Below the pieces are notes generated by a model. That model was given only the letters and a program-made list of their open reading frames with translations, was not told the DNA's origin and ran no database searches. From Bryum argenteum (Eukaryota > Streptophyta > Bryopsida > Bryales > Bryaceae), in the NCBI GenBank assembly GCA_037043015.1, contig CM073328.1:9025495-9089494 (forward strand): a DNA stretch of 64,000 nt, in the 5' to 3' direction. The translations under genes were made by a program, and so were the position numbers. This document shows positions 1 through 64,000 of the stretch, piece after piece. How positions within the stretch are numbered: the first letter of the stretch is position 1; every line of letters starts with the position of its first letter.

Positions 1-10
1 TTATTACATC

Positions 11-1430
11 TTGAGTCCGCCTCCGATGTCTCGTGCATGTGTCCATCTTGGTTCTCACGGGCACCCTCTGAAGATTAGTCATGATAGGGAAGCGGATGAG
101 CTGTTGACATCACTTATATGTGAACAAGTTGAACGCACTTCGAATGCCACAAACTCGTCTATCATTCTTGAGGCAGGGAACGAGTTTGTTGGGGAGCTTT
201 TGCTGCATCCGGAAGGGGCTCCTCACCAATATCTTTCTTTTCAAGAGTTGATGCCCATGCTGGACAGATGCAAGAATATGACATTTTCTAATCTACACAA
301 CAAGGTCACGTTGTTCCGTTACCTTCGCCTCTACGGGATCATCGATAGTATTACAAAGCTAAGGGACTCGAGCAAGTGGGCGTATGTGCAGAGCAACATG
401 TTTCCTGGACAAGGCACGTAATCTGATAAGGTCTTTGTTTTCAAAATGTCTGAAGTTGGACCAAGCAGTGATGTAGATCTCGTCTGACGCATGCAACTCC
501 ATGGAGACCTCGAAAACGCCTAGATGATGTTTGACCACTTGAAGTGTATGAAAGGGTGGACGACCATGGCGTCTCATGTGTACGATGCGTCCTACTGTAG
601 AGTTATGACCATTGCAATTTGTGACATGCAATCCGAGGACTATGTAGCACAATTGGTTTTCTGGAAGAACTTGAATGCGGTGGCAGCCCGACATGATATT
701 GTTGTCCCAACATTCAAATGGTTCATGGCAGACATCGCACTAGCCAATTGTAATGTGGTGAGAATAATCTATGGATCCGGGGATCCTAAGATTGTTGTCG
801 AATACCGCGAACAGACTTGCTTATTCCATTGAACGAAGTTTGTTGAGAAGCATACAAAGGCATAAATTCGATCCGATCTTCAAGAGCAACATTGTCGCAT
901 TGTAAGCAATACAAGAATGTTGTGTCCCTCCAAGATGTGGAAACAAAGTATTTGCCATAAGGTCGTGGTAGCTATCGTCAGGCTCTACAACGGATAAAGG
1001 CTTGGTTTGTCTCGACCTATGGCTCGCTTTTTGGCATTTCTGTTACCGCCAATGGGGTGGATTTATGGAGCTTGTAAGATTCACCTTCGAACCTGTATTC
1101 AATTTTTTTATTTTAAAAATTTGACACACATCGTAGACAAAGACTATCAATATATATGTTGCAGGGTCTTACAGAAGAAAAGTTGACAAAGATGCCCTCC
1201 TGCAACCTCACAGAAATGGTGCATAATAAGTGGCTCCAACAATCAGGGAAAAGGGGGAATGATTTGTATGTTGCAACAGTAGATGACTATGTTCATAGTT
1301 TTACGCAGGTGGTAGCGTATTATGAATTCTCCAAATGCGACCGGACCGGCTAAGCGGAGGCTAAGCTTCGGCGTTTCTTCACCTCCGCTTAGCCGAAAGA
1401 AATGCCAAAACAACCAGGGATTCAAAGAAG
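11..1430 (+). pseudogene. Decayed spliced gene, unrecognised family
   Basis: Two open stretches (11-421, 136 codons; 524-832, 102 codons) and a third after 1156 read as normal-composition protein (for example YLSFQELMPMLDRCKNM and YVAQLVFWKNLNAVAARHD) but lie in different frames separated by stops. A plausible intron runs 1074-1164, with donor GTAAGA and acceptor TTGCAG after a T-rich tract. Downstream the text resumes (LTEEKLTKMPSCNLTEMVHNKW) and ends in scattered stops near 1353. I do not recognise a domain. Amino-acid-like text broken by frameshifts and joined by an intron-like gap suggests a dead copy of a repeated plant gene or transposon protein. The 5' end lies outside the window. Confidence 0.45.
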
Positions 1431-1604
1431 CTACATTCAGCCCTGGAAGAGCTCCCCCGTGCTCAAAATTTTAGCACAAGCGAGCCGCACCTAGAAGGCA
1501 AAGAGGTGTTCGTGTCTTGTTTCAGATAATTATACAATTTTAGTCGAAGTCAGTTTACCTCAAATGGAGGTGAACTATAGCTTACTCTTGAAATCGTCCC
1601 CCAT

Positions 1605-1690
1605 GTAATTGGCTGACGGCCTGAGCGGCCGATCGATGACCGATCGATTGACCGAGCGACCGGTCGACATCCGTCGACATCCCGATCGGC
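1605..1690. repeat. CG-rich short-motif cluster (CGATCGAT / CGGTCGAC)
   Basis: About 85 bases dominated by overlapping self-complementary motifs (GATCGAT, CGATCGATTG, CGGTCGAC, CGTCGACATC) in otherwise AT-rich spacer. The same vocabulary (CCGGTCGACC, GACCGATCGATCC) recurs near 4690-4730. No gene is evident. It may be a remnant of the same GC-rich repeat. Confidence 0.4.
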
Positions 1691-1984
1691 GTCTTGCGCT
1701 CTTTTCTTCCTCTCTCACTCACCAACACTCCCTCATCTCTCCACTTCTCACTTCTTCTTCCTACCCTTGCTTGCATTTAAGAATTGTCTATTTTTAGGTA
1801 CCTGACATTGTACCTACAACCTAAATCAGGGCATTAATCCACATGCCGATTTTGTCAAGGGTATGTCGGGAAGAACTTCTTTTCATAGAACCGAATGTTT
1901 TACTCAAAAGATCTTATGGGCTTGGAGATACATGAAAAATAGAACTTATTATGATTAAGCCCTTATTGTTCATATGAATCTTAA

Positions 1985-2911
1985 CCCCTAAAAATCCAGG
2001 GGTTTCCTCGACCTCCAGAACCAAAAACTGCCATTTTTCACCTTCGTTGGGAGATGGGGAAATGGAGAAACTTTTTTTTCTGGTTTTAGACTTTGAACCG
2101 TAAGATCTTGTACCTAACTTGTATACAAAGGACTGGTCAAAATTTCAACCGTTGGATGTTTTTCGTTTGTGAGATCATAACAATCAAAGTTTGACCAACA
2201 CTTTTTTTTGCCACCGCGCGTGAGAGGCATTGTCTAAATGGTGCCAAGGGCAACTTGATGATTGTTATTCCAAATATTTTTCCCTCATTTTTTTTCATGT
2301 AGGTAATCAAGTTGGTTATGCTCATGCAAAATTTTAGAGACCAATTCCACTTTTTGACCTTAATGTAAAATATTTTATGAAAGAAGGTCTAAAAACAACC
2401 ATATAGTAAAACAAGCACCACGTATGATATATTTAGTTTGGGAGAAATCTCGACGGTGAGAAGGTGCATTTATGATAATGTGAATTTCGAAAAAAAAAAT
2501 CTTGGAAAAAATCCAAAATCTCGAATTTTGGCAATTTTTGAAAGAAAAAATTGTAAAATTACTAGAAATTGTGAAGATTGTTTTTGAAAGTTTTGGAGGC
2601 TGCCCTTGTAAAATTGGTAAACTTTTTGACTTCGGACACTTTGGAATTTGAATAGTAATTTGGTAATGAACATATTTCTAAAAAATTAAATTAAAAAAAA
2701 TTATTTTAAACTGCCCGTTTTGGACTTGAAACCTAAAATTTCTAGATGAAGGTTATAAAATTAAAATTTGACTTTGAAAATTTTACCACATACACATTAC
2801 TGTATGTGGGGCACCCAATAAAAATCTTAGGCAAAAATATCAATTTAAATGCTTAAAATGAGCTGCCCGAAATCTCAGAAAACTGAATCGGTTTTCTTGG
2901 ATTTTTAGGGG
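1985..2911. mobile_element. TTAA-flanked miniature transposon (piggyBac-like MITE), 927 bp
   Basis: Perfect 14-bp terminal inverted repeats: CCCCTAAAAATCCA at 1985-1998 and TGGATTTTTAGGGG at 2898-2911. Each is flanked on the outside by TTAA (1981-1984 and 2912-2915). The interior is AT-rich and has no long ORF, so the element would be non-autonomous. TTAA duplication with termini beginning CCC is the known signature of piggyBac-superfamily transposons. The family name is inferred from the ends alone; no transposase is present in the window. Confidence 0.6.
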
Positions 2912-2915
2912 TTAA

Positions 2916-4490
2916 CTATTCATGAATCACTTGGAATTCTTTTGGGGTACAATGTCATGCTTTGATTGAATTTGCAATATATTCACATTGACTTATGATA
3001 ATGAAAAATATTATAGTTGCTAACTATTTACGGATCTAAGTATCTAAGCAAATTTTATGTGAATCCAAATGGGTGGTTGTTTATTTAACCCTTAAAAGCT
3101 AAGGGGGGGGGGGGTTTGAAGGAAAAAATAAATGTGTTAAGAAATGTGAGTTTTCTAACTCTTGTGAACTTTCTCCCCAAAGACAATATAAAAACCTTAA
3201 TGCTTAGATTAAATTGTTATAGTTGAAATCCTCATAATCCTAATAGTTAATAATTCTCTTGTAATAGATTAAGGACACCAAATCTTCCAATAGCAAGATA
3301 AAATTCTCATTTCTCTTCTTGGTACACATTTATTTGTATGGTTTCCTTAAATTTTTCTTATATGATAAAATATAAAAAGCCAATACTTATCTATAAAGAA
3401 TATTACCAGTTTCCTTTTATAATAAGTTATTCAATATTATGCAAACCTTCTCATGTTTGTGATTGAAGGGTTGGTATGAACAATACACGATTCCAAAGTA
3501 GGTTTTGTAATGTAGATGAGGTTCCCAACCCATCTTACATCTCCGAGGTAAAAAATAAGTCCAGCGAGAATCCTTTTTAAATCAGATACATCTTGTCCAA
3601 ATTTGGATTAGAGCACAAAATGGTTGATTGGGCCTTTAGTGGTTGAGCGTTAGAGTGAATGTCCAATCATGTACTATATTGAAAGGCTATTAGCATCATA
3701 TAAATATATAAATATGTGAAGTAAAAAGACATGTAACATAAAACTTGCAATACAAATTCATGCAACCCAAATTGAGAAGTACATGGGTACAAAGTAGTAT
3801 GTGCTAATATTTGTCTTTCAAGTGTATGTGCAAGTATGAAGATTATATTTCTATAAGACTCTCCTAATCATTTAACATGTTACGTAGTGGCAATGTGTAG
3901 ATAAAGATTTTTCATTTATTTGTTCTTGGTTAATGTTCATAACTCCTTAATAAAAATGAGTCATTTCCATGTTTATGGCGTATATTATTTTTGGTTTTTG
4001 TAGAAAGTGATGTATCTTCGGTATCTTATTTTAGCAATCCATAATACTACATGATCAAATATACAATGATATATTATTTTAAGATGCGATTCGATGATAT
4101 TAACTCCATTTGATTTATATGGCAATAAAATTTGTATTGTATAAAAGTAATCTTTGTGGAAGCGTCTTCTTATCCTCAAGTAAAGATATTCTATTTATCT
4201 TATTTGACCCTTATGATGCTATGTGTTTTTGGCAAATGACACTAAGAACTTACACCCCCAAAATACTAAATGCCCTTTACAGTGAATTAAGACATTAGGC
4301 TTGTTTCTAAAGTTTGCAATTTGGGCATTGAAGAAAAATATGTAATTTAAACTAAAAAACACATGAACATCATCATATTTTCTCTTTTTAGTTGTTAAAC
4401 ATCAACATGCAATAAGTAGTACGAAGTAAGTAACATCTTCCGGACGATGATAATGATCAAAATGGTTGTTGGAATAAATTAGAATAGGGT
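2916..4490. other. AT-rich spacer without recognisable gene
   Basis: Nothing coding is convincing here: the open frames (3985-4179 minus, 4110-4298 plus) are short and have spacer composition. A G-homopolymer occurs at about 3103-3114. TTAACCCTTAAA at 3085 resembles a TTAA-type transposon end, but no partner end was found. Confidence 0.5.
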
Positions 4491-4770
4491 TAGGGTTAAG
4501 AGGAGTGGCCGCCATCCTTAGCTACCCACCAAGGCGGCTTCGGACGCCTAAGCCGTTGAAAAAAAAAAAAAAAAGGAATCCGGTCGCGCCGTCTGATCGG
4601 TCGGTTGCAACCAGGGCGGCCTCAGACGGCCAGGCTATCAACAATTTTATTTTATTTTATTTTTAAAAAAAATTTTCTTTAAATTCTAGTCGGGCCGTCC
4701 GACCGGTCGACCGCCGACCGATCGATCCAACGATAGGAGGCTGCGGCGATCAATCAAACGTCCACTAGGC

Positions 4771-4903
4771 CTAGGATGGCCATCAGCCCGAGCGACTGGC
4801 CCCTAGAATGGCCAGTCGCCCGTGCCCAAGGCGCCCCGGAGGCCGGTCGCCCGGGCTGACGGCCATTCTGGGGGCCGGTCGCTCGGGCCGATGGCCATCC
4901 TAG
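4771..4903. repeat. GC-rich foldback: 33-bp inverted repeat with nested arm
   Basis: The arm 4771-4803 (starts CTAGGATGGCCATCAG) is complementary to 4871-4903 (ends GATGGCCATCCTAG) at 31 of 33 positions. The 67-base loop contains a second imperfect complementary pair (AGAATGGCC near 4805 with GGCCATTCT near 4861), so nearly the whole 133 bases could fold. It sits in a GC-rich island (about 4500-4915) inside AT-rich spacer. No ORF or target duplication was identified, so its nature (foldback element, degenerate repeat, hairpin RNA source) is open. Confidence 0.65.
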
Positions 4904-5139
4904 AGGCCGGTCGCCCCATTTATCTTAAGTAAAAAGTCCAAAATCTCTAAGTCACAGATGCTCCCTTAACTCCCTGCGGATGTCCGACAGACGTCCACCA
5001 AACGTTCAGAGGCCGTGACATACCTGCTTACATGAGATTGGATGGTTGCTTACCTCGAATCAAGGTAAATTGTTCCCAAAATTGTTCATTCAATTCCCCA
5101 TCTTGAAAATGTAATTGATTACAAATATTGATCCGTGCT

Positions 5140-6458
5140 ATACTCATTGAAAGCAGGATGTCTTGGGAGGAGGAAGTACTATCTGTCATTGACGCTCCGG
5201 AGAACCCAAATCTTCCTAAGTTTGATGTTATCCCTTGCCGCCTTTAGGAACGGAAGATTGTCTCTCTTCACAATGATCACGGCTTTCGCATTTAAGGTCC
5301 AGTGCCTTTGTTGGTTCATTAGGTCCACCTTGCGATTCTCATGTCATAATTGAAGTTTCTAGTACTTTTGTACTTGAAGAAGCTCCTGACAATTAGAGAT
5401 TCTCATTCAAATCCTAGCCAAGTGAACGAGTGTTTGTGGATGGGGTTACTCTATTCCATTACAGGCAACGAGAGATTTACAACCTCTGGATGATCGAGTG
5501 TAATAGACAATTCGGTGGAAGGACTCGTACTTATGAAAACTCTTTAAGAAATACTCGTCCTGAGGTGTCTAAAAAAGCTCTAGAACTACTGACTCTTGAG
5601 TCCATCAATGGGGTTTCGGGCAATAGCTATTGTGTTCAGAATTATATTCCACATTACTCTAAAGTCAAAATTAGAGCCTTCAGACACGCATGTACGACAA
5701 ATCCTTCGTATAGTTCAAAAATCATGTCAAACTAGACGTCTACAGACAGTTTCATAGGAACGCTAGGGTAGGGAGGTTGTGACACTAGAGGTTATAGAGT
5801 ATAGACGTTTGCGCGCTTGCATAGATGAATATTATGGATGTCAGTTTTAGTACATTCTATTGCAAAGCTAATGACGCTGCTGCTGGTCACGCAACCCAAC
5901 ACCACGGCAACAGTGGTTTGCGTAAGCCTAGAAAACATACGATTTTAGGCTCTTAGCAACTGCCACACTTGGAGCCATTTTGGATGGTCAAGCAGATCAC
6001 ATGCCTCAAAAGTCATGCGTTCTACTTTCTGGCGACAAGGTCATTGCCAAGGTACTTCATTCAAGTTGGAAGTGGAAGGACCAAATTCCGCTTATTGATG
6101 ACCACCTTGCTGATTGTGGATTGCCTCCCATATCAACGTCTAACCTGAAGAAGATCCGCCGGGTTAGCTTTCCTGAGTACTATCCAAAGCGGACAGGTGA
6201 CAATTTTGCTCGTTGTTCAACTTGCGAACGGTACAAAGAACAGAAGAAGGTCACTCAGACTGAAACAGAGGCATCCTTTGTGTAGGAAAAGAAGTTACAA
6301 AACCACCTGGATTCAACTTTTGCTCATCTAGACTTGTACTACTTAAACAAATTTTGATCTAGATCGTCGCCGCAGGAGGTATTAACCATTAAACATGAAA
6401 AGATGGATCACTTAAAGACTACCTCATCTATCTTCCCGCACAAGAGAAAGTTCGAACA
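5140..6458 (+). pseudogene. Decayed gene or repeat protein truncated by a copia fragment
   Basis: Open stretches 5430-5735 (101 codons) and 5980-6285 (101 codons) have natural protein composition. The second holds GDNFARCSTCERYKEQ, a C-X2-C pair that may bind zinc. Its stop, TAG at 6283-6285, is followed in the same frame by about 20 more protein-like codons (EKKLQNHLDSTFAHLDLYYL), so it looks like a mutated sense codon. A short piece (MDHLKTTSSIFPHKRK, from 6403) appears to be the next segment, and family A copia sequence starts immediately after it. I cannot assign a function. Frameshifts and stops mark it as dead. Confidence 0.5.
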
Positions 6459-7640
6459 CAACACCTATTGCATGAGAAGGTGGTGCCTCCTCTGTGCCTT
6501 CAACAATCTCCCACAAGTCCATCCCAGAGAGCGCCAAGTTCATCTTAAACTTCAAAAGGTGGAAGTTGTTGCCATTGAACTTCTCAAGCACCCTCACACT
6601 CTCACCTTCAAAAGAGGCCATGGCTAGACACAAACGCTGCCGTTACAATTCCAAAAACCCAAATCTACCACCTTAACACTCAAATCAGTCTCTTAGGAGT
6701 GTGCAAACACACTTGTGCACAACAATGCACAATAAGCCACTCCAACACTCAAACAAGCAAGATCCACTTGCTCCCATTCAAATCAGATCACACTCAAGCT
6801 CTTTGACCTCCAAATGCTAGATCTAGATGTCTTATACACACACAAAGTGTATTTGCACCTCTAAGCACTCAAATCAGCCCTCAATGCTTCCAAATGAGCA
6901 ATTGTGCACTCCCAACACTAGATCAGCCCTCAATTTAAGTCAACAAAGCTTCTAGATCAACAAATCACTCAAAGAAGCAAGATCCACTTGCTCCAGCCCT
7001 CAAACAAGCAAGATTTAGTTGCTCCAACTCATATCAGGTCACACTCGAACTATTTGACCTCCAAATGCTAGATCTAGATCTCTCCAACACTCAAAATGTT
7101 AGAATGCACCTCAAAGCACTCAAATCAGCCCTTAATGCACACAAATGAGCACTTGTGCACCCTCTCCACTAGATCAGCCCTCAATCAATGTCAACAAAGC
7201 TTCTAAACCTTCAAATCACTCAAATCTAAGCTTAGGAGTTTCAAAACACCACTTTAGCACCACAAATGCACAAATCAGCCCCTTCTGTGCACACATGCAC
7301 CCCAAGTGCTAGAATCAGCCCTCAAAACTTCAAGTGCACTCAAGTTACTCACAATTAGGACTCCAAAGCTCAAAACCACTCCAAACAAGGGATTTGGTAG
7401 CCAACAATGCAAATCAGCACCTCCTTGTCTTAGAGACACTCAAACTAAGACAAAAGGAAGCTTACAATTCTCCAATGCCTTCAAGGGACCTCCAAACACC
7501 GACAAAGTACTCCAATTGCTTCCGAATGCTCCACATCTCTTCTCAACACTTCCGAATGGTTGCTAACACCTCCAAATGGCTCCAAGTGCACCTCCAAAGC
7601 TCCAAGGACCTCCAACTAGTACAAATTAGCCCTCCATATG
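6455..7640 (-). mobile_element. Copia family A fragment: gag start plus 5' leader
   Basis: On the minus strand, gag begins with ATG at 6621 (MASFEGESVRVLEKFNG, WEIVEGTEEAPPSHA), the N-terminus of a Retrotran_gag/UBN2-type Gag, and runs out at about 6455, where it abuts the decayed gene. From 6622 to about 7640 is the leader, with its AATCAGCCCT motifs and ACCTCCAAATGGCTCCA minisatellite in reverse complement. No LTR follows at the 7640 end, so the element is truncated at both ends. Confidence 0.75.
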
Positions 7641-8090
7641 CTTGCAACACCTCCAAAATGGTCATCTTCACCGTACTCCTCCTCAACATCACCGTCCATT
7701 GTAAACTCATCTTCCACACCATGGACAATCCGCTTGTTCTGCCAAATGCCATGTTGCTAAAATAGTGGCGAATCTATGGGAAGATTGTTCTTAGTGAGTG
7801 ATCAACCCGCTTAGTCCCTTCACCGCATCTAGAGGATGTCGCATTGTAGAAGGCAGGAATGGTAAGGGTTCTCCACGAGGCCATAGTGACCTTCCTTCAG
7901 AATCTTCCTTTTACAATTTAATGCCATAGCCTTCTGTCCCTCCTATGAAGCCATTTCTCGTCTTGATAGAGAATTTTATACTTTATTACCGGAGGTGGTG
8001 CCTCCTCCGTGCCTCACGATTGTAAGTGACAGAAATAACATTTTTTGGAGACAAAAGTTTATGCAGAGCGGAGGTAACAGTTACTTGAGG
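7641..8090. other. Unassigned sequence
   Basis: The minus strand of 7655-7750 can be read as an acidic tail (DGDVEEEYGEDD), but no start, domain or boundary supports a gene. The rest shows no RNA gene, repeat or promoter that I can defend. Confidence 0.3.
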
Positions 8091-8095
8091 GCATT

Positions 8096-8365
8096 CTATC
8101 GGGATTCCTCGAACCGAAATTGAGGTTGTAAGAGCATCATGACTATTAGGATTAGAAGAGTGATCGTGGGAGGACTATGAGACTTTACTCCGCACCGCAA
8201 AAGCCTGGCAGCTGCTTGGACATTTAGTTTTTTCCTTTCGTTATAATTAGAGTCAAATCTAATTACATTCTGGTGTGTTTGTTCTAATCCATTTTGAGGG
8301 TCAACATCAACTCCGTAAGGGATTTGAGTGAGATGATAATATTGCCCAGGAACTCCATCTGGCAT
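8096..8365 (-). pseudogene. Coding-like fragment, unrecognised
   Basis: An 89-codon open frame (MPDGVPGQYYHLTQIPYGVDV at its start) with ordinary composition, lying downstream on the same strand of the acidic ORF at 8732-9245. The two may be pieces of one broken gene. No family recognised. Confidence 0.3.
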
Positions 8366-8731
8366 TCTGGCCTAGTGGTCGGGTAGAGTTGCTGGGGAAC
8401 ATGTGGGAATGAGTGGCGGTGTGAGTTGTATTCTTGGATTTCAAATTCTGGCATTTCTACAGCTTTTAAGTAAGGGCCGTATGCTGAGTATTCTGGAAGT
8501 CCTAGTTCAATGTTACGGATTTCATAAACAGAGAAAGTAAGCCAAAGATGGTGGTTAAAGTCAGCATAGTTGGGGTTTTGTACCTTGTTTAGAGAGACGT
8601 GCTTTGTGCCCTAGAATTGTTGGTTCAAGAGGGTCTGGTCAGTTTGCCTTTGGCTCCTTGGTAGGTGCTAGACAGGTTGTTGAATAGGAACCAGCGGAGT
8701 GTCTGGCTGACCGTTGAAGCCTAGGGTTTCT

Positions 8732-9245
8732 TCAACGATCCTGGCTGACGGCGCCATTTGCAGGGGCGATCCTGTCAATCACGGCATTATGGCTGGCAGC
8801 TGGTGCGACTGGGTACCCGACTGGATGCTCGTCTATAGCAGCGGCATGTGTTGGTGCGGCAAGAAAGTTGGCATCATCGGTCTGCTGATCGGAGCTCTGG
8901 CCGTCGTCGTTCATGTTTTCGTCTTTCTCTTTGTCAGCTGCTGATGCGTCATGCGTAGGTGGAGGAGGCTTGGGAGGGTCGCCTCCTTGAGAGCTATCGC
9001 TGTCATCACCATTCTCCACTAGTGTGCGCCGTCTGCGTGACTTAGAGAAGGCAGTCGAGTTATTGTACTCCAGGCTGCTTTTGGGTTGTCCTTGTGTATT
9101 GTTTGCTTCGGTATTGGACTAAAGAGCTAGACCATTCAGCTTGACGGAAAGGCGTTTCTTTTTCGAGCTGGAGGCTCCAGCTCTGAGCATTCGATTGGAC
9201 AGAGGAGGTGAGTCAGAGAGCAAGTTTACCTTCCTCATCGTCGAC
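8732..9245 (-). pseudogene. Acidic low-complexity protein with one in-frame UAG
   Basis: An ATG at about 9239 starts MRKVNLLSDSPPLSNRM, then a basic patch (SSSKKKRLSVKL) and a TAG at 9119-9121. The same frame stays open after the TAG through an arginine patch (SRRRRTL) and an Asp/Ser/Gln-rich tail (GDDSDSSQGGDPPKPPPP) to 8732. Composition suggests a disordered nuclear or Gag-like protein. The single stop argues for a dead gene or a sequencing error. The long frame continuing upstream to 10432 is compositional (see rejected items). Confidence 0.4.
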
Positions 9246-9249
9246 TTGA

Positions 9250-10450
9250 CTCTGGCGATGCTTGCGTGCGGGTGATGGGTGCGATCTGGAACGCATTGAG
9301 AGAAGTTAGTTTTTGAATGTAAGCAAACTAAATTGCAAAGAAAGTGAATGAGTGGTGCAAAGTAGGCATACATGTGCTGTTGATGTCGAGTGTGAGGTTT
9401 GTTAAAATTTGGAGGATGTTTTATAGGGTTTTGCGGTGGCTTGACAGGAATCGTTTCTGGCCGTCCTTGGATTTTGTGGTTTGTGGAGGGCATGGATTGG
9501 TGGATGTTTGGCTTTCGGAGGTGATTGGAGAATTTCTTTTCATCGGATTTTGCGATTGTAGTAAGCTTAATTAAGGAGATGCGTGGGTGGCACCACTCTG
9601 TGATTTGTGGCAGGTAAGAAGGAATCTTTCGCTGGTAATCATGTTTAATTTTGAGATTTTCGTTTTTCGTGACGTGTTGACGAGGTGTGTATGGGGGTGG
9701 ATGGCTGATCTGGAGCTTATTGGTTGCTACTAGGAGCATTATATTTTTAGAGAAATTGTGTGTGAAATTTTGGTGTGCAAGTGGTGCACGATTGTGAGGT
9801 AGGGAATATTGTTTGCTGTAAAGTTGAATGTGTTCTTTCATTTTTGTAGGGGTCGTGGTTGCATGTGGCATGAAAAGACAGAATCTGGCGAGTAAATTAT
9901 AATCAGTAGAATATTTGGGTGTTTGAGGGGTTTTTTGGATGCTTAATTTGTAAAAGTATGTTGGAGTTTGTGGTGCAGTCAATGCCGTGGGATGGAGGTA
10001 AGAGTGGTATCTGTATCGGCAGTAGGAGTAGGAGTTTCTTCTCTGCAGGTGTTTTGTCTTCTTTGAGTGTATGATTGGAAGGAATCTACTTAGTGCGCAA
10101 GTCGGACACTCTATATTCTTTAGTTGATGAGTAGGAGTTTTTTCTATGGTTGGTAATTGTATCCATGTCGTAGATAATTTTAGGGAAGTTTTGGAGATGT
10201 ATAGGTTGCGTAAGATTGGGGTTTCGGAAGCAGTATCTTGAGCTGTAAAACTACTTGGGAGTTTGTGTTGGAGAGGATGGTGTAATATAGGTTTGATATT
10301 GGAATTTTTGATTCTTTCATTAAGGGGTTTTGTCCTGTTGGTGCAGGGAGTTCGAAGCAATTTGTGTATCGCTGAGATGTAGATTTGGGATTGACATGGC
10401 GAGTATCTTATCATGTTTGTGACGTCGAGCATCTTACCAACAGTGTTCCA
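9250..10450. other. GT-rich (CA-rich on minus) strand-asymmetric spacer
   Basis: About 1.2 kb in which the plus strand is rich in T and G and poor in C and A. The same bias recurs at 13.83-14.72 kb. Because T is scarce on the minus strand, stop codons are rare and a long uninformative minus frame results. It may be intronic or leader sequence of the coding-like pieces around it. Confidence 0.4.
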
Positions 10451-10639
10451 GCAGGGTAGATTTATTTTTGGAAGAAAGAGTTCATGATGATTTCCTGACA
10501 GCTGGTTGTGAGTGCTTCAGAGGATCACCGTCCTGCAAGAGAGTTGTGCACGTTTTGCGTGCTTTTTGTCTTTTTTGGCATGCTGGGATTTTTAGGGTTT
10601 GTAAGGGAATTGTTGCTGTCGATTCTTGCGGTGCGGGTG

Positions 10640-10985
10640 TCCCGGGGGTTAGGGGCGGGGGTAGAGGGGGTAGAGGGGGTAGGGGGCGGGGGTAGGAGAG
10701 GGGTTAAGGGGGGTAGGGGAGGTAAGGGGGGGTTGCTGCATTTTTTTTTTTTTTACTTCTTTTTTTAAATTTTTTTTTTAAAATTTTTTTAAAAAAAATT
10801 AAAAATTTTAATTTTTTTTAAAACTTTTTTTCAGGGGCTAGGGAGGGGGGCTTAGGGGCGGGGGTAGAGGGGGTAGGAAGGGGTTAAGGAGGTAGGGGGG
10901 TAAGGGGGGTTGCTGCGTTCTTTTTTTTTTACTTTTTTTTTTTTTTTACTTTTTTTTTAATTTTAAAAAAATATATTTTTTTGAT
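10640..10985. repeat. Two copies of a G-rich array followed by poly(T)
   Basis: Runs of GGGGGTAG, GGGGCGGGGGTAG and GGTAAGGGGGG are followed by GTTGCTGC and a long T tract. The arrangement occurs twice (about 10640-10800 and 10835-10985). The plus strand has many closely spaced G-tracts and could form G-quadruplexes. ORFs through it (Gly/Arg-rich) are artefacts. C-rich arrays of related sequence occur in the opposite sense at 13.09-13.61 kb. Confidence 0.6.
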
Positions 10986-11257
10986 TTTTTTTAAAATTTT
11001 TTTTTCGTGGTATTTACAAACCGATTCATGCATAGGTTGAGTGGTATTTGGCAAGGTATGGAACTAATAAATATGTGCACTCAAATCAAAACAATGCAAT
11101 TAAATATGTCATACGAAGATGTACAAATGCATCGAATAAGGGAAGTTGCTGCGTATATTACATGTATGTGCACAATTGGAAGTACATATAGTATTGTAAT
11201 TATCCATGCAATCCTTCTACATACAATAGGCACACGCTAACTTTGAAGACCGCTAAA

Positions 11258-12968
11258 CTAAATAGCTGAATTACGGAAACAATACATGGGCATGGTCCAA
11301 CTAAATGGATACTTTTCCAAGGCCTCAATGTCATCGGACACGGTCAACCTTTTGGACACATCCGGGTCCTGGAGGGCTTTTAATTTGAAGCTGAGATACT
11401 CGTGATTCATGGCGCGGTCTGTGCCGTGTGGCATAAAGTACTTCATATTGTACTCTTCTTGCCAAATATGTTGTGCTAACCACCTGGCAGAGAATGCATC
11501 GGCTGCCTTGGAATATATGTGTTTGCATTCCATAAACTCAATGGGATTGTCAGAATCGCGTGGACCATACAAAAACCATAATTCCGGTGCCACAAATTTT
11601 CGTCAAGTGCGTTCTTCATCCAACTCCTCTTACTTCGCATATCCATACTTGGATGGCGCTTGTTCTACCACTCGACTTGAAATCCCCCAATCACAAAGCC
11701 GGATGTAAACTGTCTTTGGTTTCCAATTATTAAAATGCAATAGAACATTGGTTGGAGTAATGTTGTTGTGTAGATAATTTTGTTCATGGCACTTTTCCAC
11801 AATGACAAGCAACGACAATGCCAAGTCAAGTCGTCGTTTACGGAATTTTACAACCCAACTTAGTTGTATATCAGATAGCTCTTTTGGAATGTCGTCGTAT
11901 TTCAAGTGCTTTGGGATTTTCCGATTGATATGGATGTCAAAATCTTTGAAGCTACCTCCGTTCCATCATAGCCAAAATCCATCCATTGTTCTAGGATGCA
12001 AGTACAATAGTCTGATGATTCCAGGGTGCTTCACTGGACATCCATTTGCCTCATTTACGATTGCCATGCGCTTCTCCCTCTCCTTCTTCACATTCGTAAA
12101 TTGTTTACACGCGAATGGAATCCAACTAGGAATATGTTGAAGTTTTGTAAGCACCACCTTAGTAACCTTCCCATATCCACCTTGGATATGTTATCCTGGC
12201 ATAGATACCACGGTAACGGTTGATTCTAGCCACTTCAAAGTTCCACCGTTGCAATGAGACATAACAACATCCTTTTAATTTCCATGTCTCATTCCTCTTC
12301 CCACGACCTTTCGAAAAGAATTGACCAAAACTTTTCACTATATCTAGCTTTCTAACTAGTTCTCCATCTTCAATTGTCCATTTGCTCTTGTCTGTCAATT
12401 TCTTCCGTGAAATATACGTCGAGGCGTCCACGCTGTTGGTAGTCAACTCTACCACTCTAAGGTCCAACCATGCACCGTGGTCGTAGAAGTTGGTCCAATC
12501 ACAAAGTTCGTAATTGTTTTCAAAACAACGCTCCAGGTACTGGTGAAGCTCCTGACACAAATTGAGGTATCCTTCCTCATTTGCCCCAACGTAAGACCTA
12601 TGTAACTCTTGCATATTTCGTATCTCATAGAAATGTATACCACTCCGTCGAGCAAATTTGAGATAGTCCTCGGTTGGCATAAGTGGTCTCTCTTCCTCCT
12701 GTAGCAAGATCAAATTGTTCTTTTTTGACCCCTTACTTTTTTTCTTTTTTCCCTTTCTTTTCCGTGATCCCGATGAAGGAGGGTTTGTAAATTCTGTCTC
12801 CTTTGGAATTTCCTCTGTTTCCTCAAGACGGTCAAGGGGGGTTTCCAAATCTTGATTTTCATGTCGCATACTCGAACCTTGGCTCCTTTCACCCTCCATT
12901 TCAAATCCGAGAAAAAAACGGCAAAAACTCCTCCCTCGTGCTGAAAAAACACCCCCCCAAGTGCCCAC
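11258..12968 (-). pseudogene. Protein-kinase-like gene with N-terminal basic region, broken
   Basis: The 269-codon frame 12968-12159 has a Lys/Arg-rich patch (SRKRKGKKKKSKGSKK, about residues 68-83) and then an unrecognised region. A frameshift near 12180 leads into a kinase fold in one continuous frame from 12157 to 11258: glycine loop GGYGKV, ACKQF (VAIK-type Lys), HNNITPTN at the catalytic-loop position, CDWGIS at the DFG position and VAPEL at the APE position. In-frame stops lie at 11966-11968, 11630-11632 and near 11606. The catalytic Asp of HRD is replaced by Asn, so even an undamaged copy might be a pseudokinase. Flanking G/C-rich arrays suggest a captured gene, but this is inference. 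Confidence 0.6.
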
Positions 12969-13084
12969 ACTAATTCAATGAAGAAGTAGTGTTGGCAACT
13001 AGCGGAGTGAGGTGAATAATGAAATAACTTGGCTTTTATAGGGGAGGGGAGTGTAGGCACTTGGAGTGTGGAAAAGGAAAAGGA

Positions 13085-13610
13085 GGGTGGGCCCTCCCTC
13101 GCCCCCCCCAGCCTAACCCCCCTCCCCCAGCCTAACCCCCCCCTCCTCCACCCTAGCACCTCCTCCTCCGCCCCCGCCCTGGCCCCCCCCCTTCCTCCGC
13201 CCTGGCACCCCTTCCTCCGCCCTGGCACCCCCTCCTCCGCCCTAGCCCCCCCTCCACCGCCTTGGCCCCCCCTCCCCCGCCCTAGCACCTCCTCCTCGGC
13301 TCCCGCCTTCGCCCCATCCATCCTCCGCCTTAAGACTCCTCCTCCGCCCCGCCCGCCGCGCCTCCTCCACCGCCCCGGACCCCTCTCCCGCCCCACCCCA
13401 CCCTCCATACCCGCCGTGACTCCAGACCCGCTGTGACCACCCTCCGCACCGCCCCGCCCCTCAGACCCGCCCTACCCCCCCTCAGACCCGCCCCCCCCCC
13501 TTGTACGCCCCTTGCCCCCCCGCCCCGCCCCCCTTACCCGCCCGGACTCCTCTCACCCGCCTGCCCCCACCCGCCCCTAACCCCTTTCTTCACACCTACG
13601 TCCTCGGTCC
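13085..13610. repeat. C-rich imperfect tandem array
   Basis: About 500 bases built from variants of CCCTCCTCCGCCCTGGCAC and CCCCGCCCC with irregular period. Pro-rich frames on the plus strand and Gly/Arg-rich frames on the minus strand are compositional. It is the counterpart, in opposite sense, of the G-rich array at 10.6-11.0 kb on the other side of the kinase-like pseudogene. Confidence 0.6.
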
Positions 13611-13712
13611 CTATGTGGCGCGTGCGTGGCGGCCAAGTGGCTTGGTTTTTATCCAAACCCTTGCTACGTCCTCGTTTTTTTACCTAAACTAAAAGTCAAC
13701 AGAGGTTTCACC

Positions 13713-13784
13713 ATATCGGGCGAGCGAGAGCTCAATCGGACGGACAAGGCGGACGGACGAGCAGGCGGCGTGCCCGCCCGATAT
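13713..13784. repeat. Short inverted repeat ATATCGGGCG / CGCCCGATAT
   Basis: Perfect 10-bp arms at 13713-13722 and 13775-13784 enclose 52 bases rich in GGACGGAC-type motifs. It sits where the C-rich segment gives way to CA-rich sequence, so it may be near the end of an inserted segment. Confidence 0.4.
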
Positions 13785-14718
13785 GACAACCTTGGTCCCG
13801 GAGCTGTAATTGGGGTGCTGTAATTGTAGTTCAGGGTATGGCTTGGTAGTAGAATTCTAATGTGTATGAATAAGGGATTGAGAGGGGTGTTTTTCCAATT
13901 TTGGTGGAGGTTTGTGTTTTTAGGTGCACTCTTTCTTGCATGTGAGGCTTTATTGTTTCAGACAGGTCTCTGAAGGTAATTGGAGTTTGGTAATGTTCCG
14001 CATGTACAACCGAGAGTTCTTGCTGGTCGTATTTTCGAGAAAGCAAGACCGGGATAGTGTTATCATCTTCAGGATTGGGTAAAGATGGTATACAGATTGT
14101 AATTTTTTGAAGCAGTGTGTGATGTTTTGCTCTTCGGTGGGAGTATAAGATCTGTATTAGTTTTATTTTATTCCTCAAGTAGTGTAGCGGTAATTGAATG
14201 CTTGGGTGTATCTCCATGCATTTCCAATCGATTATTTATTTGTCCTTCATTCTATGGGACAATCTGAAATAAAGAAATTTTGAGGTATGCATAACGTTAG
14301 GGAGTGCAGTCACATTATCTGAATCATTGTAAAATATTTGTACGTTTATTTTTGAGATGAGTAGGATCTTTGGTGGTTGCTCGAAGTGCATGATTGAATT
14401 GTGTGTGAAGAGTTGCTTGTGTGATTGTTGCATTTTTCTTATATTTTGTGTTTGAGAGAAAAATTGGTAGTATATTTGAACAATTGTATTTGTGTGTGGT
14501 ATCTGCGGTCAGTCCATGTAATTCTATGTGACTTTTGGGATTCATTCTCTTCTCATGGTAAGCTGTATTTGATGTTTCGAAAACTTCATGGTAGGTAATG
14601 CATGTATGAAATTGCATGAGAGATGATGGTGTGTGCTCAGTAGATTTTTGTGTAGTGGTGTTCTGTGTGAGAAGAGTAAATGAGTATGAGATGTGTAAGT
14701 GTAACTGGAAAGATGGTA

Positions 14719-14985
14719 TCATTTCAGGATGTTGTCTGCCATGCGGTTGGATACCACCCATCGATCATTGATACAAATGCTCTTGTTGCAGCCGCTCGAT
14801 AAATCTTCTCCAGCTTCTTGGTCTACCATCTCGGGCGCTGCGAGCTTCCTTCTCCGCTCACACATCCGGTAGGCACATTCGGCACATTTGTCTTGGTACA
14901 GGTAGGCATCTTGGCTGTCGTCCAAGCCTTGCTTAAACACCACTACTCGATCCAGATGGGATCTTGAGCGAGGACGTACGATCAA
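14719..14985 (-). CDS. Possible exon of an unrecognised Cys-containing protein
   Basis: An 88-codon open frame of strikingly protein-like composition in non-coding surroundings: HLDRVVVFKQGLDDSQDAYL, then CAECAYRMCERRRKLAAPEM with a C-X2-C-X4-C cluster. The sequence downstream on the minus strand (14718-13831) is CA-rich and intron-like. I do not know the family. It could be one exon of a gene whose other pieces are at 8.1-9.2 kb, but the linkage is speculative. Confidence 0.35.
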   Translation of the reverse strand: MIVRPRSRSHLDRVVVFKQGLDDSQDAYLYQDKCAECAYRMCERRRKLAAPEMVDQEAGEDLSSGCNKSICINDRWVVSNRMADNILK

Positions 14986-15099
14986 AAGCTGATCACGTCA
15001 CGGGTCTTCGTCGTTGGAGGTGAAGTGTTGATTAAACGATGAAGATCGAAATTGGAAGTTCGCTGCAAGTGTAGCTCCAGTGGAAGCTAAGTATCTAGA

Positions 15100-16850
15100 G
15101 GGGGTTTGTTAGGCTTGTATAGCGATTATATTGAAAAGGAAGAGTAGAATTGAATAAAGGTAGCAGGAATGGAATGGACACTTTGCTATCGATGTGATGA
15201 AAGCTTGAGTCTGAACATCTGTAGAGATGTGTCTGTGTGGGTGTAAGTGCACAAATTGTGTCATAGTAGCAGGATTCAGCTAAGTCCAAAGATGCATCAA
15301 ATCGGGTTTTGCGGAGCTCACTTGATTGATATGATACTTCCCCGCACTATGTAATATTATAGTAGGGGGTGGTCCACCCCCACATACGTGAAATCCTCCA
15401 CCACCTCTCTCCCACTAATTTATAGGCCCATTGTGTCAAACAATTTTGCTTGAGACGAAAAGTATCTGAATTTGTGCAAAAGCAAAAGAGCTTGTTAAAA
15501 AATTTGGCACAACTAGTCAAAATTTGTCACAGATACTCTGAAAGTAGGCAAGTACTCAAATCAAGCAAAAATTTAGCTCGTCACCTACGTTGTTAAACGC
15601 CTCTCCAAATAAAGAGCAAATTGTGTGCCAACCAAGTGGCCTGTTATAGAGGGAGTTGATTAAAATTGACTTGCATGGACACTTGAAATCACTAAGTTTA
15701 TTGACGACGTAAGGTCACACATTGGATGTTATCGCCAATGATTTCTTTTCGACCAAATGCAAATCACATGTACTTACTTGAAGCTTAGTCCACTTATCTT
15801 TCATTCCTCCACCAGTACTAGCCAGATTATGAATGTTGGCTATCACTACGGTATCTAATCTGCATAATGGATTATGTTTTCTTGGAGGACCACTGGTAAC
15901 ACGGGAATAGGACAACTTTTTTCTGAGTTTTTTCTTTGAAGATACAAGATTTTAGAGAGGATGGAAGTTCTTATAGTGATCAAAAGTGGTGAAATATTTT
16001 CTATTGCAAGGTGATCAACTAGGACTTCAATGTTATACATAGACATGCTACAGACATCAAATGTGAATTAGTGTCTCAAGAGTTCGGAAATCATAGTATA
16101 ACATGATACTATGGACTAACATTTTTTTTAGTGTATTCAGTGATTCATAAAATCATTATATTGTTCATTGTTTTTCAGTGTAAAATAATCCCTCAAGGTC
16201 TTCTTCTCCTCACAATGTTACACGTGCTATTTGTTAATGATATCTTGGATGGATTTGAAACTTTTATCACTAAAACTAGACTTGTTTTAGAATTTTATAC
16301 GACAAAGTTCGCCAATAAGGGATGTTGAGTGAAGAAATCTTGACACTTTAAAGTTTTAACCCTTCATCCAAAGTGCAAAGTCTGTAACGGTGTACTACCA
16401 CTATACCTTAATCTAATATATTTCCACTACTTAACCCTTGAACATCCTAGTATATTTCTAGTCTAGAAACATTTGTTTATAGAAATAAATGTAACCTGAA
16501 TAGAGTTGGATCGCATAATTTGGGGATGATGGGGATTAAATTGTAGTTATGAGGCCTCATAGATTGCGGGATCTTAATGTATTTGTACTTCAATTTTATA
16601 ATTCCATCATTATCAATTTGAAGTGGAAATACTACCAATAGTCTAAATCTAGACCTCTACACTGAAATGCCCTGTATTTATCACATCTTGGATTCAACTA
16701 ATCTTTTTATCATTAAAATCACACTTTATTTAGACTCCAACCTAACAATTAAACTCAAAATCCACCCCTACATAGAAGAGGGGTACAACTCCTCAATAAT
16801 CAAGGATTTTATAATTCCATGAATGTAAAAATAGCAATAAAATCCTAGAT
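15100..16850. other. AT-rich spacer without recognisable gene
   Basis: Only short open frames of spacer composition are present on either strand. Nothing that I can support as a gene, RNA or mobile element. Confidence 0.45.
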
Positions 16851-16860
16851 GATGGTTCAC

Positions 16861-17000
16861 ATGGAAAGTCAAGCCTCACATGGACAAAGGATCAAATCCC
16901 TCACATAATTAGTCCAATTTTTTATGTTTAAAAGGATAAACCAATTTTGTCACGGAGACTTTAACACTCCTTTCACCCCATGTAAGGCTTGACTTTCCAT
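16861..17000. repeat. Inverted repeat (23-bp arms)
   Basis: ATGGAAAGTCAAGCC at 16861 and GGCTTGACTTTCCAT ending at 17000 are cores of 23-bp arms (16861-16883, 16978-17000) matching at 22 positions with a 94-base loop. No flanking duplication was found. It may be a remnant miniature element. Confidence 0.5.
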
Positions 17001-17316
17001 ACAGGGCGTCCCTAATCCCTTCACCCCTACATCTCCCAACTTATTTTAAGGTCAATGATACCTATTCTATATAATTGTGATAAATAAAAATGACGTTAAG
17101 TAAATCGGATCAAACCGTAAAATCTTGTATTAGACTCAAATCTTGACTCACATGACCTACACAGAGTATGAAGCTATATAGAATGCAAGATGGTCGCGTA
17201 CTAGAATAAAAATAAATCACACTATTTGATCATTTTCACTTTAAAGTGAAAATGCTACCAATAGACTTGTTACAATGAAAAACTCACCACTAAAAGTTGT
17301 TTATTTGAGAAGGCCC

Positions 17317-17378
17317 AAGACAACCAAATTGGCTTATTAGACTTTTTGTTAAGACAACCAAATTGGCTTATTAGACTT
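17317..17378. repeat. Direct duplication of 28 bp
   Basis: A 28-base unit starting AAGACAACCAAATTGG occurs at 17317-17344 and again at 17351-17378, separated by six bases. A local tandem duplication with no coding context. Confidence 0.75.
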
Positions 17379-17483
17379 CTCCTGAGGCTTGATGAAGGTG
17401 GAAAAAGTAAAATCTTGGGTTGAAATTTTTGGTGGAGGTTAGGAATCCTTTGACCTACATGTAGTAAAATTTACAAGGCTTAA

Positions 17484-17917
17484 CACTAGGACCGATTGCT
17501 ACCGTATCTGTACCATATAAGTTACGCTTATCCATAGGGTGGTGGAGGTTCATTGGTTGCACGAAATGACTTAGACTTTGGTGTAGCACTTCCTAACAAC
17601 TTGCCTAAGATAGCTACAACAACAATATACCAATAGAACATACTTTAGATGCACTCATACGGAGTGAAATGAGTACGACATGAGATTCTAGAAATGGTTC
17701 AAAATGGATAATTCTGATTGGTCAAAGTCGTGGGTCATATCCCACATTAGCAAGGTCTAATCAATCAAAATAGTTGCTAGGCAATGTATACAGGCCATTG
17801 ATGTAGAAACATCAAGGGTTCAGGCTCAAAGCACAAGAAAAAGATAGGTGTGTTTCAGCCCTATAAGCGTAACACATGTTACGCGTAACATATATGTTAC
17901 GCTTATCGGTCCTAGTG
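17484..17917. mobile_element. TTAA-flanked miniature transposon (piggyBac-like MITE), 434 bp
   Basis: Perfect 13-bp terminal inverted repeats CACTAGGACCGAT (17484-17496) and ATCGGTCCTAGTG (17905-17917) are flanked by TTAA at 17480-17483 and 17918-17921. Just inside the right end is a near-palindrome (17864-17907) with ATAAGCGTAACA and TGTTACGCTTAT arms around TGTTACGCGTAACA. GTTACGCTTAT also occurs near the left end (about 17520-17530), as subterminal transposase-binding repeats would. No ORF. The terminal CACTA recalls En/Spm elements, but those make 3-bp duplications, whereas the TTAA direct repeat fits piggyBac. Confidence 0.65.
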
Positions 17918-17922
17918 TTAAG

Positions 17923-19700
17923 TCTCTTTTTTGAGGTTTATAGAAAATTGGAAAGTTTGTCGTTCAACTGGGGCAAATCGGGTTGCCTTTTAAGCCAATG
18001 AGACTTGCTAGCTAATATTGGGTAGTTATGAGGGTTAGAGCATAAAATAAGAATGGAGAAGGAGGATTAGAGAGAGCTTCCCACTAACCCGTAATCCCCC
18101 AAAAGAAATGTGACAATGGGTAGGTAACCTACCATACTAATTTCTTGAGAATTTTTAGGGCTAATGATAGTAATGATTTAATTTTCCATCGTTATCATGT
18201 AAAGTGGTCATGCACCGAAATATGAGGACTTTATATCTATCAAATTTCATAAATAACAATTCAAATAAATTGATTTTGTTGACAATGGTATTTAGGAGCT
18301 TATTGTGACATGGAGCCTTATTGAAGTCGTAGCCCCCTCTGCATAACGGGATTGTTAACAACAAAGAGGGACCCCATAGTTACTCACTACCCCTCTGACT
18401 CATCAGTTGCAATTTCCTCATTTCTACTGTCACATCTTGTAAAAATTTGACATTTTATTTCTTTTGCAAAAACTTTTCACACAAAATTCGCAAACCCAGA
18501 AAGGAATGTCTTCACCATTAAAAATCGCCAGAAAATAAATATATAGGACGGTATAGAGAATCTTCTCAATTTCACATCTACTGCACTTTTATACCTAAGA
18601 ATGAAAAACAAGTTATATGAAGTCTAAAACTCAATAAAAGTTTATGCAATTTTGCATGCCCATTCTCAACTTGATCACCTTCATGGAATATAATATGACC
18701 ATTTGTGTTTGGAGTATTTATCATCAAGTCTCCCTTGGCACAAAGTACACATTGCCTCTCGGGCAATACCAAAAAAATCTTTTGCCTTTTGCTTTGATTG
18801 TCATAATCTCACAAATAGCATAGATTCAATGGCTCACATTTGATATGCAACTACTAATACAAGTAAGGTTCAAGATCCTTCGGTTGGAAGCTTGAAAAAA
18901 TTGGAAATAATTCATCCATATAATGAGAGCCACAACGTGGTAGAAAATCACATATTTGGAAATTGGAGGTCCATAAAACACCATGGGACTTTAGGGGTTA
19001 CCTCATCTCAATTACCACCCTTGGACCAAAGAAAATCGTGAGAAATATCTCTTCGCACAAATAATGGCCTTGCAATGGTGAAAATCTTCCAAAGCTACTA
19101 TAGAAAGAAAATCCAGAACTAGACCCTTTGCACTAAAATTAATGCCATAATTAAAAATATAAAATTTGAGGAGAATTTGAAGATTTTCATTTTGAGAGTA
19201 ATAATAATTAAATGACAGAAGTATGGGGTTGCTCCTAACTTTAGTGAGTTTTGGATGCATGATTCTTTGCCAAATTTCTTGTAGGATGCTCCTGACTTTA
19301 AAAATTGTCTTATTTTGATTTCAGCACATGATGCTACACACTATACTATATAGTAGGGCAGATTGTTTCCTCCACTTCTATTGGATCTATCTGACCTGAT
19401 ACACGACCTGACAAACAGCTCAAACAAAAACATTCGACTTCTACCAACAATTAACATGAATATACACAATCATAAATGTTCATTTTTGGCGAATACTAAG
19501 CCATGGAAGATTTACTCAAAAATGATTACGACCTACGAAAGTATACTGGTACAACCTGTGATCGGGTACAATTGAAATACGATAGTATCGTTTTGATGTG
19601 AAAATTTCGTCTCTACACTTACTACAACTCTTGAAATGTACAAACCGCAACCAAGAAGAGATGGCAGTTACCAGTAGCTCTCTTATAAAGTTGACGGACA
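17923..19700. other. AT-rich spacer, short coding-like scraps
   Basis: Minus-strand frames at 18161-18364, 18578-18772 (VLPERQCVLCAKGDLMINTP) and 19012-19260 have some protein-like text but are short and interrupted by many stops. They could be remnants of an old gene; no family could be recognised. Confidence 0.35.
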
Positions 19701-19740
19701 CACGCCATCAGTCACTAACATATATTCGAGTTGCGATACC

Positions 19741-21321
19741 TTAATCTAGCATGTAAATGCGAGATGCAATATCAGACACGAGCCAATCGAAACCAGCCAG
19801 CAAGCCCTCCCCTGTCAAGGCACTACATGCAACTATTTTCCAGTGCCGACTTGCGTCCATAACCTCTAATTGTAACACCTGTTACAAATGACGGAGAATG
19901 TTACAACTCGTAACATTGGAGTGCGTCATTGTCATGTAAAGGATGAGGTTAATGAACTTAAGGCAACGAGGGCAGAGTTCTATATTCTAGTAGCCAAACT
20001 TACCTTGGCGAGCTCCTCTGCCTGAATTGCACCTTTGATGTCTTGCTTGTTGGCCAAGATCAGTAGGGAAGCTCCCATCAGTTTCTGAACCACCATAACC
20101 ACCATAAAAATTCATCAACGCACGCTCAGAGGAACATGAAACGATCACATGCGATTTCTGAAGACACTTTCCAAAATCATTTGTCATTGAAGATATCAAG
20201 GTTTCAACAGTTATTAACGTTACTCAACCATCATAGATCACAAACTTTTGGAACCTTGAATCAGCTCTGGTATCTACAGCAGATCCAGAAGGCCAGTTAT
20301 CAAGGTTCAGTATGATGTGTCAGCCAAAACTAAATCCTCGAACAGAGAGGGCTCAAAAGTACACAGCAATCGGCAAGTAGAGGTTGGAATAGTACTTCCT
20401 CTTTAAGAAGCCCGTGAAGTTCCTGTCGACAGTCATCCAATCGTCGCGAGTCGGAACAATCAACTACCCACACCATTCCATCAGTTTGCTCATAATAGTT
20501 TCTCCAGTAAGAACGAAGAGTCTTCTGTCCTCCGATATCCCAAATATTCAGGCGGAAACTGTTTCAAATTGAATGCGAGTCCATGAATGAAGAAGGCAAG
20601 GTACTGACAACCGCGTCTGAGAAAATAGAAATATGTGAAAGGAGAAAACTCCAGATGCAGAATTCTCGCCATAACCAAATCAATCTGTTGTAGGAACTAT
20701 CACAATCTTAAGGTTCCTACTGCAATAAGGCTAATAACATAAGCAAAGTTAGCAAACAGGCTGGGAAAGTTCAGCTCGATGGCTGTAAAGATTATACACA
20801 TTAGATGCTTGAGGACAAACGAAGGTGAGAACCAGATAATATGATCAAGTAATTATGGGAGCGTCAGCAAGGGAAACCGGACGTGAATGCAAGCAGCAAC
20901 AAGCACCCTACTGAAACTTCTCGAGATTACAGAGATTGAAGTAAAAAGAATACAAAGGGGGCCAGCGAACGAACCTATTATACTGCATAGTTTTAATGTT
21001 GAAACCGAGAGTAGGGCTAATTTTACTTGTGTCTTCTCCATTGATCCGCTTCACAATAGTCGTTTTACCGGCGTTGTCCAACCCTCTGCAACAGCCCAAG
21101 TATAAATATTCTCATTCGAGTTCATGTGTCGACTACCCTCACAAAAAACTACAAAGGCTGAGAAGTCCAACAGGTGTCACAAGTGAGTATGAGATGCACA
21201 GAAGAATAGAAATGTAGGTGCCTAAACAGGGTTAGCTGGCACGGAGCGGCGCATACACCATGAAAATCCGCATCTCCTTCTCCTTGCGCTTCACTTTCCG
21301 GATGATGGTCAGCAACCCCAT
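19741..21321 (-). CDS. ARL2: ADP-ribosylation-factor-like GTPase ARL2 (TITAN5 type), five exons, intact
   Basis: Exons on the minus strand: 21257-21321, 20975-21085, 20396-20558, 20004-20084, 19741-19878 (with TAA). They join in frame to 185 residues, the usual ARL2 length. The protein starts [19 protein letters not shown]. It has P-loop GLDNAGKT (residues 23-30), switch I with ISPTLGFN, switch II WDIGGQ (65-70), NKQD (125-128) and CSA (158-160), and ends SRIYMLD. Every nucleotide-binding motif is present. All introns are GT-AG (donors GTATGC, GTTCGT, GTACTA, GTAAGT). ARL2 is known to act with tubulin-folding cofactor D in making alpha/beta-tubulin dimers; the Arabidopsis orthologue TITAN5 is essential in embryos. 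It is the only clearly functional host gene in this transposon-rich window. Confidence 0.95.
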
Positions 21322-22225
21322 CACCAAATGCAGTGTCAATCAACGTCTGAAAGTCACTACCCAGTTAAGCAAATTGAGCGTATCCAACGCAAATCAAGCT
21401 GATCGAAGGCCAATGCAAATGCGGCAAAAACGGAAACGATTTACAATGTAATCGCCTTCAAAGCGTTCAGTCAAGAAAACCTAAAAGTCGATGTTCCGGA
21501 GGGGAGTCTGCCAGTCGAGTCGAACCAGCCAGTCGGTTGCAAACTGCTGTCACTCCGTCACATCCACCGTAAAAGAAGAATTGGAGCGTGAAGGATGTCA
21601 CCGTTTGACCTACCCTTCGTTCCGACCTCCCTCCTTAATATTCCTATGGCACTATAATATAACAATAACTGCACAAGTCCTTACCCCTGTCTCCACACAC
21701 GAACATTAAAAAGGTAGGATTAAAAATTTTAAAAAACATGTAAAAAATCGAGACGTAGGTATAAAATAAAATACGAAGTTGGAGGATTCCCAATAAGATA
21801 TAATATTTTTTTTATACATAGGTCTGGATTTTTTACATATTCAAAAAAAAAAAATCAATCAGACCTTTTCGATGTTCGTGTCCGGAGCACACGGATAAGG
21901 ACTTGTTTTTGTTTTTTACATTTTTGGCTTTGCGAGGCATAATTTAGAAACTTAATAGAAATTTGCTTTTAGGCATGCAGAGGACTTGTTATGACTATTC
22001 GAATTGTATGAGAACATTAATATAATACATTGTATGTATAACTTGTCACCCAACCATGGAAGGAAATATTAAGAGAATTGCTTTACTCAACTGTATTTCT
22101 TCACCCTCCAAGCTACACATTATACCACTAAGACGTACAACTCGTGGTGCTTTAATTACATATATTCTATAATGCTATAGTTATAAAAATCTCAAGTTTG
22201 GTTTAACTCAAATCCAACACTCGTG
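21322..22225. other. ARL2 upstream region and spacer
   Basis: The 5' side of ARL2. No TATA box or motif could be assigned with confidence. From about 21700 the sequence becomes AT-rich without coding content. Confidence 0.4.
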
Positions 22226-22230
22226 CAATC

Positions 22231-22440
22231 TTAGTGCAATGCCTTAGTATAGATAACATTGCGCATGATTTGGTCCTTAGACTCTTCTACAGAGTCAGCC
22301 TTCAGAACTACATACACATTCTCTATAGATGTTGCGCGTGAAAAAGCAACATAGAGGTGGCCATGTGAGAAACCGTTATTAGTTAAACAAGAAAGTTTCA
22401 TTGCGTATGCCACACAAAGTGGAAATTGCTTGCGGCGCAC
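22231..22440 (-). pseudogene. PIF1-like / Helitron helicase C-terminal fragment
   Basis: The 69-codon frame reads RRKQFPLCVAYAMKLS, then GHLYVAFSRATSIENVYVVL. This matches the PIF1 helicase end, where a QFPL...AYAMTINKSQGQ block precedes the HGQLYVALSR block. The segment between the two blocks, including the Q-rich motif, is replaced or deleted. In plants such helicases are mostly carried by Helitron transposons, so a Helitron scrap is likely. Helitron ends were not identified. Confidence 0.65.
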
Positions 22441-22519
22441 TCAAAGAAGAAACTCAACTTCCTCAAATGAAGACAACATAACCGGCATGTTCTCTTGTAA
22501 GTACTTCAGCCTCAATAAC

Positions 22520-22829
22520 TATTGAAGCTCAATAGAGGGTGAGAGAGAATACAAACATCAAAGCTTACACACAAGGTAAAGCAATGAATGCTTAAATGAG
22601 ATACCTACTCATTCCAAGCCCTTGCTTATATATCCATAGGTAGGCACATGGTGCTACAATCAATATGGGATAACCGAGAGGCCAAGTCCTCTCTTCTCTC
22701 TCTAAGGCTCTTAGGACCAGCCCTCTTCACACACTCTAAAGGACTAACACCTCGCTTCTATTCCTTACTAGAACATACTCTTATAACTATTAGTTGCTCT
22801 TCTAAACTACGAGCAACCTATCTCTAACA
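22520..22829 (-). repeat. Copia family A LTR (3' LTR of minus-strand element A1)
   Basis: Reads TATTGAAGCTCAATAG ... TCTCTAACA on the plus strand, that is TGTTAGAGA ... CTTCAATA on its own strand. It is followed at 22830 by CTCCCACTTTGCGAG, the complement of the polypurine tract. About 310 bp, like the other family A LTRs. Confidence 0.85.
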
Positions 22830-24222
22830 CTCCCACTTTGCGAGTAGTTTCCATCACATTGTAATCTTCTAGTGCCTCACCTTAGCAACTTCCTTCGGCA
22901 ACACACCAACCACTATCTCCTCTGTTGGGTTACACCACAAGTTCACCTCTCCATGCTTTAACACTCTTGTGGCCCTTTGGCAATGGAGCCAACCCTCATG
23001 TGCCATAGGTCATTAGAGATGCATACTCCTCTTGCATGGCCAACTCCCACTTGCTTGCATCCATACACTTTGCAAAGCATCACCCAAGCTCAAAGATTCA
23101 TCAAAACAAGCTACATTTGCATGATCTACTTTACTACGTGGTGGAAAAATGTGATTCAACCACCACTCACCAAGTGGCCTCTTCTCCCTTCTTAGGTACC
23201 TTGAGCCATTTGCACGCTGCCCTTCTCGTATCTCTTCATGTGGTGGTTGACTCTCTTGCACCACCTCCTCCTCTTGTGTCTCTTGTGACTCTTGCATTGC
23301 ATTTGGCTCCTCTCCAACTTTTGCCTCTTGTACAAAGCATGCTGAAATTGGAGGCGCATCCACCATAATCACCGTATGTGGCTCCAAACTCCCACTTGGA
23401 TGCATCTCCACATTTGCACCTCTACAACTGGCGCTTTTAGAAAACACCACATCACCACACTTGATTTGCATGTCATTCACCATGCTTTCCATGGCCTTGA
23501 TACTCTTCACATTCAAATGCCCATGGTTTCTATGCCAACCTCCCAAAGGGGCTGATTGTGGCATTTGGTGTGCCACATTGGCCATTTCATGCATGGAGAA
23601 GGGCATTTCATACAAACTCCCTACTCTATGCAATCTAGCAATCACCTTCCTATTGGCAGTCCTTACAATGCATGCATCATCATTAAACTCCACCTTCAAA
23701 CCTTTTAGAGCAAGCTTAGCTACGGAGATCAAGTTCCTCTTTAACTTGGGGATGTGGAGCACCTCCGTTATCTTGATCTTGTGCTTCACTCCCATCACTA
23801 TCACCTCTTCAACAATGGTGCCAACTCCAACCGCATGCACAACGCTATCATCTCCCAAGTGCACATTTCGTGGTGGTGATAATACCTCATATGTTTGGAA
23901 CGCTGCCCTATGCGGTGACATGTGCTTGGTGGCTCCCGAATCCATGATCCACTTGGCCATGGAGTTGTCATCTCCATCTCCATTAGCAAAGGCATGCTCC
24001 TCCCACATCTTGTCTTTTTTTGCAACAACGGGCGCTCATTGTCTTTAATAACGCATAATCCTCCTCATTGTCTTGGTTTCTTGCAACATTGGCACTCTCC
24101 TTCTCTTTCATCTTGTCTTGGAAGCAAAACCTTGCAATGTGGCCCGGCTTGCCACAATTGTAACACAACCTTGGCCCATTTGACATCCTCCCTTTGTTCT
24201 GGGCCGCCACCAACGCTGCCTC
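22830..24222 (-). pseudogene. Copia A1 internal region: zinc knuckle, protease, no integrase core or RT
   Basis: From 24213 downward: a CCHC knuckle (CYNCGKPGHIARFC), an aspartic protease with MDSGATKHMSPHRAAF, HVPKLKRN-type protease text and the start of the GAG-pre-integrase domain (NHGHLNVKSIKAM). The frame then jumps to the post-integrase linker (ANVEMHPSGSLEPH) and LGEWWLNHIFPP, so the DDE core is missing. Reverse transcriptase is reduced to a few codons before the polypurine tract. The protease frame (23013-24008, 331 codons) is separated from the knuckle by a frameshift. A2 interrupts the gag side at 24223. Confidence 0.8.
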
Positions 24223-24535
24223 TGTTAGAGATTAGGTTGCTCGTAGTTTATAAGAGCACCTAATAGTTATTAGAGTATGTTAGAGTAAGTAATAGAAACT
24301 AGGTCTTAGTCCTCTAGGGTGTGTGAAGAGGGCTGGTCCTAAAAGCCTTAGAGAGAGAGAAGAGAGGACTTAGCCTCTCGGTTATCCCATATTGTTTGTA
24401 GCACCATGTGCCTACCTATGGATACATAAGCAAGGGCTTCGAATGAGTATGTATCTCATTCAAGCATTCATTGCTCTACCTTGTGTGTAAGCTTTGATGT
24501 TTGTATTCTCTCTCACCCTCTATTGAGCTTCAATA
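24223..24535 (+). repeat. Copia family A 5' LTR (element A2)
   Basis: Starts TGTTAGAGATTAGG and ends CTTCAATA, immediately followed by the primer-binding site. It is head-to-head with minus-strand A1, so A2 probably inserted into the A1 gag region; the left flank is GCCTC. The partner flank is lost. Confidence 0.85.
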
Positions 24536-24549
24536 GGTTATGGGCCCAC
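24536..24549 (+). promoter_or_regulatory. Primer-binding site complementary to half of initiator tRNA-Met
   Basis: GGTTATGGGCCCAC directly abuts the LTR. It is the complement of GUGGGCCCAUAACC, the anticodon stem-loop side of eukaryotic initiator tRNA-Met, not of the tRNA 3' end (TGGTATCAGAGC type). This corresponds to the half-tRNA primer of Drosophila copia. The same site follows LTRs at 28195 and 43166, and in reverse at 46932-46945 and 48889-48902. Confidence 0.8.
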
Positions 24550-25740
24550 TACTCTTGTAGTGAGGTTGAGTTAGAATACATTTGGAGGCTTGGAGAGGTC
24601 AAGGAGGTGTTGCACACACTTAGAGGGCTGATTTGCACTCCTTGGAGCATTGGAGGTGCATTTGGAGCCATTTGGAGGTGTTTGCAACCATTTGAATGTG
24701 TTTTGAGGTGATTTGGAGCCATTTGGAGGTGTTTGCAACCATTTGGGGCTTTGGAGGTGCATTTGGAGCCATTTGGAGGTGTGTGCAACCACTTGGAGGT
24801 GCTAGCAACCATTTGGAGCTTTGGAGGTGTACTTGGAGCCATTTGGAGGTGTTTGGAGGTGATCTGAGGCATTTGGAGGCAATTGGAGCATTTTGGAGGT
24901 GTTTGGAGGTGATCTGAGGCATTTGGAGGCAATTGGAGCATTTTGGAGGTGTTTGGAGGTCTCTTGAAGGCATTGGAGGATTGTGAGCTTCCCTTGTTTT
25001 GGTTAGAGTGTTTCTAACACATGAAGGGGCTGATTTGAGCATTTTGTGCATGTGTGCACACAAGGGGCTGATTTGAGCATTTGTGGTGCATGTGTGCACA
25101 CAAGGGGCTGATTTGAGCATTTGTGGTGCAAGAGAGGTGTCTTGAGGCTCCTAAGTTGAGATTTGAGTGATTTGAGGTTCATGAAGCTTATTTGACATTG
25201 ATTGAGGGCTGATCTAGTCTAGGAGTGCACAAGTGCTCATTTGGAAGCATTGTAGGCTGATTTGAGTGCTTAGAGGTGCACAGTCACCTTGTGTGTGTAG
25301 TAGACATCTAGATCTAGTCTTTGGAGGTCAAATAGCTTGAGTTTGATCCAATTTGAGTGGGAGCAAGTGGATCTTGCTTGTTTGATTGATTTGTTGATCT
25401 AGAAGCTTCTTTGACATAGATTGAGGGCTGATCTAGTGTAGGGAGTACACAAGTGCTCATTTGGAGGCATTGAGGGCTGATTTGAGTGCTTTGAGGTGCA
25501 TATACACCTTGTGAGTGTGGGAGGAAGCCTAGATCTAGGATTTGGACATCAAAGAGCTTGAGTGTGATTTGATTTGAGTGGGAGCAAGTGGATCTTGCTT
25601 GTTTGAGTGTTGAGGGGCTTATTGTGCATTGTTTTGTGCACAAGTGTGTTTGTGGTGGTGATAAGAGGGCTGATTTTGAAGTGTTTGAAGCTAGATTTGA
25701 GTGCTTGGTGTTAGGGCCACGTTTGTGCTTTTTGGCCATG
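24550..25740 (+). repeat. Copia family A leader with TTTGGAGGTG minisatellite
   Basis: The untranslated leader between primer site and gag. From about 24640 to 24960 it is built from variants of CATTTGGAGGTG and TTTGCAACCATTTGGAGG, including a near-exact 54-bp tandem duplication (24847-24900 and 24901-24954). The rest carries many spaced copies of GGGCTGATTTGAG. The array is much shorter in the copy at 43.28-43.39 kb. Confidence 0.75.
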
Positions 25741-27788
25741 GTATTGGAGGGTCCATCTCCATTGTTAGGGTGCTTGAGAAGTTCAATGGCACCAACTTGC
25801 ACTTGTGGAAGTTCAAGATGAACATGGCACTCGATTCCATGGACTTTGGGAGATTGTTGAATTGGCACGGAGGAGGCTCCACCATCTCTTGCAAGTGACA
25901 AGGACAAGAAGGAGTACCAAAGGAGGGTGAGGAAGGCCGCCCTTGGCCCATTTTGCATCCTCAATTTGTTTGGATGCCCAACTTGCTCACATCAAGAGTT
26001 GCAAAGGACCAGCGGAAGCATGGAGGGTACTTTGTAACATCCATGAGACAAACTCCATTGGTCAACATACTCTTCTCTCTAAAGCAAGTTCTTCACAATC
26101 AAGATGGAAGAAGGGGCTGACTTGTTGGAGCACATCAACAACATCCTCCTCCTTGGTGATCAACTTGCTTGCTTGGATGTTTGCCCATGAAGGAGGAGGA
26201 TATTGTTATGACCTTGTTTTGATAGTCTCCCATCTTCATTTGAGCACTTGATAACGGCTTTAGACACCTTGACCCTTGCTGACCTTAAGATGGAGTTTGT
26301 GGTGTCAAGGTTGATGCCTGAAGTGTCCAAGAGGAAGGTGGGGGTGCTCAAATTGTTTGAGGAAGCGTTGGTGGCGGCTCAAAACAAATGGAGGATGCAA
26401 AATGGGCTCATTCGTGCTTCAATTGTGGCAAACCGGGCCACATTGCAAGATGTTTATTGCTTCCAAGACAAGAAGGAGAAAGAGAGTGCCAATGTTGCAA
26501 GAAACAAAGACAATGAGGAGGAGTATGCGTTTGTCAAGCGCCGTTGTTGCAAGCAAAGAGGAGATGTGGGAAGAGCATGCCTTTGCAAATGGAGATGGAG
26601 ATGACAACACCATTTGAATGTGGATCATGGATTTTGGAGCCATTTGGACATGTCACCATAGGGCAGCATTTCAAACATTTGAGGTAATATCACCACCATT
26701 TGCAATGCACTTGGGAGATGGTACCATTTGGAGCTTTGCGGTGGAGTTGGAGCCATTTTGAGGAGGTGAAGGTGATGGGCATTTGGCACAAAATCAACAT
26801 TTTAAAGGAGGTTTGGACATCCCAAAGTTAAAGAGAATTTTGTTTCCCTTGTTTTAGCAAAGCTTGCTCTTAATGGCTTAAAGGTGGAGTTTTGATGATG
26901 ATGCATGCATTGTGAGGGCTGCAAATAGGAAGGTGATTGCTAGATTGCCAAGAGAAGGGAGTTTATATTTGAGTGATTCAATGTTCATGAAGCTTATTTG
27001 ACATTGATTGAGGGCTGATCAAATGCCACAATCAGCGCATTTGGAGCTACGCCATAGGCCTTGGGCATTTGAATTTGAAGAATTTGAAGGTCCTTGAAAG
27101 GATGGTAAATGGCATGCAAATCAAGAATAGGACATCAAGGTCAAATAGCTCGTGATGTGGTGATTGCGGAGGAGGCCACTTGTGGAGATGCGTTTGTGGA
27201 TTTGCATCCAAGTGGGAGTTTGAGCCACTTGGTGATTGGGGTGGATGCAAGTGCTCATTTGGAGGCATTGAGGGCTGACAAGAGGCTTAAGTTGGAGAAG
27301 AGCCTAAAGGAGAAGCAAGATCTAGGAAATAGAAGGAAGAGGAGGATGTGGAGGTTGAATCACATGAAGAAGATTGATCTTGCTTGTTTGAGTGCACGAG
27401 GCCCATGGTATCCAATAAGGAGAGGAGGTCACTCCAAGAGTGGTGGTTAATCCATATTCTTCCACCATCTATTGTGGTTGGTGTGCAAATCTTATTTGTT
27501 TTTGATGATACTTTGAGTTTGGTGATGCTTTGAAAGTTCAATGGCACCAACTTCAACTTGTGGAAGTTCAAGACCAAACAAAACGATTCCATGGACTTGT
27601 GGGAGATTGTTGGAATTGGCTTTGTTGCCAGGCACCACCAGATAGTTAGAGGATGGAGAGGAGAGCTTGAGGGATTACCAAATGGAGGACATAGTGGGTG
27701 ATATATTGGTGGAGGCAAGGCGTTACACAAAGTGAGGCAAAGGAGATGGGAGCATGGAGGGACTGGAACATCCATGAGAGTGGGAGCT
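25741..27788 (+). pseudogene. Copia A2 internal region, mosaic and heavily broken
   Basis: Gag begins near 25738 (VRVLEKFNG-like text) but is shifted out of frame. Pieces of gag (26248-26604), knuckle, protease and post-integrase linker can be followed to 27775 in order. Short patches are replaced by foreign family A motifs: CATTTGG, a minisatellite word, interrupts protease sequence several times between 26630 and 26800, and leader sequence interrupts at 26965-27020. Compared with 44258-45253 the damage is patchwork, not simple point mutation. Integrase core and RT are absent. Confidence 0.7.
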
Positions 27789-27949
27789 TGTTAGAGATTA
27801 GGTTGCTCGTAGTTTATAAGAGCAATCAAGATGGAAGTTATTAGAGTATGTTAGAGTACATCAACAAGAGGCTAGGTCTTAGTCCTCTAGGGTGTGTGAA
27901 GAGGGCTGGTCTTAAAAGCCTTAGAGAGAGAGAAGAGAGGACTTAGCCT
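27789..27949 (+). repeat. Copia family A 3' LTR, truncated by B1
   Basis: Begins TGTTAGAGATTAGG and matches the first half of the LTR, with short patches (ATCAAGATGGAAG, ACATCAACAAG) not seen in other copies. It stops at 27949, where the B1 LTR begins. Confidence 0.75.
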
Positions 27950-28194
27950 TGTTGAGAAACATGTACCTATTGAAGTAGATAGTGTACATGGAGGCGTAGG
28001 AGTAGAACTATGCACTTAGTTAGTTCATATACTCCATTAGGTGTTGCTTGTAGTCAAAGGCAGCCCATAGTGGTGAGTTATCCCACATGGTTAGGAGATA
28101 TGTAGAGGAGGCTTCCTACTACTTGTATTCAGCCCTTGCATGGCTGAAATCATCCAATACCATCTAAGTAAAGTCTTTCCCTTCAATCTCAATA
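27950..28194 (+). repeat. Copia family B 5' LTR (element B1)
   Basis: TGTTGAGAAACATGTACC ... CTTCAATCTCAATA, 245 bp, followed at once by GGTTATGGGCCCAC. Same termini type (TG...TA) as family A but otherwise distinct sequence. Confidence 0.85.
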
Positions 28195-29334
28195 GGTTAT
28201 GGGCCCACGCACGTGGTGGTGCGCTTGAAGGAGAAATTCACATCATTTGGAGAGGATCGTGGAGCTTGTGGGACAAAACCAGCCTTGTTTACATGTGTGC
28301 ACCTTCAATCCAATTGGTGTAAGTCCATTCCCAAAGGAGAAGTCTTGAAGTGCATTTTCTTTGGAGTTTGTTGGCTGAAGTTGGAGTTGTTGAGTGCATT
28401 TGAGTGTGAGGTTGTGTTTTGAGAGAGATCACACCTTGGTAGGGCTGGTTGCATGCTCTTTCATTGAGTTTGTGCTTAGATTTGCACATTGGGAGCCAAT
28501 TAGGGCTGATTGTGCACTTGGGTGCATTGGGTTGCAATTGAGGCAATTGCAATCTTGTAAGAGTGTTTTGAGTGTTTTTGAAGCATCTTTGAGTTGATTG
28601 AGGAGTTTGGCATTCATTAGAGGGCTGATTTGTGGTCTTGTGTGAATGTGGCACATTGTGGCACATTTGTGCATTGGTGAGTTTGAAAGAGATGTAGATC
28701 TAGATCTAGATCTGATTTCGTGAAGTGAGTGCATTGGTGAGTTGAAGAAGGGCTGATTTGAGCTCTTGAGGGTGATTGCACATTTGGCACATTTGTGCAT
28801 TGGTGAGTTGAAGAAGGGCTGATTTGAGCACTTGTGAGTGATTGAGCTAGTTTCTTGCATATGTGATTGCAAGAGGGCTGATTGCACTTCTTTGAGTGAT
28901 TAGGGCAAGTTTGAGTGTCCATTAGGGCTGATTTCAGCCCTTGTGAGCTTTGTGGAGTGATTGTGAGCCATTTAGAGTCACTTGCTCATTTGGATCCCTT
29001 GTAAGGGCTGATTGGGAGTCTCTTAGCTCCTTGAGGTGTGGATTGCACTACATTGTGAGTTAGTGGCTGAATTCAAGAAGTTCTTGTTTAGGAAGCTCAT
29101 GTGGGTGTTTTGAGCAAGATTAGGGTCCGATTTGGTGGTGAGTGTGGTGATCTACTTGAGGGAGGTGTTTGTGAGGTCCTTAGGGTTTAGATCTCCTTGT
29201 GAGGACCTTGCAAGGGCTGGTTGGTGCAACTTCAGCCCATTGCCTTTGTTTTAGGGATTCTAGGGAGGCAAAATTGAGTTTGTCAACTCTCTTAGCTTCT
29301 TTAGGTGCTGCCATCAAGTGGGAGCTACTTCAAC
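28195..29334 (+). repeat. Copia family B leader with half-tRNA primer site and GGGCTGATT repeats
   Basis: The primer site is at 28195-28208. The rest is 1.1 kb of untranslated leader with spaced AGGGCTGATTTG motifs, CATTGGTGAGTTGAAGAAGG duplications near 28730 and 28798, and an AGATCT simple repeat near 28690. Minus-strand frames here are compositional. The reverse-complement counterpart is at 46.16-46.93 kb. Confidence 0.75.
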
Positions 29335-31911
29335 ATGGCTGCGAGTGAAGGAGATGGCGTGCGCATCATCGACAAGTTCAATGGTGTCAACTTTGGCATG
29401 TGGAAGTTCAAGATGGAGATGATTCTTGCGGAGAAGGACTTGTGGGATGTGGCTGATGGGGGTGAGGAGCCTCCAAGTGCTGATGCGGATCTCAAGACCA
29501 AGAAGGCGTTTGAGAGGCGGGAGAAGAAGGCTTTTGCTCTCATTGTGAGCAATCTTGCGGATCAGCAAATTGCACACATCCGCCATTGCAAAACACCAGC
29601 GGAAGCGTGGACAACCCTTTGCAACATCCATGAGACCAAGAGTCTCTCAAACATCCTATTTCTACGGCGGCGGTTCTTCACTACCAAGATGCAAGAGGAG
29701 GATGACTTGTTGGATCATGTCAACAAGATCAAAGCATTGGCTCATGAGTTGGCTTGCTTGGAGGCACCCGTCACGAAAGGAGATGTGGTCATGACATTGT
29801 TGGAGAGCTTACCACCCTCCTTTGAGTTCCTCATCACCGCTTTGGAGACAAGGCCAATGAAGGAGCTGACCTTGGAGTTTGTTACAGCCCGTTTGATGCA
29901 TGAGGTCACCAAGCGGAAGGAGAATGAGCCCCAAGGAGAGGGATCAGCGCTTGTGTCAAGATTTGCCAAGGGAGGCAATAGCAAGGATTGGAAGGAGACA
30001 AGAACATGCTACAAGTGTGGCAAACTTTGGCCATTGCTCGATTTTCGATTTTGTAGGGCCAGCGAAGCCCAAGGCAAGGAGAGTGCACATCAAGTCTCCA
30101 AAGTGGAGGATGGAGATGATTTCGCCTTTTCTACACATGGAGGAGGAGAGAAGGCGGACATGTTTACTTGGATTGTGGATTCTGGTGCCACACAACACAT
30201 GACCAGCCATCGAGATGCCTTTCATACCTATCAACCCGTTGTCGGGAAGAAGATTTACATGGGAGACAATGGCATGGTGGAGGCCATTGGCATAGGGGAG
30301 GTGCATGTGGAGGGGCAACACAAGGGGCAGCCCAAGAGGATCACCATTCGTGAGGTGCTCCATGTGCCTAAGTTGCATGCCAACTTGCTTTCGGTAAGCA
30401 AATTGGCTTTGGGAGGTTTAAAGGTTCAATTCAACAATGTGGGGTGTGTTGTGAGATCACCAAGTGGGCTTTTGATTGCATCAGCCCCTCGTGAGGGCAA
30501 ATTGTATCTACTCAAATTCACCAAGGTGAATGGGAGTTCATTTGCTTGTGTGGCTCAAGGATCAGCCCATGATGAGCTTGTGGAGCTTTGGCATAGGAGG
30601 CTTGGGCACTTGAATTTGAAGAGCTTGAAGGGCCTCCAACACATTGTGAAGGGGCTGGACCTCTCTTCTTGCAAGCACGATTGGAGTTCCTTGGCTTGCA
30701 AGGGGTGCATTGAGGGCAAGCAAGCAAGGCAGCCCTTCTCCAAGCATGGAGCAACAAGGGCCACCAAGAAGTTGGAGTTGGTGCATTCGGACGTGTGCGG
30801 GCCAATGAAGACCACTTCCATTGGAGGAGCAAGGTATTTTGTCACCTTTATAGATGATTTCTCACGCAAAATATGGGTGTACATGCTGAAGTGCAAGAGT
30901 GAGGTGTTTGGGCGTTTTGAGACTTGGAAGGCGCTTGTGGAGGCCCAATCTGATTGCAAGGTGAAGGTGCTGCGGTCGGATAATGGAGGGGAGTATGTGT
31001 CCAAGGCATTTGAGAACTTCCTCAAAGCCCATGGCATTGAGCACCACACATCAGCCCCTTACACGCCTCAACAAAATGGTGTTGCGGAGCGTGCAAACCG
31101 CACCATTGTGGAGATGGCAAGGGCCATGATTCATGGCCAAGGGCTCAAGTATGAGCTATGGGGAGAGGCCGTGAGCAATGCGGTGTACACAAGGAACCGC
31201 TGCCCCACTCAAGCATTGGTAAGCAAGACACCTCAAGAGGCTTGGAGTGGAGTGAGGCCCCATGTGTCCCATATGCGTGTTTTTGGTTGCATTGCGTATG
31301 CGTTGGTTCCAAATGCAAAGAGGACCAAGTTGGATGCCAAGGCCATCAAGTGTCTTCTTCTTGGGTATTGTGAGGGAACGAAGGCCTATAGGCTGATGCG
31401 TGTGGACACCAAGGCCATTATCAAGTGTAGAGATGTAACGTTCTTGGAAGATGGAGGCGCTGAATTTGGGCACTTGGAGGTGAGCCCAAGTGGGAGAAGT
31501 GGAGGACCAGCCCAAAGTGTGGGCTCAACTCCAGAGATGACATTGAAGAAGTGGGAGATGAAGATGAAGAAGATTTGGAGGAACCCAAGGAGGAGGTTGT
31601 GTTCCATCTCGCAGCGGAAGGAGACATCAACTATTTGCTCACCAAGAGAGCACGAGAAGGACCACTATCTCCCTATGGAGGAGCCACGGGAGCAGCCCTT
31701 AGAAGGAGCCAAGATACCCCACAAGGACTCGCAACTCCCACTTGGGGATTGGTGGATGAACCATATTCTTCCTCCCCGACATGAAGATCATCAAAACAAA
31801 CTATATTTTCTTGAATCCCATCGACACTTGATGATTTGTGAAGATTCAAGCAAGTGGGAGGTAGTTACGGTTGGTGATGTCCTAACATTTATTGCGCTTG
31901 GAAAGTCTTGA
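29335..31911 (+). CDS. Copia B1 polyprotein: Gag-protease-integrase, RT deleted
   Basis: Start ATG at 29335 (MAASEGDGVRIIDKFNG). Order: UBN2-type Gag (residues 1 to about 210); a damaged zinc knuckle near 225-240 (CYKCGKLWPLL, no His); protease VDSGATQHM near 281; GAG-pre-integrase LWHRRLGHLNLKSL; integrase core with D486, D549 and E585 (DD35E spacing); post-integrase linker; WWMNHILPP. It then jumps straight to a scrap of the C-terminal tail and stops, so reverse transcriptase and RNase H are missing. A long open frame without stops suggests recent activity or purifying selection before the loss. It could supply integrase but could not copy itself. Confidence 0.85.
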   Translation: MAASEGDGVRIIDKFNGVNFGMWKFKMEMILAEKDLWDVADGGEEPPSADADLKTKKAFERREKKAFALIVSNLADQQIAHIRHCKTPAEAWTTLCNIHETKSLSNILFLRRRFFTTKMQEEDDLLDHVNKIKALAHELACLEAPVTKGDVVMTLLESLPPSFEFLITALETRPMKELTLEFVTARLMHEVTKRKENEPQGEGSALVSRFAKGGNSKDWKETRTCYKCGKLWPLLDFRFCRASEAQGKESAHQVSKVEDGDDFAFSTHGGGEKADMFTWIVDSGATQHMTSHRDAFHTYQPVVGKKIYMGDNGMVEAIGIGEVHVEGQHKGQPKRITIREVLHVPKLHANLLSVSKLALGGLKVQFNNVGCVVRSPSGLLIASAPREGKLYLLKFTKVNGSSFACVAQGSAHDELVELWHRRLGHLNLKSLKGLQHIVKGLDLSSCKHDWSSLACKGCIEGKQARQPFSKHGATRATKKLELVHSDVCGPMKTTSIGGARYFVTFIDDFSRKIWVYMLKCKSEVFGRFETWKALVEAQSDCKVKVLRSDNGGEYVSKAFENFLKAHGIEHHTSAPYTPQQNGVAERANRTIVEMARAMIHGQGLKYELWGEAVSNAVYTRNRCPTQALVSKTPQEAWSGVRPHVSHMRVFGCIAYALVPNAKRTKLDAKAIKCLLLGYCEGTKAYRLMRVDTKAIIKCRDVTFLEDGGAEFGHLEVSPSGRSGGPAQSVGSTPEMTLKKWEMKMKKIWRNPRRRLCSISQRKETSTICSPREHEKDHYLPMEEPREQPLEGAKIPHKDSQLPLGDWWMNHILPPRHEDHQNKLYFLESHRHLMICEDSSKWEVVTVGDVLTFIALGKS

Positions 31912-31964
31912 TGTTGATTGAGAAAAAGGGGTTTGGTGCCTTTGCCCATTTAGCAAAGTGGGAG

Positions 31965-32265
31965 TGTTGAGAAACATGTACCTATTGAAGTAGATAGTGT
32001 AAACTCCCATGGAGTGGCCTCCTCCGCAATCACCACATCACGAGGCTGAATTTAGTAGAACTTGAACTATGTTACTTAGTTAGTTCATCATACTTCCATT
32101 AGGTGTTGCTTGTAGTCAAAGGCAGCTGATTGTAGTGTGTGAGTTATCCCACATGGTTAGGAGATATGTACAAAGGAGGCTTGGCAATCTAGCAATCACT
32201 TGTATTCAGCCCTTGCATGGCTGAAATCATCCAATCCACCATCTAAGCCAAGAGCAAGCTTTCTA
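31965..32265 (+). repeat. Copia family B 3' LTR, mosaic
   Basis: Preceded by AAAGTGGGAG (polypurine tract). It begins TGTTGAGAAACATG and follows the 27950 LTR, but has an inserted patch near 32000-32045 that is the reverse complement of the family A linker (GTGGCCTCCTCCGCAATCAC). Its end blends base by base into minus-strand family A protease sequence near 32230-32300, so the right boundary cannot be fixed. Confidence 0.65.
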
Positions 32266-33320
32266 TGGATTCAATTTCTCAATGGGATGTGGAGAACCTC
32301 CTTTATGTTGATTTTGTGCTTTACTCCCATCACCTTCACCTCCTCAACAATGGTGCCAACTCCGACCGCATGCACAATACTACCATCTGTGCCTACCTGG
32401 TGTGATATTACCTCATATGTTTGAAATGCTGCCCTATGAGGTGACATGTGGGTGGCTCGAATCCATGATCCACTTGGTCATGGTGTTGTCATCTCCATCT
32501 CCATTTGCAAAGGCATGCTCTTCCCACATCTCCTCTTTGCTTGCAACAAATACAAACGCATACTTCCCTCATTGTCTTTGTTTCTTGCAACATTGTCTCT
32601 CCTTCTCCTTCTTGTCTTGGAAGCAATACCTTGCAATGTGGCCCGGTTTGCCACAATTGAAGCACGCCCTGGCCCATTTTGCATCCTCCGTTTGTTTTGA
32701 GCCACCAACAACGCTTCCTCACCACTTTGAGCACCCTTCTCCTTTCTCTTGACACTTCATGCATCAACCTTGAAACCACAAACTCCATTTTAAGGTCAGC
32801 AAGGTTGCAAGGTCTCTAAAGCCGTTATCAAGTGCTCAAATGAAGATGGGAGACTATCAAGCAAGGTCATAACAATATCCTCCTCTTTCATGGGCACATC
32901 CAAGCAAGCAAGTTGATCCGCAAGTGCCTTGATGTTGTTGATGTGCTCCAACAAGTCAGCCCCTTCCTCCATCTTGATTGTGAAGAACTTGCGCCTCAAG
33001 AAGAGTATGTTGGACAAGGTTTTTGTCTCATGGATGTTACAAAGTACCCTCCATGCTTCCGCTGGTCCTTTGCAACTCTTGATGTGAGCAAGTTGCGCAT
33101 CCACCAAATTGAGCCCAATCATGGACATGGCCTTCCTCACCCTCCTTTGGTACTCCTTCTTGTCCTTGTCACTTGCATGAGATGGTGGTGCCTCCTCCGT
33201 GCCTTCAACAATCTCCCACAAGTCCATGGAATCGAGTGCCAAGTTCATCTTGAACTTCCACAAGTTGAAGTTGGTGCCATTGAACTTCTCAAGCACCCTA
33301 ATACCCTCCAAGGAAGCCAT
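32266..33320 (-). pseudogene. Copia A3: gag, knuckle and protease start, minus strand
   Basis: Gag starts with ATG at 33320 (MASLEGIRVLEKFNG) and is open to 32796, with DLWEIVEGTEEAPPSHA and HINNIKALADQLACL. A frameshift precedes the knuckle region (32489-32788) and protease remnants to about 32270. The downstream half of the element is missing where it meets the B1 LTR. Confidence 0.75.
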
Positions 33321-34406
33321 GGCAAAGCACAAACGCTGCCCTAACCACACCAACCACTCAAATCTAGCTTCAAACACTCAAATCAGCCCTCTTGGAGTGT
33401 GCAACCACACTTGTGCACAAAACAATGCACAATAAGCCCCTCCAACACTCAAACAAGCAAGATCCACTTGCTCCCACTCAAATCAAATCACACTCAAGCT
33501 CTTTGACGTCCAAATCCTAGATCTAGGCTTCCTCCACACTCACAAGGTGTATATGCACCTCAAAGCACTCAAATCAGCCCTCAATGCCTCCAAATGAGCA
33601 CTTGTGCACTCCCTACACTAGATCAGCCCTCAATCTATGTCAAAGAAGCTTCTAGATCAACAAATCACTCAAACAAGCAAGATCCACTTGCTCCCACTCA
33701 AATTGGATCAAACTCAAGCTATTTGACCTCCAAATACTAGATCTAGATGTCTACTACACACACAAGGTGAATGTGCACCTCTAAGCACTCAAATCAGCCT
33801 ACAATGCTTCCAAATGAGCACTTGTGCACTCCCTACACTAGATCAGCCCTCAATCAATGTCAAATAAGCTTCATGAACCTCAAATCACTCAAATCTCAAC
33901 TTAGGAGCCTCAAGACACCTCTCTTGCACCACAAATGCTCAAATCAGCCCCTTGTGTGCACACATGCACCACAAATGCTCAAATCAGCCCCTTCATGTGT
34001 TAGAAACACTCTAACCAAAACAAGGGAAGCTCACAATCCTCCAATGCCTTCAAGAGACAATCCTCCAAAATGCCTTCTCCAGACCTCCAAACACCTCCAA
34101 AATGCTCCAATTGCCTCCAAATGCCTCGGATCACCTCCAAACACCTCCAAATGGCTCCAAACACCTCCAAGCTCCAAATGGTTGCAAGCACCTCCACCAC
34201 CTCCAAATGGCTCCAAACACCTCCAAATGCTCCAAATGGTTCCAAATGCCTCCTCATCACCTCCAAACACCTCCAAATGGTCCAAACACCTCCAAAGCTC
34301 CAAATGCACCTGGTTGCAAATCAGCCCTGAAGTGTGTGCAACACCTCCACCTCAAAAGCCTCCAAATGTATTCAAACTCAACCTCACTACAAATGGGCCC
34401 AAACCT
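33321..34406 (-). repeat. Copia family A leader (reverse complement) with CCTCCAAA minisatellite
   Basis: Leader of A3: AATCAGCCCT motifs, then ACCTCCAAATGGCTCCA units from about 34075 to 34310. The primer site near 34393 is altered (ATGGGCCCAAACC in place of GTGGGCCCATAACC). Confidence 0.7.
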
Positions 34407-34909
34407 ATTGAAGCTCAAATGGCTGAGAGAAATACAAACATCAAAGCAAACACATTCAAGCAATGAATGCTTGAATGAATCCATACTCCAAAGCCCTCCA
34501 AGTTTGCACCTACAATGCTCCAAAGGTCAAGCAAATGTTGCACACACTAAGGGCTGATGTGCACTCACTTGGAGCTTTGGAGGAGCCTTTCCAAGCCCAA
34601 AGGTGTTTTCAAACATTTCAAAGGTGTTTGGACTGATTTGAGGCATTTGGAGGCAATTGAGCATTTTGGAGGTCAATAGAGGTCTCTTGAAGGCATTACA
34701 AACATCAAAGCTTCCCTTGTCTTGGTTAGAGTGTTTCTAACACAAGAAGGTGCTGATTTTTGCATTGATGGCTATCAAATCCTTTTGTTGAGAGTGGTTT
34801 TGGGCTTAGGAGTGTTCTTTGTGATCTACTTGGTGCACTTGTGGAATTGAGGCTAATCTCCTTTAGGGTGCATGTGTCTCAAGGGGCTGATTTGAGCATT
34901 TGTGGTGCA
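34407..34909. other. Mosaic of family A LTR and leader pieces
   Basis: Starts as a minus-strand A LTR (TATTGAAGCTCAA) but is interrupted after a few bases and alternates LTR-like (AAGCAATGAATGCTTGAATG) and leader-like words in both orientations up to 34909. Not interpretable as one element. Confidence 0.55.
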
Positions 34910-35220
34910 TATTGAAGCTCAATAGAGGGTGAGAGAGAATACAAACATCAAAGCTTACACACAAGGTAGAGCAATGAATGCTTGAATGAGATGCATACTC
35001 ATTCCAAGCCCTTGCTTATATATCCATAGGTAGGCACATGGTGCTACAATCAATATGGGATAACCGAGAGGCTAAGGCCTCTCTCCTCTCTCTAAGGCTT
35101 TTAGGACCAGCCCTCTTCACACACCCTAGAGGACTAAGACCTAGCCTCTATTACTTACTCTAACGTACTCTAATAACTATTAGGTGCTCTTATAAACTAC
35201 GAGCAACCTAATCTCTAACA
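34910..35220 (-). repeat. Copia family A LTR (3' LTR of minus-strand element A4)
   Basis: TATTGAAGCTCAATAG ... ATCTCTAACA, 311 bp on the plus-strand reading, followed by ACTCTAACTTTACGAG, the degenerate complement of the polypurine tract. Confidence 0.85.
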
Positions 35221-37000
35221 ACTCTAACTTTACGAGTAGTTTTCTATTAGGTGCAATCCCATCTCCTTGTGCAACCACCTTGGTAAACGCCTTGGTCAAC
35301 ATATCACCCACTATGTCCTCCATTTTGGCAATCCCAGCTCTCCTCTCCATTCTCTAACTATCTTTGCGCATTTTGTCAACAAAGCCACCTCCCTATGTCC
35401 CCCATTGTTTTGTTACGTCAACTCCCTCTTGCTCCATCCTCTAACTATCTGCAAAGCATCACCAAACTCAAAGTATCATCAAAAACAAATAAGATTTTGT
35501 TTGGTCAACCTCAATAGATGGTGGAAGAATATGGTTTAACCACCACTCACCAAGTGACCTCCTCTCCCTTATTGGATACCATGGGCCTCGTGCACGCTGC
35601 CCCTCTTCAATCTTCCTCATGTGATTCAACCTCCACATCCTCCTCTTCCTTCTCTTTCGGCTCTTGCACTCCTTTAGGCTCTTCTCCAACTTAAGCCTCT
35701 TGTACAACGCACGCTGAAATTGGAGTTGCATCCACCCCAATCACCATAGTGTTTCCAAACTCCCACTTGGATGCATCTCCACATTCGCATCTCGACAAGT
35801 GGCCTCCTCCGCAATCACCACATCACGAGCCGCTGAATTTGATGTCCTATTCTTGATTTGCATGCCATTTACCATCCTTTCAAGGACCTTCAAATTCTTC
35901 ACATTCAAATGCCCAAGGCGCTATGGCGTAGCTCCAAAGGCGCTGATTGTGGCATTTGGTGTGCCACATTGGCATATATCATACATAGAGAAGGGCATTT
36001 GATACAAACTCCCTTCTCTTGGCAATCTAGCAATCACCTTCCTATTTGCAGCCCTCACAATGCATGCATTATCATCAAACTCCACCTTTAAGCCATTAAG
36101 AGCAAGCTTTGCTATGGATAACAAATTTCTCTTTAACTTTGGGATGTGGAGAACCTCCTTTATGTTGATTTTGTGCTTTACTCCCATCACCTTCACCTCC
36201 TCAACAATGGTGCCAACTCCGACCGCATGCACAATACTACCATCTCCCAAGCGCATTTCGTGGTGGTGATATTACCTCATATGTTTGAAATGCTGCCCTA
36301 TGAGGTGACATGTGCTTGGTGGCTCCCGAATCCATGATCCACTTGGCCATGGTGTTGTCATCTCCATCTCCATTTGCAAAGGCATGCTCTTCCCACATCT
36401 CCTCTTTGCTTGCAACAACGGCGCTTACAAACGCATACTCCTCCTCATTGTCTTTGTTTCTTGCAACATTGGCACTCTCCTTCTCTTTCATCTTGTCTTG
36501 GAAGCAATACCTTGCAATGTGGCCCGGTTTGCCACAATTGAAGCACGTCCTTGGCCCATTTTGCATCCTCCCTTTGTATTGAGCCGCCACCAAGGCTTCC
36601 TCACCACTTTGAGCACCCCTCTCCTTCCTCTTGGACACTTCATGCATCAACCTTGACACCACAAACTCCATCTTAAGGTCAGCAAGTTGCAAGGTCTCTA
36701 AAGCCGTTATCAAGTGCTCAAATGAAGATGGGAGACTATCAAGCAAGGTCATAAATATCCTCCTCCTTCATGGGCACATCCAAGCAAGCAAGTTGATCCG
36801 CAAGTGCCTTGATGTTGTTGATGTGCTCCAACAAGTCAGCCCCTTCTTCCATCTTGATTGTGAAGAACTTGCGCCTCAAGAAGAGGATGTTGGCCAAGCT
36901 TTTTGTCTCATGGATGTTGCAAAGTACCCTCCATGCTTCCGCTGGTCCTTTGCAACTCTTGATGTGAGCAAGTTGGGCATCCACCAAATTGAGCCCAATC
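35221..37000 (-). pseudogene. Copia A4 internal region: gag-knuckle-protease, integrase core and RT deleted
   Basis: From 36995 downward: gag (KSCKGPAEAWRVLCN), knuckle CFNCGKPGHIARYC, protease MDSGATKHMSPHRAAF, and the GAG-pre-integrase start. It then jumps, as in the copy at 44258-45253, to AARDVVIAEEATC-type linker text and the LGEWWLNHILPP segment near 35550. The RT is reduced to a tail of about 100 bases before the LTR. Several frameshifts. The 5' end is lost in the N gap. Confidence 0.8.
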
Positions 37001-37100
37001 NNNNNNNNNNNNNNNNNNNNNNNNNNNNNNNNNNNNNNNNNNNNNNNNNNNNNNNNNNNNNNNNNNNNNNNNNNNNNNNNNNNNNNNNNNNNNNNNNNNN
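37001..37100. other. Assembly gap of 100 N
   Basis: Exactly 100 undetermined bases, the size usually used for gaps of unknown length. Left of it is minus-strand family A gag; right of it is plus-strand family A pol. Confidence 0.99.
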
Positions 37101-39047
37101 TGATGTGTTTGGAGACCAAGAAGATCCTCAAGTGTCGTGATGTGGTGTTTGCGGAAGAGGCTACTTGTGGAGATGCAAATGTGGAGATGCATCCAAGTGG
37201 GAGTTTAGAGCCACCTACGGTGATTTTGGTGGATGCACCTCCAAATTTCAGCGCCCGTTCAAGAAGAAGAGCCCCAAGGTGTGCAAGGGCTAGAAGAAAT
37301 ACAAGAGGAGGAAGTGGTGGAAGAGAGGCAACCACGACATGAGGAGATTGGAGAGGGGCAGCGAAGATACCCAACAAGGGAGAGGAGGCCGCTTGGTGAG
37401 TGGTGGTTGAATCACATTCTTCCACCACCTAGTGAGGTAGAACATGCAAATGTTGCTTGTTTTGATGATCCTTTGAATGTGGGTGATGCTTTGCAAAGTG
37501 CGGATGCAATCAAGTGGGAGTTGGCCATGCAAGAGGAGTATGCATTTCTAATGGCCAATGGCACGTGGGAATTGGCCCCATTGCCAAAGGGCCGCAAAAG
37601 TGTTGGTTGTAAGTGGGTGTTTAGGACCAAGAGGGATGCACAAGGCAACGTGGTGCGCTACAAGGCACGTTTGGTGGCAAGGGGCTTCTCTCAAGTGGAG
37701 GGTGTTGATTTCCATGAGACCTTTGCGTCAGTGGCCAAGTTTACCACCATTCGATGCATGTTGGCGATTGGGGCAGCCATGGACATGGAGATTCACCAAA
37801 TGGATGTTAAGACGGCGTTCTTGAATGGTGAATTGGAGGAGGATATCTACATGGACCAGCCCCTTGGTTTTGTCAAGGAGGGCACCAAACACCTCGTTTG
37901 CAAGCTCAAGAAATCGTTGTATGGGCTAAAGCAATCACCAAGGGCGTGGTACCAAAGGATTGACATGTTTTTCACAAAAGAAGGCTTTTCTAGAAGCCAT
38001 GCGGATCACTCCTTGTATGTGAAGCAAACAAGAGAGTCGTTGTGGATTGTGATCATCTATGTAGATGATTTGATTATCTTGGCTAGTGATGATGCGGTTT
38101 TGAAGTGGTTGAAGGCCAAACTTGAGGAGGAGTTTGAAATGAGTGATCTTGGGCCTTTGGAGTTTTGCCTGGGTGTTGCGTTTGAGAGGAATCGCAGCGC
38201 ACGCACCATCACCATGAGCCAAAGCAAGTACATTAAAGAGGTGCTAAAGCGGTTCAAGATGGAGGAGTGCAAGCCTATTGGAACTCCTCTTGATGTGAAG
38301 GGGTCGTTGTTGAAGCTTTCGGATGAGGAGTTCAAGGAGGTTGAAGAAGAGATGAAGGCCATTCCATACAAGGCGGTGGTGGGGTCGTTGATGTATGCAA
38401 TGGTGGCCACAAGGGCTGACCTTGCATTTCCGGTAAGCATGGTGAGCCAATTCATGGCAAAGGCTGGTCCTCAACATTGGATGGCGGTAAAACGCATCTT
38501 GAGGTACTTAAAAGGCACCATTGACTACAAATTGTGCCTTGGCGGTAAGGACATTGATTGAGAGGATCTCACGATGCGGATTGGGCGGGTGATGTGAATG
38601 AGCGCCCGGTCCACTCACGGGGTATGTGTTCTTTGTAGGAGATGGTGCAATCTCGTGGAATTGCAAGAGGCAACCCACGATAGCGGTGTCTACTACGGAG
38701 GCGGAGTACATGGCAACAAGCCATTGCTTGAAGGAGGCACTCTGGCTGCGGCAACTATTGGAGGATGTTGGGTTGGTGCAAAAGGGAGCCACGAGGATCA
38801 TGTGCGACAACCAAGGGTGTATTGCACTTGCCAAGGACCCCAAGCACCACTCACGCGTCTGAAGCATTGATGATGCGCAACACCACTTCATTGGAGAGAA
38901 GTTGGAGGATGGAGAGGTGAGCTTGTGGTATTGTCCAACGGAGGAGATGGTGGCTGATGTGTTGACCAAGGCGCTTGCTAAGGTGAGGCACGAGAAGCTA
39001 ACAAAGGCGATGCGATTGCGAGGTGGTAACTACTCGCAAAGTGGGAG
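37101..39047 (+). pseudogene. Copia A5 pol: integrase tail, reverse transcriptase, RNase H
   Basis: After the end of integrase (KKILKCRDVVFAEEATC), the frame 37233-38561 (442 codons) holds a full copia reverse transcriptase: WVFRTKRDAQGNVVRYKARL, QMDVKTAFLNGELEE, SLYGLKQSPRAWY and the catalytic YVDD near residue 276. A stop at 38559-38561 with a frameshift separates it from RNase H (TTEAEYMATSHC, CDNQGCIALAKDPKHHS; 38626-38862) and the VADVLTKAL tail. This is the only family A RT in the window, so the copy is inactive although most RT motifs are intact. Confidence 0.85.
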
Positions 39048-39356
39048 TGTTGAAGATTAGATTGCTCGTAGTTATAGGAGCATCTAATAGTTATTAGAGT
39101 GTATTTATGTGAGGTATAGAGGCTAGGTCTTAGTCCTCTAGAGTGTGTGAAGAGGGCTGGTCCTAAGAGCCTTAGAGAGTGGAGAGAGGCCTTAGCCTCT
39201 CGGTTATCCCATATTGATTGTAGCACCATGTGCCTACCTATGGATATATAAGCAAGGGTTTGGAATGAGTATGTATCTCATTCAAGCATTCATTGCTCTA
39301 CTTCTTGTAAGCTTTGATTGTTTGTATTCCTTCTCTCTCTCTATTGAGCTTCAATA
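39048..39356 (+). repeat. Copia family A 3' LTR (element A5)
   Basis: Preceded by the polypurine tract GCAAAGTGGGAG. Starts TGTTGAAGATTAGA and ends GCTTCAATA; 309 bp. The pol frame runs through the tract (SQSGSVED) and stops within the LTR. Confidence 0.85.
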
Positions 39357-39596
39357 CGAAGCACCGAAGCAGCCAAGCGCAACCCTTGCCACGACAGAGG
39401 ATTCGGTCGGGGTTATGGGCGTGACGGCTACTCTTGTGGGCGTGAGGGACAACACTATGACTCAAGCCGCCACGACATGTACTATTACAACCACCACCGC
39501 GACTACTACAGGTACGAAAATGATATCTACCAAGAGACAAGACTCTCGAAGATTAGAGGAGGAAACCGTCAACACTCGACCAGCGTAGTTGGATGA
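39357..39596 (+). pseudogene. Arg/Gly/Tyr-rich coding fragment
   Basis: In the frame ending TGA at 39594-39596 the sequence reads RGFGRGYGRDGYSCGREG, then a Tyr/His/Arg-rich stretch (YYYNHHRDYYRYENDIYQE). Its low-complexity RGY composition resembles tails of RNA-binding or Gag proteins. It has no start because it abuts the LTR. Function unknown. Confidence 0.35.
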
Positions 39597-40680
39597 ACCA
39601 ATCTTCCAACCCACACGATTATCTTATTGCAGTGTCCTTACTTTTGTTTTATTCTTAGTGTCATTTTGTATGTGGACGTGTTTTACTATCTAAGTCAGTC
39701 TAATCAGTCGGAGGGGTCCGGACCCACCCAAAATGTATGTTATGAGTGTGAGTCTTCTTGTATGTGCGGATCCTGGTTGAATTGTGATAACCTCACAAGC
39801 CGGAAGGCAGTCCTTTAAGTTCCGCGAGGGCAGGGCAACAAGAGTATTGCCCGGGGTTTTCCCCTTCCGATGTGATAGAGCAATGTTTGCTCCTAGCCCA
39901 CTCTCGGAGTCTGATCAGCTACCGAGACTGAGAGCTAATGGGATCCACTTTTCCATCGCGTATGGAAATGATGAAGAGGTTCTTGAGCATTGGTGAGGGT
40001 AGTGACGCCTTGCCACCGCACAGCGGCAGCCAGACCTAAGCGTTGCATGATGCAAGCTAGCCCCACTTGCAAAAGTGAGGAAGAGGCTGGGATATAAAGA
40101 CATGAATGTCTCCCACGCCTATCCCTGTAAGGGGTGCCCATGCCTTCTTTTCTGGCCGCCGGCTCTATTAAAGCTAACCTTGGGCATTACTGGTTGTGGC
40201 ACCGTTGGAACTGTAATTGGCACTACCTACTGACACTAACTGTTGGCACTATCTACTGGAACTAGACTTTTCTCCACGATGTACCTACTAACTATACACT
40301 TTGAATTGGAAGTGTTGGGGGCACTTTTTAGTGTCTTGGATTACAGATTAATTGTTATCCAGATGAGAGCAAACTAGGAGTCATATGTCAGGAAGTTACA
40401 GAAGAATTTCAACATGGCGGACACCATCATGATTTCAACATCAATGATCGGGAGAAGCAAGACCGGGGAGGATCCATACCGTCCGTGCGAGGAGGAGGAG
40501 GAAGAAGTTGATAGACCTAAATACCTCGCAGCAGACCTTGTGGAGATGCAGCATGTAGCAGTTACGAAGATCGAATCCTCCAAGAACGTGTCACGGACAT
40601 GCCATACAGGGTATTATCCACACCCCATGAGTTTACCGTGATCAGCCCTACTTCTCAAAGATTTCCTAGTTTCCGTATAT
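39597..40680. other. Unassigned sequence, probably an LTR-element remnant
   Basis: No recognised coding content. A plus frame at 40414-40641 (acidic EEEEEEVDRPKYLAADLVEM) is short and untested. TGTTGGGGGCAC at 40313 could be an LTR start, but no target duplication supports the boundary. Confidence 0.35.
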
Positions 40681-40696
40681 TTTGCAAGTTCAAGTT

Positions 40697-40993
40697 TTCT
40701 GGAAGGTTCTAGAACCTTCCACTAGTTTCCGAAAGCTTCTTCAAGCTTCCGTATAGCTCTAGTAGTTTCCGGAAGCTTCCACAAGCTTCCAGATAGTTCT
40801 AGTAGTTTCCGGAAGTTTCTCTAAGCTTCCGGAAGGTTCCATAAGGATCCAATTGTTTCCGGAAGGTTCCATAAACTTCCGGAAGGTTCCGCTTGACCTT
40901 CCTAGATTCCGGAAGCTCCCACGAGTCTCCGGAAAGTTCCATAGGAGCTTCTAGGACCTTACTCCGGAAGTTTCTTCTAGCCTAGTATATATA
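40697..40993 (+). promoter_or_regulatory. Heat-shock-element array upstream of a TATA box
   Basis: A perfect five-unit element at 40697-40719 alternates TTC and GAA at 5-base steps. At least five further three-unit matches (TTCCGGAAGCTTC, TTCCGGAAGTTTC, several TTCCGGAAGGTTC) follow up to about 40960. TATATATA lies at 40986-40993 and is followed by a CT-rich leader-like segment. Alternating nTTCn/nGAAn units are the known binding site of heat-shock transcription factors. The neighbouring copia tail suggests an LTR promoter, comparable to heat-activated plant copia elements such as ONSEN; its ownership is inference. Confidence 0.65.
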
Positions 40994-41189
40994 GAGAGTT
41001 GAAGGTCGTTGTTCTTCACTCTCTTCAACACCAGTTGTACATACTCTTCCAGTCATCAATACTACTCTCTGTTCTCTTACTTTGAGTGTCGTTCTGAGTC
41101 TTGTGTGAGGAATCCCCTCACTTCTAGTTTATCTTGGTCTCCTTTTGGAGTCTCCCCTCAATCTTGTCTTTGATCCTGCCTTGGAGTTG

Positions 41190-41299
41190 CTGTCCGCAAC
41201 AGAACGTTGCAGACATGTTAACCAAAGCGCTGCTGCCGTTCAAGCACCATGAACTTGTTCAAGCCGTTGGCATGCGTTCGCTCCAAGACTTGTAAAGGA
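41190..41299 (+). pseudogene. Copia family C pol C-terminus
   Basis: The frame reads CPQQNVADMLTKALLPFKHH, then GMRSLQDL and a stop (TAA) near 41295. This is the conserved end of a copia RNase H region (VADxLTKAL). It is followed by about 90 bases, a GAGGAGGAG polypurine tract and an LTR. Upstream the pol sequence is replaced by the heat-shock promoter region. Confidence 0.75.
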
Positions 41300-41386
41300 C
41301 ACACTCTTTTCTATCCTCGAACTTTTCCCACAGGGTTTTTATTCAAGGCATAGTTTTTAACGAGGTGTTCCTTAGTCGAGGAGGAG

Positions 41387-41657
41387 TGTTGTGATAAGCG
41401 ACTGGCGGAACTCCTCGTAGAGATAGAGGACCACCGGAACTCCCGAGAGTTATTAGAGTAGAACAGTTAGCTGGGAGTTAGCCACCTACTACAACTGCGG
41501 TTAACTGCAGTTAACTGCAGTTGACTCCGAGTGCCGTTAAGGCGCCACCTGTTTCACCAACCCCCAGATCATATAAAGCACGAGGCTCTCAAGGCCTCAC
41601 TCACTTTTTTGCTCATTCTTGTTTTGTTCTTCTCTCTCTCTTTCGATACTCTCAACA
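41387..41657 (+). repeat. Copia family C LTR
   Basis: Starts TGTTGTGATAAGCG directly after GAGGAGGAG and ends ACTCTCAACA, about 271 bp with TGTTG/CAACA ends. It holds three tandem TTAACTGCAG units (about 41502-41524) and CATATAAAGC near 41570, a likely TATA box. Confidence 0.7.
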
Positions 41658-41843
41658 AAAGTCACAAAATACAAGCAACCACCCATGGAAATGGTCTTGA
41701 ATGGACCACACACATCCGAATGAATCAACTCCAATGGCTTGCTTGCACGCTGCTGACCTCCCTCACTTGGAAATGGAGTCCTTGAAAGCTAGCCTTCAAT
41801 GCAACCCTCACAAACCGCTGAATTTGATGGACCATCCTTGATT
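41658..41843 (-). pseudogene. Copia integrase N-terminal fragment
   Basis: The minus strand shows CEGCIEGK-like zinc-finger text and HSDVCGPFKT (first catalytic Asp of the integrase core) spread over frameshifts. It is the sequence into which or beside which the B2 LTR lies. Confidence 0.6.
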
Positions 41844-42089
41844 TATTGAGATTGAAGGGAAAAACTTTACTCAGATGGTATTGGATAACATCAGCCAAGC
41901 ATGGGCTGAACATAAGTAGGAGGAAGCCTCTCCTAGTGCTCACCTAACCATGTGGTATAACTAAACACTATGGGCTGCCTTTGACTACAAGCAACACTTA
42001 AAGGAGTCTAAGAACTAACTAAGTGTGTAGTTCTACTCGTAACGCTCCATGTACACTAATTTCTCCATTAGGTACATGTTTCCTCAACA
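41844..42089 (-). repeat. Copia family B LTR (3' LTR of minus-strand element B2)
   Basis: TATTGAGATTGAAGGG ... TTTCCTCAACA on the plus strand, 246 bp, followed by CTCCCACTTTGTGAG (polypurine complement) on the pol side. Confidence 0.85.
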
Positions 42090-42854
42090 CTCCCACTTTG
42101 TGAGTGGGCAAAGGCACAAAGGCCCATCTTCTCAATCAAGGCCAAGTGTTGTGGCTTTCCAAGCGCCTTGGTTAGCACATCAACAACCATAGCTTTGGTA
42201 GGCACATACTTGAGCTCAATCACTTGATCCTCCACTTGCTCACGAATAAAATGATGTTGCACATCAATATGCTTGGTTCGTGAGTGGTGTGTAGGATTCT
42301 TGGCTAAGGCAATAGCTCCTTGGTTGTCACACAAAACTTGTGTGCCGCCTTGTTGAACAAAGCCAACATCAGCCAAGAGTTGCCTCAACCAAATGGCTTC
42401 CTTGGTACATTGGCTCATGGCCATGTATTCAGCCTCCGTTGTAGAGAGTGCTATGGTGGGCTGCCTTTTGGAAGTCCATGAAATGGCACCCACTCCAAGC
42501 ATAAAAACGTAACCGGTTGTGGATCTCCTATCGCCTTCATCACCGGCCCAATCTGCATCACAATAACCACATAGCAACAAATTTGCACCTCCAAGTTGCA
42601 ACTCTAGCTTGAGTGTTCCTTGGAGGTACCTCATGACCCTCTTCACCGCTGCCCAATGCATTGGGCCATACTTGGACATGTGTTGACTCACAACACTCAC
42701 AGGAAAGGCCAAATCAGGCCTTGTAGCCACCATGGCATACATTAGGCACCCAACCGCAGCGTTGTATGGCACACTTGCCATTTCAGCCTTCACCTCTTCA
42801 AAATCAGCCTCCGTGAGCTTGGGCAACTTCACATGAGTGTCAAGTGGTGTACCT
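42068..42854 (-). CDS. Copia B2 RT end and RNase H, interrupted by A6
   Basis: An open frame of 254 codons: end of reverse transcriptase (MYAMVATRPDLAFPVSVVSQ), RNase H with DADWAGDEGDRRSTTGYV, TTEAEYMAMSQC and CDNQGAIALAKNPTHHS, and the tail VVDVLTKALGKPQHL. The frame runs through the polypurine tract into the LTR. At 42854 it is cut by the A6 insertion; the next 60 or so bases of RT are found at 46097-46160 on the other side. Apart from the insertion this part is undamaged. Confidence 0.85.
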
Positions 42855-43165
42855 TGTTAGAGATTAGGTTGCTCGTAGTTTAAAAGAGCAACTAATAGGT
42901 TTTAGAGTATGTTAGAGTAAGTAATAGAGGCTAGGTCTTAGTCCTCTAGGGTGTTTGAAGAGGGCTAGTCCTAAAAGCCTTAGAGAGACAAGAGAGGACT
43001 TAGCCTCTCGGTTATCCCATATTGTTTGTAGCACCATGTGCCTACCTATGGATACATAAGCAAGGGCTTGGAATGAGTATGTATCTCATTCAAGCATTCA
43101 TTGCTCTACCTTGTGTGTAAGCTTTGATGTTTGTATTCTCTCTCACCCTCTATTGAGCTTCAATA
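42855..43165 (+). repeat. A6 5' LTR
   Basis: TGTTAGAGATTAGG ... GCTTCAATA. The boundary is fixed by the target duplication, showing that the LTR really ends in TA, not the usual CA. Confidence 0.9.
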
Positions 43166-44257
43166 GGTTATGGGCCCACTACTCTTGTGGTGAGGTTGAG
43201 TTTGAATACATTTGGAGGCTTGGAGAGGTCAAGGAGGTGTTGCACACACTTAGAGGGCTGATTTGGACTCCTTGGAGCTTTGGAGGAGCATTTGGAGCCA
43301 TTTGGAGGTGTTTGCAACCATTTGGAGGTGTTTGGAGGTGATTTGAGGCATTTGGAGGCAATTGGAGCATTTTGGAGGTGTTTGGAGGTCTCTTGAAGGC
43401 ATTGGAGGATTGTGAGCTTCCCTTGTCTTGGTTAGAGTGTTTCTAACACAAGAAGGTGCTGATTTGCATTGATGGCTATCAAATCCTTTTGTTGAGAGTG
43501 GTTTTGAGCTTAGGAGTGTTCTTTGTGATCTACTTGAGTGCACTTGCGGAATTGAGGGCTAAATCTAGCTTTTAGGGTGCATGTGTGCACACAAGGGGCT
43601 GATTTGAGCATTTGTGGTGCAAGAGAGGTGTCTTGAGGCTCCTAAGTTGAGATTTGAGTGATTTGAGGTTCATGATGCTTATTTGACATTGATTGAGGGC
43701 TAATCTAGTGTAGGGATTGCACAAGTGCGCATTTGGAAGCATTGTGGGCTGATTTGAGTGCTTAGAGGTGCAAATTGACCTTGTGTGTGTAGTAGACATC
43801 TATATCTAGTATTTGGAGGTCAAATAGCTTGAGTTTGATCCAATTTGAGAGGGAGCAAGTGAATCTTGCTTGTTTTAGTGTAGGAGCAAGTGGATCTTGC
43901 TTGTTTGAGTAATTTGTTGATCTAGAAGCTTCTTTGACATAGATTGAGGGCTGATCTAGTGTAGGGAGTGCACAAGTGCTCATTTGGAGGCATTGAGGGC
44001 TGATTTGAGTGCTTTGAGGTGCATATACACCTTGTGGGTGTGGGGGAAGCCTAGATCTAGCATTTGGAGGTCAAAGAGCTTGAGTGTGATCTGATTTGAG
44101 TGGGAGCAAGTGGATTTTGCTTTTTTGAGTGTTGGAGTGGCTTATTGTGCATTGTTGTGTGCACAAGTGTGTTTGCACACTCCTAAGGGGCTGATTTGAG
44201 TGTTTAGGTGGTAGATTTGGGTTGTTGGTGTTGTAAGGGCAGCGCTTGTGTTTAGCC
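43166..44257 (+). repeat. A6 leader with half-tRNA primer site
   Basis: The primer site is at 43166-43179. A short minisatellite (TTTGGAGGTG units, about 43280-43390) and GGGCTGATTTGAG motifs follow. The array is shorter than in A2. Confidence 0.75.
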
Positions 44258-45253
44258 ATGGCTTCTTTTGAGGTTGAGAGTGTAAGGGTGCTTGAAAAGT
44301 TCAATGGCAACAACTTCCACCTTTGGAAGTTTAAGATGAAATTGGCGCTCTCCGGGATGGACTTGTGGGAGATTGTTGAAGGCACGGAGGAGGCACCACC
44401 TTCTCATGCAAGTGACAAGGACAAGGAGGACTATCAAAGGAGGGTGAGGAAGGCCATGTCCATGATTGGACTCAATTTGGTGGATGCCCAACTTGCTCAC
44501 ATCAGGAGTTGCAAAGGACCAGCGGAAGCAAGAAACAAAGACAATGAGGAGGAGTATGCGTTTGTAAGCGCCGTTGTTGCAAGCAAAGAGGAGATGTGGG
44601 AAGAGCATGCCTTTGCAAATGGAGATGGAGATGACAACACCATGGCCAAGTGGATCATGGATTCGGGAGCCACCAAGCACATGTCACCTCATAGGGCAGC
44701 ATTTCAAACATATGAGGTAATATCACCACCACGAAATGTGCACTTGGGAGATGGTAGTATTGTGCATGCGGTCGGAGTTGGCACCATTGTTGAGGAGGTG
44801 AAGGTGATGGGAGTAAAGCACAAAATCAACATAAAGGAGGTTCTCCACATCCCAAAGTTAAAGAGAAATTTGTTATCCATAGCAAAGCTTGCTCTTAATG
44901 GCTTAAAGGTGGAGTTTGATGATGATGCATGCATTGTGAGGGCTGCAAATAGGAAGGTGATTGCTAGATTGCCAAGAGAAGGGAGTTTATATCAAATGCC
45001 GTTCTCTATGTATGATATGGCCAATGTGGCACACCAAATGCCACAATCAGCGCCTTTGGAGCTACGCCATAGGCGCCTTGGGCATTTGAATGTGAAGAAT
45101 TTGAAGGTCCTTGAAAGGATGGTAAATGGCATGCAAATCAAGAATAGGACATCAAATTCAGCGGCTCGTGATGTAGTGATTGCGGAGGAGGCCACTTGTC
45201 GAGATGCGAATGTGGAGATGCATCCAAGTGGGAGTTTGGAGCCACTATGGTGA
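44258..45253 (+). CDS. A6 deleted Gag-protease protein
   Basis: ATG at 44258 (MASFEVESVRVLEKFNG), 331 codons. The Gag N-terminus (to SCKGPAEA) is fused in frame to RNKDNEEEYAF, removing the Gag C-terminal half and the CCHC knuckle. Then come protease MDSGATKHMSPHRAAF, HIPKLKRNLLSIAKLAL and the GAG-pre-integrase motif RRLGHLNVKNLK. A second in-frame junction (MQIKNRTSNSAARDVV) replaces the whole integrase core with the post-integrase linker. Both deletions keep the frame. Whether the product has a role is unknown. Confidence 0.8.
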   Translation: MASFEVESVRVLEKFNGNNFHLWKFKMKLALSGMDLWEIVEGTEEAPPSHASDKDKEDYQRRVRKAMSMIGLNLVDAQLAHIRSCKGPAEARNKDNEEEYAFVSAVVASKEEMWEEHAFANGDGDDNTMAKWIMDSGATKHMSPHRAAFQTYEVISPPRNVHLGDGSIVHAVGVGTIVEEVKVMGVKHKINIKEVLHIPKLKRNLLSIAKLALNGLKVEFDDDACIVRAANRKVIARLPREGSLYQMPFSMYDMANVAHQMPQSAPLELRHRRLGHLNVKNLKVLERMVNGMQIKNRTSNSAARDVVIAEEATCRDANVEMHPSGSLEPLW

Positions 45254-45785
45254 TTGGGGTGGATGCAACTCCAATTTCAGCGTGCGTTGTACAAGAGGCT
45301 CAAGTTGGAGAAAAGCCTAAAGGAGTGCAAGAGCCGAAAGAGACACAAGATGAGGATGTGGAGGTTGAATCACATGAAGAAGATTGAAGAGGGGCAGCGT
45401 GCACAAGGCCCATGGTATCCAATAAGGGAGAGGTGGTCACTTGGTGAGTGGTGGTTAAACCATATTCTTCCACCATCTATTGAGGTTGAACGTGCAAATC
45501 TTATTTGTTTTTGATGATACTTTGAGTTTGGGTGATGCTTTGCAAAGTGTGCATGCAAGCAAGTGGGAGTTGACCAAACAAGACAAGTAGACATCTAGTA
45601 TGGCCAATGGCACATGGGAATTGGCTTTGTTGCCAAATGCAAGCAGGAAAGTTAGAAGATGGAAAGGAGAGCTTGAGGTATTAGCAAATGGAGGACATGG
45701 TGGGAAATATGTGGACCAAGGCGTTTGCCAAGGTGAGGCACAAGGAGATGGGATTGCGAGGAGAAAACTACTCGCAAAGTGGGAG
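45254..45785 (+). pseudogene. A6 post-integrase linker and pol tail, RT deleted
   Basis: Linker text and LGEWWLNHILPP (45440-45475) continue in shifted frames to NGTWELALLPN near 45606. The sequence then jumps to the last pol codons (KVRHKEMGLRGENYSQ in the proper frame) before the polypurine tract. Reverse transcriptase and RNase H are deleted. The same arrangement recurs at 51177-51572. Confidence 0.75.
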
Positions 45786-46096
45786 TGTTAGAGATTAGGT
45801 TGCTCGTAGTTTAAAAGAGCAACTAATAGGTTTTAGAGTATGTTAGAGTAAGTAATAGAGGCTAGGTCTTAGTCCTCTAGGGTGTTTGAAGAGGGCTAGT
45901 CCTAAAAGCCTTAGAGAGACAAGAGAGGACTTAGCCTCTCGGTTATCCCATATTGTTTGTAGCACCATGTGCCTACCTATGGATACATAAGCAAGGGCTT
46001 GGAATGAGTATGTATCTCATTCAAGCATTCATTGCTCTACCTTGTGTGTAAGCTTTGATGTTTGTATTCTCTCTCACCCTCTATTGAGCTTCAATA
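45786..46096 (+). repeat. A6 3' LTR
   Basis: Matches the 5' LTR over its whole length as far as I can read. Right flank TACCT. Confidence 0.9.
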
Positions 46097-46945
46097 TACC
46101 TATGGCCTTACAATCCTCCATCTTGAACCTCTTGAGAATCTCTTCAATGTATTTGTATCCAAATGAGCAAATGACTCTAATTTGCTCACAATCACTCCAC
46201 AAAGCTCACAAGGGCTGAATTCAGCCCTAATGGACACTCAAACTTGCCCTAATCACTCACACAAGTGTAATCAGCTCTCTTGCAATCGCAAATGCAAGAA
46301 GCTCGCCTCACTCACTCAAAAGGGTGCAAATCAGCCCTCTCCAACTCACCAATGCACTCACTTCATCAAATCAGATCTAGATCTAGATCTAGATCTCTCT
46401 CCAACTCTCCAATGCTCAAAAGTTCCACATTCACTCACAAGAGCACAAATCAGCCCTTGATCAACTCAACAATGCACAAATGTGCAACATTCTCTCACAA
46501 GAGCTCAAATCAGCACTCTAATGAATGGCAAACTCCTCATTCAACTCAAAGATGCTCCCAATGCACTCTAAACACTCTCACAAGATTGCAATTGCCTCAA
46601 TTGCAATCCCTAATGCACCCAAGTGCACAATCAGCCCTAATTGGCTCCCAATGTGCAAATCTAAGCACAAACTCAATCAAAGAGTATGCAACCAGCCCTA
46701 ACAAGGTCTGATCTCTCTCAAAACACAACCTCACACTCAAATGCACTCAACAACTCCAACTTCAGCCAACAAACTCCAAAGAAAATGCACTTCAAGACTT
46801 CTCCTTTGGAAATGGACTTACACCAATTGGTTTGAAGGTGCACACATGTAAACAAGGCTGGTTTTGTCCCACAAGCTCCACGATCCTCTCCAAATGATCT
46901 GAATTTCTCCTTCAAGCGCACCACGACGTGCGTGGGCCCATAACC
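46097..46945 (-). mobile_element. B2 continuation: RT scrap, leader and primer site
   Basis: 46097-46160 is the B-family RT segment adjoining the A6 target (complement of AGGTTCAAGATGGAGGATTG). From about 46161 to 46931 is the B leader in reverse (AATCAGCCCT motifs, AGATCT repeat near 46376), and 46932-46945 is the primer site complement. The RT-to-leader junction shows that B2 lacks gag, protease, integrase and most of RT. Confidence 0.8.
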
Positions 46946-47189
46946 TATTGAGATTGAAGGGAAAAACTTTACTTAGATGGTATTGGATAACATCAGCCAT
47001 GCATGGGCTGAATACAAGTAGGAGGAAGCCTCCCCTACTTGTTTCCTAACCATGTGGGATAACTCACCACTATGGGCTGCCTTTGACTACAAGCAACACC
47101 TAATGGAGTCTACGAACTAACTAAGCGTGTAGCTCTACTCCTAAACTCCAAGTACACTATCTACTCCAATAGGTACATGTTTCTCAACA
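46946..47189 (-). repeat. Copia family B LTR (5' LTR of minus-strand B2)
   Basis: TATTGAGATTGAAGGG ... GTTTCTCAACA, 244 bp. It differs from the 41844 LTR at several positions, and the flanks (left TGATT, right ACTTA) do not match, so B2 may be recombinant. Confidence 0.8.
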
Positions 47190-47411
47190 ACTTAGATGGT
47201 ATTGGATAACATCAGCCATGCATGGGCTGAATACAAGTAGGAGGAAGCCTCCTCTACTTGTATCCTAACCATGTGGGATAACTCACCACTATGGGCTGCC
47301 TTTGACTACAAGCAACACCTAATGGAGTATACGAACTAACTAAGTGTGTAGTTCTACTCCTAACATTCCATGTACACTATCTACTCCAATAGGTACATGT
47401 TTCTCAACAGT
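47190..47411 (-). repeat. Second, partial family B LTR in tandem
   Basis: Begins ACTTAGATGGTATTGG, lacking about 25 terminal bases, and runs to TTTCTCAACA, with that end motif repeated at 47411-47420. A tandem LTR arrangement, probably from recombination. Confidence 0.75.
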
Positions 47412-47882
47412 TTCTCAACAATTCTTGCGGAGAAGGACTTGTGGGATGTGGCTGATGGGGGTGAGGAGCCTCCAAGTGCTGATGCGGATCTCAAGACCAA
47501 GAAGGCGTTTGAGAGGCGGGAGAAGAAGGCTTTTGCTCTCATTGTGACCAATCTTGCGGCTCAGCAAATTGCACACATCCGCCATTGCAAAACACCAGCG
47601 GAAGCGTGGACAACCCTTTGCAACATCCATGAAACCAAGGGTCTCTCCAACATCCTATATCTTCGGCGCCGCTTCTTCACTACCAAGATGCAAGAGCAGG
47701 ATGACTTGTTAGATCATGTAAACAAGATTAAAGCATTGGCTCATGAGTCGGCTTGCTTGGAGGCACCCGTCACGGAAGGAGATGTGGTCATGACATTGTT
47801 GAAGAGCTTGCCACCATCATTTACGAAGGCGATGGGATTGCGAGGTGGTAACTACTCGCAAAGTGGGAGTGTTGAAGAATAG
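47412..47882 (+). pseudogene. Chimeric B-type Gag fused to A-type pol tail
   Basis: From 47421 the frame carries B Gag (ILAEKDLWDVADGGEEPPSA ... VVMTLLKSLPPSF). It then passes without a stop into TKAMGLRGGNYSQSGSVEE, the last residues of family A pol, and stops in the following LTR. The N-terminal Gag codons are missing because the fragment abuts the partial B LTR. It suggests template switching between the two families, or a deletion joining nested elements. Confidence 0.7.
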
Positions 47883-48252
47883 ATTGCTCGTAGTTTATAA
47901 GAGCAATTAGTACTTGTTAGAGTATATATATATGGAAGCTTATACTTAGTATTCTAGAGTGTGGAAAGGGGCTGGTCCTAATAGCAATAGTGAGGGGAGA
48001 GAAGACCAGCCCACTTTGTTGACTTTAGGAGGCGAGTAAGTGGTGGCAAAGACTAAAGGGGCACACATGTGAACCATGTGGGCCAAAGGCACTTGGAAAA
48101 TGTACAAGAAGGCACTAGGAAGGTGCCAATAAGGAAGTATAAGTAAAGGCCTTTGCTAGAAGGCAACATCTCATTCCAAGCATTCATTGCTCTACTTGTT
48201 TGTAAGCTTTGAGTATGTTGTATTCTCTCTCTTCCTCTATTGAATCTCAATA
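47870..48252 (+). repeat. Variant copia LTR related to family A, 383 bp
   Basis: Starts TGTTGAAGAATAGATTGC and ends AATCTCAATA. The outer parts match family A but the middle (GGAAAGGGGCTGGTCC to GGAAGTATAAGTAAAGG) is different and longer. It may define a separate subfamily with another promoter. Confidence 0.7.
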
Positions 48253-48902
48253 ATTTGACCTCCAAATACTAGATATAGATGTCTACTACACACACAAGGT
48301 CAATTTGCACCTCTAAGCACTCAAATCAGCCCACAATGCTTCCAAATGAGCACTTGTGCAATCCCTACACTAGATTAGCCCTCAATCAATGTCAAATAAG
48401 CTTCATGAACCTCAAATCACTCAAATCTCAACTTAGGAGCCTCAAGACACCTCTCTTGCACCACAAATGCTCAAATCAGCCCCTTGTGTGCACACATGCA
48501 CCCTAAAAGCTAGATTTAGCCCTCAATTCCGCAAGTGCACTCAAGTAGATCACAAAGAACACTCCTAAGCTCAAAACAAAAGGATTTGATAGCCATCAAT
48601 GCAAATCAGCACCTTCTTGTGTTAGAAACACTCTAACCAAGACAAGGGAAGCTCACAATCCTCCAATGCCTTCAAGAGACCTCCAAACACCTCCAAAATG
48701 CTCCAATTGCCTCCAAATGCCTCAAATCACCTCCAAACACCTCCAAATGGTTGCAAACACCTCCAAATGGCTCCAAATGCACCTCCAATGCTCCAAGGAG
48801 TGCAAATCAGCCCTCTAAGTGTGTGCAACACCTCCTTGACCTCTCCAAGCCTCCAAATGTATTCAAACTCAAACTCACTACAAGAGTAGTGGGCCCATAA
48901 CC
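48253..48902 (-). mobile_element. Copia family A leader fragment with primer site
   Basis: Reverse-complement leader (AATCAGCCC, ACCTCCAAATGG units) ending in GTGGGCCCATAACC at 48889-48902 beside the LTR. Truncated at 48253 against the variant LTR. Confidence 0.75.
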
Positions 48903-49215
48903 TATTGAAGCTCAATAGAGGGTGAGTGAGAATACAAACATCAAAGCTTACACACAAGGTAGAGCAATGAATGCTTGAATGAGATACATACTCATTCGAA
49001 GCCCTTGCTTATGTATCCATAGGTAGGCACATGGTGCTACAAACAATATGGGATAACCGAGAGGCTAAGTCCTCTCTTCTCTCTCTGTAAGGCTTTTAGG
49101 ACCAGCCTTCTTCAAACACCCTAGAGGACTAAGGCCTAGCCTCTATTACTTACTCTAACATACTCTAAAACCTATTAATTGCTCTTATAAACTACGAGCA
49201 ACCTAATGTCTAACA
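48903..49215 (-). repeat. Copia family A LTR, minus strand
   Basis: TATTGAAGCTCAATAG ... TGTCTAACA, 313 bp. It is the 5' LTR of the leader fragment to its left; family B pol begins at once on its right. Confidence 0.85.
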
Positions 49216-49218
49216 CCC

Positions 49219-50952
49219 ATGGAGGAGGAGCCACGTGACCAGCCCTTGGAAGAGCCTAGATATCCTACAAGGACTCGCAAGCCACTTGGGGATTGGTGGA
49301 TGAATCATATTCTTCCTCCACCACATGAAGATCAAGCAAATGTGGCATTTCTTGGAGATCCATCGACACTTGGAGAGGTGCTGAATTGTGAAGATGCAAG
49401 CAAGTGGGAGGTGGCTATGGAAGAAGAGTACAAGGCCCTCATTAACAAGGGCACTTGGGAGCTTGCACCGCTTCCTCCCAATAGATCAACTGTGGGCTGT
49501 AAGTGGGTTTTCTCCACCAAAAGGGATGCTTTGGGGCATGTGGTGAGGTACAAAGCAAGGCTGGTTGCTCGGGGGTTCACCCAAGTGGAGGGGGTGGATT
49601 TCAATGAGACATTTTCCCCCGTTGCCAAATTCAACACAATTCGGTGTATTGTAAGCATTGGGGCAGCCATGGACCTTGAGATGCACAACATGGATGTGAA
49701 GACCGCCTTTCTCAACCCCAAGTTGGAGGAGGTGATCTACATGGACCAGCCCCAAGGATTTGTGCAAGAAGGCAAGGAGCATCTCAAGTGCAAGTTGAAG
49801 AAGGCACTTCCCGGTTTGAAGCAATCCGGGAGGGCATGGTATCTAGATAGTGATGCCATGTTTGTGAGAAAGGGCTTCAAAAGAGGCCACGCTGATCACT
49901 CTTTGTACATCATGCAAAGTAGTGAATTCTTGGTGATTGTAATCTTGTATGTGGATGATTTGATCCTCCTTGCAAGTAGCATGACCAAGATGTTGGAGGT
50001 GAAGACTATGCTCAAGGAGGAGTATGAGATGACGGATTTGGGAGAGCTAAGCTATTGCCTTGGAGTGGAGTTCAAGAGGGATAGGGCTGCCCGCACCATC
50101 ACCATGAGTCAACACAAGTACCTTGAGGAGATTCTCAAGAGGTTCAAGATGGAGGATTGCAAGGCCATAGGTACACCACTTGACACTCATGTGAAGTTGC
50201 CCAAGCTCACGGAGGCTGATTTTGAAGAGGTGAAGGCTGAAATGGCAAGTGTGCCATACAACGCTGCGGTTGGGTGCCTCATGTATGCCATGGTGGCTAC
50301 AAGGCCTGATTTGGCCTTTCCTGTGAGTGTTGTGAGTCAACACATGTCCAAGTATGGCCCAATGCATTGGGCGGTGAAGAGGGTGATGAGGTACCTCCAA
50401 GGTACACTTAAGCTAGAGTTGCAACTTGGAGGTGCAAATTTGTTGCTACGTGGCTATTGTGATGCAGATTGGGCCGGTGATGAAGGAGATTGGAGATCCA
50501 CCACCGGTTATGTTTTTATGCTTGGAGTGGGTGCCATTTCGTGGAACTCTAAGAGGCAACCCACCATAGCACTCTCTACAACGGAGGCTGAATACATGGC
50601 CATGAGCCAATGTACCAAGGAAGCCATTTGGTTGAGGCAACTCTTGGCTGATGTTGGCTTTGTTCAACAAGGCGGCACACAAGTTTTGTGTGACAACCAA
50701 GGAGCTATTGCCTTAGCCAAGAATCCTACACACCACTCACGAACCAAGCATATTGATGTGCAACATCATTTTATTCGTGAGCAAGTGGAGGATCAAGTGA
50801 TTGAGCTCAAGTATGTGCCTACCAAAGCTATGGTTGTTGATGTGCTAACCAAGGCGCTTGGAAAGCCACAACACTTGGCCTTGATTGAGAAGATGGGCCT
50901 TTGTGCCTTTGCCCACTCACAAAGTGGGAGTGTTGAGGAAACATGTACCTAA
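49219..50952 (+). CDS. Copia B3 reverse transcriptase-RNase H, open frame
   Basis: 577 codons without a stop: linker RYPTRTRKPLGDWWMNHILPP, reverse transcriptase (WVFSTKRDALGHVVRYKARL, NMDVKTAFLNPKLEE, YVDD at residues 244-247) and RNase H (DADWAGDEGDWRSTTGYV from about 415, TTEAEYMAMSQC, CDNQGAIALAKN), ending VDVLTKALGKPQHL and running into the LTR. LPGLKQSGRAWY replaces the usual LYGLKQ, a possible weakening. Gag, protease and integrase are absent. It begins at the neighbouring LTR with no proper start of its own, so expression is doubtful. Confidence 0.85.
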   Translation: MEEEPRDQPLEEPRYPTRTRKPLGDWWMNHILPPPHEDQANVAFLGDPSTLGEVLNCEDASKWEVAMEEEYKALINKGTWELAPLPPNRSTVGCKWVFSTKRDALGHVVRYKARLVARGFTQVEGVDFNETFSPVAKFNTIRCIVSIGAAMDLEMHNMDVKTAFLNPKLEEVIYMDQPQGFVQEGKEHLKCKLKKALPGLKQSGRAWYLDSDAMFVRKGFKRGHADHSLYIMQSSEFLVIVILYVDDLILLASSMTKMLEVKTMLKEEYEMTDLGELSYCLGVEFKRDRAARTITMSQHKYLEEILKRFKMEDCKAIGTPLDTHVKLPKLTEADFEEVKAEMASVPYNAAVGCLMYAMVATRPDLAFPVSVVSQHMSKYGPMHWAVKRVMRYLQGTLKLELQLGGANLLLRGYCDADWAGDEGDWRSTTGYVFMLGVGAISWNSKRQPTIALSTTEAEYMAMSQCTKEAIWLRQLLADVGFVQQGGTQVLCDNQGAIALAKNPTHHSRTKHIDVQHHFIREQVEDQVIELKYVPTKAMVVDVLTKALGKPQHLALIEKMGLCAFAHSQSGSVEETCT

Positions 50953-51176
50953 TGGAGAAATTAGTGTACATGGAGCGTTACGAGTAGAACTACACACTTA
51001 GTTAGTTCTTAGACTCCTTTAAGTTTTGCTTGTAGTCAAAGGCAGCCCATAGTGTTTAGTTATACCACATGGTTAGGTGAGCACTAGGAGAGGCTTCCTC
51101 CTACTTATGTTCAGCCCATGCTTGGCTGATGTTATCCAATACCATCTAAGTAAAGTTTTTCCCTTCAATCTCAATA
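50931..51176 (+). repeat. Copia family B 3' LTR (element B3)
   Basis: Directly after CACAAAGTGGGAG; TGTTGAGGAAACATG ... CAATCTCAATA, 246 bp. The pol frame overlaps its first 22 bases. Confidence 0.85.
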
Positions 51177-51572
51177 AGGGGCAGCGTGCACAAGGCCCAT
51201 GGTATCCAATAAGAGAGAGGTGGTCACTTGGTGAGTGGTGGTTAAACCATATTCTTCCACCATCTATTGAGGTGGAACGTGCAAATTTTATTTGTTTTTG
51301 ATGATACTTTGAGTTTGGGTGATGCTTTGCAAAGTGTGCATGCAAGCAAGTGGGAGTTGATCAAACAAGACAAGTAGACATCTAGTATGGCCAATGGCAC
51401 ATGTGAAATGGCTTTGTTGCCAAATGCGAGCAAGATAGTTAGAGGATGGAGAGGAGAGCTTGAGGTATTACGAAATGGAGGACATAGTGGGTGATATGTT
51501 GACCAAGGCGTTTACCAAGGTGAGGCACAAGGAGATGGGATTGCGAGGAGAAAACTACTCGCAAAGTGGGAG
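51177..51572 (+). pseudogene. Copia family A linker and pol tail with the A6-type RT deletion
   Basis: Nearly the same as 45385-45785: WWLNHILPPSIEVER-type text, then the jump to the pol tail and polypurine tract. It shares the deletion junction with A6, so both descend from one deleted progenitor. Confidence 0.75.
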
Positions 51573-51911
51573 TGTTAGAGATTAGGTTGCTCGTAGTTTA
51601 TAAGAGCAACTAATAGTTATTAGAGGATGTTAGAGTAAGTAATAGAGGCTAGGTCTTAGTGCTCTAGGGTGTGTGAAGAAGGCTGGTCTTAAAAGCCTTA
51701 GAGAGAGAAGAGAGGACTTAGCCTCTCGTTTATCCCATATTGATTGTAGCACCATGTGCCTACCTATGGATACATAAGCAAGGGCTTGGAATGAGAATGT
51801 ATCTCATTCAAGCATTCATTGCTCTACCTTGTGTGTAAGCTTTGATGTTTGTACTCTCTCTCTCACCGTCTATTGAGCTTCAATACTCTCACCCTCTATT
51901 GAGCTTCAATA
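51573..51911 (+). repeat. Copia family A LTR with 26-bp terminal duplication
   Basis: The LTR is 51573-51885 (TGTTAGAG ... CTTCAATA). Its last 26 bases (CTCTCACCCTCTATTGAG ...) are repeated at 51886-51911. Confidence 0.8.
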
Positions 51912-52177
51912 TGCACCTCAAAGCACTCAACTCAGCCCTTAATGCACAGAAATGAGCACTTGAGCACCCTCTCCACTAGATTAGCCCTCAATCAATGTCA
52001 CCGAAGCTTCTAAACCTTCAAATCACTCAAATCTAAGCTTAGGAGTCTCAAAACACTACTTTAGCACCACAAATGCACAAATCAGCCCCTTGTGTGCACA
52101 CATGCACCCCAAGTGGACAATACCACAAGCTCACCTCTCCATCCTCCACCTTCTCTCGAATGAAGTGGTGTTGCACT
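51912..52177 (-). mobile_element. Copia family A leader and RNase H scraps
   Basis: Reverse-complement leader (AATCAGCCCC, ATGCACCCCAAGTG) to about 52110, then a piece complementary to the pol end (GTGGACAATACCACAAGCTC). Not a functional unit. Confidence 0.6.
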
Positions 52178-52487
52178 TGTTGAAGATTAGATTGATCGTA
52201 GTTATAAGAGCATCTAATAGTTATTAGAGTGTATTTATGTGAGGTATAGAGGCTAGGTCTTAGGCGTCTAGAGTGTGTGAAGAGGGCTGGTCCAAAGAGC
52301 CTTTGAGAGTGGAGAGAGGCTTTAGTCTCTCGGTTATCCCATATTGATTGTAGCACCATGGGCCTACCTATGGATATATAAGCAAGGGCTTGGAATGAGT
52401 ATGTATCTCATTCAAGCATTCATTGCTCTACTTGTTTGTAAGCTTTGATTGTTTGTATTCCTTCTCTCTCTCTATTGAACTTCAATA
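52178..52487 (+). repeat. Copia family A LTR, probably solo
   Basis: TGTTGAAGATTAGATTG ... GAACTTCAATA, 310 bp, closest to the A5 LTR at 39048. No element body follows. Confidence 0.8.
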
Positions 52488-53048
52488 AACAAGATGTTAG
52501 TTTAGGGCAGTTACACAACCTTTTTGTCGACGGAAACCAAGGACCAACCATTGCCGCAAAACATCACAGACCCCACAGATCCGTCGGAAAGCAAGGATAC
52601 CGCAGGTGGCAAGGATATCAAGGAAGCAAGCCTCCCGCTGATATATATAAATCACATCCACGTAGCCTACAATGACGGCCAGGACAATCGATACTGTCAT
52701 CATCAAAGTGACACCGAGGATATTATTGAAAATGGGAGAGACCCCCTCGAGTTACACACACTAGCCGTCATAGACCAGCACAGGTCTAGAACAGCCGCCA
52801 AATTGGCCCTTGGCCGATCGCCACTGGCAGTCATTACTCCCACTCCGCCGACTTTAACTCCCACCGCCGAGGACACCGGGGACTACTTATGGCCACAGGA
52901 GCCTCACTGCTCTCATTTGCATTCTCACACATTCCTTCGCTGCTTCACTGCTCGTGCTTTCTTGCCGCGCCGTCTCTGCCCTCTATCTAGCTCTTCTTCG
53001 GTGTTTATGCCTCACAGCTTTTCAGCTTCGTGTCTCTCCACGGTATCC

Positions 53049-54341
53049 ATGGCTTCCCGTAGTCTCACTCCGCAGAAACCGAAGCCGGACGCCCCATTTT
53101 TCATGCCGAAGCACCTCCTCGATTGGCGCAGCAGGATCGACGGCGTATGGACGCAAAATACAGGGCTACACCGCTTTTGGGAGGACATGAAGACTTCGAA
53201 GCTCAACGTTAACCAATGCAAGCAATTCATCGACACCATGAAGCCGCAATGCTGCGGAGGAAATTACCCCACCGGCACCGTGGATGGCGTGGAAGTGCAG
53301 TTCTCCGCGGCATACCTATACCACCAATATGGGTGGGACGACACTAGCATCATACAGTGGACATCACATTGCGGCTTTCCAAAGCCGGACATCGCAGAGA
53401 GGTTACCAGGGTTGGAGCCGAAGGGGAAGGCCGGCTACGATGCCTACGCAGTCGGAGCGATGTTGAAAGAGCCATGGTTTACTCGTATCCGCGGCATCAT
53501 CAGTCAGATCTATTGCCGATGCAACTGCAACAATGTGTTGCCAGTGCAGTTGGAGTTGCTTTTTCTCGCTGATGCAAGAGCAAAAGTAAAATGGGGTATG
53601 TTTTTCGAAGACCACCTGCGGCTCGGGCTGCAAAACCATCAGAGGTACTCCGACTACTCGAGCCCCATTGGGCCATTTTTGTCGACCTACATTCTGCGTT
53701 ATCTGCAGTATGACAAGGAGAACGGCAGAATGTCGCCCATGACGACCTTCGTGGAGATCCAACGTCGCAAGCTACCGTCGCCAATGAAGCCTATCAGGGA
53801 CGCCGCGGCACCAAATTCCAACAAGAGGGCCCAAACAGATTATGAGGGTACCTCCGGCGACGCAGACCACTCGGTGGCGGACCAACTCGACACGCATGCG
53901 TCAGCCATGGCAGCATGCGTAGAGAAAGTGGTACAGCAGTTACAGGCTACGAAGGGTCAACAACGGCAGCTTCGGGAAGAAAATGAACAATACGCCAAGA
54001 CCACGCAAGACCTGCACATACAGCTGCGCAAGAAGGAGGAGGAATTAGGTCACGCGATTCAAAATGTGGAAGAAGCAAACCGCGCTGCCCAAACACTCCA
54101 AAGTCAGCTCGCGGCAAAACAGATCGACATACAGGCCGTGACATCACAGCTTGACGGGGTCACCAAGGAAAGAGACAATGCAAAGGTGCAGTTGACATCC
54201 TCGACAGCACAGAACGATGAACTGCGGCAGCAATGCCAAAATTTGATTGATACCAATCCCTCCAACCCTGAAGCACAGAGCCTGGAGGAGCGTCACCGAG
54301 CCGTGGCTATGGAGGTAGAGAACTTTGAAGCCAAAAAATAG
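53049..54341 (+). CDS. Unrecognised coiled-coil protein, possibly an LTR-element ORF
   Basis: The open frame reaches back to 52524, but the first strong start is ATG at 53049 (MASRSLTPQKPKPDAPFFMP), 430 codons. The N-terminal half is globular (CKQFIDTMKPQCCGGNYPTG, WFTRIRGIISQIYCRC, VKWGMFFEDHLRLGLQNHQ). From about residue 285 it is a Gln/Glu/Lys-rich coiled coil (RQLREENEQYAKTTQDLHIQ). It recalls the extra ORFs of plant LTR retrotransposons, but I cannot name a family. TATATATAAAT at about 52640 is a possible TATA box. The stop is TAG after a run of A, and the same frame stays open beyond it. Confidence 0.6.
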   Translation: MASRSLTPQKPKPDAPFFMPKHLLDWRSRIDGVWTQNTGLHRFWEDMKTSKLNVNQCKQFIDTMKPQCCGGNYPTGTVDGVEVQFSAAYLYHQYGWDDTSIIQWTSHCGFPKPDIAERLPGLEPKGKAGYDAYAVGAMLKEPWFTRIRGIISQIYCRCNCNNVLPVQLELLFLADARAKVKWGMFFEDHLRLGLQNHQRYSDYSSPIGPFLSTYILRYLQYDKENGRMSPMTTFVEIQRRKLPSPMKPIRDAAAPNSNKRAQTDYEGTSGDADHSVADQLDTHASAMAACVEKVVQQLQATKGQQRQLREENEQYAKTTQDLHIQLRKKEEELGHAIQNVEEANRAAQTLQSQLAAKQIDIQAVTSQLDGVTKERDNAKVQLTSSTAQNDELRQQCQNLIDTNPSNPEAQSLEERHRAVAMEVENFEAKK

Positions 54342-54890
54342 GCTTGGGGCCATGATGTCGCAGCTGTCTTGGGGCAAATACTCTTCAAGGCTATCCAACA
54401 GGATCCCCCACAGACAGATGACATCGCGGTCAACATGGTGGCAACCTGCATCGAGGAAGCACTCACGAAGCTGCAATTGAACACAGACTATGAAGGGGAA
54501 TGGCAAGAGTCCAGCCACAAGGACAACGATCTTCCCACGGAAACCTGGATCACCGATTGCCAGCCACCACCTCAGCAGGTACCAGAAGCACCACACCTTC
54601 TCCATGTGGTGGCCAAGGATGACAACGAAGGCAGCAAGGAGGAACACCACGGAGATCAAAGCATGGCCATAACAGAAGAATAGTTGCAAGATCGCGTGCA
54701 CATCCCGGACCACCTTACCGATACAGAGAAGACGCCACAGCCGTCACCGAGGCCCGCAGAGGAAAAGCATCAGTCACCAATTCGCCCGCCCTCATCCTCA
54801 ACGACTTCCACAGCGCAGCCAGCATCCCCGGTAACCCCCAAAATCTCGTTTGCATCTCACCGACAGGCTTTAATACAGTTAATCGGATGA
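54342..54890 (+). CDS. In-frame continuation after UAG stops
   Basis: Directly after TAG at 54339-54341 the same frame reads AWGHDVAAVLGQILFKAIQQ and stays open for 113 codons to a second TAG (54681-54683), then another 68 codons to TGA at 54888. Composition matches the upstream ORF (acidic, Gln/His-rich). Either two point stops have killed one roughly 610-codon gene, or the UAG codons are read through. The sequence alone cannot decide. Confidence 0.45.
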
Positions 54891-55293
54891 TAACACATGG
54901 GATGTGGAACCTGAGGATGACAGTGATGCCGATGAGGAGTACCAGGAGTCCAGGATGCGCACGATGAAGTACAGCAATACTTTAACACACACCCAAATTT
55001 TGCACAACGCTTTAGAGTCCCAACATCGAGCGACGTTCAGTCCCCCGGTTGTAATAAAATGTTGGGCAAAACAGTCCATGATGTCCACGAACACGCCAAC
55101 ACGGTCCGGAATTGACGTTTGCTACACAGGGGCATTGCCTCAGCCATCCGATCGTTGTACAACAATCAGCCCCCACCACGTTGACAACAGCAGCTACCAC
55201 GGGAACACACTCGTCTCGACAGGCGGCTGACAGATCCATGTTCATGCATTGACCAATCCGGGGACGGATTGGGCTCTCACAGGGAGGGCAAAA
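54891..55293. other. Region between ORF and LTR, with polypurine tract
   Basis: Frame 54904-55230 is open but lacks recognisable content. CAGGGAGGGCAAAA at 55280-55293 is a good polypurine tract directly before an LTR start. Confidence 0.5.
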
Positions 55294-55887
55294 TGTTACC
55301 CGACTGACATCACGTGGTAACCATGGCGGCCACAACGGGAGCAGCAGCGGCAACAGCGCAACCGCGGCACATTTGGCGAAGGCGATAGCAGCTGGCTCAA
55401 GTCACCACGGCAGGCGATACGGGCACCGCCCGATTTCCAGGACCTCCGCGCTAGCCGTAGTATTTGAAGCAGTAGAAAATAGGAGAGAGGCACTCGTTGT
55501 AGTCACCGAAGAATTGCATGCTCAACACAGCTTGCACACACTCGAATGTACTTCAATTTCATGGCATGAATGCAAAGGCTAAGAGCCGAAGTCTTTCTCT
55601 CCCATTCCTGTATTCTTCCCACCTCTCTTTCTCGCACCCCGTCTGCTTACCACGGATTGCATGGCTAACCATAGATGGAACCCTAACTCCTGTTCCTTGA
55701 TTCCCCGTCCATTGTGTCTCTGTCTTTACATGGTGTCCGCGGTTTCCGAGTAGGCACAGTTCGATACCCGAACCACGTATCTAGCCTCGGTTACTCCAGC
55801 TGTATCGAGTTGCGGGACTCCTGTATTCATTCTCCTTATACTGCGCGGGTCTAACCCGACTGAACCTCCTCGTTATCAGTGTTAACA
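55294..55887 (+). repeat. LTR (3' or solo) of an unclassified LTR retrotransposon
   Basis: TGTTACCCGACTGAC ... ATCAGTGTTAACA, 594 bp, with TGTTA/TAACA inverted ends and a polypurine tract just upstream. No matching 5' LTR was found to the left, so the element containing the coiled-coil ORF is incomplete or the LTR is unrelated to it. Probably gypsy-type or a non-autonomous large element, given the ORF content. Confidence 0.6.
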
Positions 55888-56039
55888 CTTGAAACTCCGT
55901 AAAAAAGACTCCGTACAAATTTCTCTCTGAAAACAACCTCGACCGACGTCACCGAAGTCAGCCTCTGTTATCATTGAAGACTGAGCACTGCTCAGTCTGT
56001 CTTCCAGCCTTGCTGTCACACAAAACAACTATTTTCGGT

Positions 56040-57618
56040 GGGTGAGCTCGTAAAGCATTCCATCTTTGTTAACCCAGGCTAACAACTGGAGAACACATTC
56101 AATCCTGCAAGAGACACAACACACACACATTACAATTCCACCACCTCCACACACAGATGACATAAAGGCCATATGGCTAAATACGCTAACAAAATTAGCT
56201 AAAACAACAAACAAAAAAGCCCGAGCCATCACCACAAAACACACAAGACAGTTAAGTCAAAAAATCCATTGCAAAATACAGACAACTCTATAACACTAGC
56301 CCAAAGAAAATAAACAAACGCGTCTTCAAAAGCTTCGAAACTCCACCACTCGACTGCATAAAAACACACGCCAACGAAATTCTCACAAACCCAGAAGACA
56401 TTGCCCGAGAAATCTTCTTACGGCAATGAGTCACAAATCGCCCAACTATTCCAACATGCTATTATCAACCAGAACACCATCCTAAATGCACATGTGCAGT
56501 TTGCCAATACCCTTAGCATGATTTAGGCGGATTTACTCTAGAAAAGCGATGCTCACCAGAAATTCCTCTACATACATACTACAATTGCAAAAAATTTAAC
56601 ATCTGCCTAAATAATCTATCCAAGAACAAAGCCTCGGGACCTGACAAGATCCCTAATTCAATACTCAAACACATGCCTGAAACCTTCCATACACTTCTAA
56701 CTCTCTTCTTCTCCCACTGCTATAAACAGAAACAAATCCCTGCATCTTGGAATACAAGCCTTACCATACTTCTATACAAAAAAGGCGACCCCTCACTTCT
56801 CCCTAACCACAATCCTATTGCCCTCGCCAACACCATCTATAAACTCTTTATAAGCACACTCACAGTCATTCTCTCTACTTACAGAGAACACCACCAAATA
56901 CTACATGATAGCCAAGAAGGCTTCCGAGTAGAGCGAAACACTGCCCGCCAAATACAACTAATCACCGCTGCTCTCGAAGATGCTAGAATTACCAAAAAAG
57001 ACATTTACATTATGTACGTAGACTTTAAGAACGCATTCGGTTCACTTGACCATGCTAGACTTCTAGCAATCATGAAAGACTTAGCTTACCCGGAAGATAT
57101 AGTAATACTTATCGGAAACATCTGTACCCAATCCACTACTATATACACTGGTAAACGCTTTGGACAAACAAAACCAATACCAATCAAACGAGGCACCATT
57201 TAAGGAGACACCTTGAGCCCATACTTATTTATAATATTCTTCGAACCACTTCTAAGATGGCTCCAAAGAGGCAATGTAGGATACAAATTTGGCACATCTA
57301 CATCAACCATCAGCTCCGCTGCTTATGTGGACGATCTAGCGGCCTTTACACACACTCTCTCAGCACTACAAACACAATTGAATAAAATTGAAAAATTTAG
57401 TGACTGGATACGGCCTGAAGTAGGCATGCAAAAATGTGCAGTCACTGGAAGCCCGAAAAAATCAAAACTCACACCCACCGCCTTCAAAACTTTCATAGAA
57501 ACACACAATATTAATTACAAAAACCAACAACTACCAACTCTACATCGAAATGAAGCCTACCCATACCTCGGCATCCAAGAAGTTCCAACATTAAAATGGA
57601 AACTACAAACACATTTAA
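56040..57618 (+). pseudogene. Non-LTR retrotransposon: linker and reverse transcriptase
   Basis: Decayed linker text (WLNTLTKLAKTTNKKARAI, 56066-56293) leads to reverse transcriptase: NKASGPDKIPNSILK near 56620, LLYKKGDPSLLPNHNPIALA, DFKNAFGS (from 57021) and AYVDDLAA (57321-57344). TAA at 57201-57203 stands where the conserved GQGD Gln would be (RGTI-stop-GDTLSPYLF), and the frame continues after it. The coding strand is markedly CA-rich. No endonuclease domain could be read upstream. The element is split at 57618 by a TTAA transposon. Confidence 0.8.
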
Positions 57619-57979
57619 CCCTTAAACGCCTAGCTATACGGTTTTGGGCAGCCCAGTATTGGATCAGAGCATCTTTTGCACGTGGGCATGATGAATAGTG
57701 CACTTTTTGAACTTGGGCATCATGAATGATCCAATCAATGATGAGCTTGCAACCTCCTACAAGTATTGTACAACCCCAACCTACCTACCACAATCCTTTC
57801 AAAGCACAAAATCACTCATACAAATTGTGATTTGAATTCTAAAATTTCACTTTTTGAATGCATTAGAAGAAGGTGACCAGTTTGACATCAAAATATAAGT
57901 GAAAAGTTGAGTACATTGAGAGCTACAGAGGAGATTCTCTTGGAACATGACCCCTCGGGTCACCTTCGGCGTTTAAGGG
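57619..57979. mobile_element. TTAA-flanked miniature transposon (piggyBac-like MITE), 361 bp
   Basis: Perfect 12-bp ends CCCTTAAACGCC (57619-57630) and GGCGTTTAAGGG (57968-57979) are flanked by TTAA at 57615-57618 and 57980-57983. Removing the insert and one TTAA brings the retrotransposon text back together (THL ... KLTEQCKKLANCPATM), give or take one base in an A run, which gives an independent empty-site argument. No ORF. Confidence 0.8.
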
Positions 57980-59600
57980 TTAACAACCAAAAAAACTCAC
58001 AGAACAATGCAAAAAACTTGCTAACTGCCCAGCTACTATGAAACAAAAAATCAACATGGTTGACAGAGTCATATGAGCAGGTATTGCGTAGAGCTTCTAC
58101 GCAGTAGCATACTCTTTACCAATTACTAAAAAACTTGACAAAAAAATATCAAACAAAAAAACTATATGTGGAATGCCGAAATGCACCGCAAACGTCATAG
58201 CCCAATTAGCACACAACGATTTCGGTCTTGAAGCTTTCTCCCTCAAAAACGCATACTTGAGATGCAATGGAGACCAACTCAGAAATGCCTTAAATAATAA
58301 AGGCAGACTTGGCCCAATTTATCAAGGCCTCACTCACTACATACTAGCCAAACATGGAGGTGCATGAGAAATTCCCCGAATTAAATACCACGATCGCATC
58401 CATTCTCCAATACAATACAAATGGCAGGGTAATAGTTATGCCTCTCTCCACAACACCGAAGCTGCTCAAGAAACCATACACTCGGCCAGATTAGCCGCGC
58501 AACAAGGCCATAATGCCACAACCATAGTTATTATGCCCAATAAACAATGGTTCCACAATACAACACCCTACGCAACCAAATTTCCAGACACTCATGTTCT
58601 TGTAAACTTTGCTCATGAGACAATCACATACAAAGAACCCACCGTCACCACCAGCCACAAAAAACCCACACCGAAATAAACATTATTCAAATTCTCTACA
58701 TTCACCACAAAACTACACTCTTACCACCCCAACAATACTACGCAACCTAAAAACCACCCTTACAAACCTCTTCGTCACACAATTTCATATCCAAGAAATC
58801 CCTCCTACCCCTGACAACACCACAGTCAACAAAAACAAGAATTGAACAAAGCTACTATATCCGCCAAACTACACTTATAATCTCGTAAACACCCCCCCCC
58901 CCAACTTCCACAATATGTTGAACATCTCCCCATCAAATTCCAACCACAATATAGCTATTACACAGATGGATCCTTCACATTCCTCCAAAAAACAACCGCT
59001 GGCCACTGGCTACCCGAAACCGCAGGTTACGGAATCTATAACCCTACCAAACCAGACATACAAATCTCCAAAAGATTACCGGGCCTCCAAACAATCTTCA
59101 GAGCAGAACTCGCGGCCATATACAGAACACTCAAACTACTTACAACAATATACGTAAATGAACCAGCATATATCTTCACAGATTGTGTAAACTGTTTATA
59201 CGTTTTACAAACACAACTAACACACCCTACTTTACAACATAACCACCCAGACAAAATCATGCTCACCGCTATGACAAAAATGTCACAAACACGAACACAA
59301 CCAACCACATTTCATAAGTACGTGCTCACATAAAGATCTCTGGCAATGAAAAAGCGGGCAAAGTCGCCAAAGAAGGAAATGACAAACACTACAAATACGC
59401 CCAAAAGCCACACGAATTCGCACACACCACCCCGTTCTACTACCAAAAAGATACATGGCCTGGACCACATCACAGGCCGGATAAGGGCCCAGTTAGAAAT
59501 CTAGCAACATATCTCACCAAATATGATCGTGACACCAACCTCACAATACGAGCACAAAATTTTCCTAACATAAACAAATGGACCTCTAACCCAGATATTC
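57980..59600 (+). pseudogene. Non-LTR retrotransposon: connecting region and RNase H
   Basis: After the insertion the text resumes and, with frameshifts, passes through 58173-58367 (CTANVIAQLAHNDFGLEAFS). It reaches an RNase H domain in one frame: YYTDGSFTF with Asp at 58965, RAELAAIYR with Glu at 59106 and FTDCVN with Asp at 59181, the D-E-D catalytic set. Further text (GNEKADKVAKEGN) corresponds to the last RNase H helix. Confidence 0.75.
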
Positions 59601-60472
59601 ATGCCGAATCTTCCAATGACTTATGAAATAACTCTGCAATCACAAATAACTAGCATACTTAAATTCCGCACAGGACAATACATAGGACACGCACGGAAAC
59701 AATTATTCTTTGGAAACATTCGATTCCCATCAAAGACATGTCCCATCTGTAACTCCACAGACGCAGATACAATGTTACACGTTCTACTCAAATGCCCCCA
59801 ACAACACATTCACGCACTCCAGTTATTAGACACAACAGAGCAGTCAAAACCCTCAAGCAACTCATCCTCTCAAATACTAAAGCTAGATGCTACACGCTTA
59901 TGAATGCAGGAAAAATCCTCAACACACCCCCAGACAACACAGTACCACATTGGCTCCTTCCATGTACTTGTGACACACGCAGATGCCACTGCAATGCTAG
60001 ATTTAAACCTGACCAACTTTTTGTAATTGGCCTCCCACACCAAGACACACCTCCACAACAACCAAATGATATCATAACCATACAATACATCGAATTTACA
60101 TACTGCAACGACCGATTCCCACAAGAAACTATCACAAATAAAACCAACAAATACCAATCGTTACTAAACTCCATATCGGCACGTGGTTGGAAAGTCAACC
60201 CACTTATAGTAGTCACCGTAGGTGCAAGAGGCACAACACATACACCATCAATAGACCCCTTAAAAACCATATTCAAACTCACCAAAACCCAAATCTACCA
60301 CGCCCTCAAATCAATTAACACCATCGCAATCCAAGACGCCGCCTCCATCCTATTACACAAACGAAGACTAGAAAATCATCAACCACTCCCCAGTCCCCAC
60401 CACCTTCGATCCCCCATGAAAAATCAATCATCATTCTCACACCAGAAAAAACCAGAAACATACATAACATAA
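59601..60472 (+). pseudogene. Non-LTR retrotransposon: zinc-binding and C-terminal domains
   Basis: 59601-59903 contains FRTGQYIGHARKQLFF and CPICNSTDADTMLHVLLKC, a zinc-binding motif found after RNase H in many plant LINEs. A frameshift near 59850 leads to a 226-codon frame ending at 60472. It contains PCTCDTRRCHCNARF and LIVVTVGARGTTHTPSI. I know no function for this last domain. The total layout RT-RNase H-Zn-C-terminal domain indicates a LINE of the RNase H-bearing groups. Confidence 0.7.
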
Positions 60473-60639
60473 CAAAACATTACCACTTAGTCTAAATCCA
60501 CGATGACCAAAAACAAAAGGGGGGTAGTGGTTAAACCATTGTTAGCACTCGGGTAAAGCACTTGTCACAAGATCGCTAGTACGTGGAGCAGGGGTGGTTG
60601 GAACAATATTTTATTTCCTGCCTTTACACCAGCAGTACC

Positions 60640-60765
60640 AAGTCACCGCTTCACATGAGCCGCTCAAATGGGTCCCGATAGGATTTGAATCCGGACCACC
60701 AAATTGCGAATACAACGCCCCACCAACCACCCGGGCTGGTGACTTGGTGCTCTGATGACTGATTA
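60640..60765 (-). repeat. tRNA-like segment, possible SINE head
   Basis: The minus strand reads GCCCGGGTGGTTGGTGGGG, then 30 bases on GGTCCGGATTCAAATCC. This resembles the A and B boxes of an RNA polymerase III promoter in a tRNA-derived sequence. The T-stem does not pair properly, so it is not a functional tRNA. It lies next to the LINE 3' end. Low certainty. Confidence 0.35.
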
Positions 60766-61030
60766 TACTTATAAATACATCAAACACAAACACCTTCCAA
60801 CTACTCGCTTGAAACATTACTTTTGTAGAAGACTAGTGGGACCCATGACGTTGAGCACGTTCAACTTGGATTGCCTAAAGCTATAAAACATTCATAAACT
60901 TCAAATAAGTCGATACACCAATAAGCCTTGACGGTGCTTGATTGAGTGGTTGGTTGAGCGATTGAGCGTCTCGACGACGGATTCCAGCGCGGAACCATCG
61001 TGTGAGACAAAGCCTCCTGTATTGTAATAC

Positions 61031-61167
61031 AGATGGAGCGACCTTGTTCGAAGAAGCTGGAGCGGCCCTGTTCGAGGAGCTGGAGCAGCCCGGTGCGTAA
61101 AGTTGAAGCGGCCCTGTTCGTGGAGCAGATGCAGCCACACTTGTGGAAGCTGGAGCGGCCCCCCGAG
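61031..61167. repeat. 23-bp tandem repeat, about six units
   Basis: Units based on AGCTGGAGCGGCCCTGTTCG start at 61031, 61055, 61078, 61101, 61124 and 61148, with lengths 23-24 and several substitutions. Frames through it on the minus strand (RTGPLQLL repeats) are by-products. Confidence 0.7.
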
Positions 61168-61169
61168 AT

Positions 61170-62700
61170 GATTATTTATATTGAGTATTAGCTTTCGAGT
61201 AGTTTGAGTTTATGTTAATATAGTGTCCATCCTCAGAAGGGGAGAGTGGTAGTGTCCCAATAACCTTTTGTCCTGTGGGCATAGGGTCACTGGCACTACG
61301 AATAGACACTTTATTCACGCTGGCCCCTTCACGGGGACTGGAGTTTTCATTTTTTTATTTATTTATCTATTTATGTGGGGGTGATGCTTATGAGAAATTT
61401 AGGATTTAACGTCGTTATGAGAGTGAAGGTTGATTTACAGAGAACTTATAATTGAGAAGTGTCTACTGTCAGTTTGAGTATTGTTGTTGCAGGGAAAAAG
61501 CTGAAATAAAAAAGATATATGCGTACAAATTTCTTCCTGAGCAGAATGTTATAGTGATATGTTATTATAGAGGAGGCTCTTATAGAGAGAGCTGAGTGTA
61601 TAAAGAGTCCGTGATCAAAGCCTATCAACGTTTACAAAGAGCCGACACTGACTGGCCAAATTAAAATCATGAGTTGAGCTGGAAGGTCATAAGATGACCA
61701 AGTGTAGAACTCAAGCTATATCAGATTTACAAATTACAATGAGTGGGTAAAGCCGTCCTTAACTATCACTGTCAAAGGTGGGATCCATTCGGGGCACCTA
61801 GAACGCTCCAGACAGCGCGCTCTTCACCTCAAACACTAAGAGCATGTATGTGCTACGAAGGCGGTATACAATTTCCAATTGAGTGCAGATTCACAAGATC
61901 GACTTTTCATTTGCAAGAAGATCGAACCCAGCCAAAAACGAAACTAGGACTATCCAAAACTGGCAAAGATGCAAGGCACACTGTGGTCTCAAGATATAAC
62001 TCAGAATTGCTCACAACTGGGCACAGCCCCGATCAATCCTTCTGAAATTTACCGGCAGCAGGTCTACTTGATGCTCGCCGCAAGCCCTTAATCAACATGC
62101 TACTTTCCCTGATACATACACAAGGCATATTAGGGTCTCTTATAAGCAAGATTGAGTGAAGTGATTAGAGAAATCATAACTGACAAACTTTATAAATATC
62201 AGTTTTGATCTTTTTCGATGTAAGTTGATGGCCGGTATTGATTCCTTACTACGTAAAGCAAAATCAAGATGACCAGGTGACGTAAATTACCTACCGTTTA
62301 TGTAGATACACCACCAGATAAAAGATTGCTAGTATCACGAGGACAAACAATGATAAAGCAAGGAACAGGGATTTGTTCCTGTTAATCTGCACGAGTTGTC
62401 AACAAATAAGGCAATGGCCAGCATGGATACTGTGCAAAAAACAAAATGAAATAAAATAAAATAAATAAACCTGAACTACGAGAAACTGCAATTTCCTATC
62501 TCTGAGGGAGTCACCCTGTTTGGAACGAATATCCATTGAATATGGTCACAGCTTCATTATCTAACCAAAATGATATTGACCCAATATTGACAGCCATGAT
62601 TCACAGGTGCAGAGATTCTAAAGCAATGAGCAAGGATTGAACCTTGCGATCACCTCTGTGTAAGTGAAAGGAAAAGAATGTTAAGACAAAATACCCCGCT
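61170..62700. other. Spacer without recognisable gene
   Basis: One plus frame (61743-62045, 100 codons, MGKAVLNYHCQRWDPFGAP) has no recognised content. Nothing else can be supported. Confidence 0.4.
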
Positions 62701-62717
62701 TCCCCTTGGGAAAATCT

Positions 62718-62987
62718 TCAACTTCTTCTTGCACGTATGGGCATCACAGAACTGCCGCTTGAAGAAATCTGATCAAAATACCAATTCATAAAATTGACGT
62801 GAGGAGAACCCCTGTAAAAATAACTCTTTGACAAAGGCTTCTTCATTATCCTACTTGAGAAGACTCCCTGCCAGGATAGCACATGGAAAAGACTCCCTGC
62901 CAGGGATTGACATGATTCTTCACGAGCGCAAGAGCGTTCATACCATTTAATCTCTGAGTTACTTGACTTTGCTCGACTGGAAAGCAA
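62718..62987 (-). CDS. Possible terminal exon of an unrecognised gene
   Basis: An 89-codon frame with protein-like composition (SEIKWYERSCAREESCQSLA, KPLSKSYFYRGSPHVNFMNW, SSVMPIRARRS and a stop). Its upstream end is undefined and no family is recognised. A 16-base duplication (AAGACTCCCTGCCAGG) lies at about 62862 and 62890. It could also be chance. Confidence 0.25.
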   Translation of the reverse strand: MLSSRAKSSNSEIKWYERSCAREESCQSLAGSLFHVLSWQGVFSSRIMKKPLSKSYFYRGSPHVNFMNWYFDQISSSGSSVMPIRARRS

Positions 62988-62989
62988 GT

Positions 62990-64000
62990 ATTCGCCAAGA
63001 TCTGTTCCAATTCAAAGTTAGATCAACGGAGGTCACTTGTCCATCATACAACAAGCCAGATGATACTTAGTATATAAGCTTCTACTTCTGCGACAGAATC
63101 AACCGATAGAGTAGTGTGTTGGCAGCAAAACTTCAGTCTGTAACTTCAGCACATCAATTCTATTGCGTTGAGCAGGTCTCAACGCCTCAAGCCCTGACCC
63201 GATTGCATTAAGAGATTAACCTTTTTACCATATTCAAACATGGAATGTGCCTAATTCCAAAACACGATTTATTGCAAGTTTCATCCCGAGAACTTTCACT
63301 GAGGTATGGGAGTACACCACTCACCTAACACCTCATCCACAAACATTCAGATGCGAAGACAAGCTAAATGCCATCAACCGTACAATACGCATAAGTCGAT
63401 CTAGTATGAGACCTACCCACCTCACAAGAATGACGATTCTTATCAACAACGGCTGCTTTGCACGTTGCAGTTTGCGTCTTCGGCTCGGATGATAAACTAT
63501 TAAAATAGTCGCAATGCATAGCTCCACAAGCATCTGCTAAACATCTATTGGAGCTCTGCAAAACACACCATTTTCCCAAGACATAATTTCATGGTAAGAA
63601 CAATCTGGCTTCCAAACAAGACGTCCAGATAAGTGTTGCAGCAAGCACATCACTGAAAAAGACAACGATGACAATGAACATGCAAACAAAGGTTTCCCAC
63701 GAAACAGAGTTAAGATTTACAGACTGCGAAACACATTGCTAGCCGTGCGATCATAGCTGCCAACCTCAAAACAGCACATGTAAAAAACAAGGAAGATCGA
63801 ACAAATTTACAACTTGATTGGCAGTTCTGGACCACAGGATCTTGTATCAAATCCTCATCCTCTACTACGGTAGCATCTCGCAAGATTAAAACATCAAAAA
63901 TGGTATTGAGCCTATTTAGAGTTCCTATTAGGAAAATCCTATTGATACTACATTGGAGGATTGAGTTGAGAATCTATGAAAGAGCTCTAAGGAAAAAGAA
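62990..64000. other. Unassigned sequence at window end
   Basis: Short frames on both strands near 63247-63579 overlap each other and none has convincing content. No repeat or RNA gene seen. Confidence 0.35.

Follow-up and report, generated by a model that had tools for sequence, protein, structure and literature searches.

The window, a 64,000-nucleotide stretch of Bryum argenteum DNA, holds LTR elements of two types, A and B. The A-type element A6 stands inside a B-type copy. Its parts are as follows.

42855..46096: A6 element, 3242 bp
42850..42854, + strand: left copy of the TSD TACCT
42855..43165, + strand: 5' LTR, TG...TA, identical to the 3' LTR
43166..43179, + strand: PBS of the half-tRNA type, 14/14 complementary to nt 26-39 of plant initiator tRNA-Met
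43180..44257, + strand: leader with 10-bp GGAGG-rich repeats and a 234-bp direct repeat
44258..45253, + strand: 331-codon ORF with the Gag N-terminus, protease (Pol_BBD) and partial pre-integrase
45776..45785, + strand: PPT, AAAGTGGGAG
45786..46096, + strand: 3' LTR
46097..46101, + strand: right copy of the TSD TACCT

The two LTRs are identical at 311/311 positions. The element has an exact TACCT on both sides, with a chance of about 1/1024 for one 5-mer. Matching LTRs and a perfect target duplication had been claimed for this site, and both are indeed present. Between the A6 LTR and each of the seven other A-type LTRs of the window, 2.9-12.9% of ungapped columns differ, so the identity of the A6 pair is not merely slow LTR change. 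A recent insertion, as in the original prediction, is well supported by these LTR sequences. Zero differences over 311 bp give a 95% upper bound of 0.0096 on LTR divergence. At LTR substitution rates of 1.3e-8, 7e-9 and 2.2e-9 per site per year, which may not be those of the host, A6 would be younger than 0.37, 0.69 or 2.2 million years, respectively.

The B-type copy entered by A6 lies on the opposite strand, in two pieces.

41844..42854, - strand: host B element, RT C-terminus to 3' LTR (LTR at 41844-42089)
46097..46156, - strand: host B element, 60 bp of RT beyond A6

The insertion point lies inside the host RT segment that matches B7, a second B-type copy. With A6 excised and one TSD copy kept, the flanks are 97.7% identical to B7 (50095-51176) over 1066 bp, with one gap opening. 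The RT/RNase H frame of the joined flanks is open across the former insertion point. Removal of A6 therefore restores a B-family RT, as had been proposed, but the host is no ordinary element. In it, a 5' LTR with leader occupies 47189 down to 46157 and is joined directly to the 60-bp RT piece, at the junction 46156/46157. The host 5' and 3' LTRs are 11.1% different, and the 3' LTR is 0.8% from the B7 LTR. No TSD was seen by eye in the flanks of the host copy. Recombination or a mis-join probably produced this copy. Directly upstream of the full B LTR, a 220-bp partial B LTR stands in the same orientation (47190-47409). Within 48168-49219, the 5' half of an A-type element, with 97% identity to A6, runs from 49215 down to 48253; this half adjoins a plus-strand A-like LTR end at 48252 and the B7 RT ORF at 49219.

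The A6 PBS directly abuts the 5' LTR. It is complementary to nt 26-39 of the plant initiator tRNA-Met, and its predicted partner is a tRNA 5' half produced by a cut in the anticodon stem. The B-type copy B1 carries the same 14 bases (14/14), and the half-tRNA(iMet) PBS is common to the A and B families. A leader of about 1.1 kb then precedes the 331-codon ORF. We scanned this ORF, taken as 44246-45253 (335 aa), against Pfam with curated cut-offs and a listing to E 0.01. The cut-offs were exceeded only by Pol_BBD and by Retrotran_gag_2 in its N-terminal part (profile positions 1-65 of 172); DUF4219, gag_pre-integrs and Retrotran_gag_3 were below them. There was no match to rve, RVT_2 or zf-CCHC in the ORF at E 0.01. 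The zinc-knuckle pattern CX2CX4HX4C was absent from the scanned A6 stretch and from the copy c3, and was found in c4, c5 and c2. The Gag of A6 ends after 91 aa and is fused to the protease. The Pfam and pattern scans thus agree with the earlier claim that A6 has no integrase core, RT, RNase H or Gag zinc knuckle, except that short pieces of RT (N-terminus) and RNase H (C-terminus) persist.

The original prediction named two internal junctions. There are three; J3, which removes RT and RNase H, was overlooked.

44528..44530, + strand: J1, gag deletion, 468 bp relative to c5, 472 relative to c4 and 479 relative to c3
45156..45166 (approximate), + strand: J2, loss of about 240 codons relative to B1, from the integrase core to the linker
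45638..45648 (approximate), + strand: J3, loss of about 1.3 kb of the RT-RNase H core relative to A8

The copies that bear on these junctions are the following.

34910..37000, - strand: c4, sister with J2 and J3 and without J1, cut by the N gap
22520..24222, - strand: c2, older sister sharing J3, with a J2 about 22 bp different
51177..51885, + strand: c7, 3' part of a sister copy, sharing J3
24223..27949, + strand: c3, patchy sister with mismatches at J2 and without J1
32013..34488, - strand: c5, patchy sister without J1, with a short displaced J2 fragment
37101..39356, + strand: A8, RT-bearing relative with an A-type LTR at 39048-39356
49219..51176, + strand: B7, B-type RT ORF (577 aa) with a B LTR, 5' half missing

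J1 is found in A6 only. The segment that it removes is kept in 3/3 other spanning copies of the window (c3, c4 and c5), and c2 retains the zinc-knuckle side of it; c4 and c5 keep more of Gag than A6 does. J1 is therefore private to A6 among the window copies. Its size was taken from alignment coordinates, and the spread of 468/472/479 comes from indels in c3, c4 and c5. The ends of J1 share the 3 bp GCA, and the A6 frame is open through it.

At J2 the pre-integrase domain is followed directly by the post-integrase linker. It is present at the same base in c4, within a stretch that differs from A6 at 10/804 positions. A similar junction with mismatches is seen in c3, and one with a 2-bp gap in the short displaced fragment of c5. 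The J2 of c2 is about 22 bp off, so integrase loss may have occurred twice. J3 spans early RT to late RNase H and is common to c4, c7 and c2; c3 is patchy there. Undeleted counterparts exist: A8 and B7 run across J3, and B1 has the integrase that is missing at J2. Because J2 and J3 recur in other window copies, both are older than the A6 insertion. The three deletions differ in age. The loss of pol is a trait of the subfamily, which the original prediction overlooked, and A6 belongs to a pol-less gag-protease subfamily.

These copies are not equally good witnesses. We downgraded c3 as a full witness for its patchiness, and both c3 and c5 are weak witnesses. In the c3 region 25900-27780, 803/1871 11-mers are absent from all compared copies, and 75 match only the A-type leader, in runs; the term patchy rests mainly on these leader runs and on reading of the alignment. 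At 25900-27780 and 32001-32260, coding or LTR sequence contains short fragments from the leader or elsewhere in A elements. These stretches are either assembly noise near the 100-N gap or real template switching. Divergence between A6 (44528-46096) and c4 (34910-36464) is also uneven, with 10/804 differences from gag to linker, 66/430 from RT relic to PPT and 13/311 in the LTR. This pattern suggests a mosaic or patched copy, and template switching and assembly patches both fit it.

Several other arrangements were seen in the window. B1 (27950-32247) is B-type with LTR sequence at both ends, and its start lies inside the c3 3' LTR. It has an 868-aa gag-protease-integrase ORF (29305-31911) and no RT/RNase H core. 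Its Gag knuckle region had no zf-CCHC match, and the usual H is missing by eye. At 51176/51177 the B7 LTR end coincides with the mid-element start of the A-type c7, an arrangement that would result from insertion of a B element within an A copy. Two ORFs at 56673-57698 match RVT_1 and are probably a non-LTR element. Long ORFs at 9119-10432 (437 aa) and 52524-54341 (605 aa) had no Pfam match at E 0.01. Rfam (gathering thresholds) and ARAGORN gave 0 matches each on the window. Pattern searches of viral_contigs gave no match for the B7 RT, and 7 for the A6 ORF with no confirmed relative among them.

We then compared A6 with the other copies by codon position. Against c2, the protease/pre-integrase stretch has 20/15/43 differences at codon positions 1/2/3 (one-sided binomial p 6e-5), with a dN/dS of 0.34 over 219 codons. 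This excess shows apparent purifying selection on the protease frame between A6 and c2, and selection before the deletions could also leave such a trace. The pol relic, counted with the A8 frame split at the linker frameshift, gave 25/16/28 (p 0.13), and its contrast with the protease stretch was below significance (Fisher, p 0.098). Constraint on the relic seems unclear, and the contrast with the protease frame is only suggestive. Counts in the Gag N-terminal part agree with constraint (6/4/15 against c5, p 0.006; 0/5/10 against c1, p 0.009). In the protease stretch, A6 and c4 differ at only 5 sites (1/1/3, p 0.21). Total dN/dS values for c4 (0.67, 261 codons), c3 (0.73, 294), c5 (0.49, 199) and c1 (0.11, 51) carry no weight, because c4 is partly frame-shifted, c3 and c5 are patchy and c1 is short.

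We suggest that A6 inserted recently, moved by the proteins of a related element, and that it comes from a non-autonomous Ty1/copia subfamily in which the sequences at J2 and J3 were already lost. We put the probability of this reading at about 0.87. Since J2 and J3 predate A6, its RNA could not encode integrase or RT, and both must have been supplied in trans. The subfamily would have kept its LTRs, half-tRNA PBS, leader, PPT and gag-protease frame while the integrase core and the RT/RNase H core were gone. In this scenario, A6 RNA would be transcribed from its own LTR, presumably packaged, and then reverse-transcribed and integrated by a relative's proteins. Among the window elements, an A8-type or B-type element would be the best fit for the helper. 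A8, with its RT ORF and an LTR 11.0% from that of A6, may show what a same-family helper looks like. The B elements are a second candidate; they share the PBS and the LTR end CAATA with A6 and have a PPT similar to its own. No intact helper is present in the window: A8 begins at the N gap and its linker is frameshifted, and B7 is without its 5' half.

The claim that A6 was moved by proteins of another element thus stands for RT and integrase, for which J2 and J3 are shared, but not for a loss of Gag and its zinc knuckle before the jump, since J1 is private. J1 has no second witness, so the zinc knuckle may or may not have been absent when A6 jumped. The subfamily may have moved with an intact gag, and A6 may have lost the J1 segment only after insertion; RT and integrase would then be borrowed, and Gag not necessarily. 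The deletion is missing from all three other spanning copies, and the shared GCA fits an end-joining deletion. However, the A6 ORF is open across J1 into the protease, a one-in-three outcome for a random deletion, and template switching during reverse transcription would give the same scar. A J1 deletion after insertion fits A6 equally well as a loss before the jump, and we give this version close to an even chance, on the lower side.

A wider variant is unlikely. It holds that the A and B families form a mutual-aid network in which no window copy is complete: the A copies would bring gag-protease, B1-type copies gag-protease-integrase, and A8- and B7-type copies RT. All would use one half-tRNA priming system, and the pol-less gag-protease frame would be under selection, feeding shared particles.

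We consider it improbable that the A6 joins, or the identity of its LTRs, arose in assembly from collapsed or mis-joined copies. Parts of the assembly are unreliable, as seen from the 100-N gap at 37001-37100 and the patchy sequence at about 26-32 kb, and the uneven A6-c4 divergence could be read in the same way. However, the A6 area looks clean, with the target RT frame open on both sides, an exact TSD and a B7 ORF open over 577 aa. J3 is also present in c7 and c2, both of which differ in sequence from A6. The weakest reading, that A6 was complete and autonomous when it inserted and later lost its integrase and RT/RNase H in place, was rejected as highly improbable: such deletions are common in plant LTR elements, and J1 alone would fit one, being private to A6, but J2 and J3 occur in other window copies and thus predate the insertion.

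A6 was also compared with known element classes. Like Ty1/copia elements, A6 has an LTR pair, a 5-bp TSD, a PBS and a PPT, with copia-type gag and protease and the order protease-integrase-RT; what remains of the pre-integrase precedes what remains of the RT N-terminus. It lacks the integrase core, RT and RNase H of an autonomous element. LARDs have a long non-coding interior of more than about 4 kb, and TRIMs are very short with no coding capacity; A6, at 3242 bp with a 331-codon ORF, is neither. It has the LTRs of a TR-GAG and no pol enzymes beyond protease, but not the single ORF with full Gag. BARE-2 lacks Gag and keeps pol, and the A6 subfamily is the reverse of this. Like A6, BARE-2 is a defective element using proteins from a related family with compatible cis signals.

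BARE-2 and BARE-1, its helper, are named as a parasite pair in PMC8704663. The same paper describes two non-autonomous LTR elements, one of them a TR-GAG, that transposed in ddm1 Arabidopsis. As described there, a TR-GAG resembles A6 in having LTRs and a gag-bearing ORF without RT, RNase H or integrase core, and in being helper-mobilised (PMC8704663). A6 differs in its retained protease and part of the pre-integrase, its Gag cut after 91 aa and its half-tRNA PBS. We suggest that A6 works like TR-GAG- and BARE-2-type non-autonomous elements, although it is not strictly a TR-GAG. According to PMC2410132, the non-autonomous Athila families of Arabidopsis likewise have pol-less copies with ORFs under purifying selection. 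However, Athila is Ty3/gypsy (PMC6317226), with gag or env ORFs, whereas the A6 subfamily is Ty1/copia with gag-protease. In the latter paper, a survey of plant elements, a half tRNA-Met PBS is given for Osser, Bryco and part of Gymco-II (PMC6317226), and A6 resembles these in PBS type.

A6 leaves the general view of retrotransposons unchanged. It adds a clearly laid-out case to the known helper-dependent plant LTR elements, near the TR-GAGs. In this one young insertion, shared and private deletions can be separated, which gives direct sequence evidence that copies without integrase and RT kept amplifying. The half-tRNA PBS is shared with the RT-bearing B family, and helper specificity is therefore testable in this genome.
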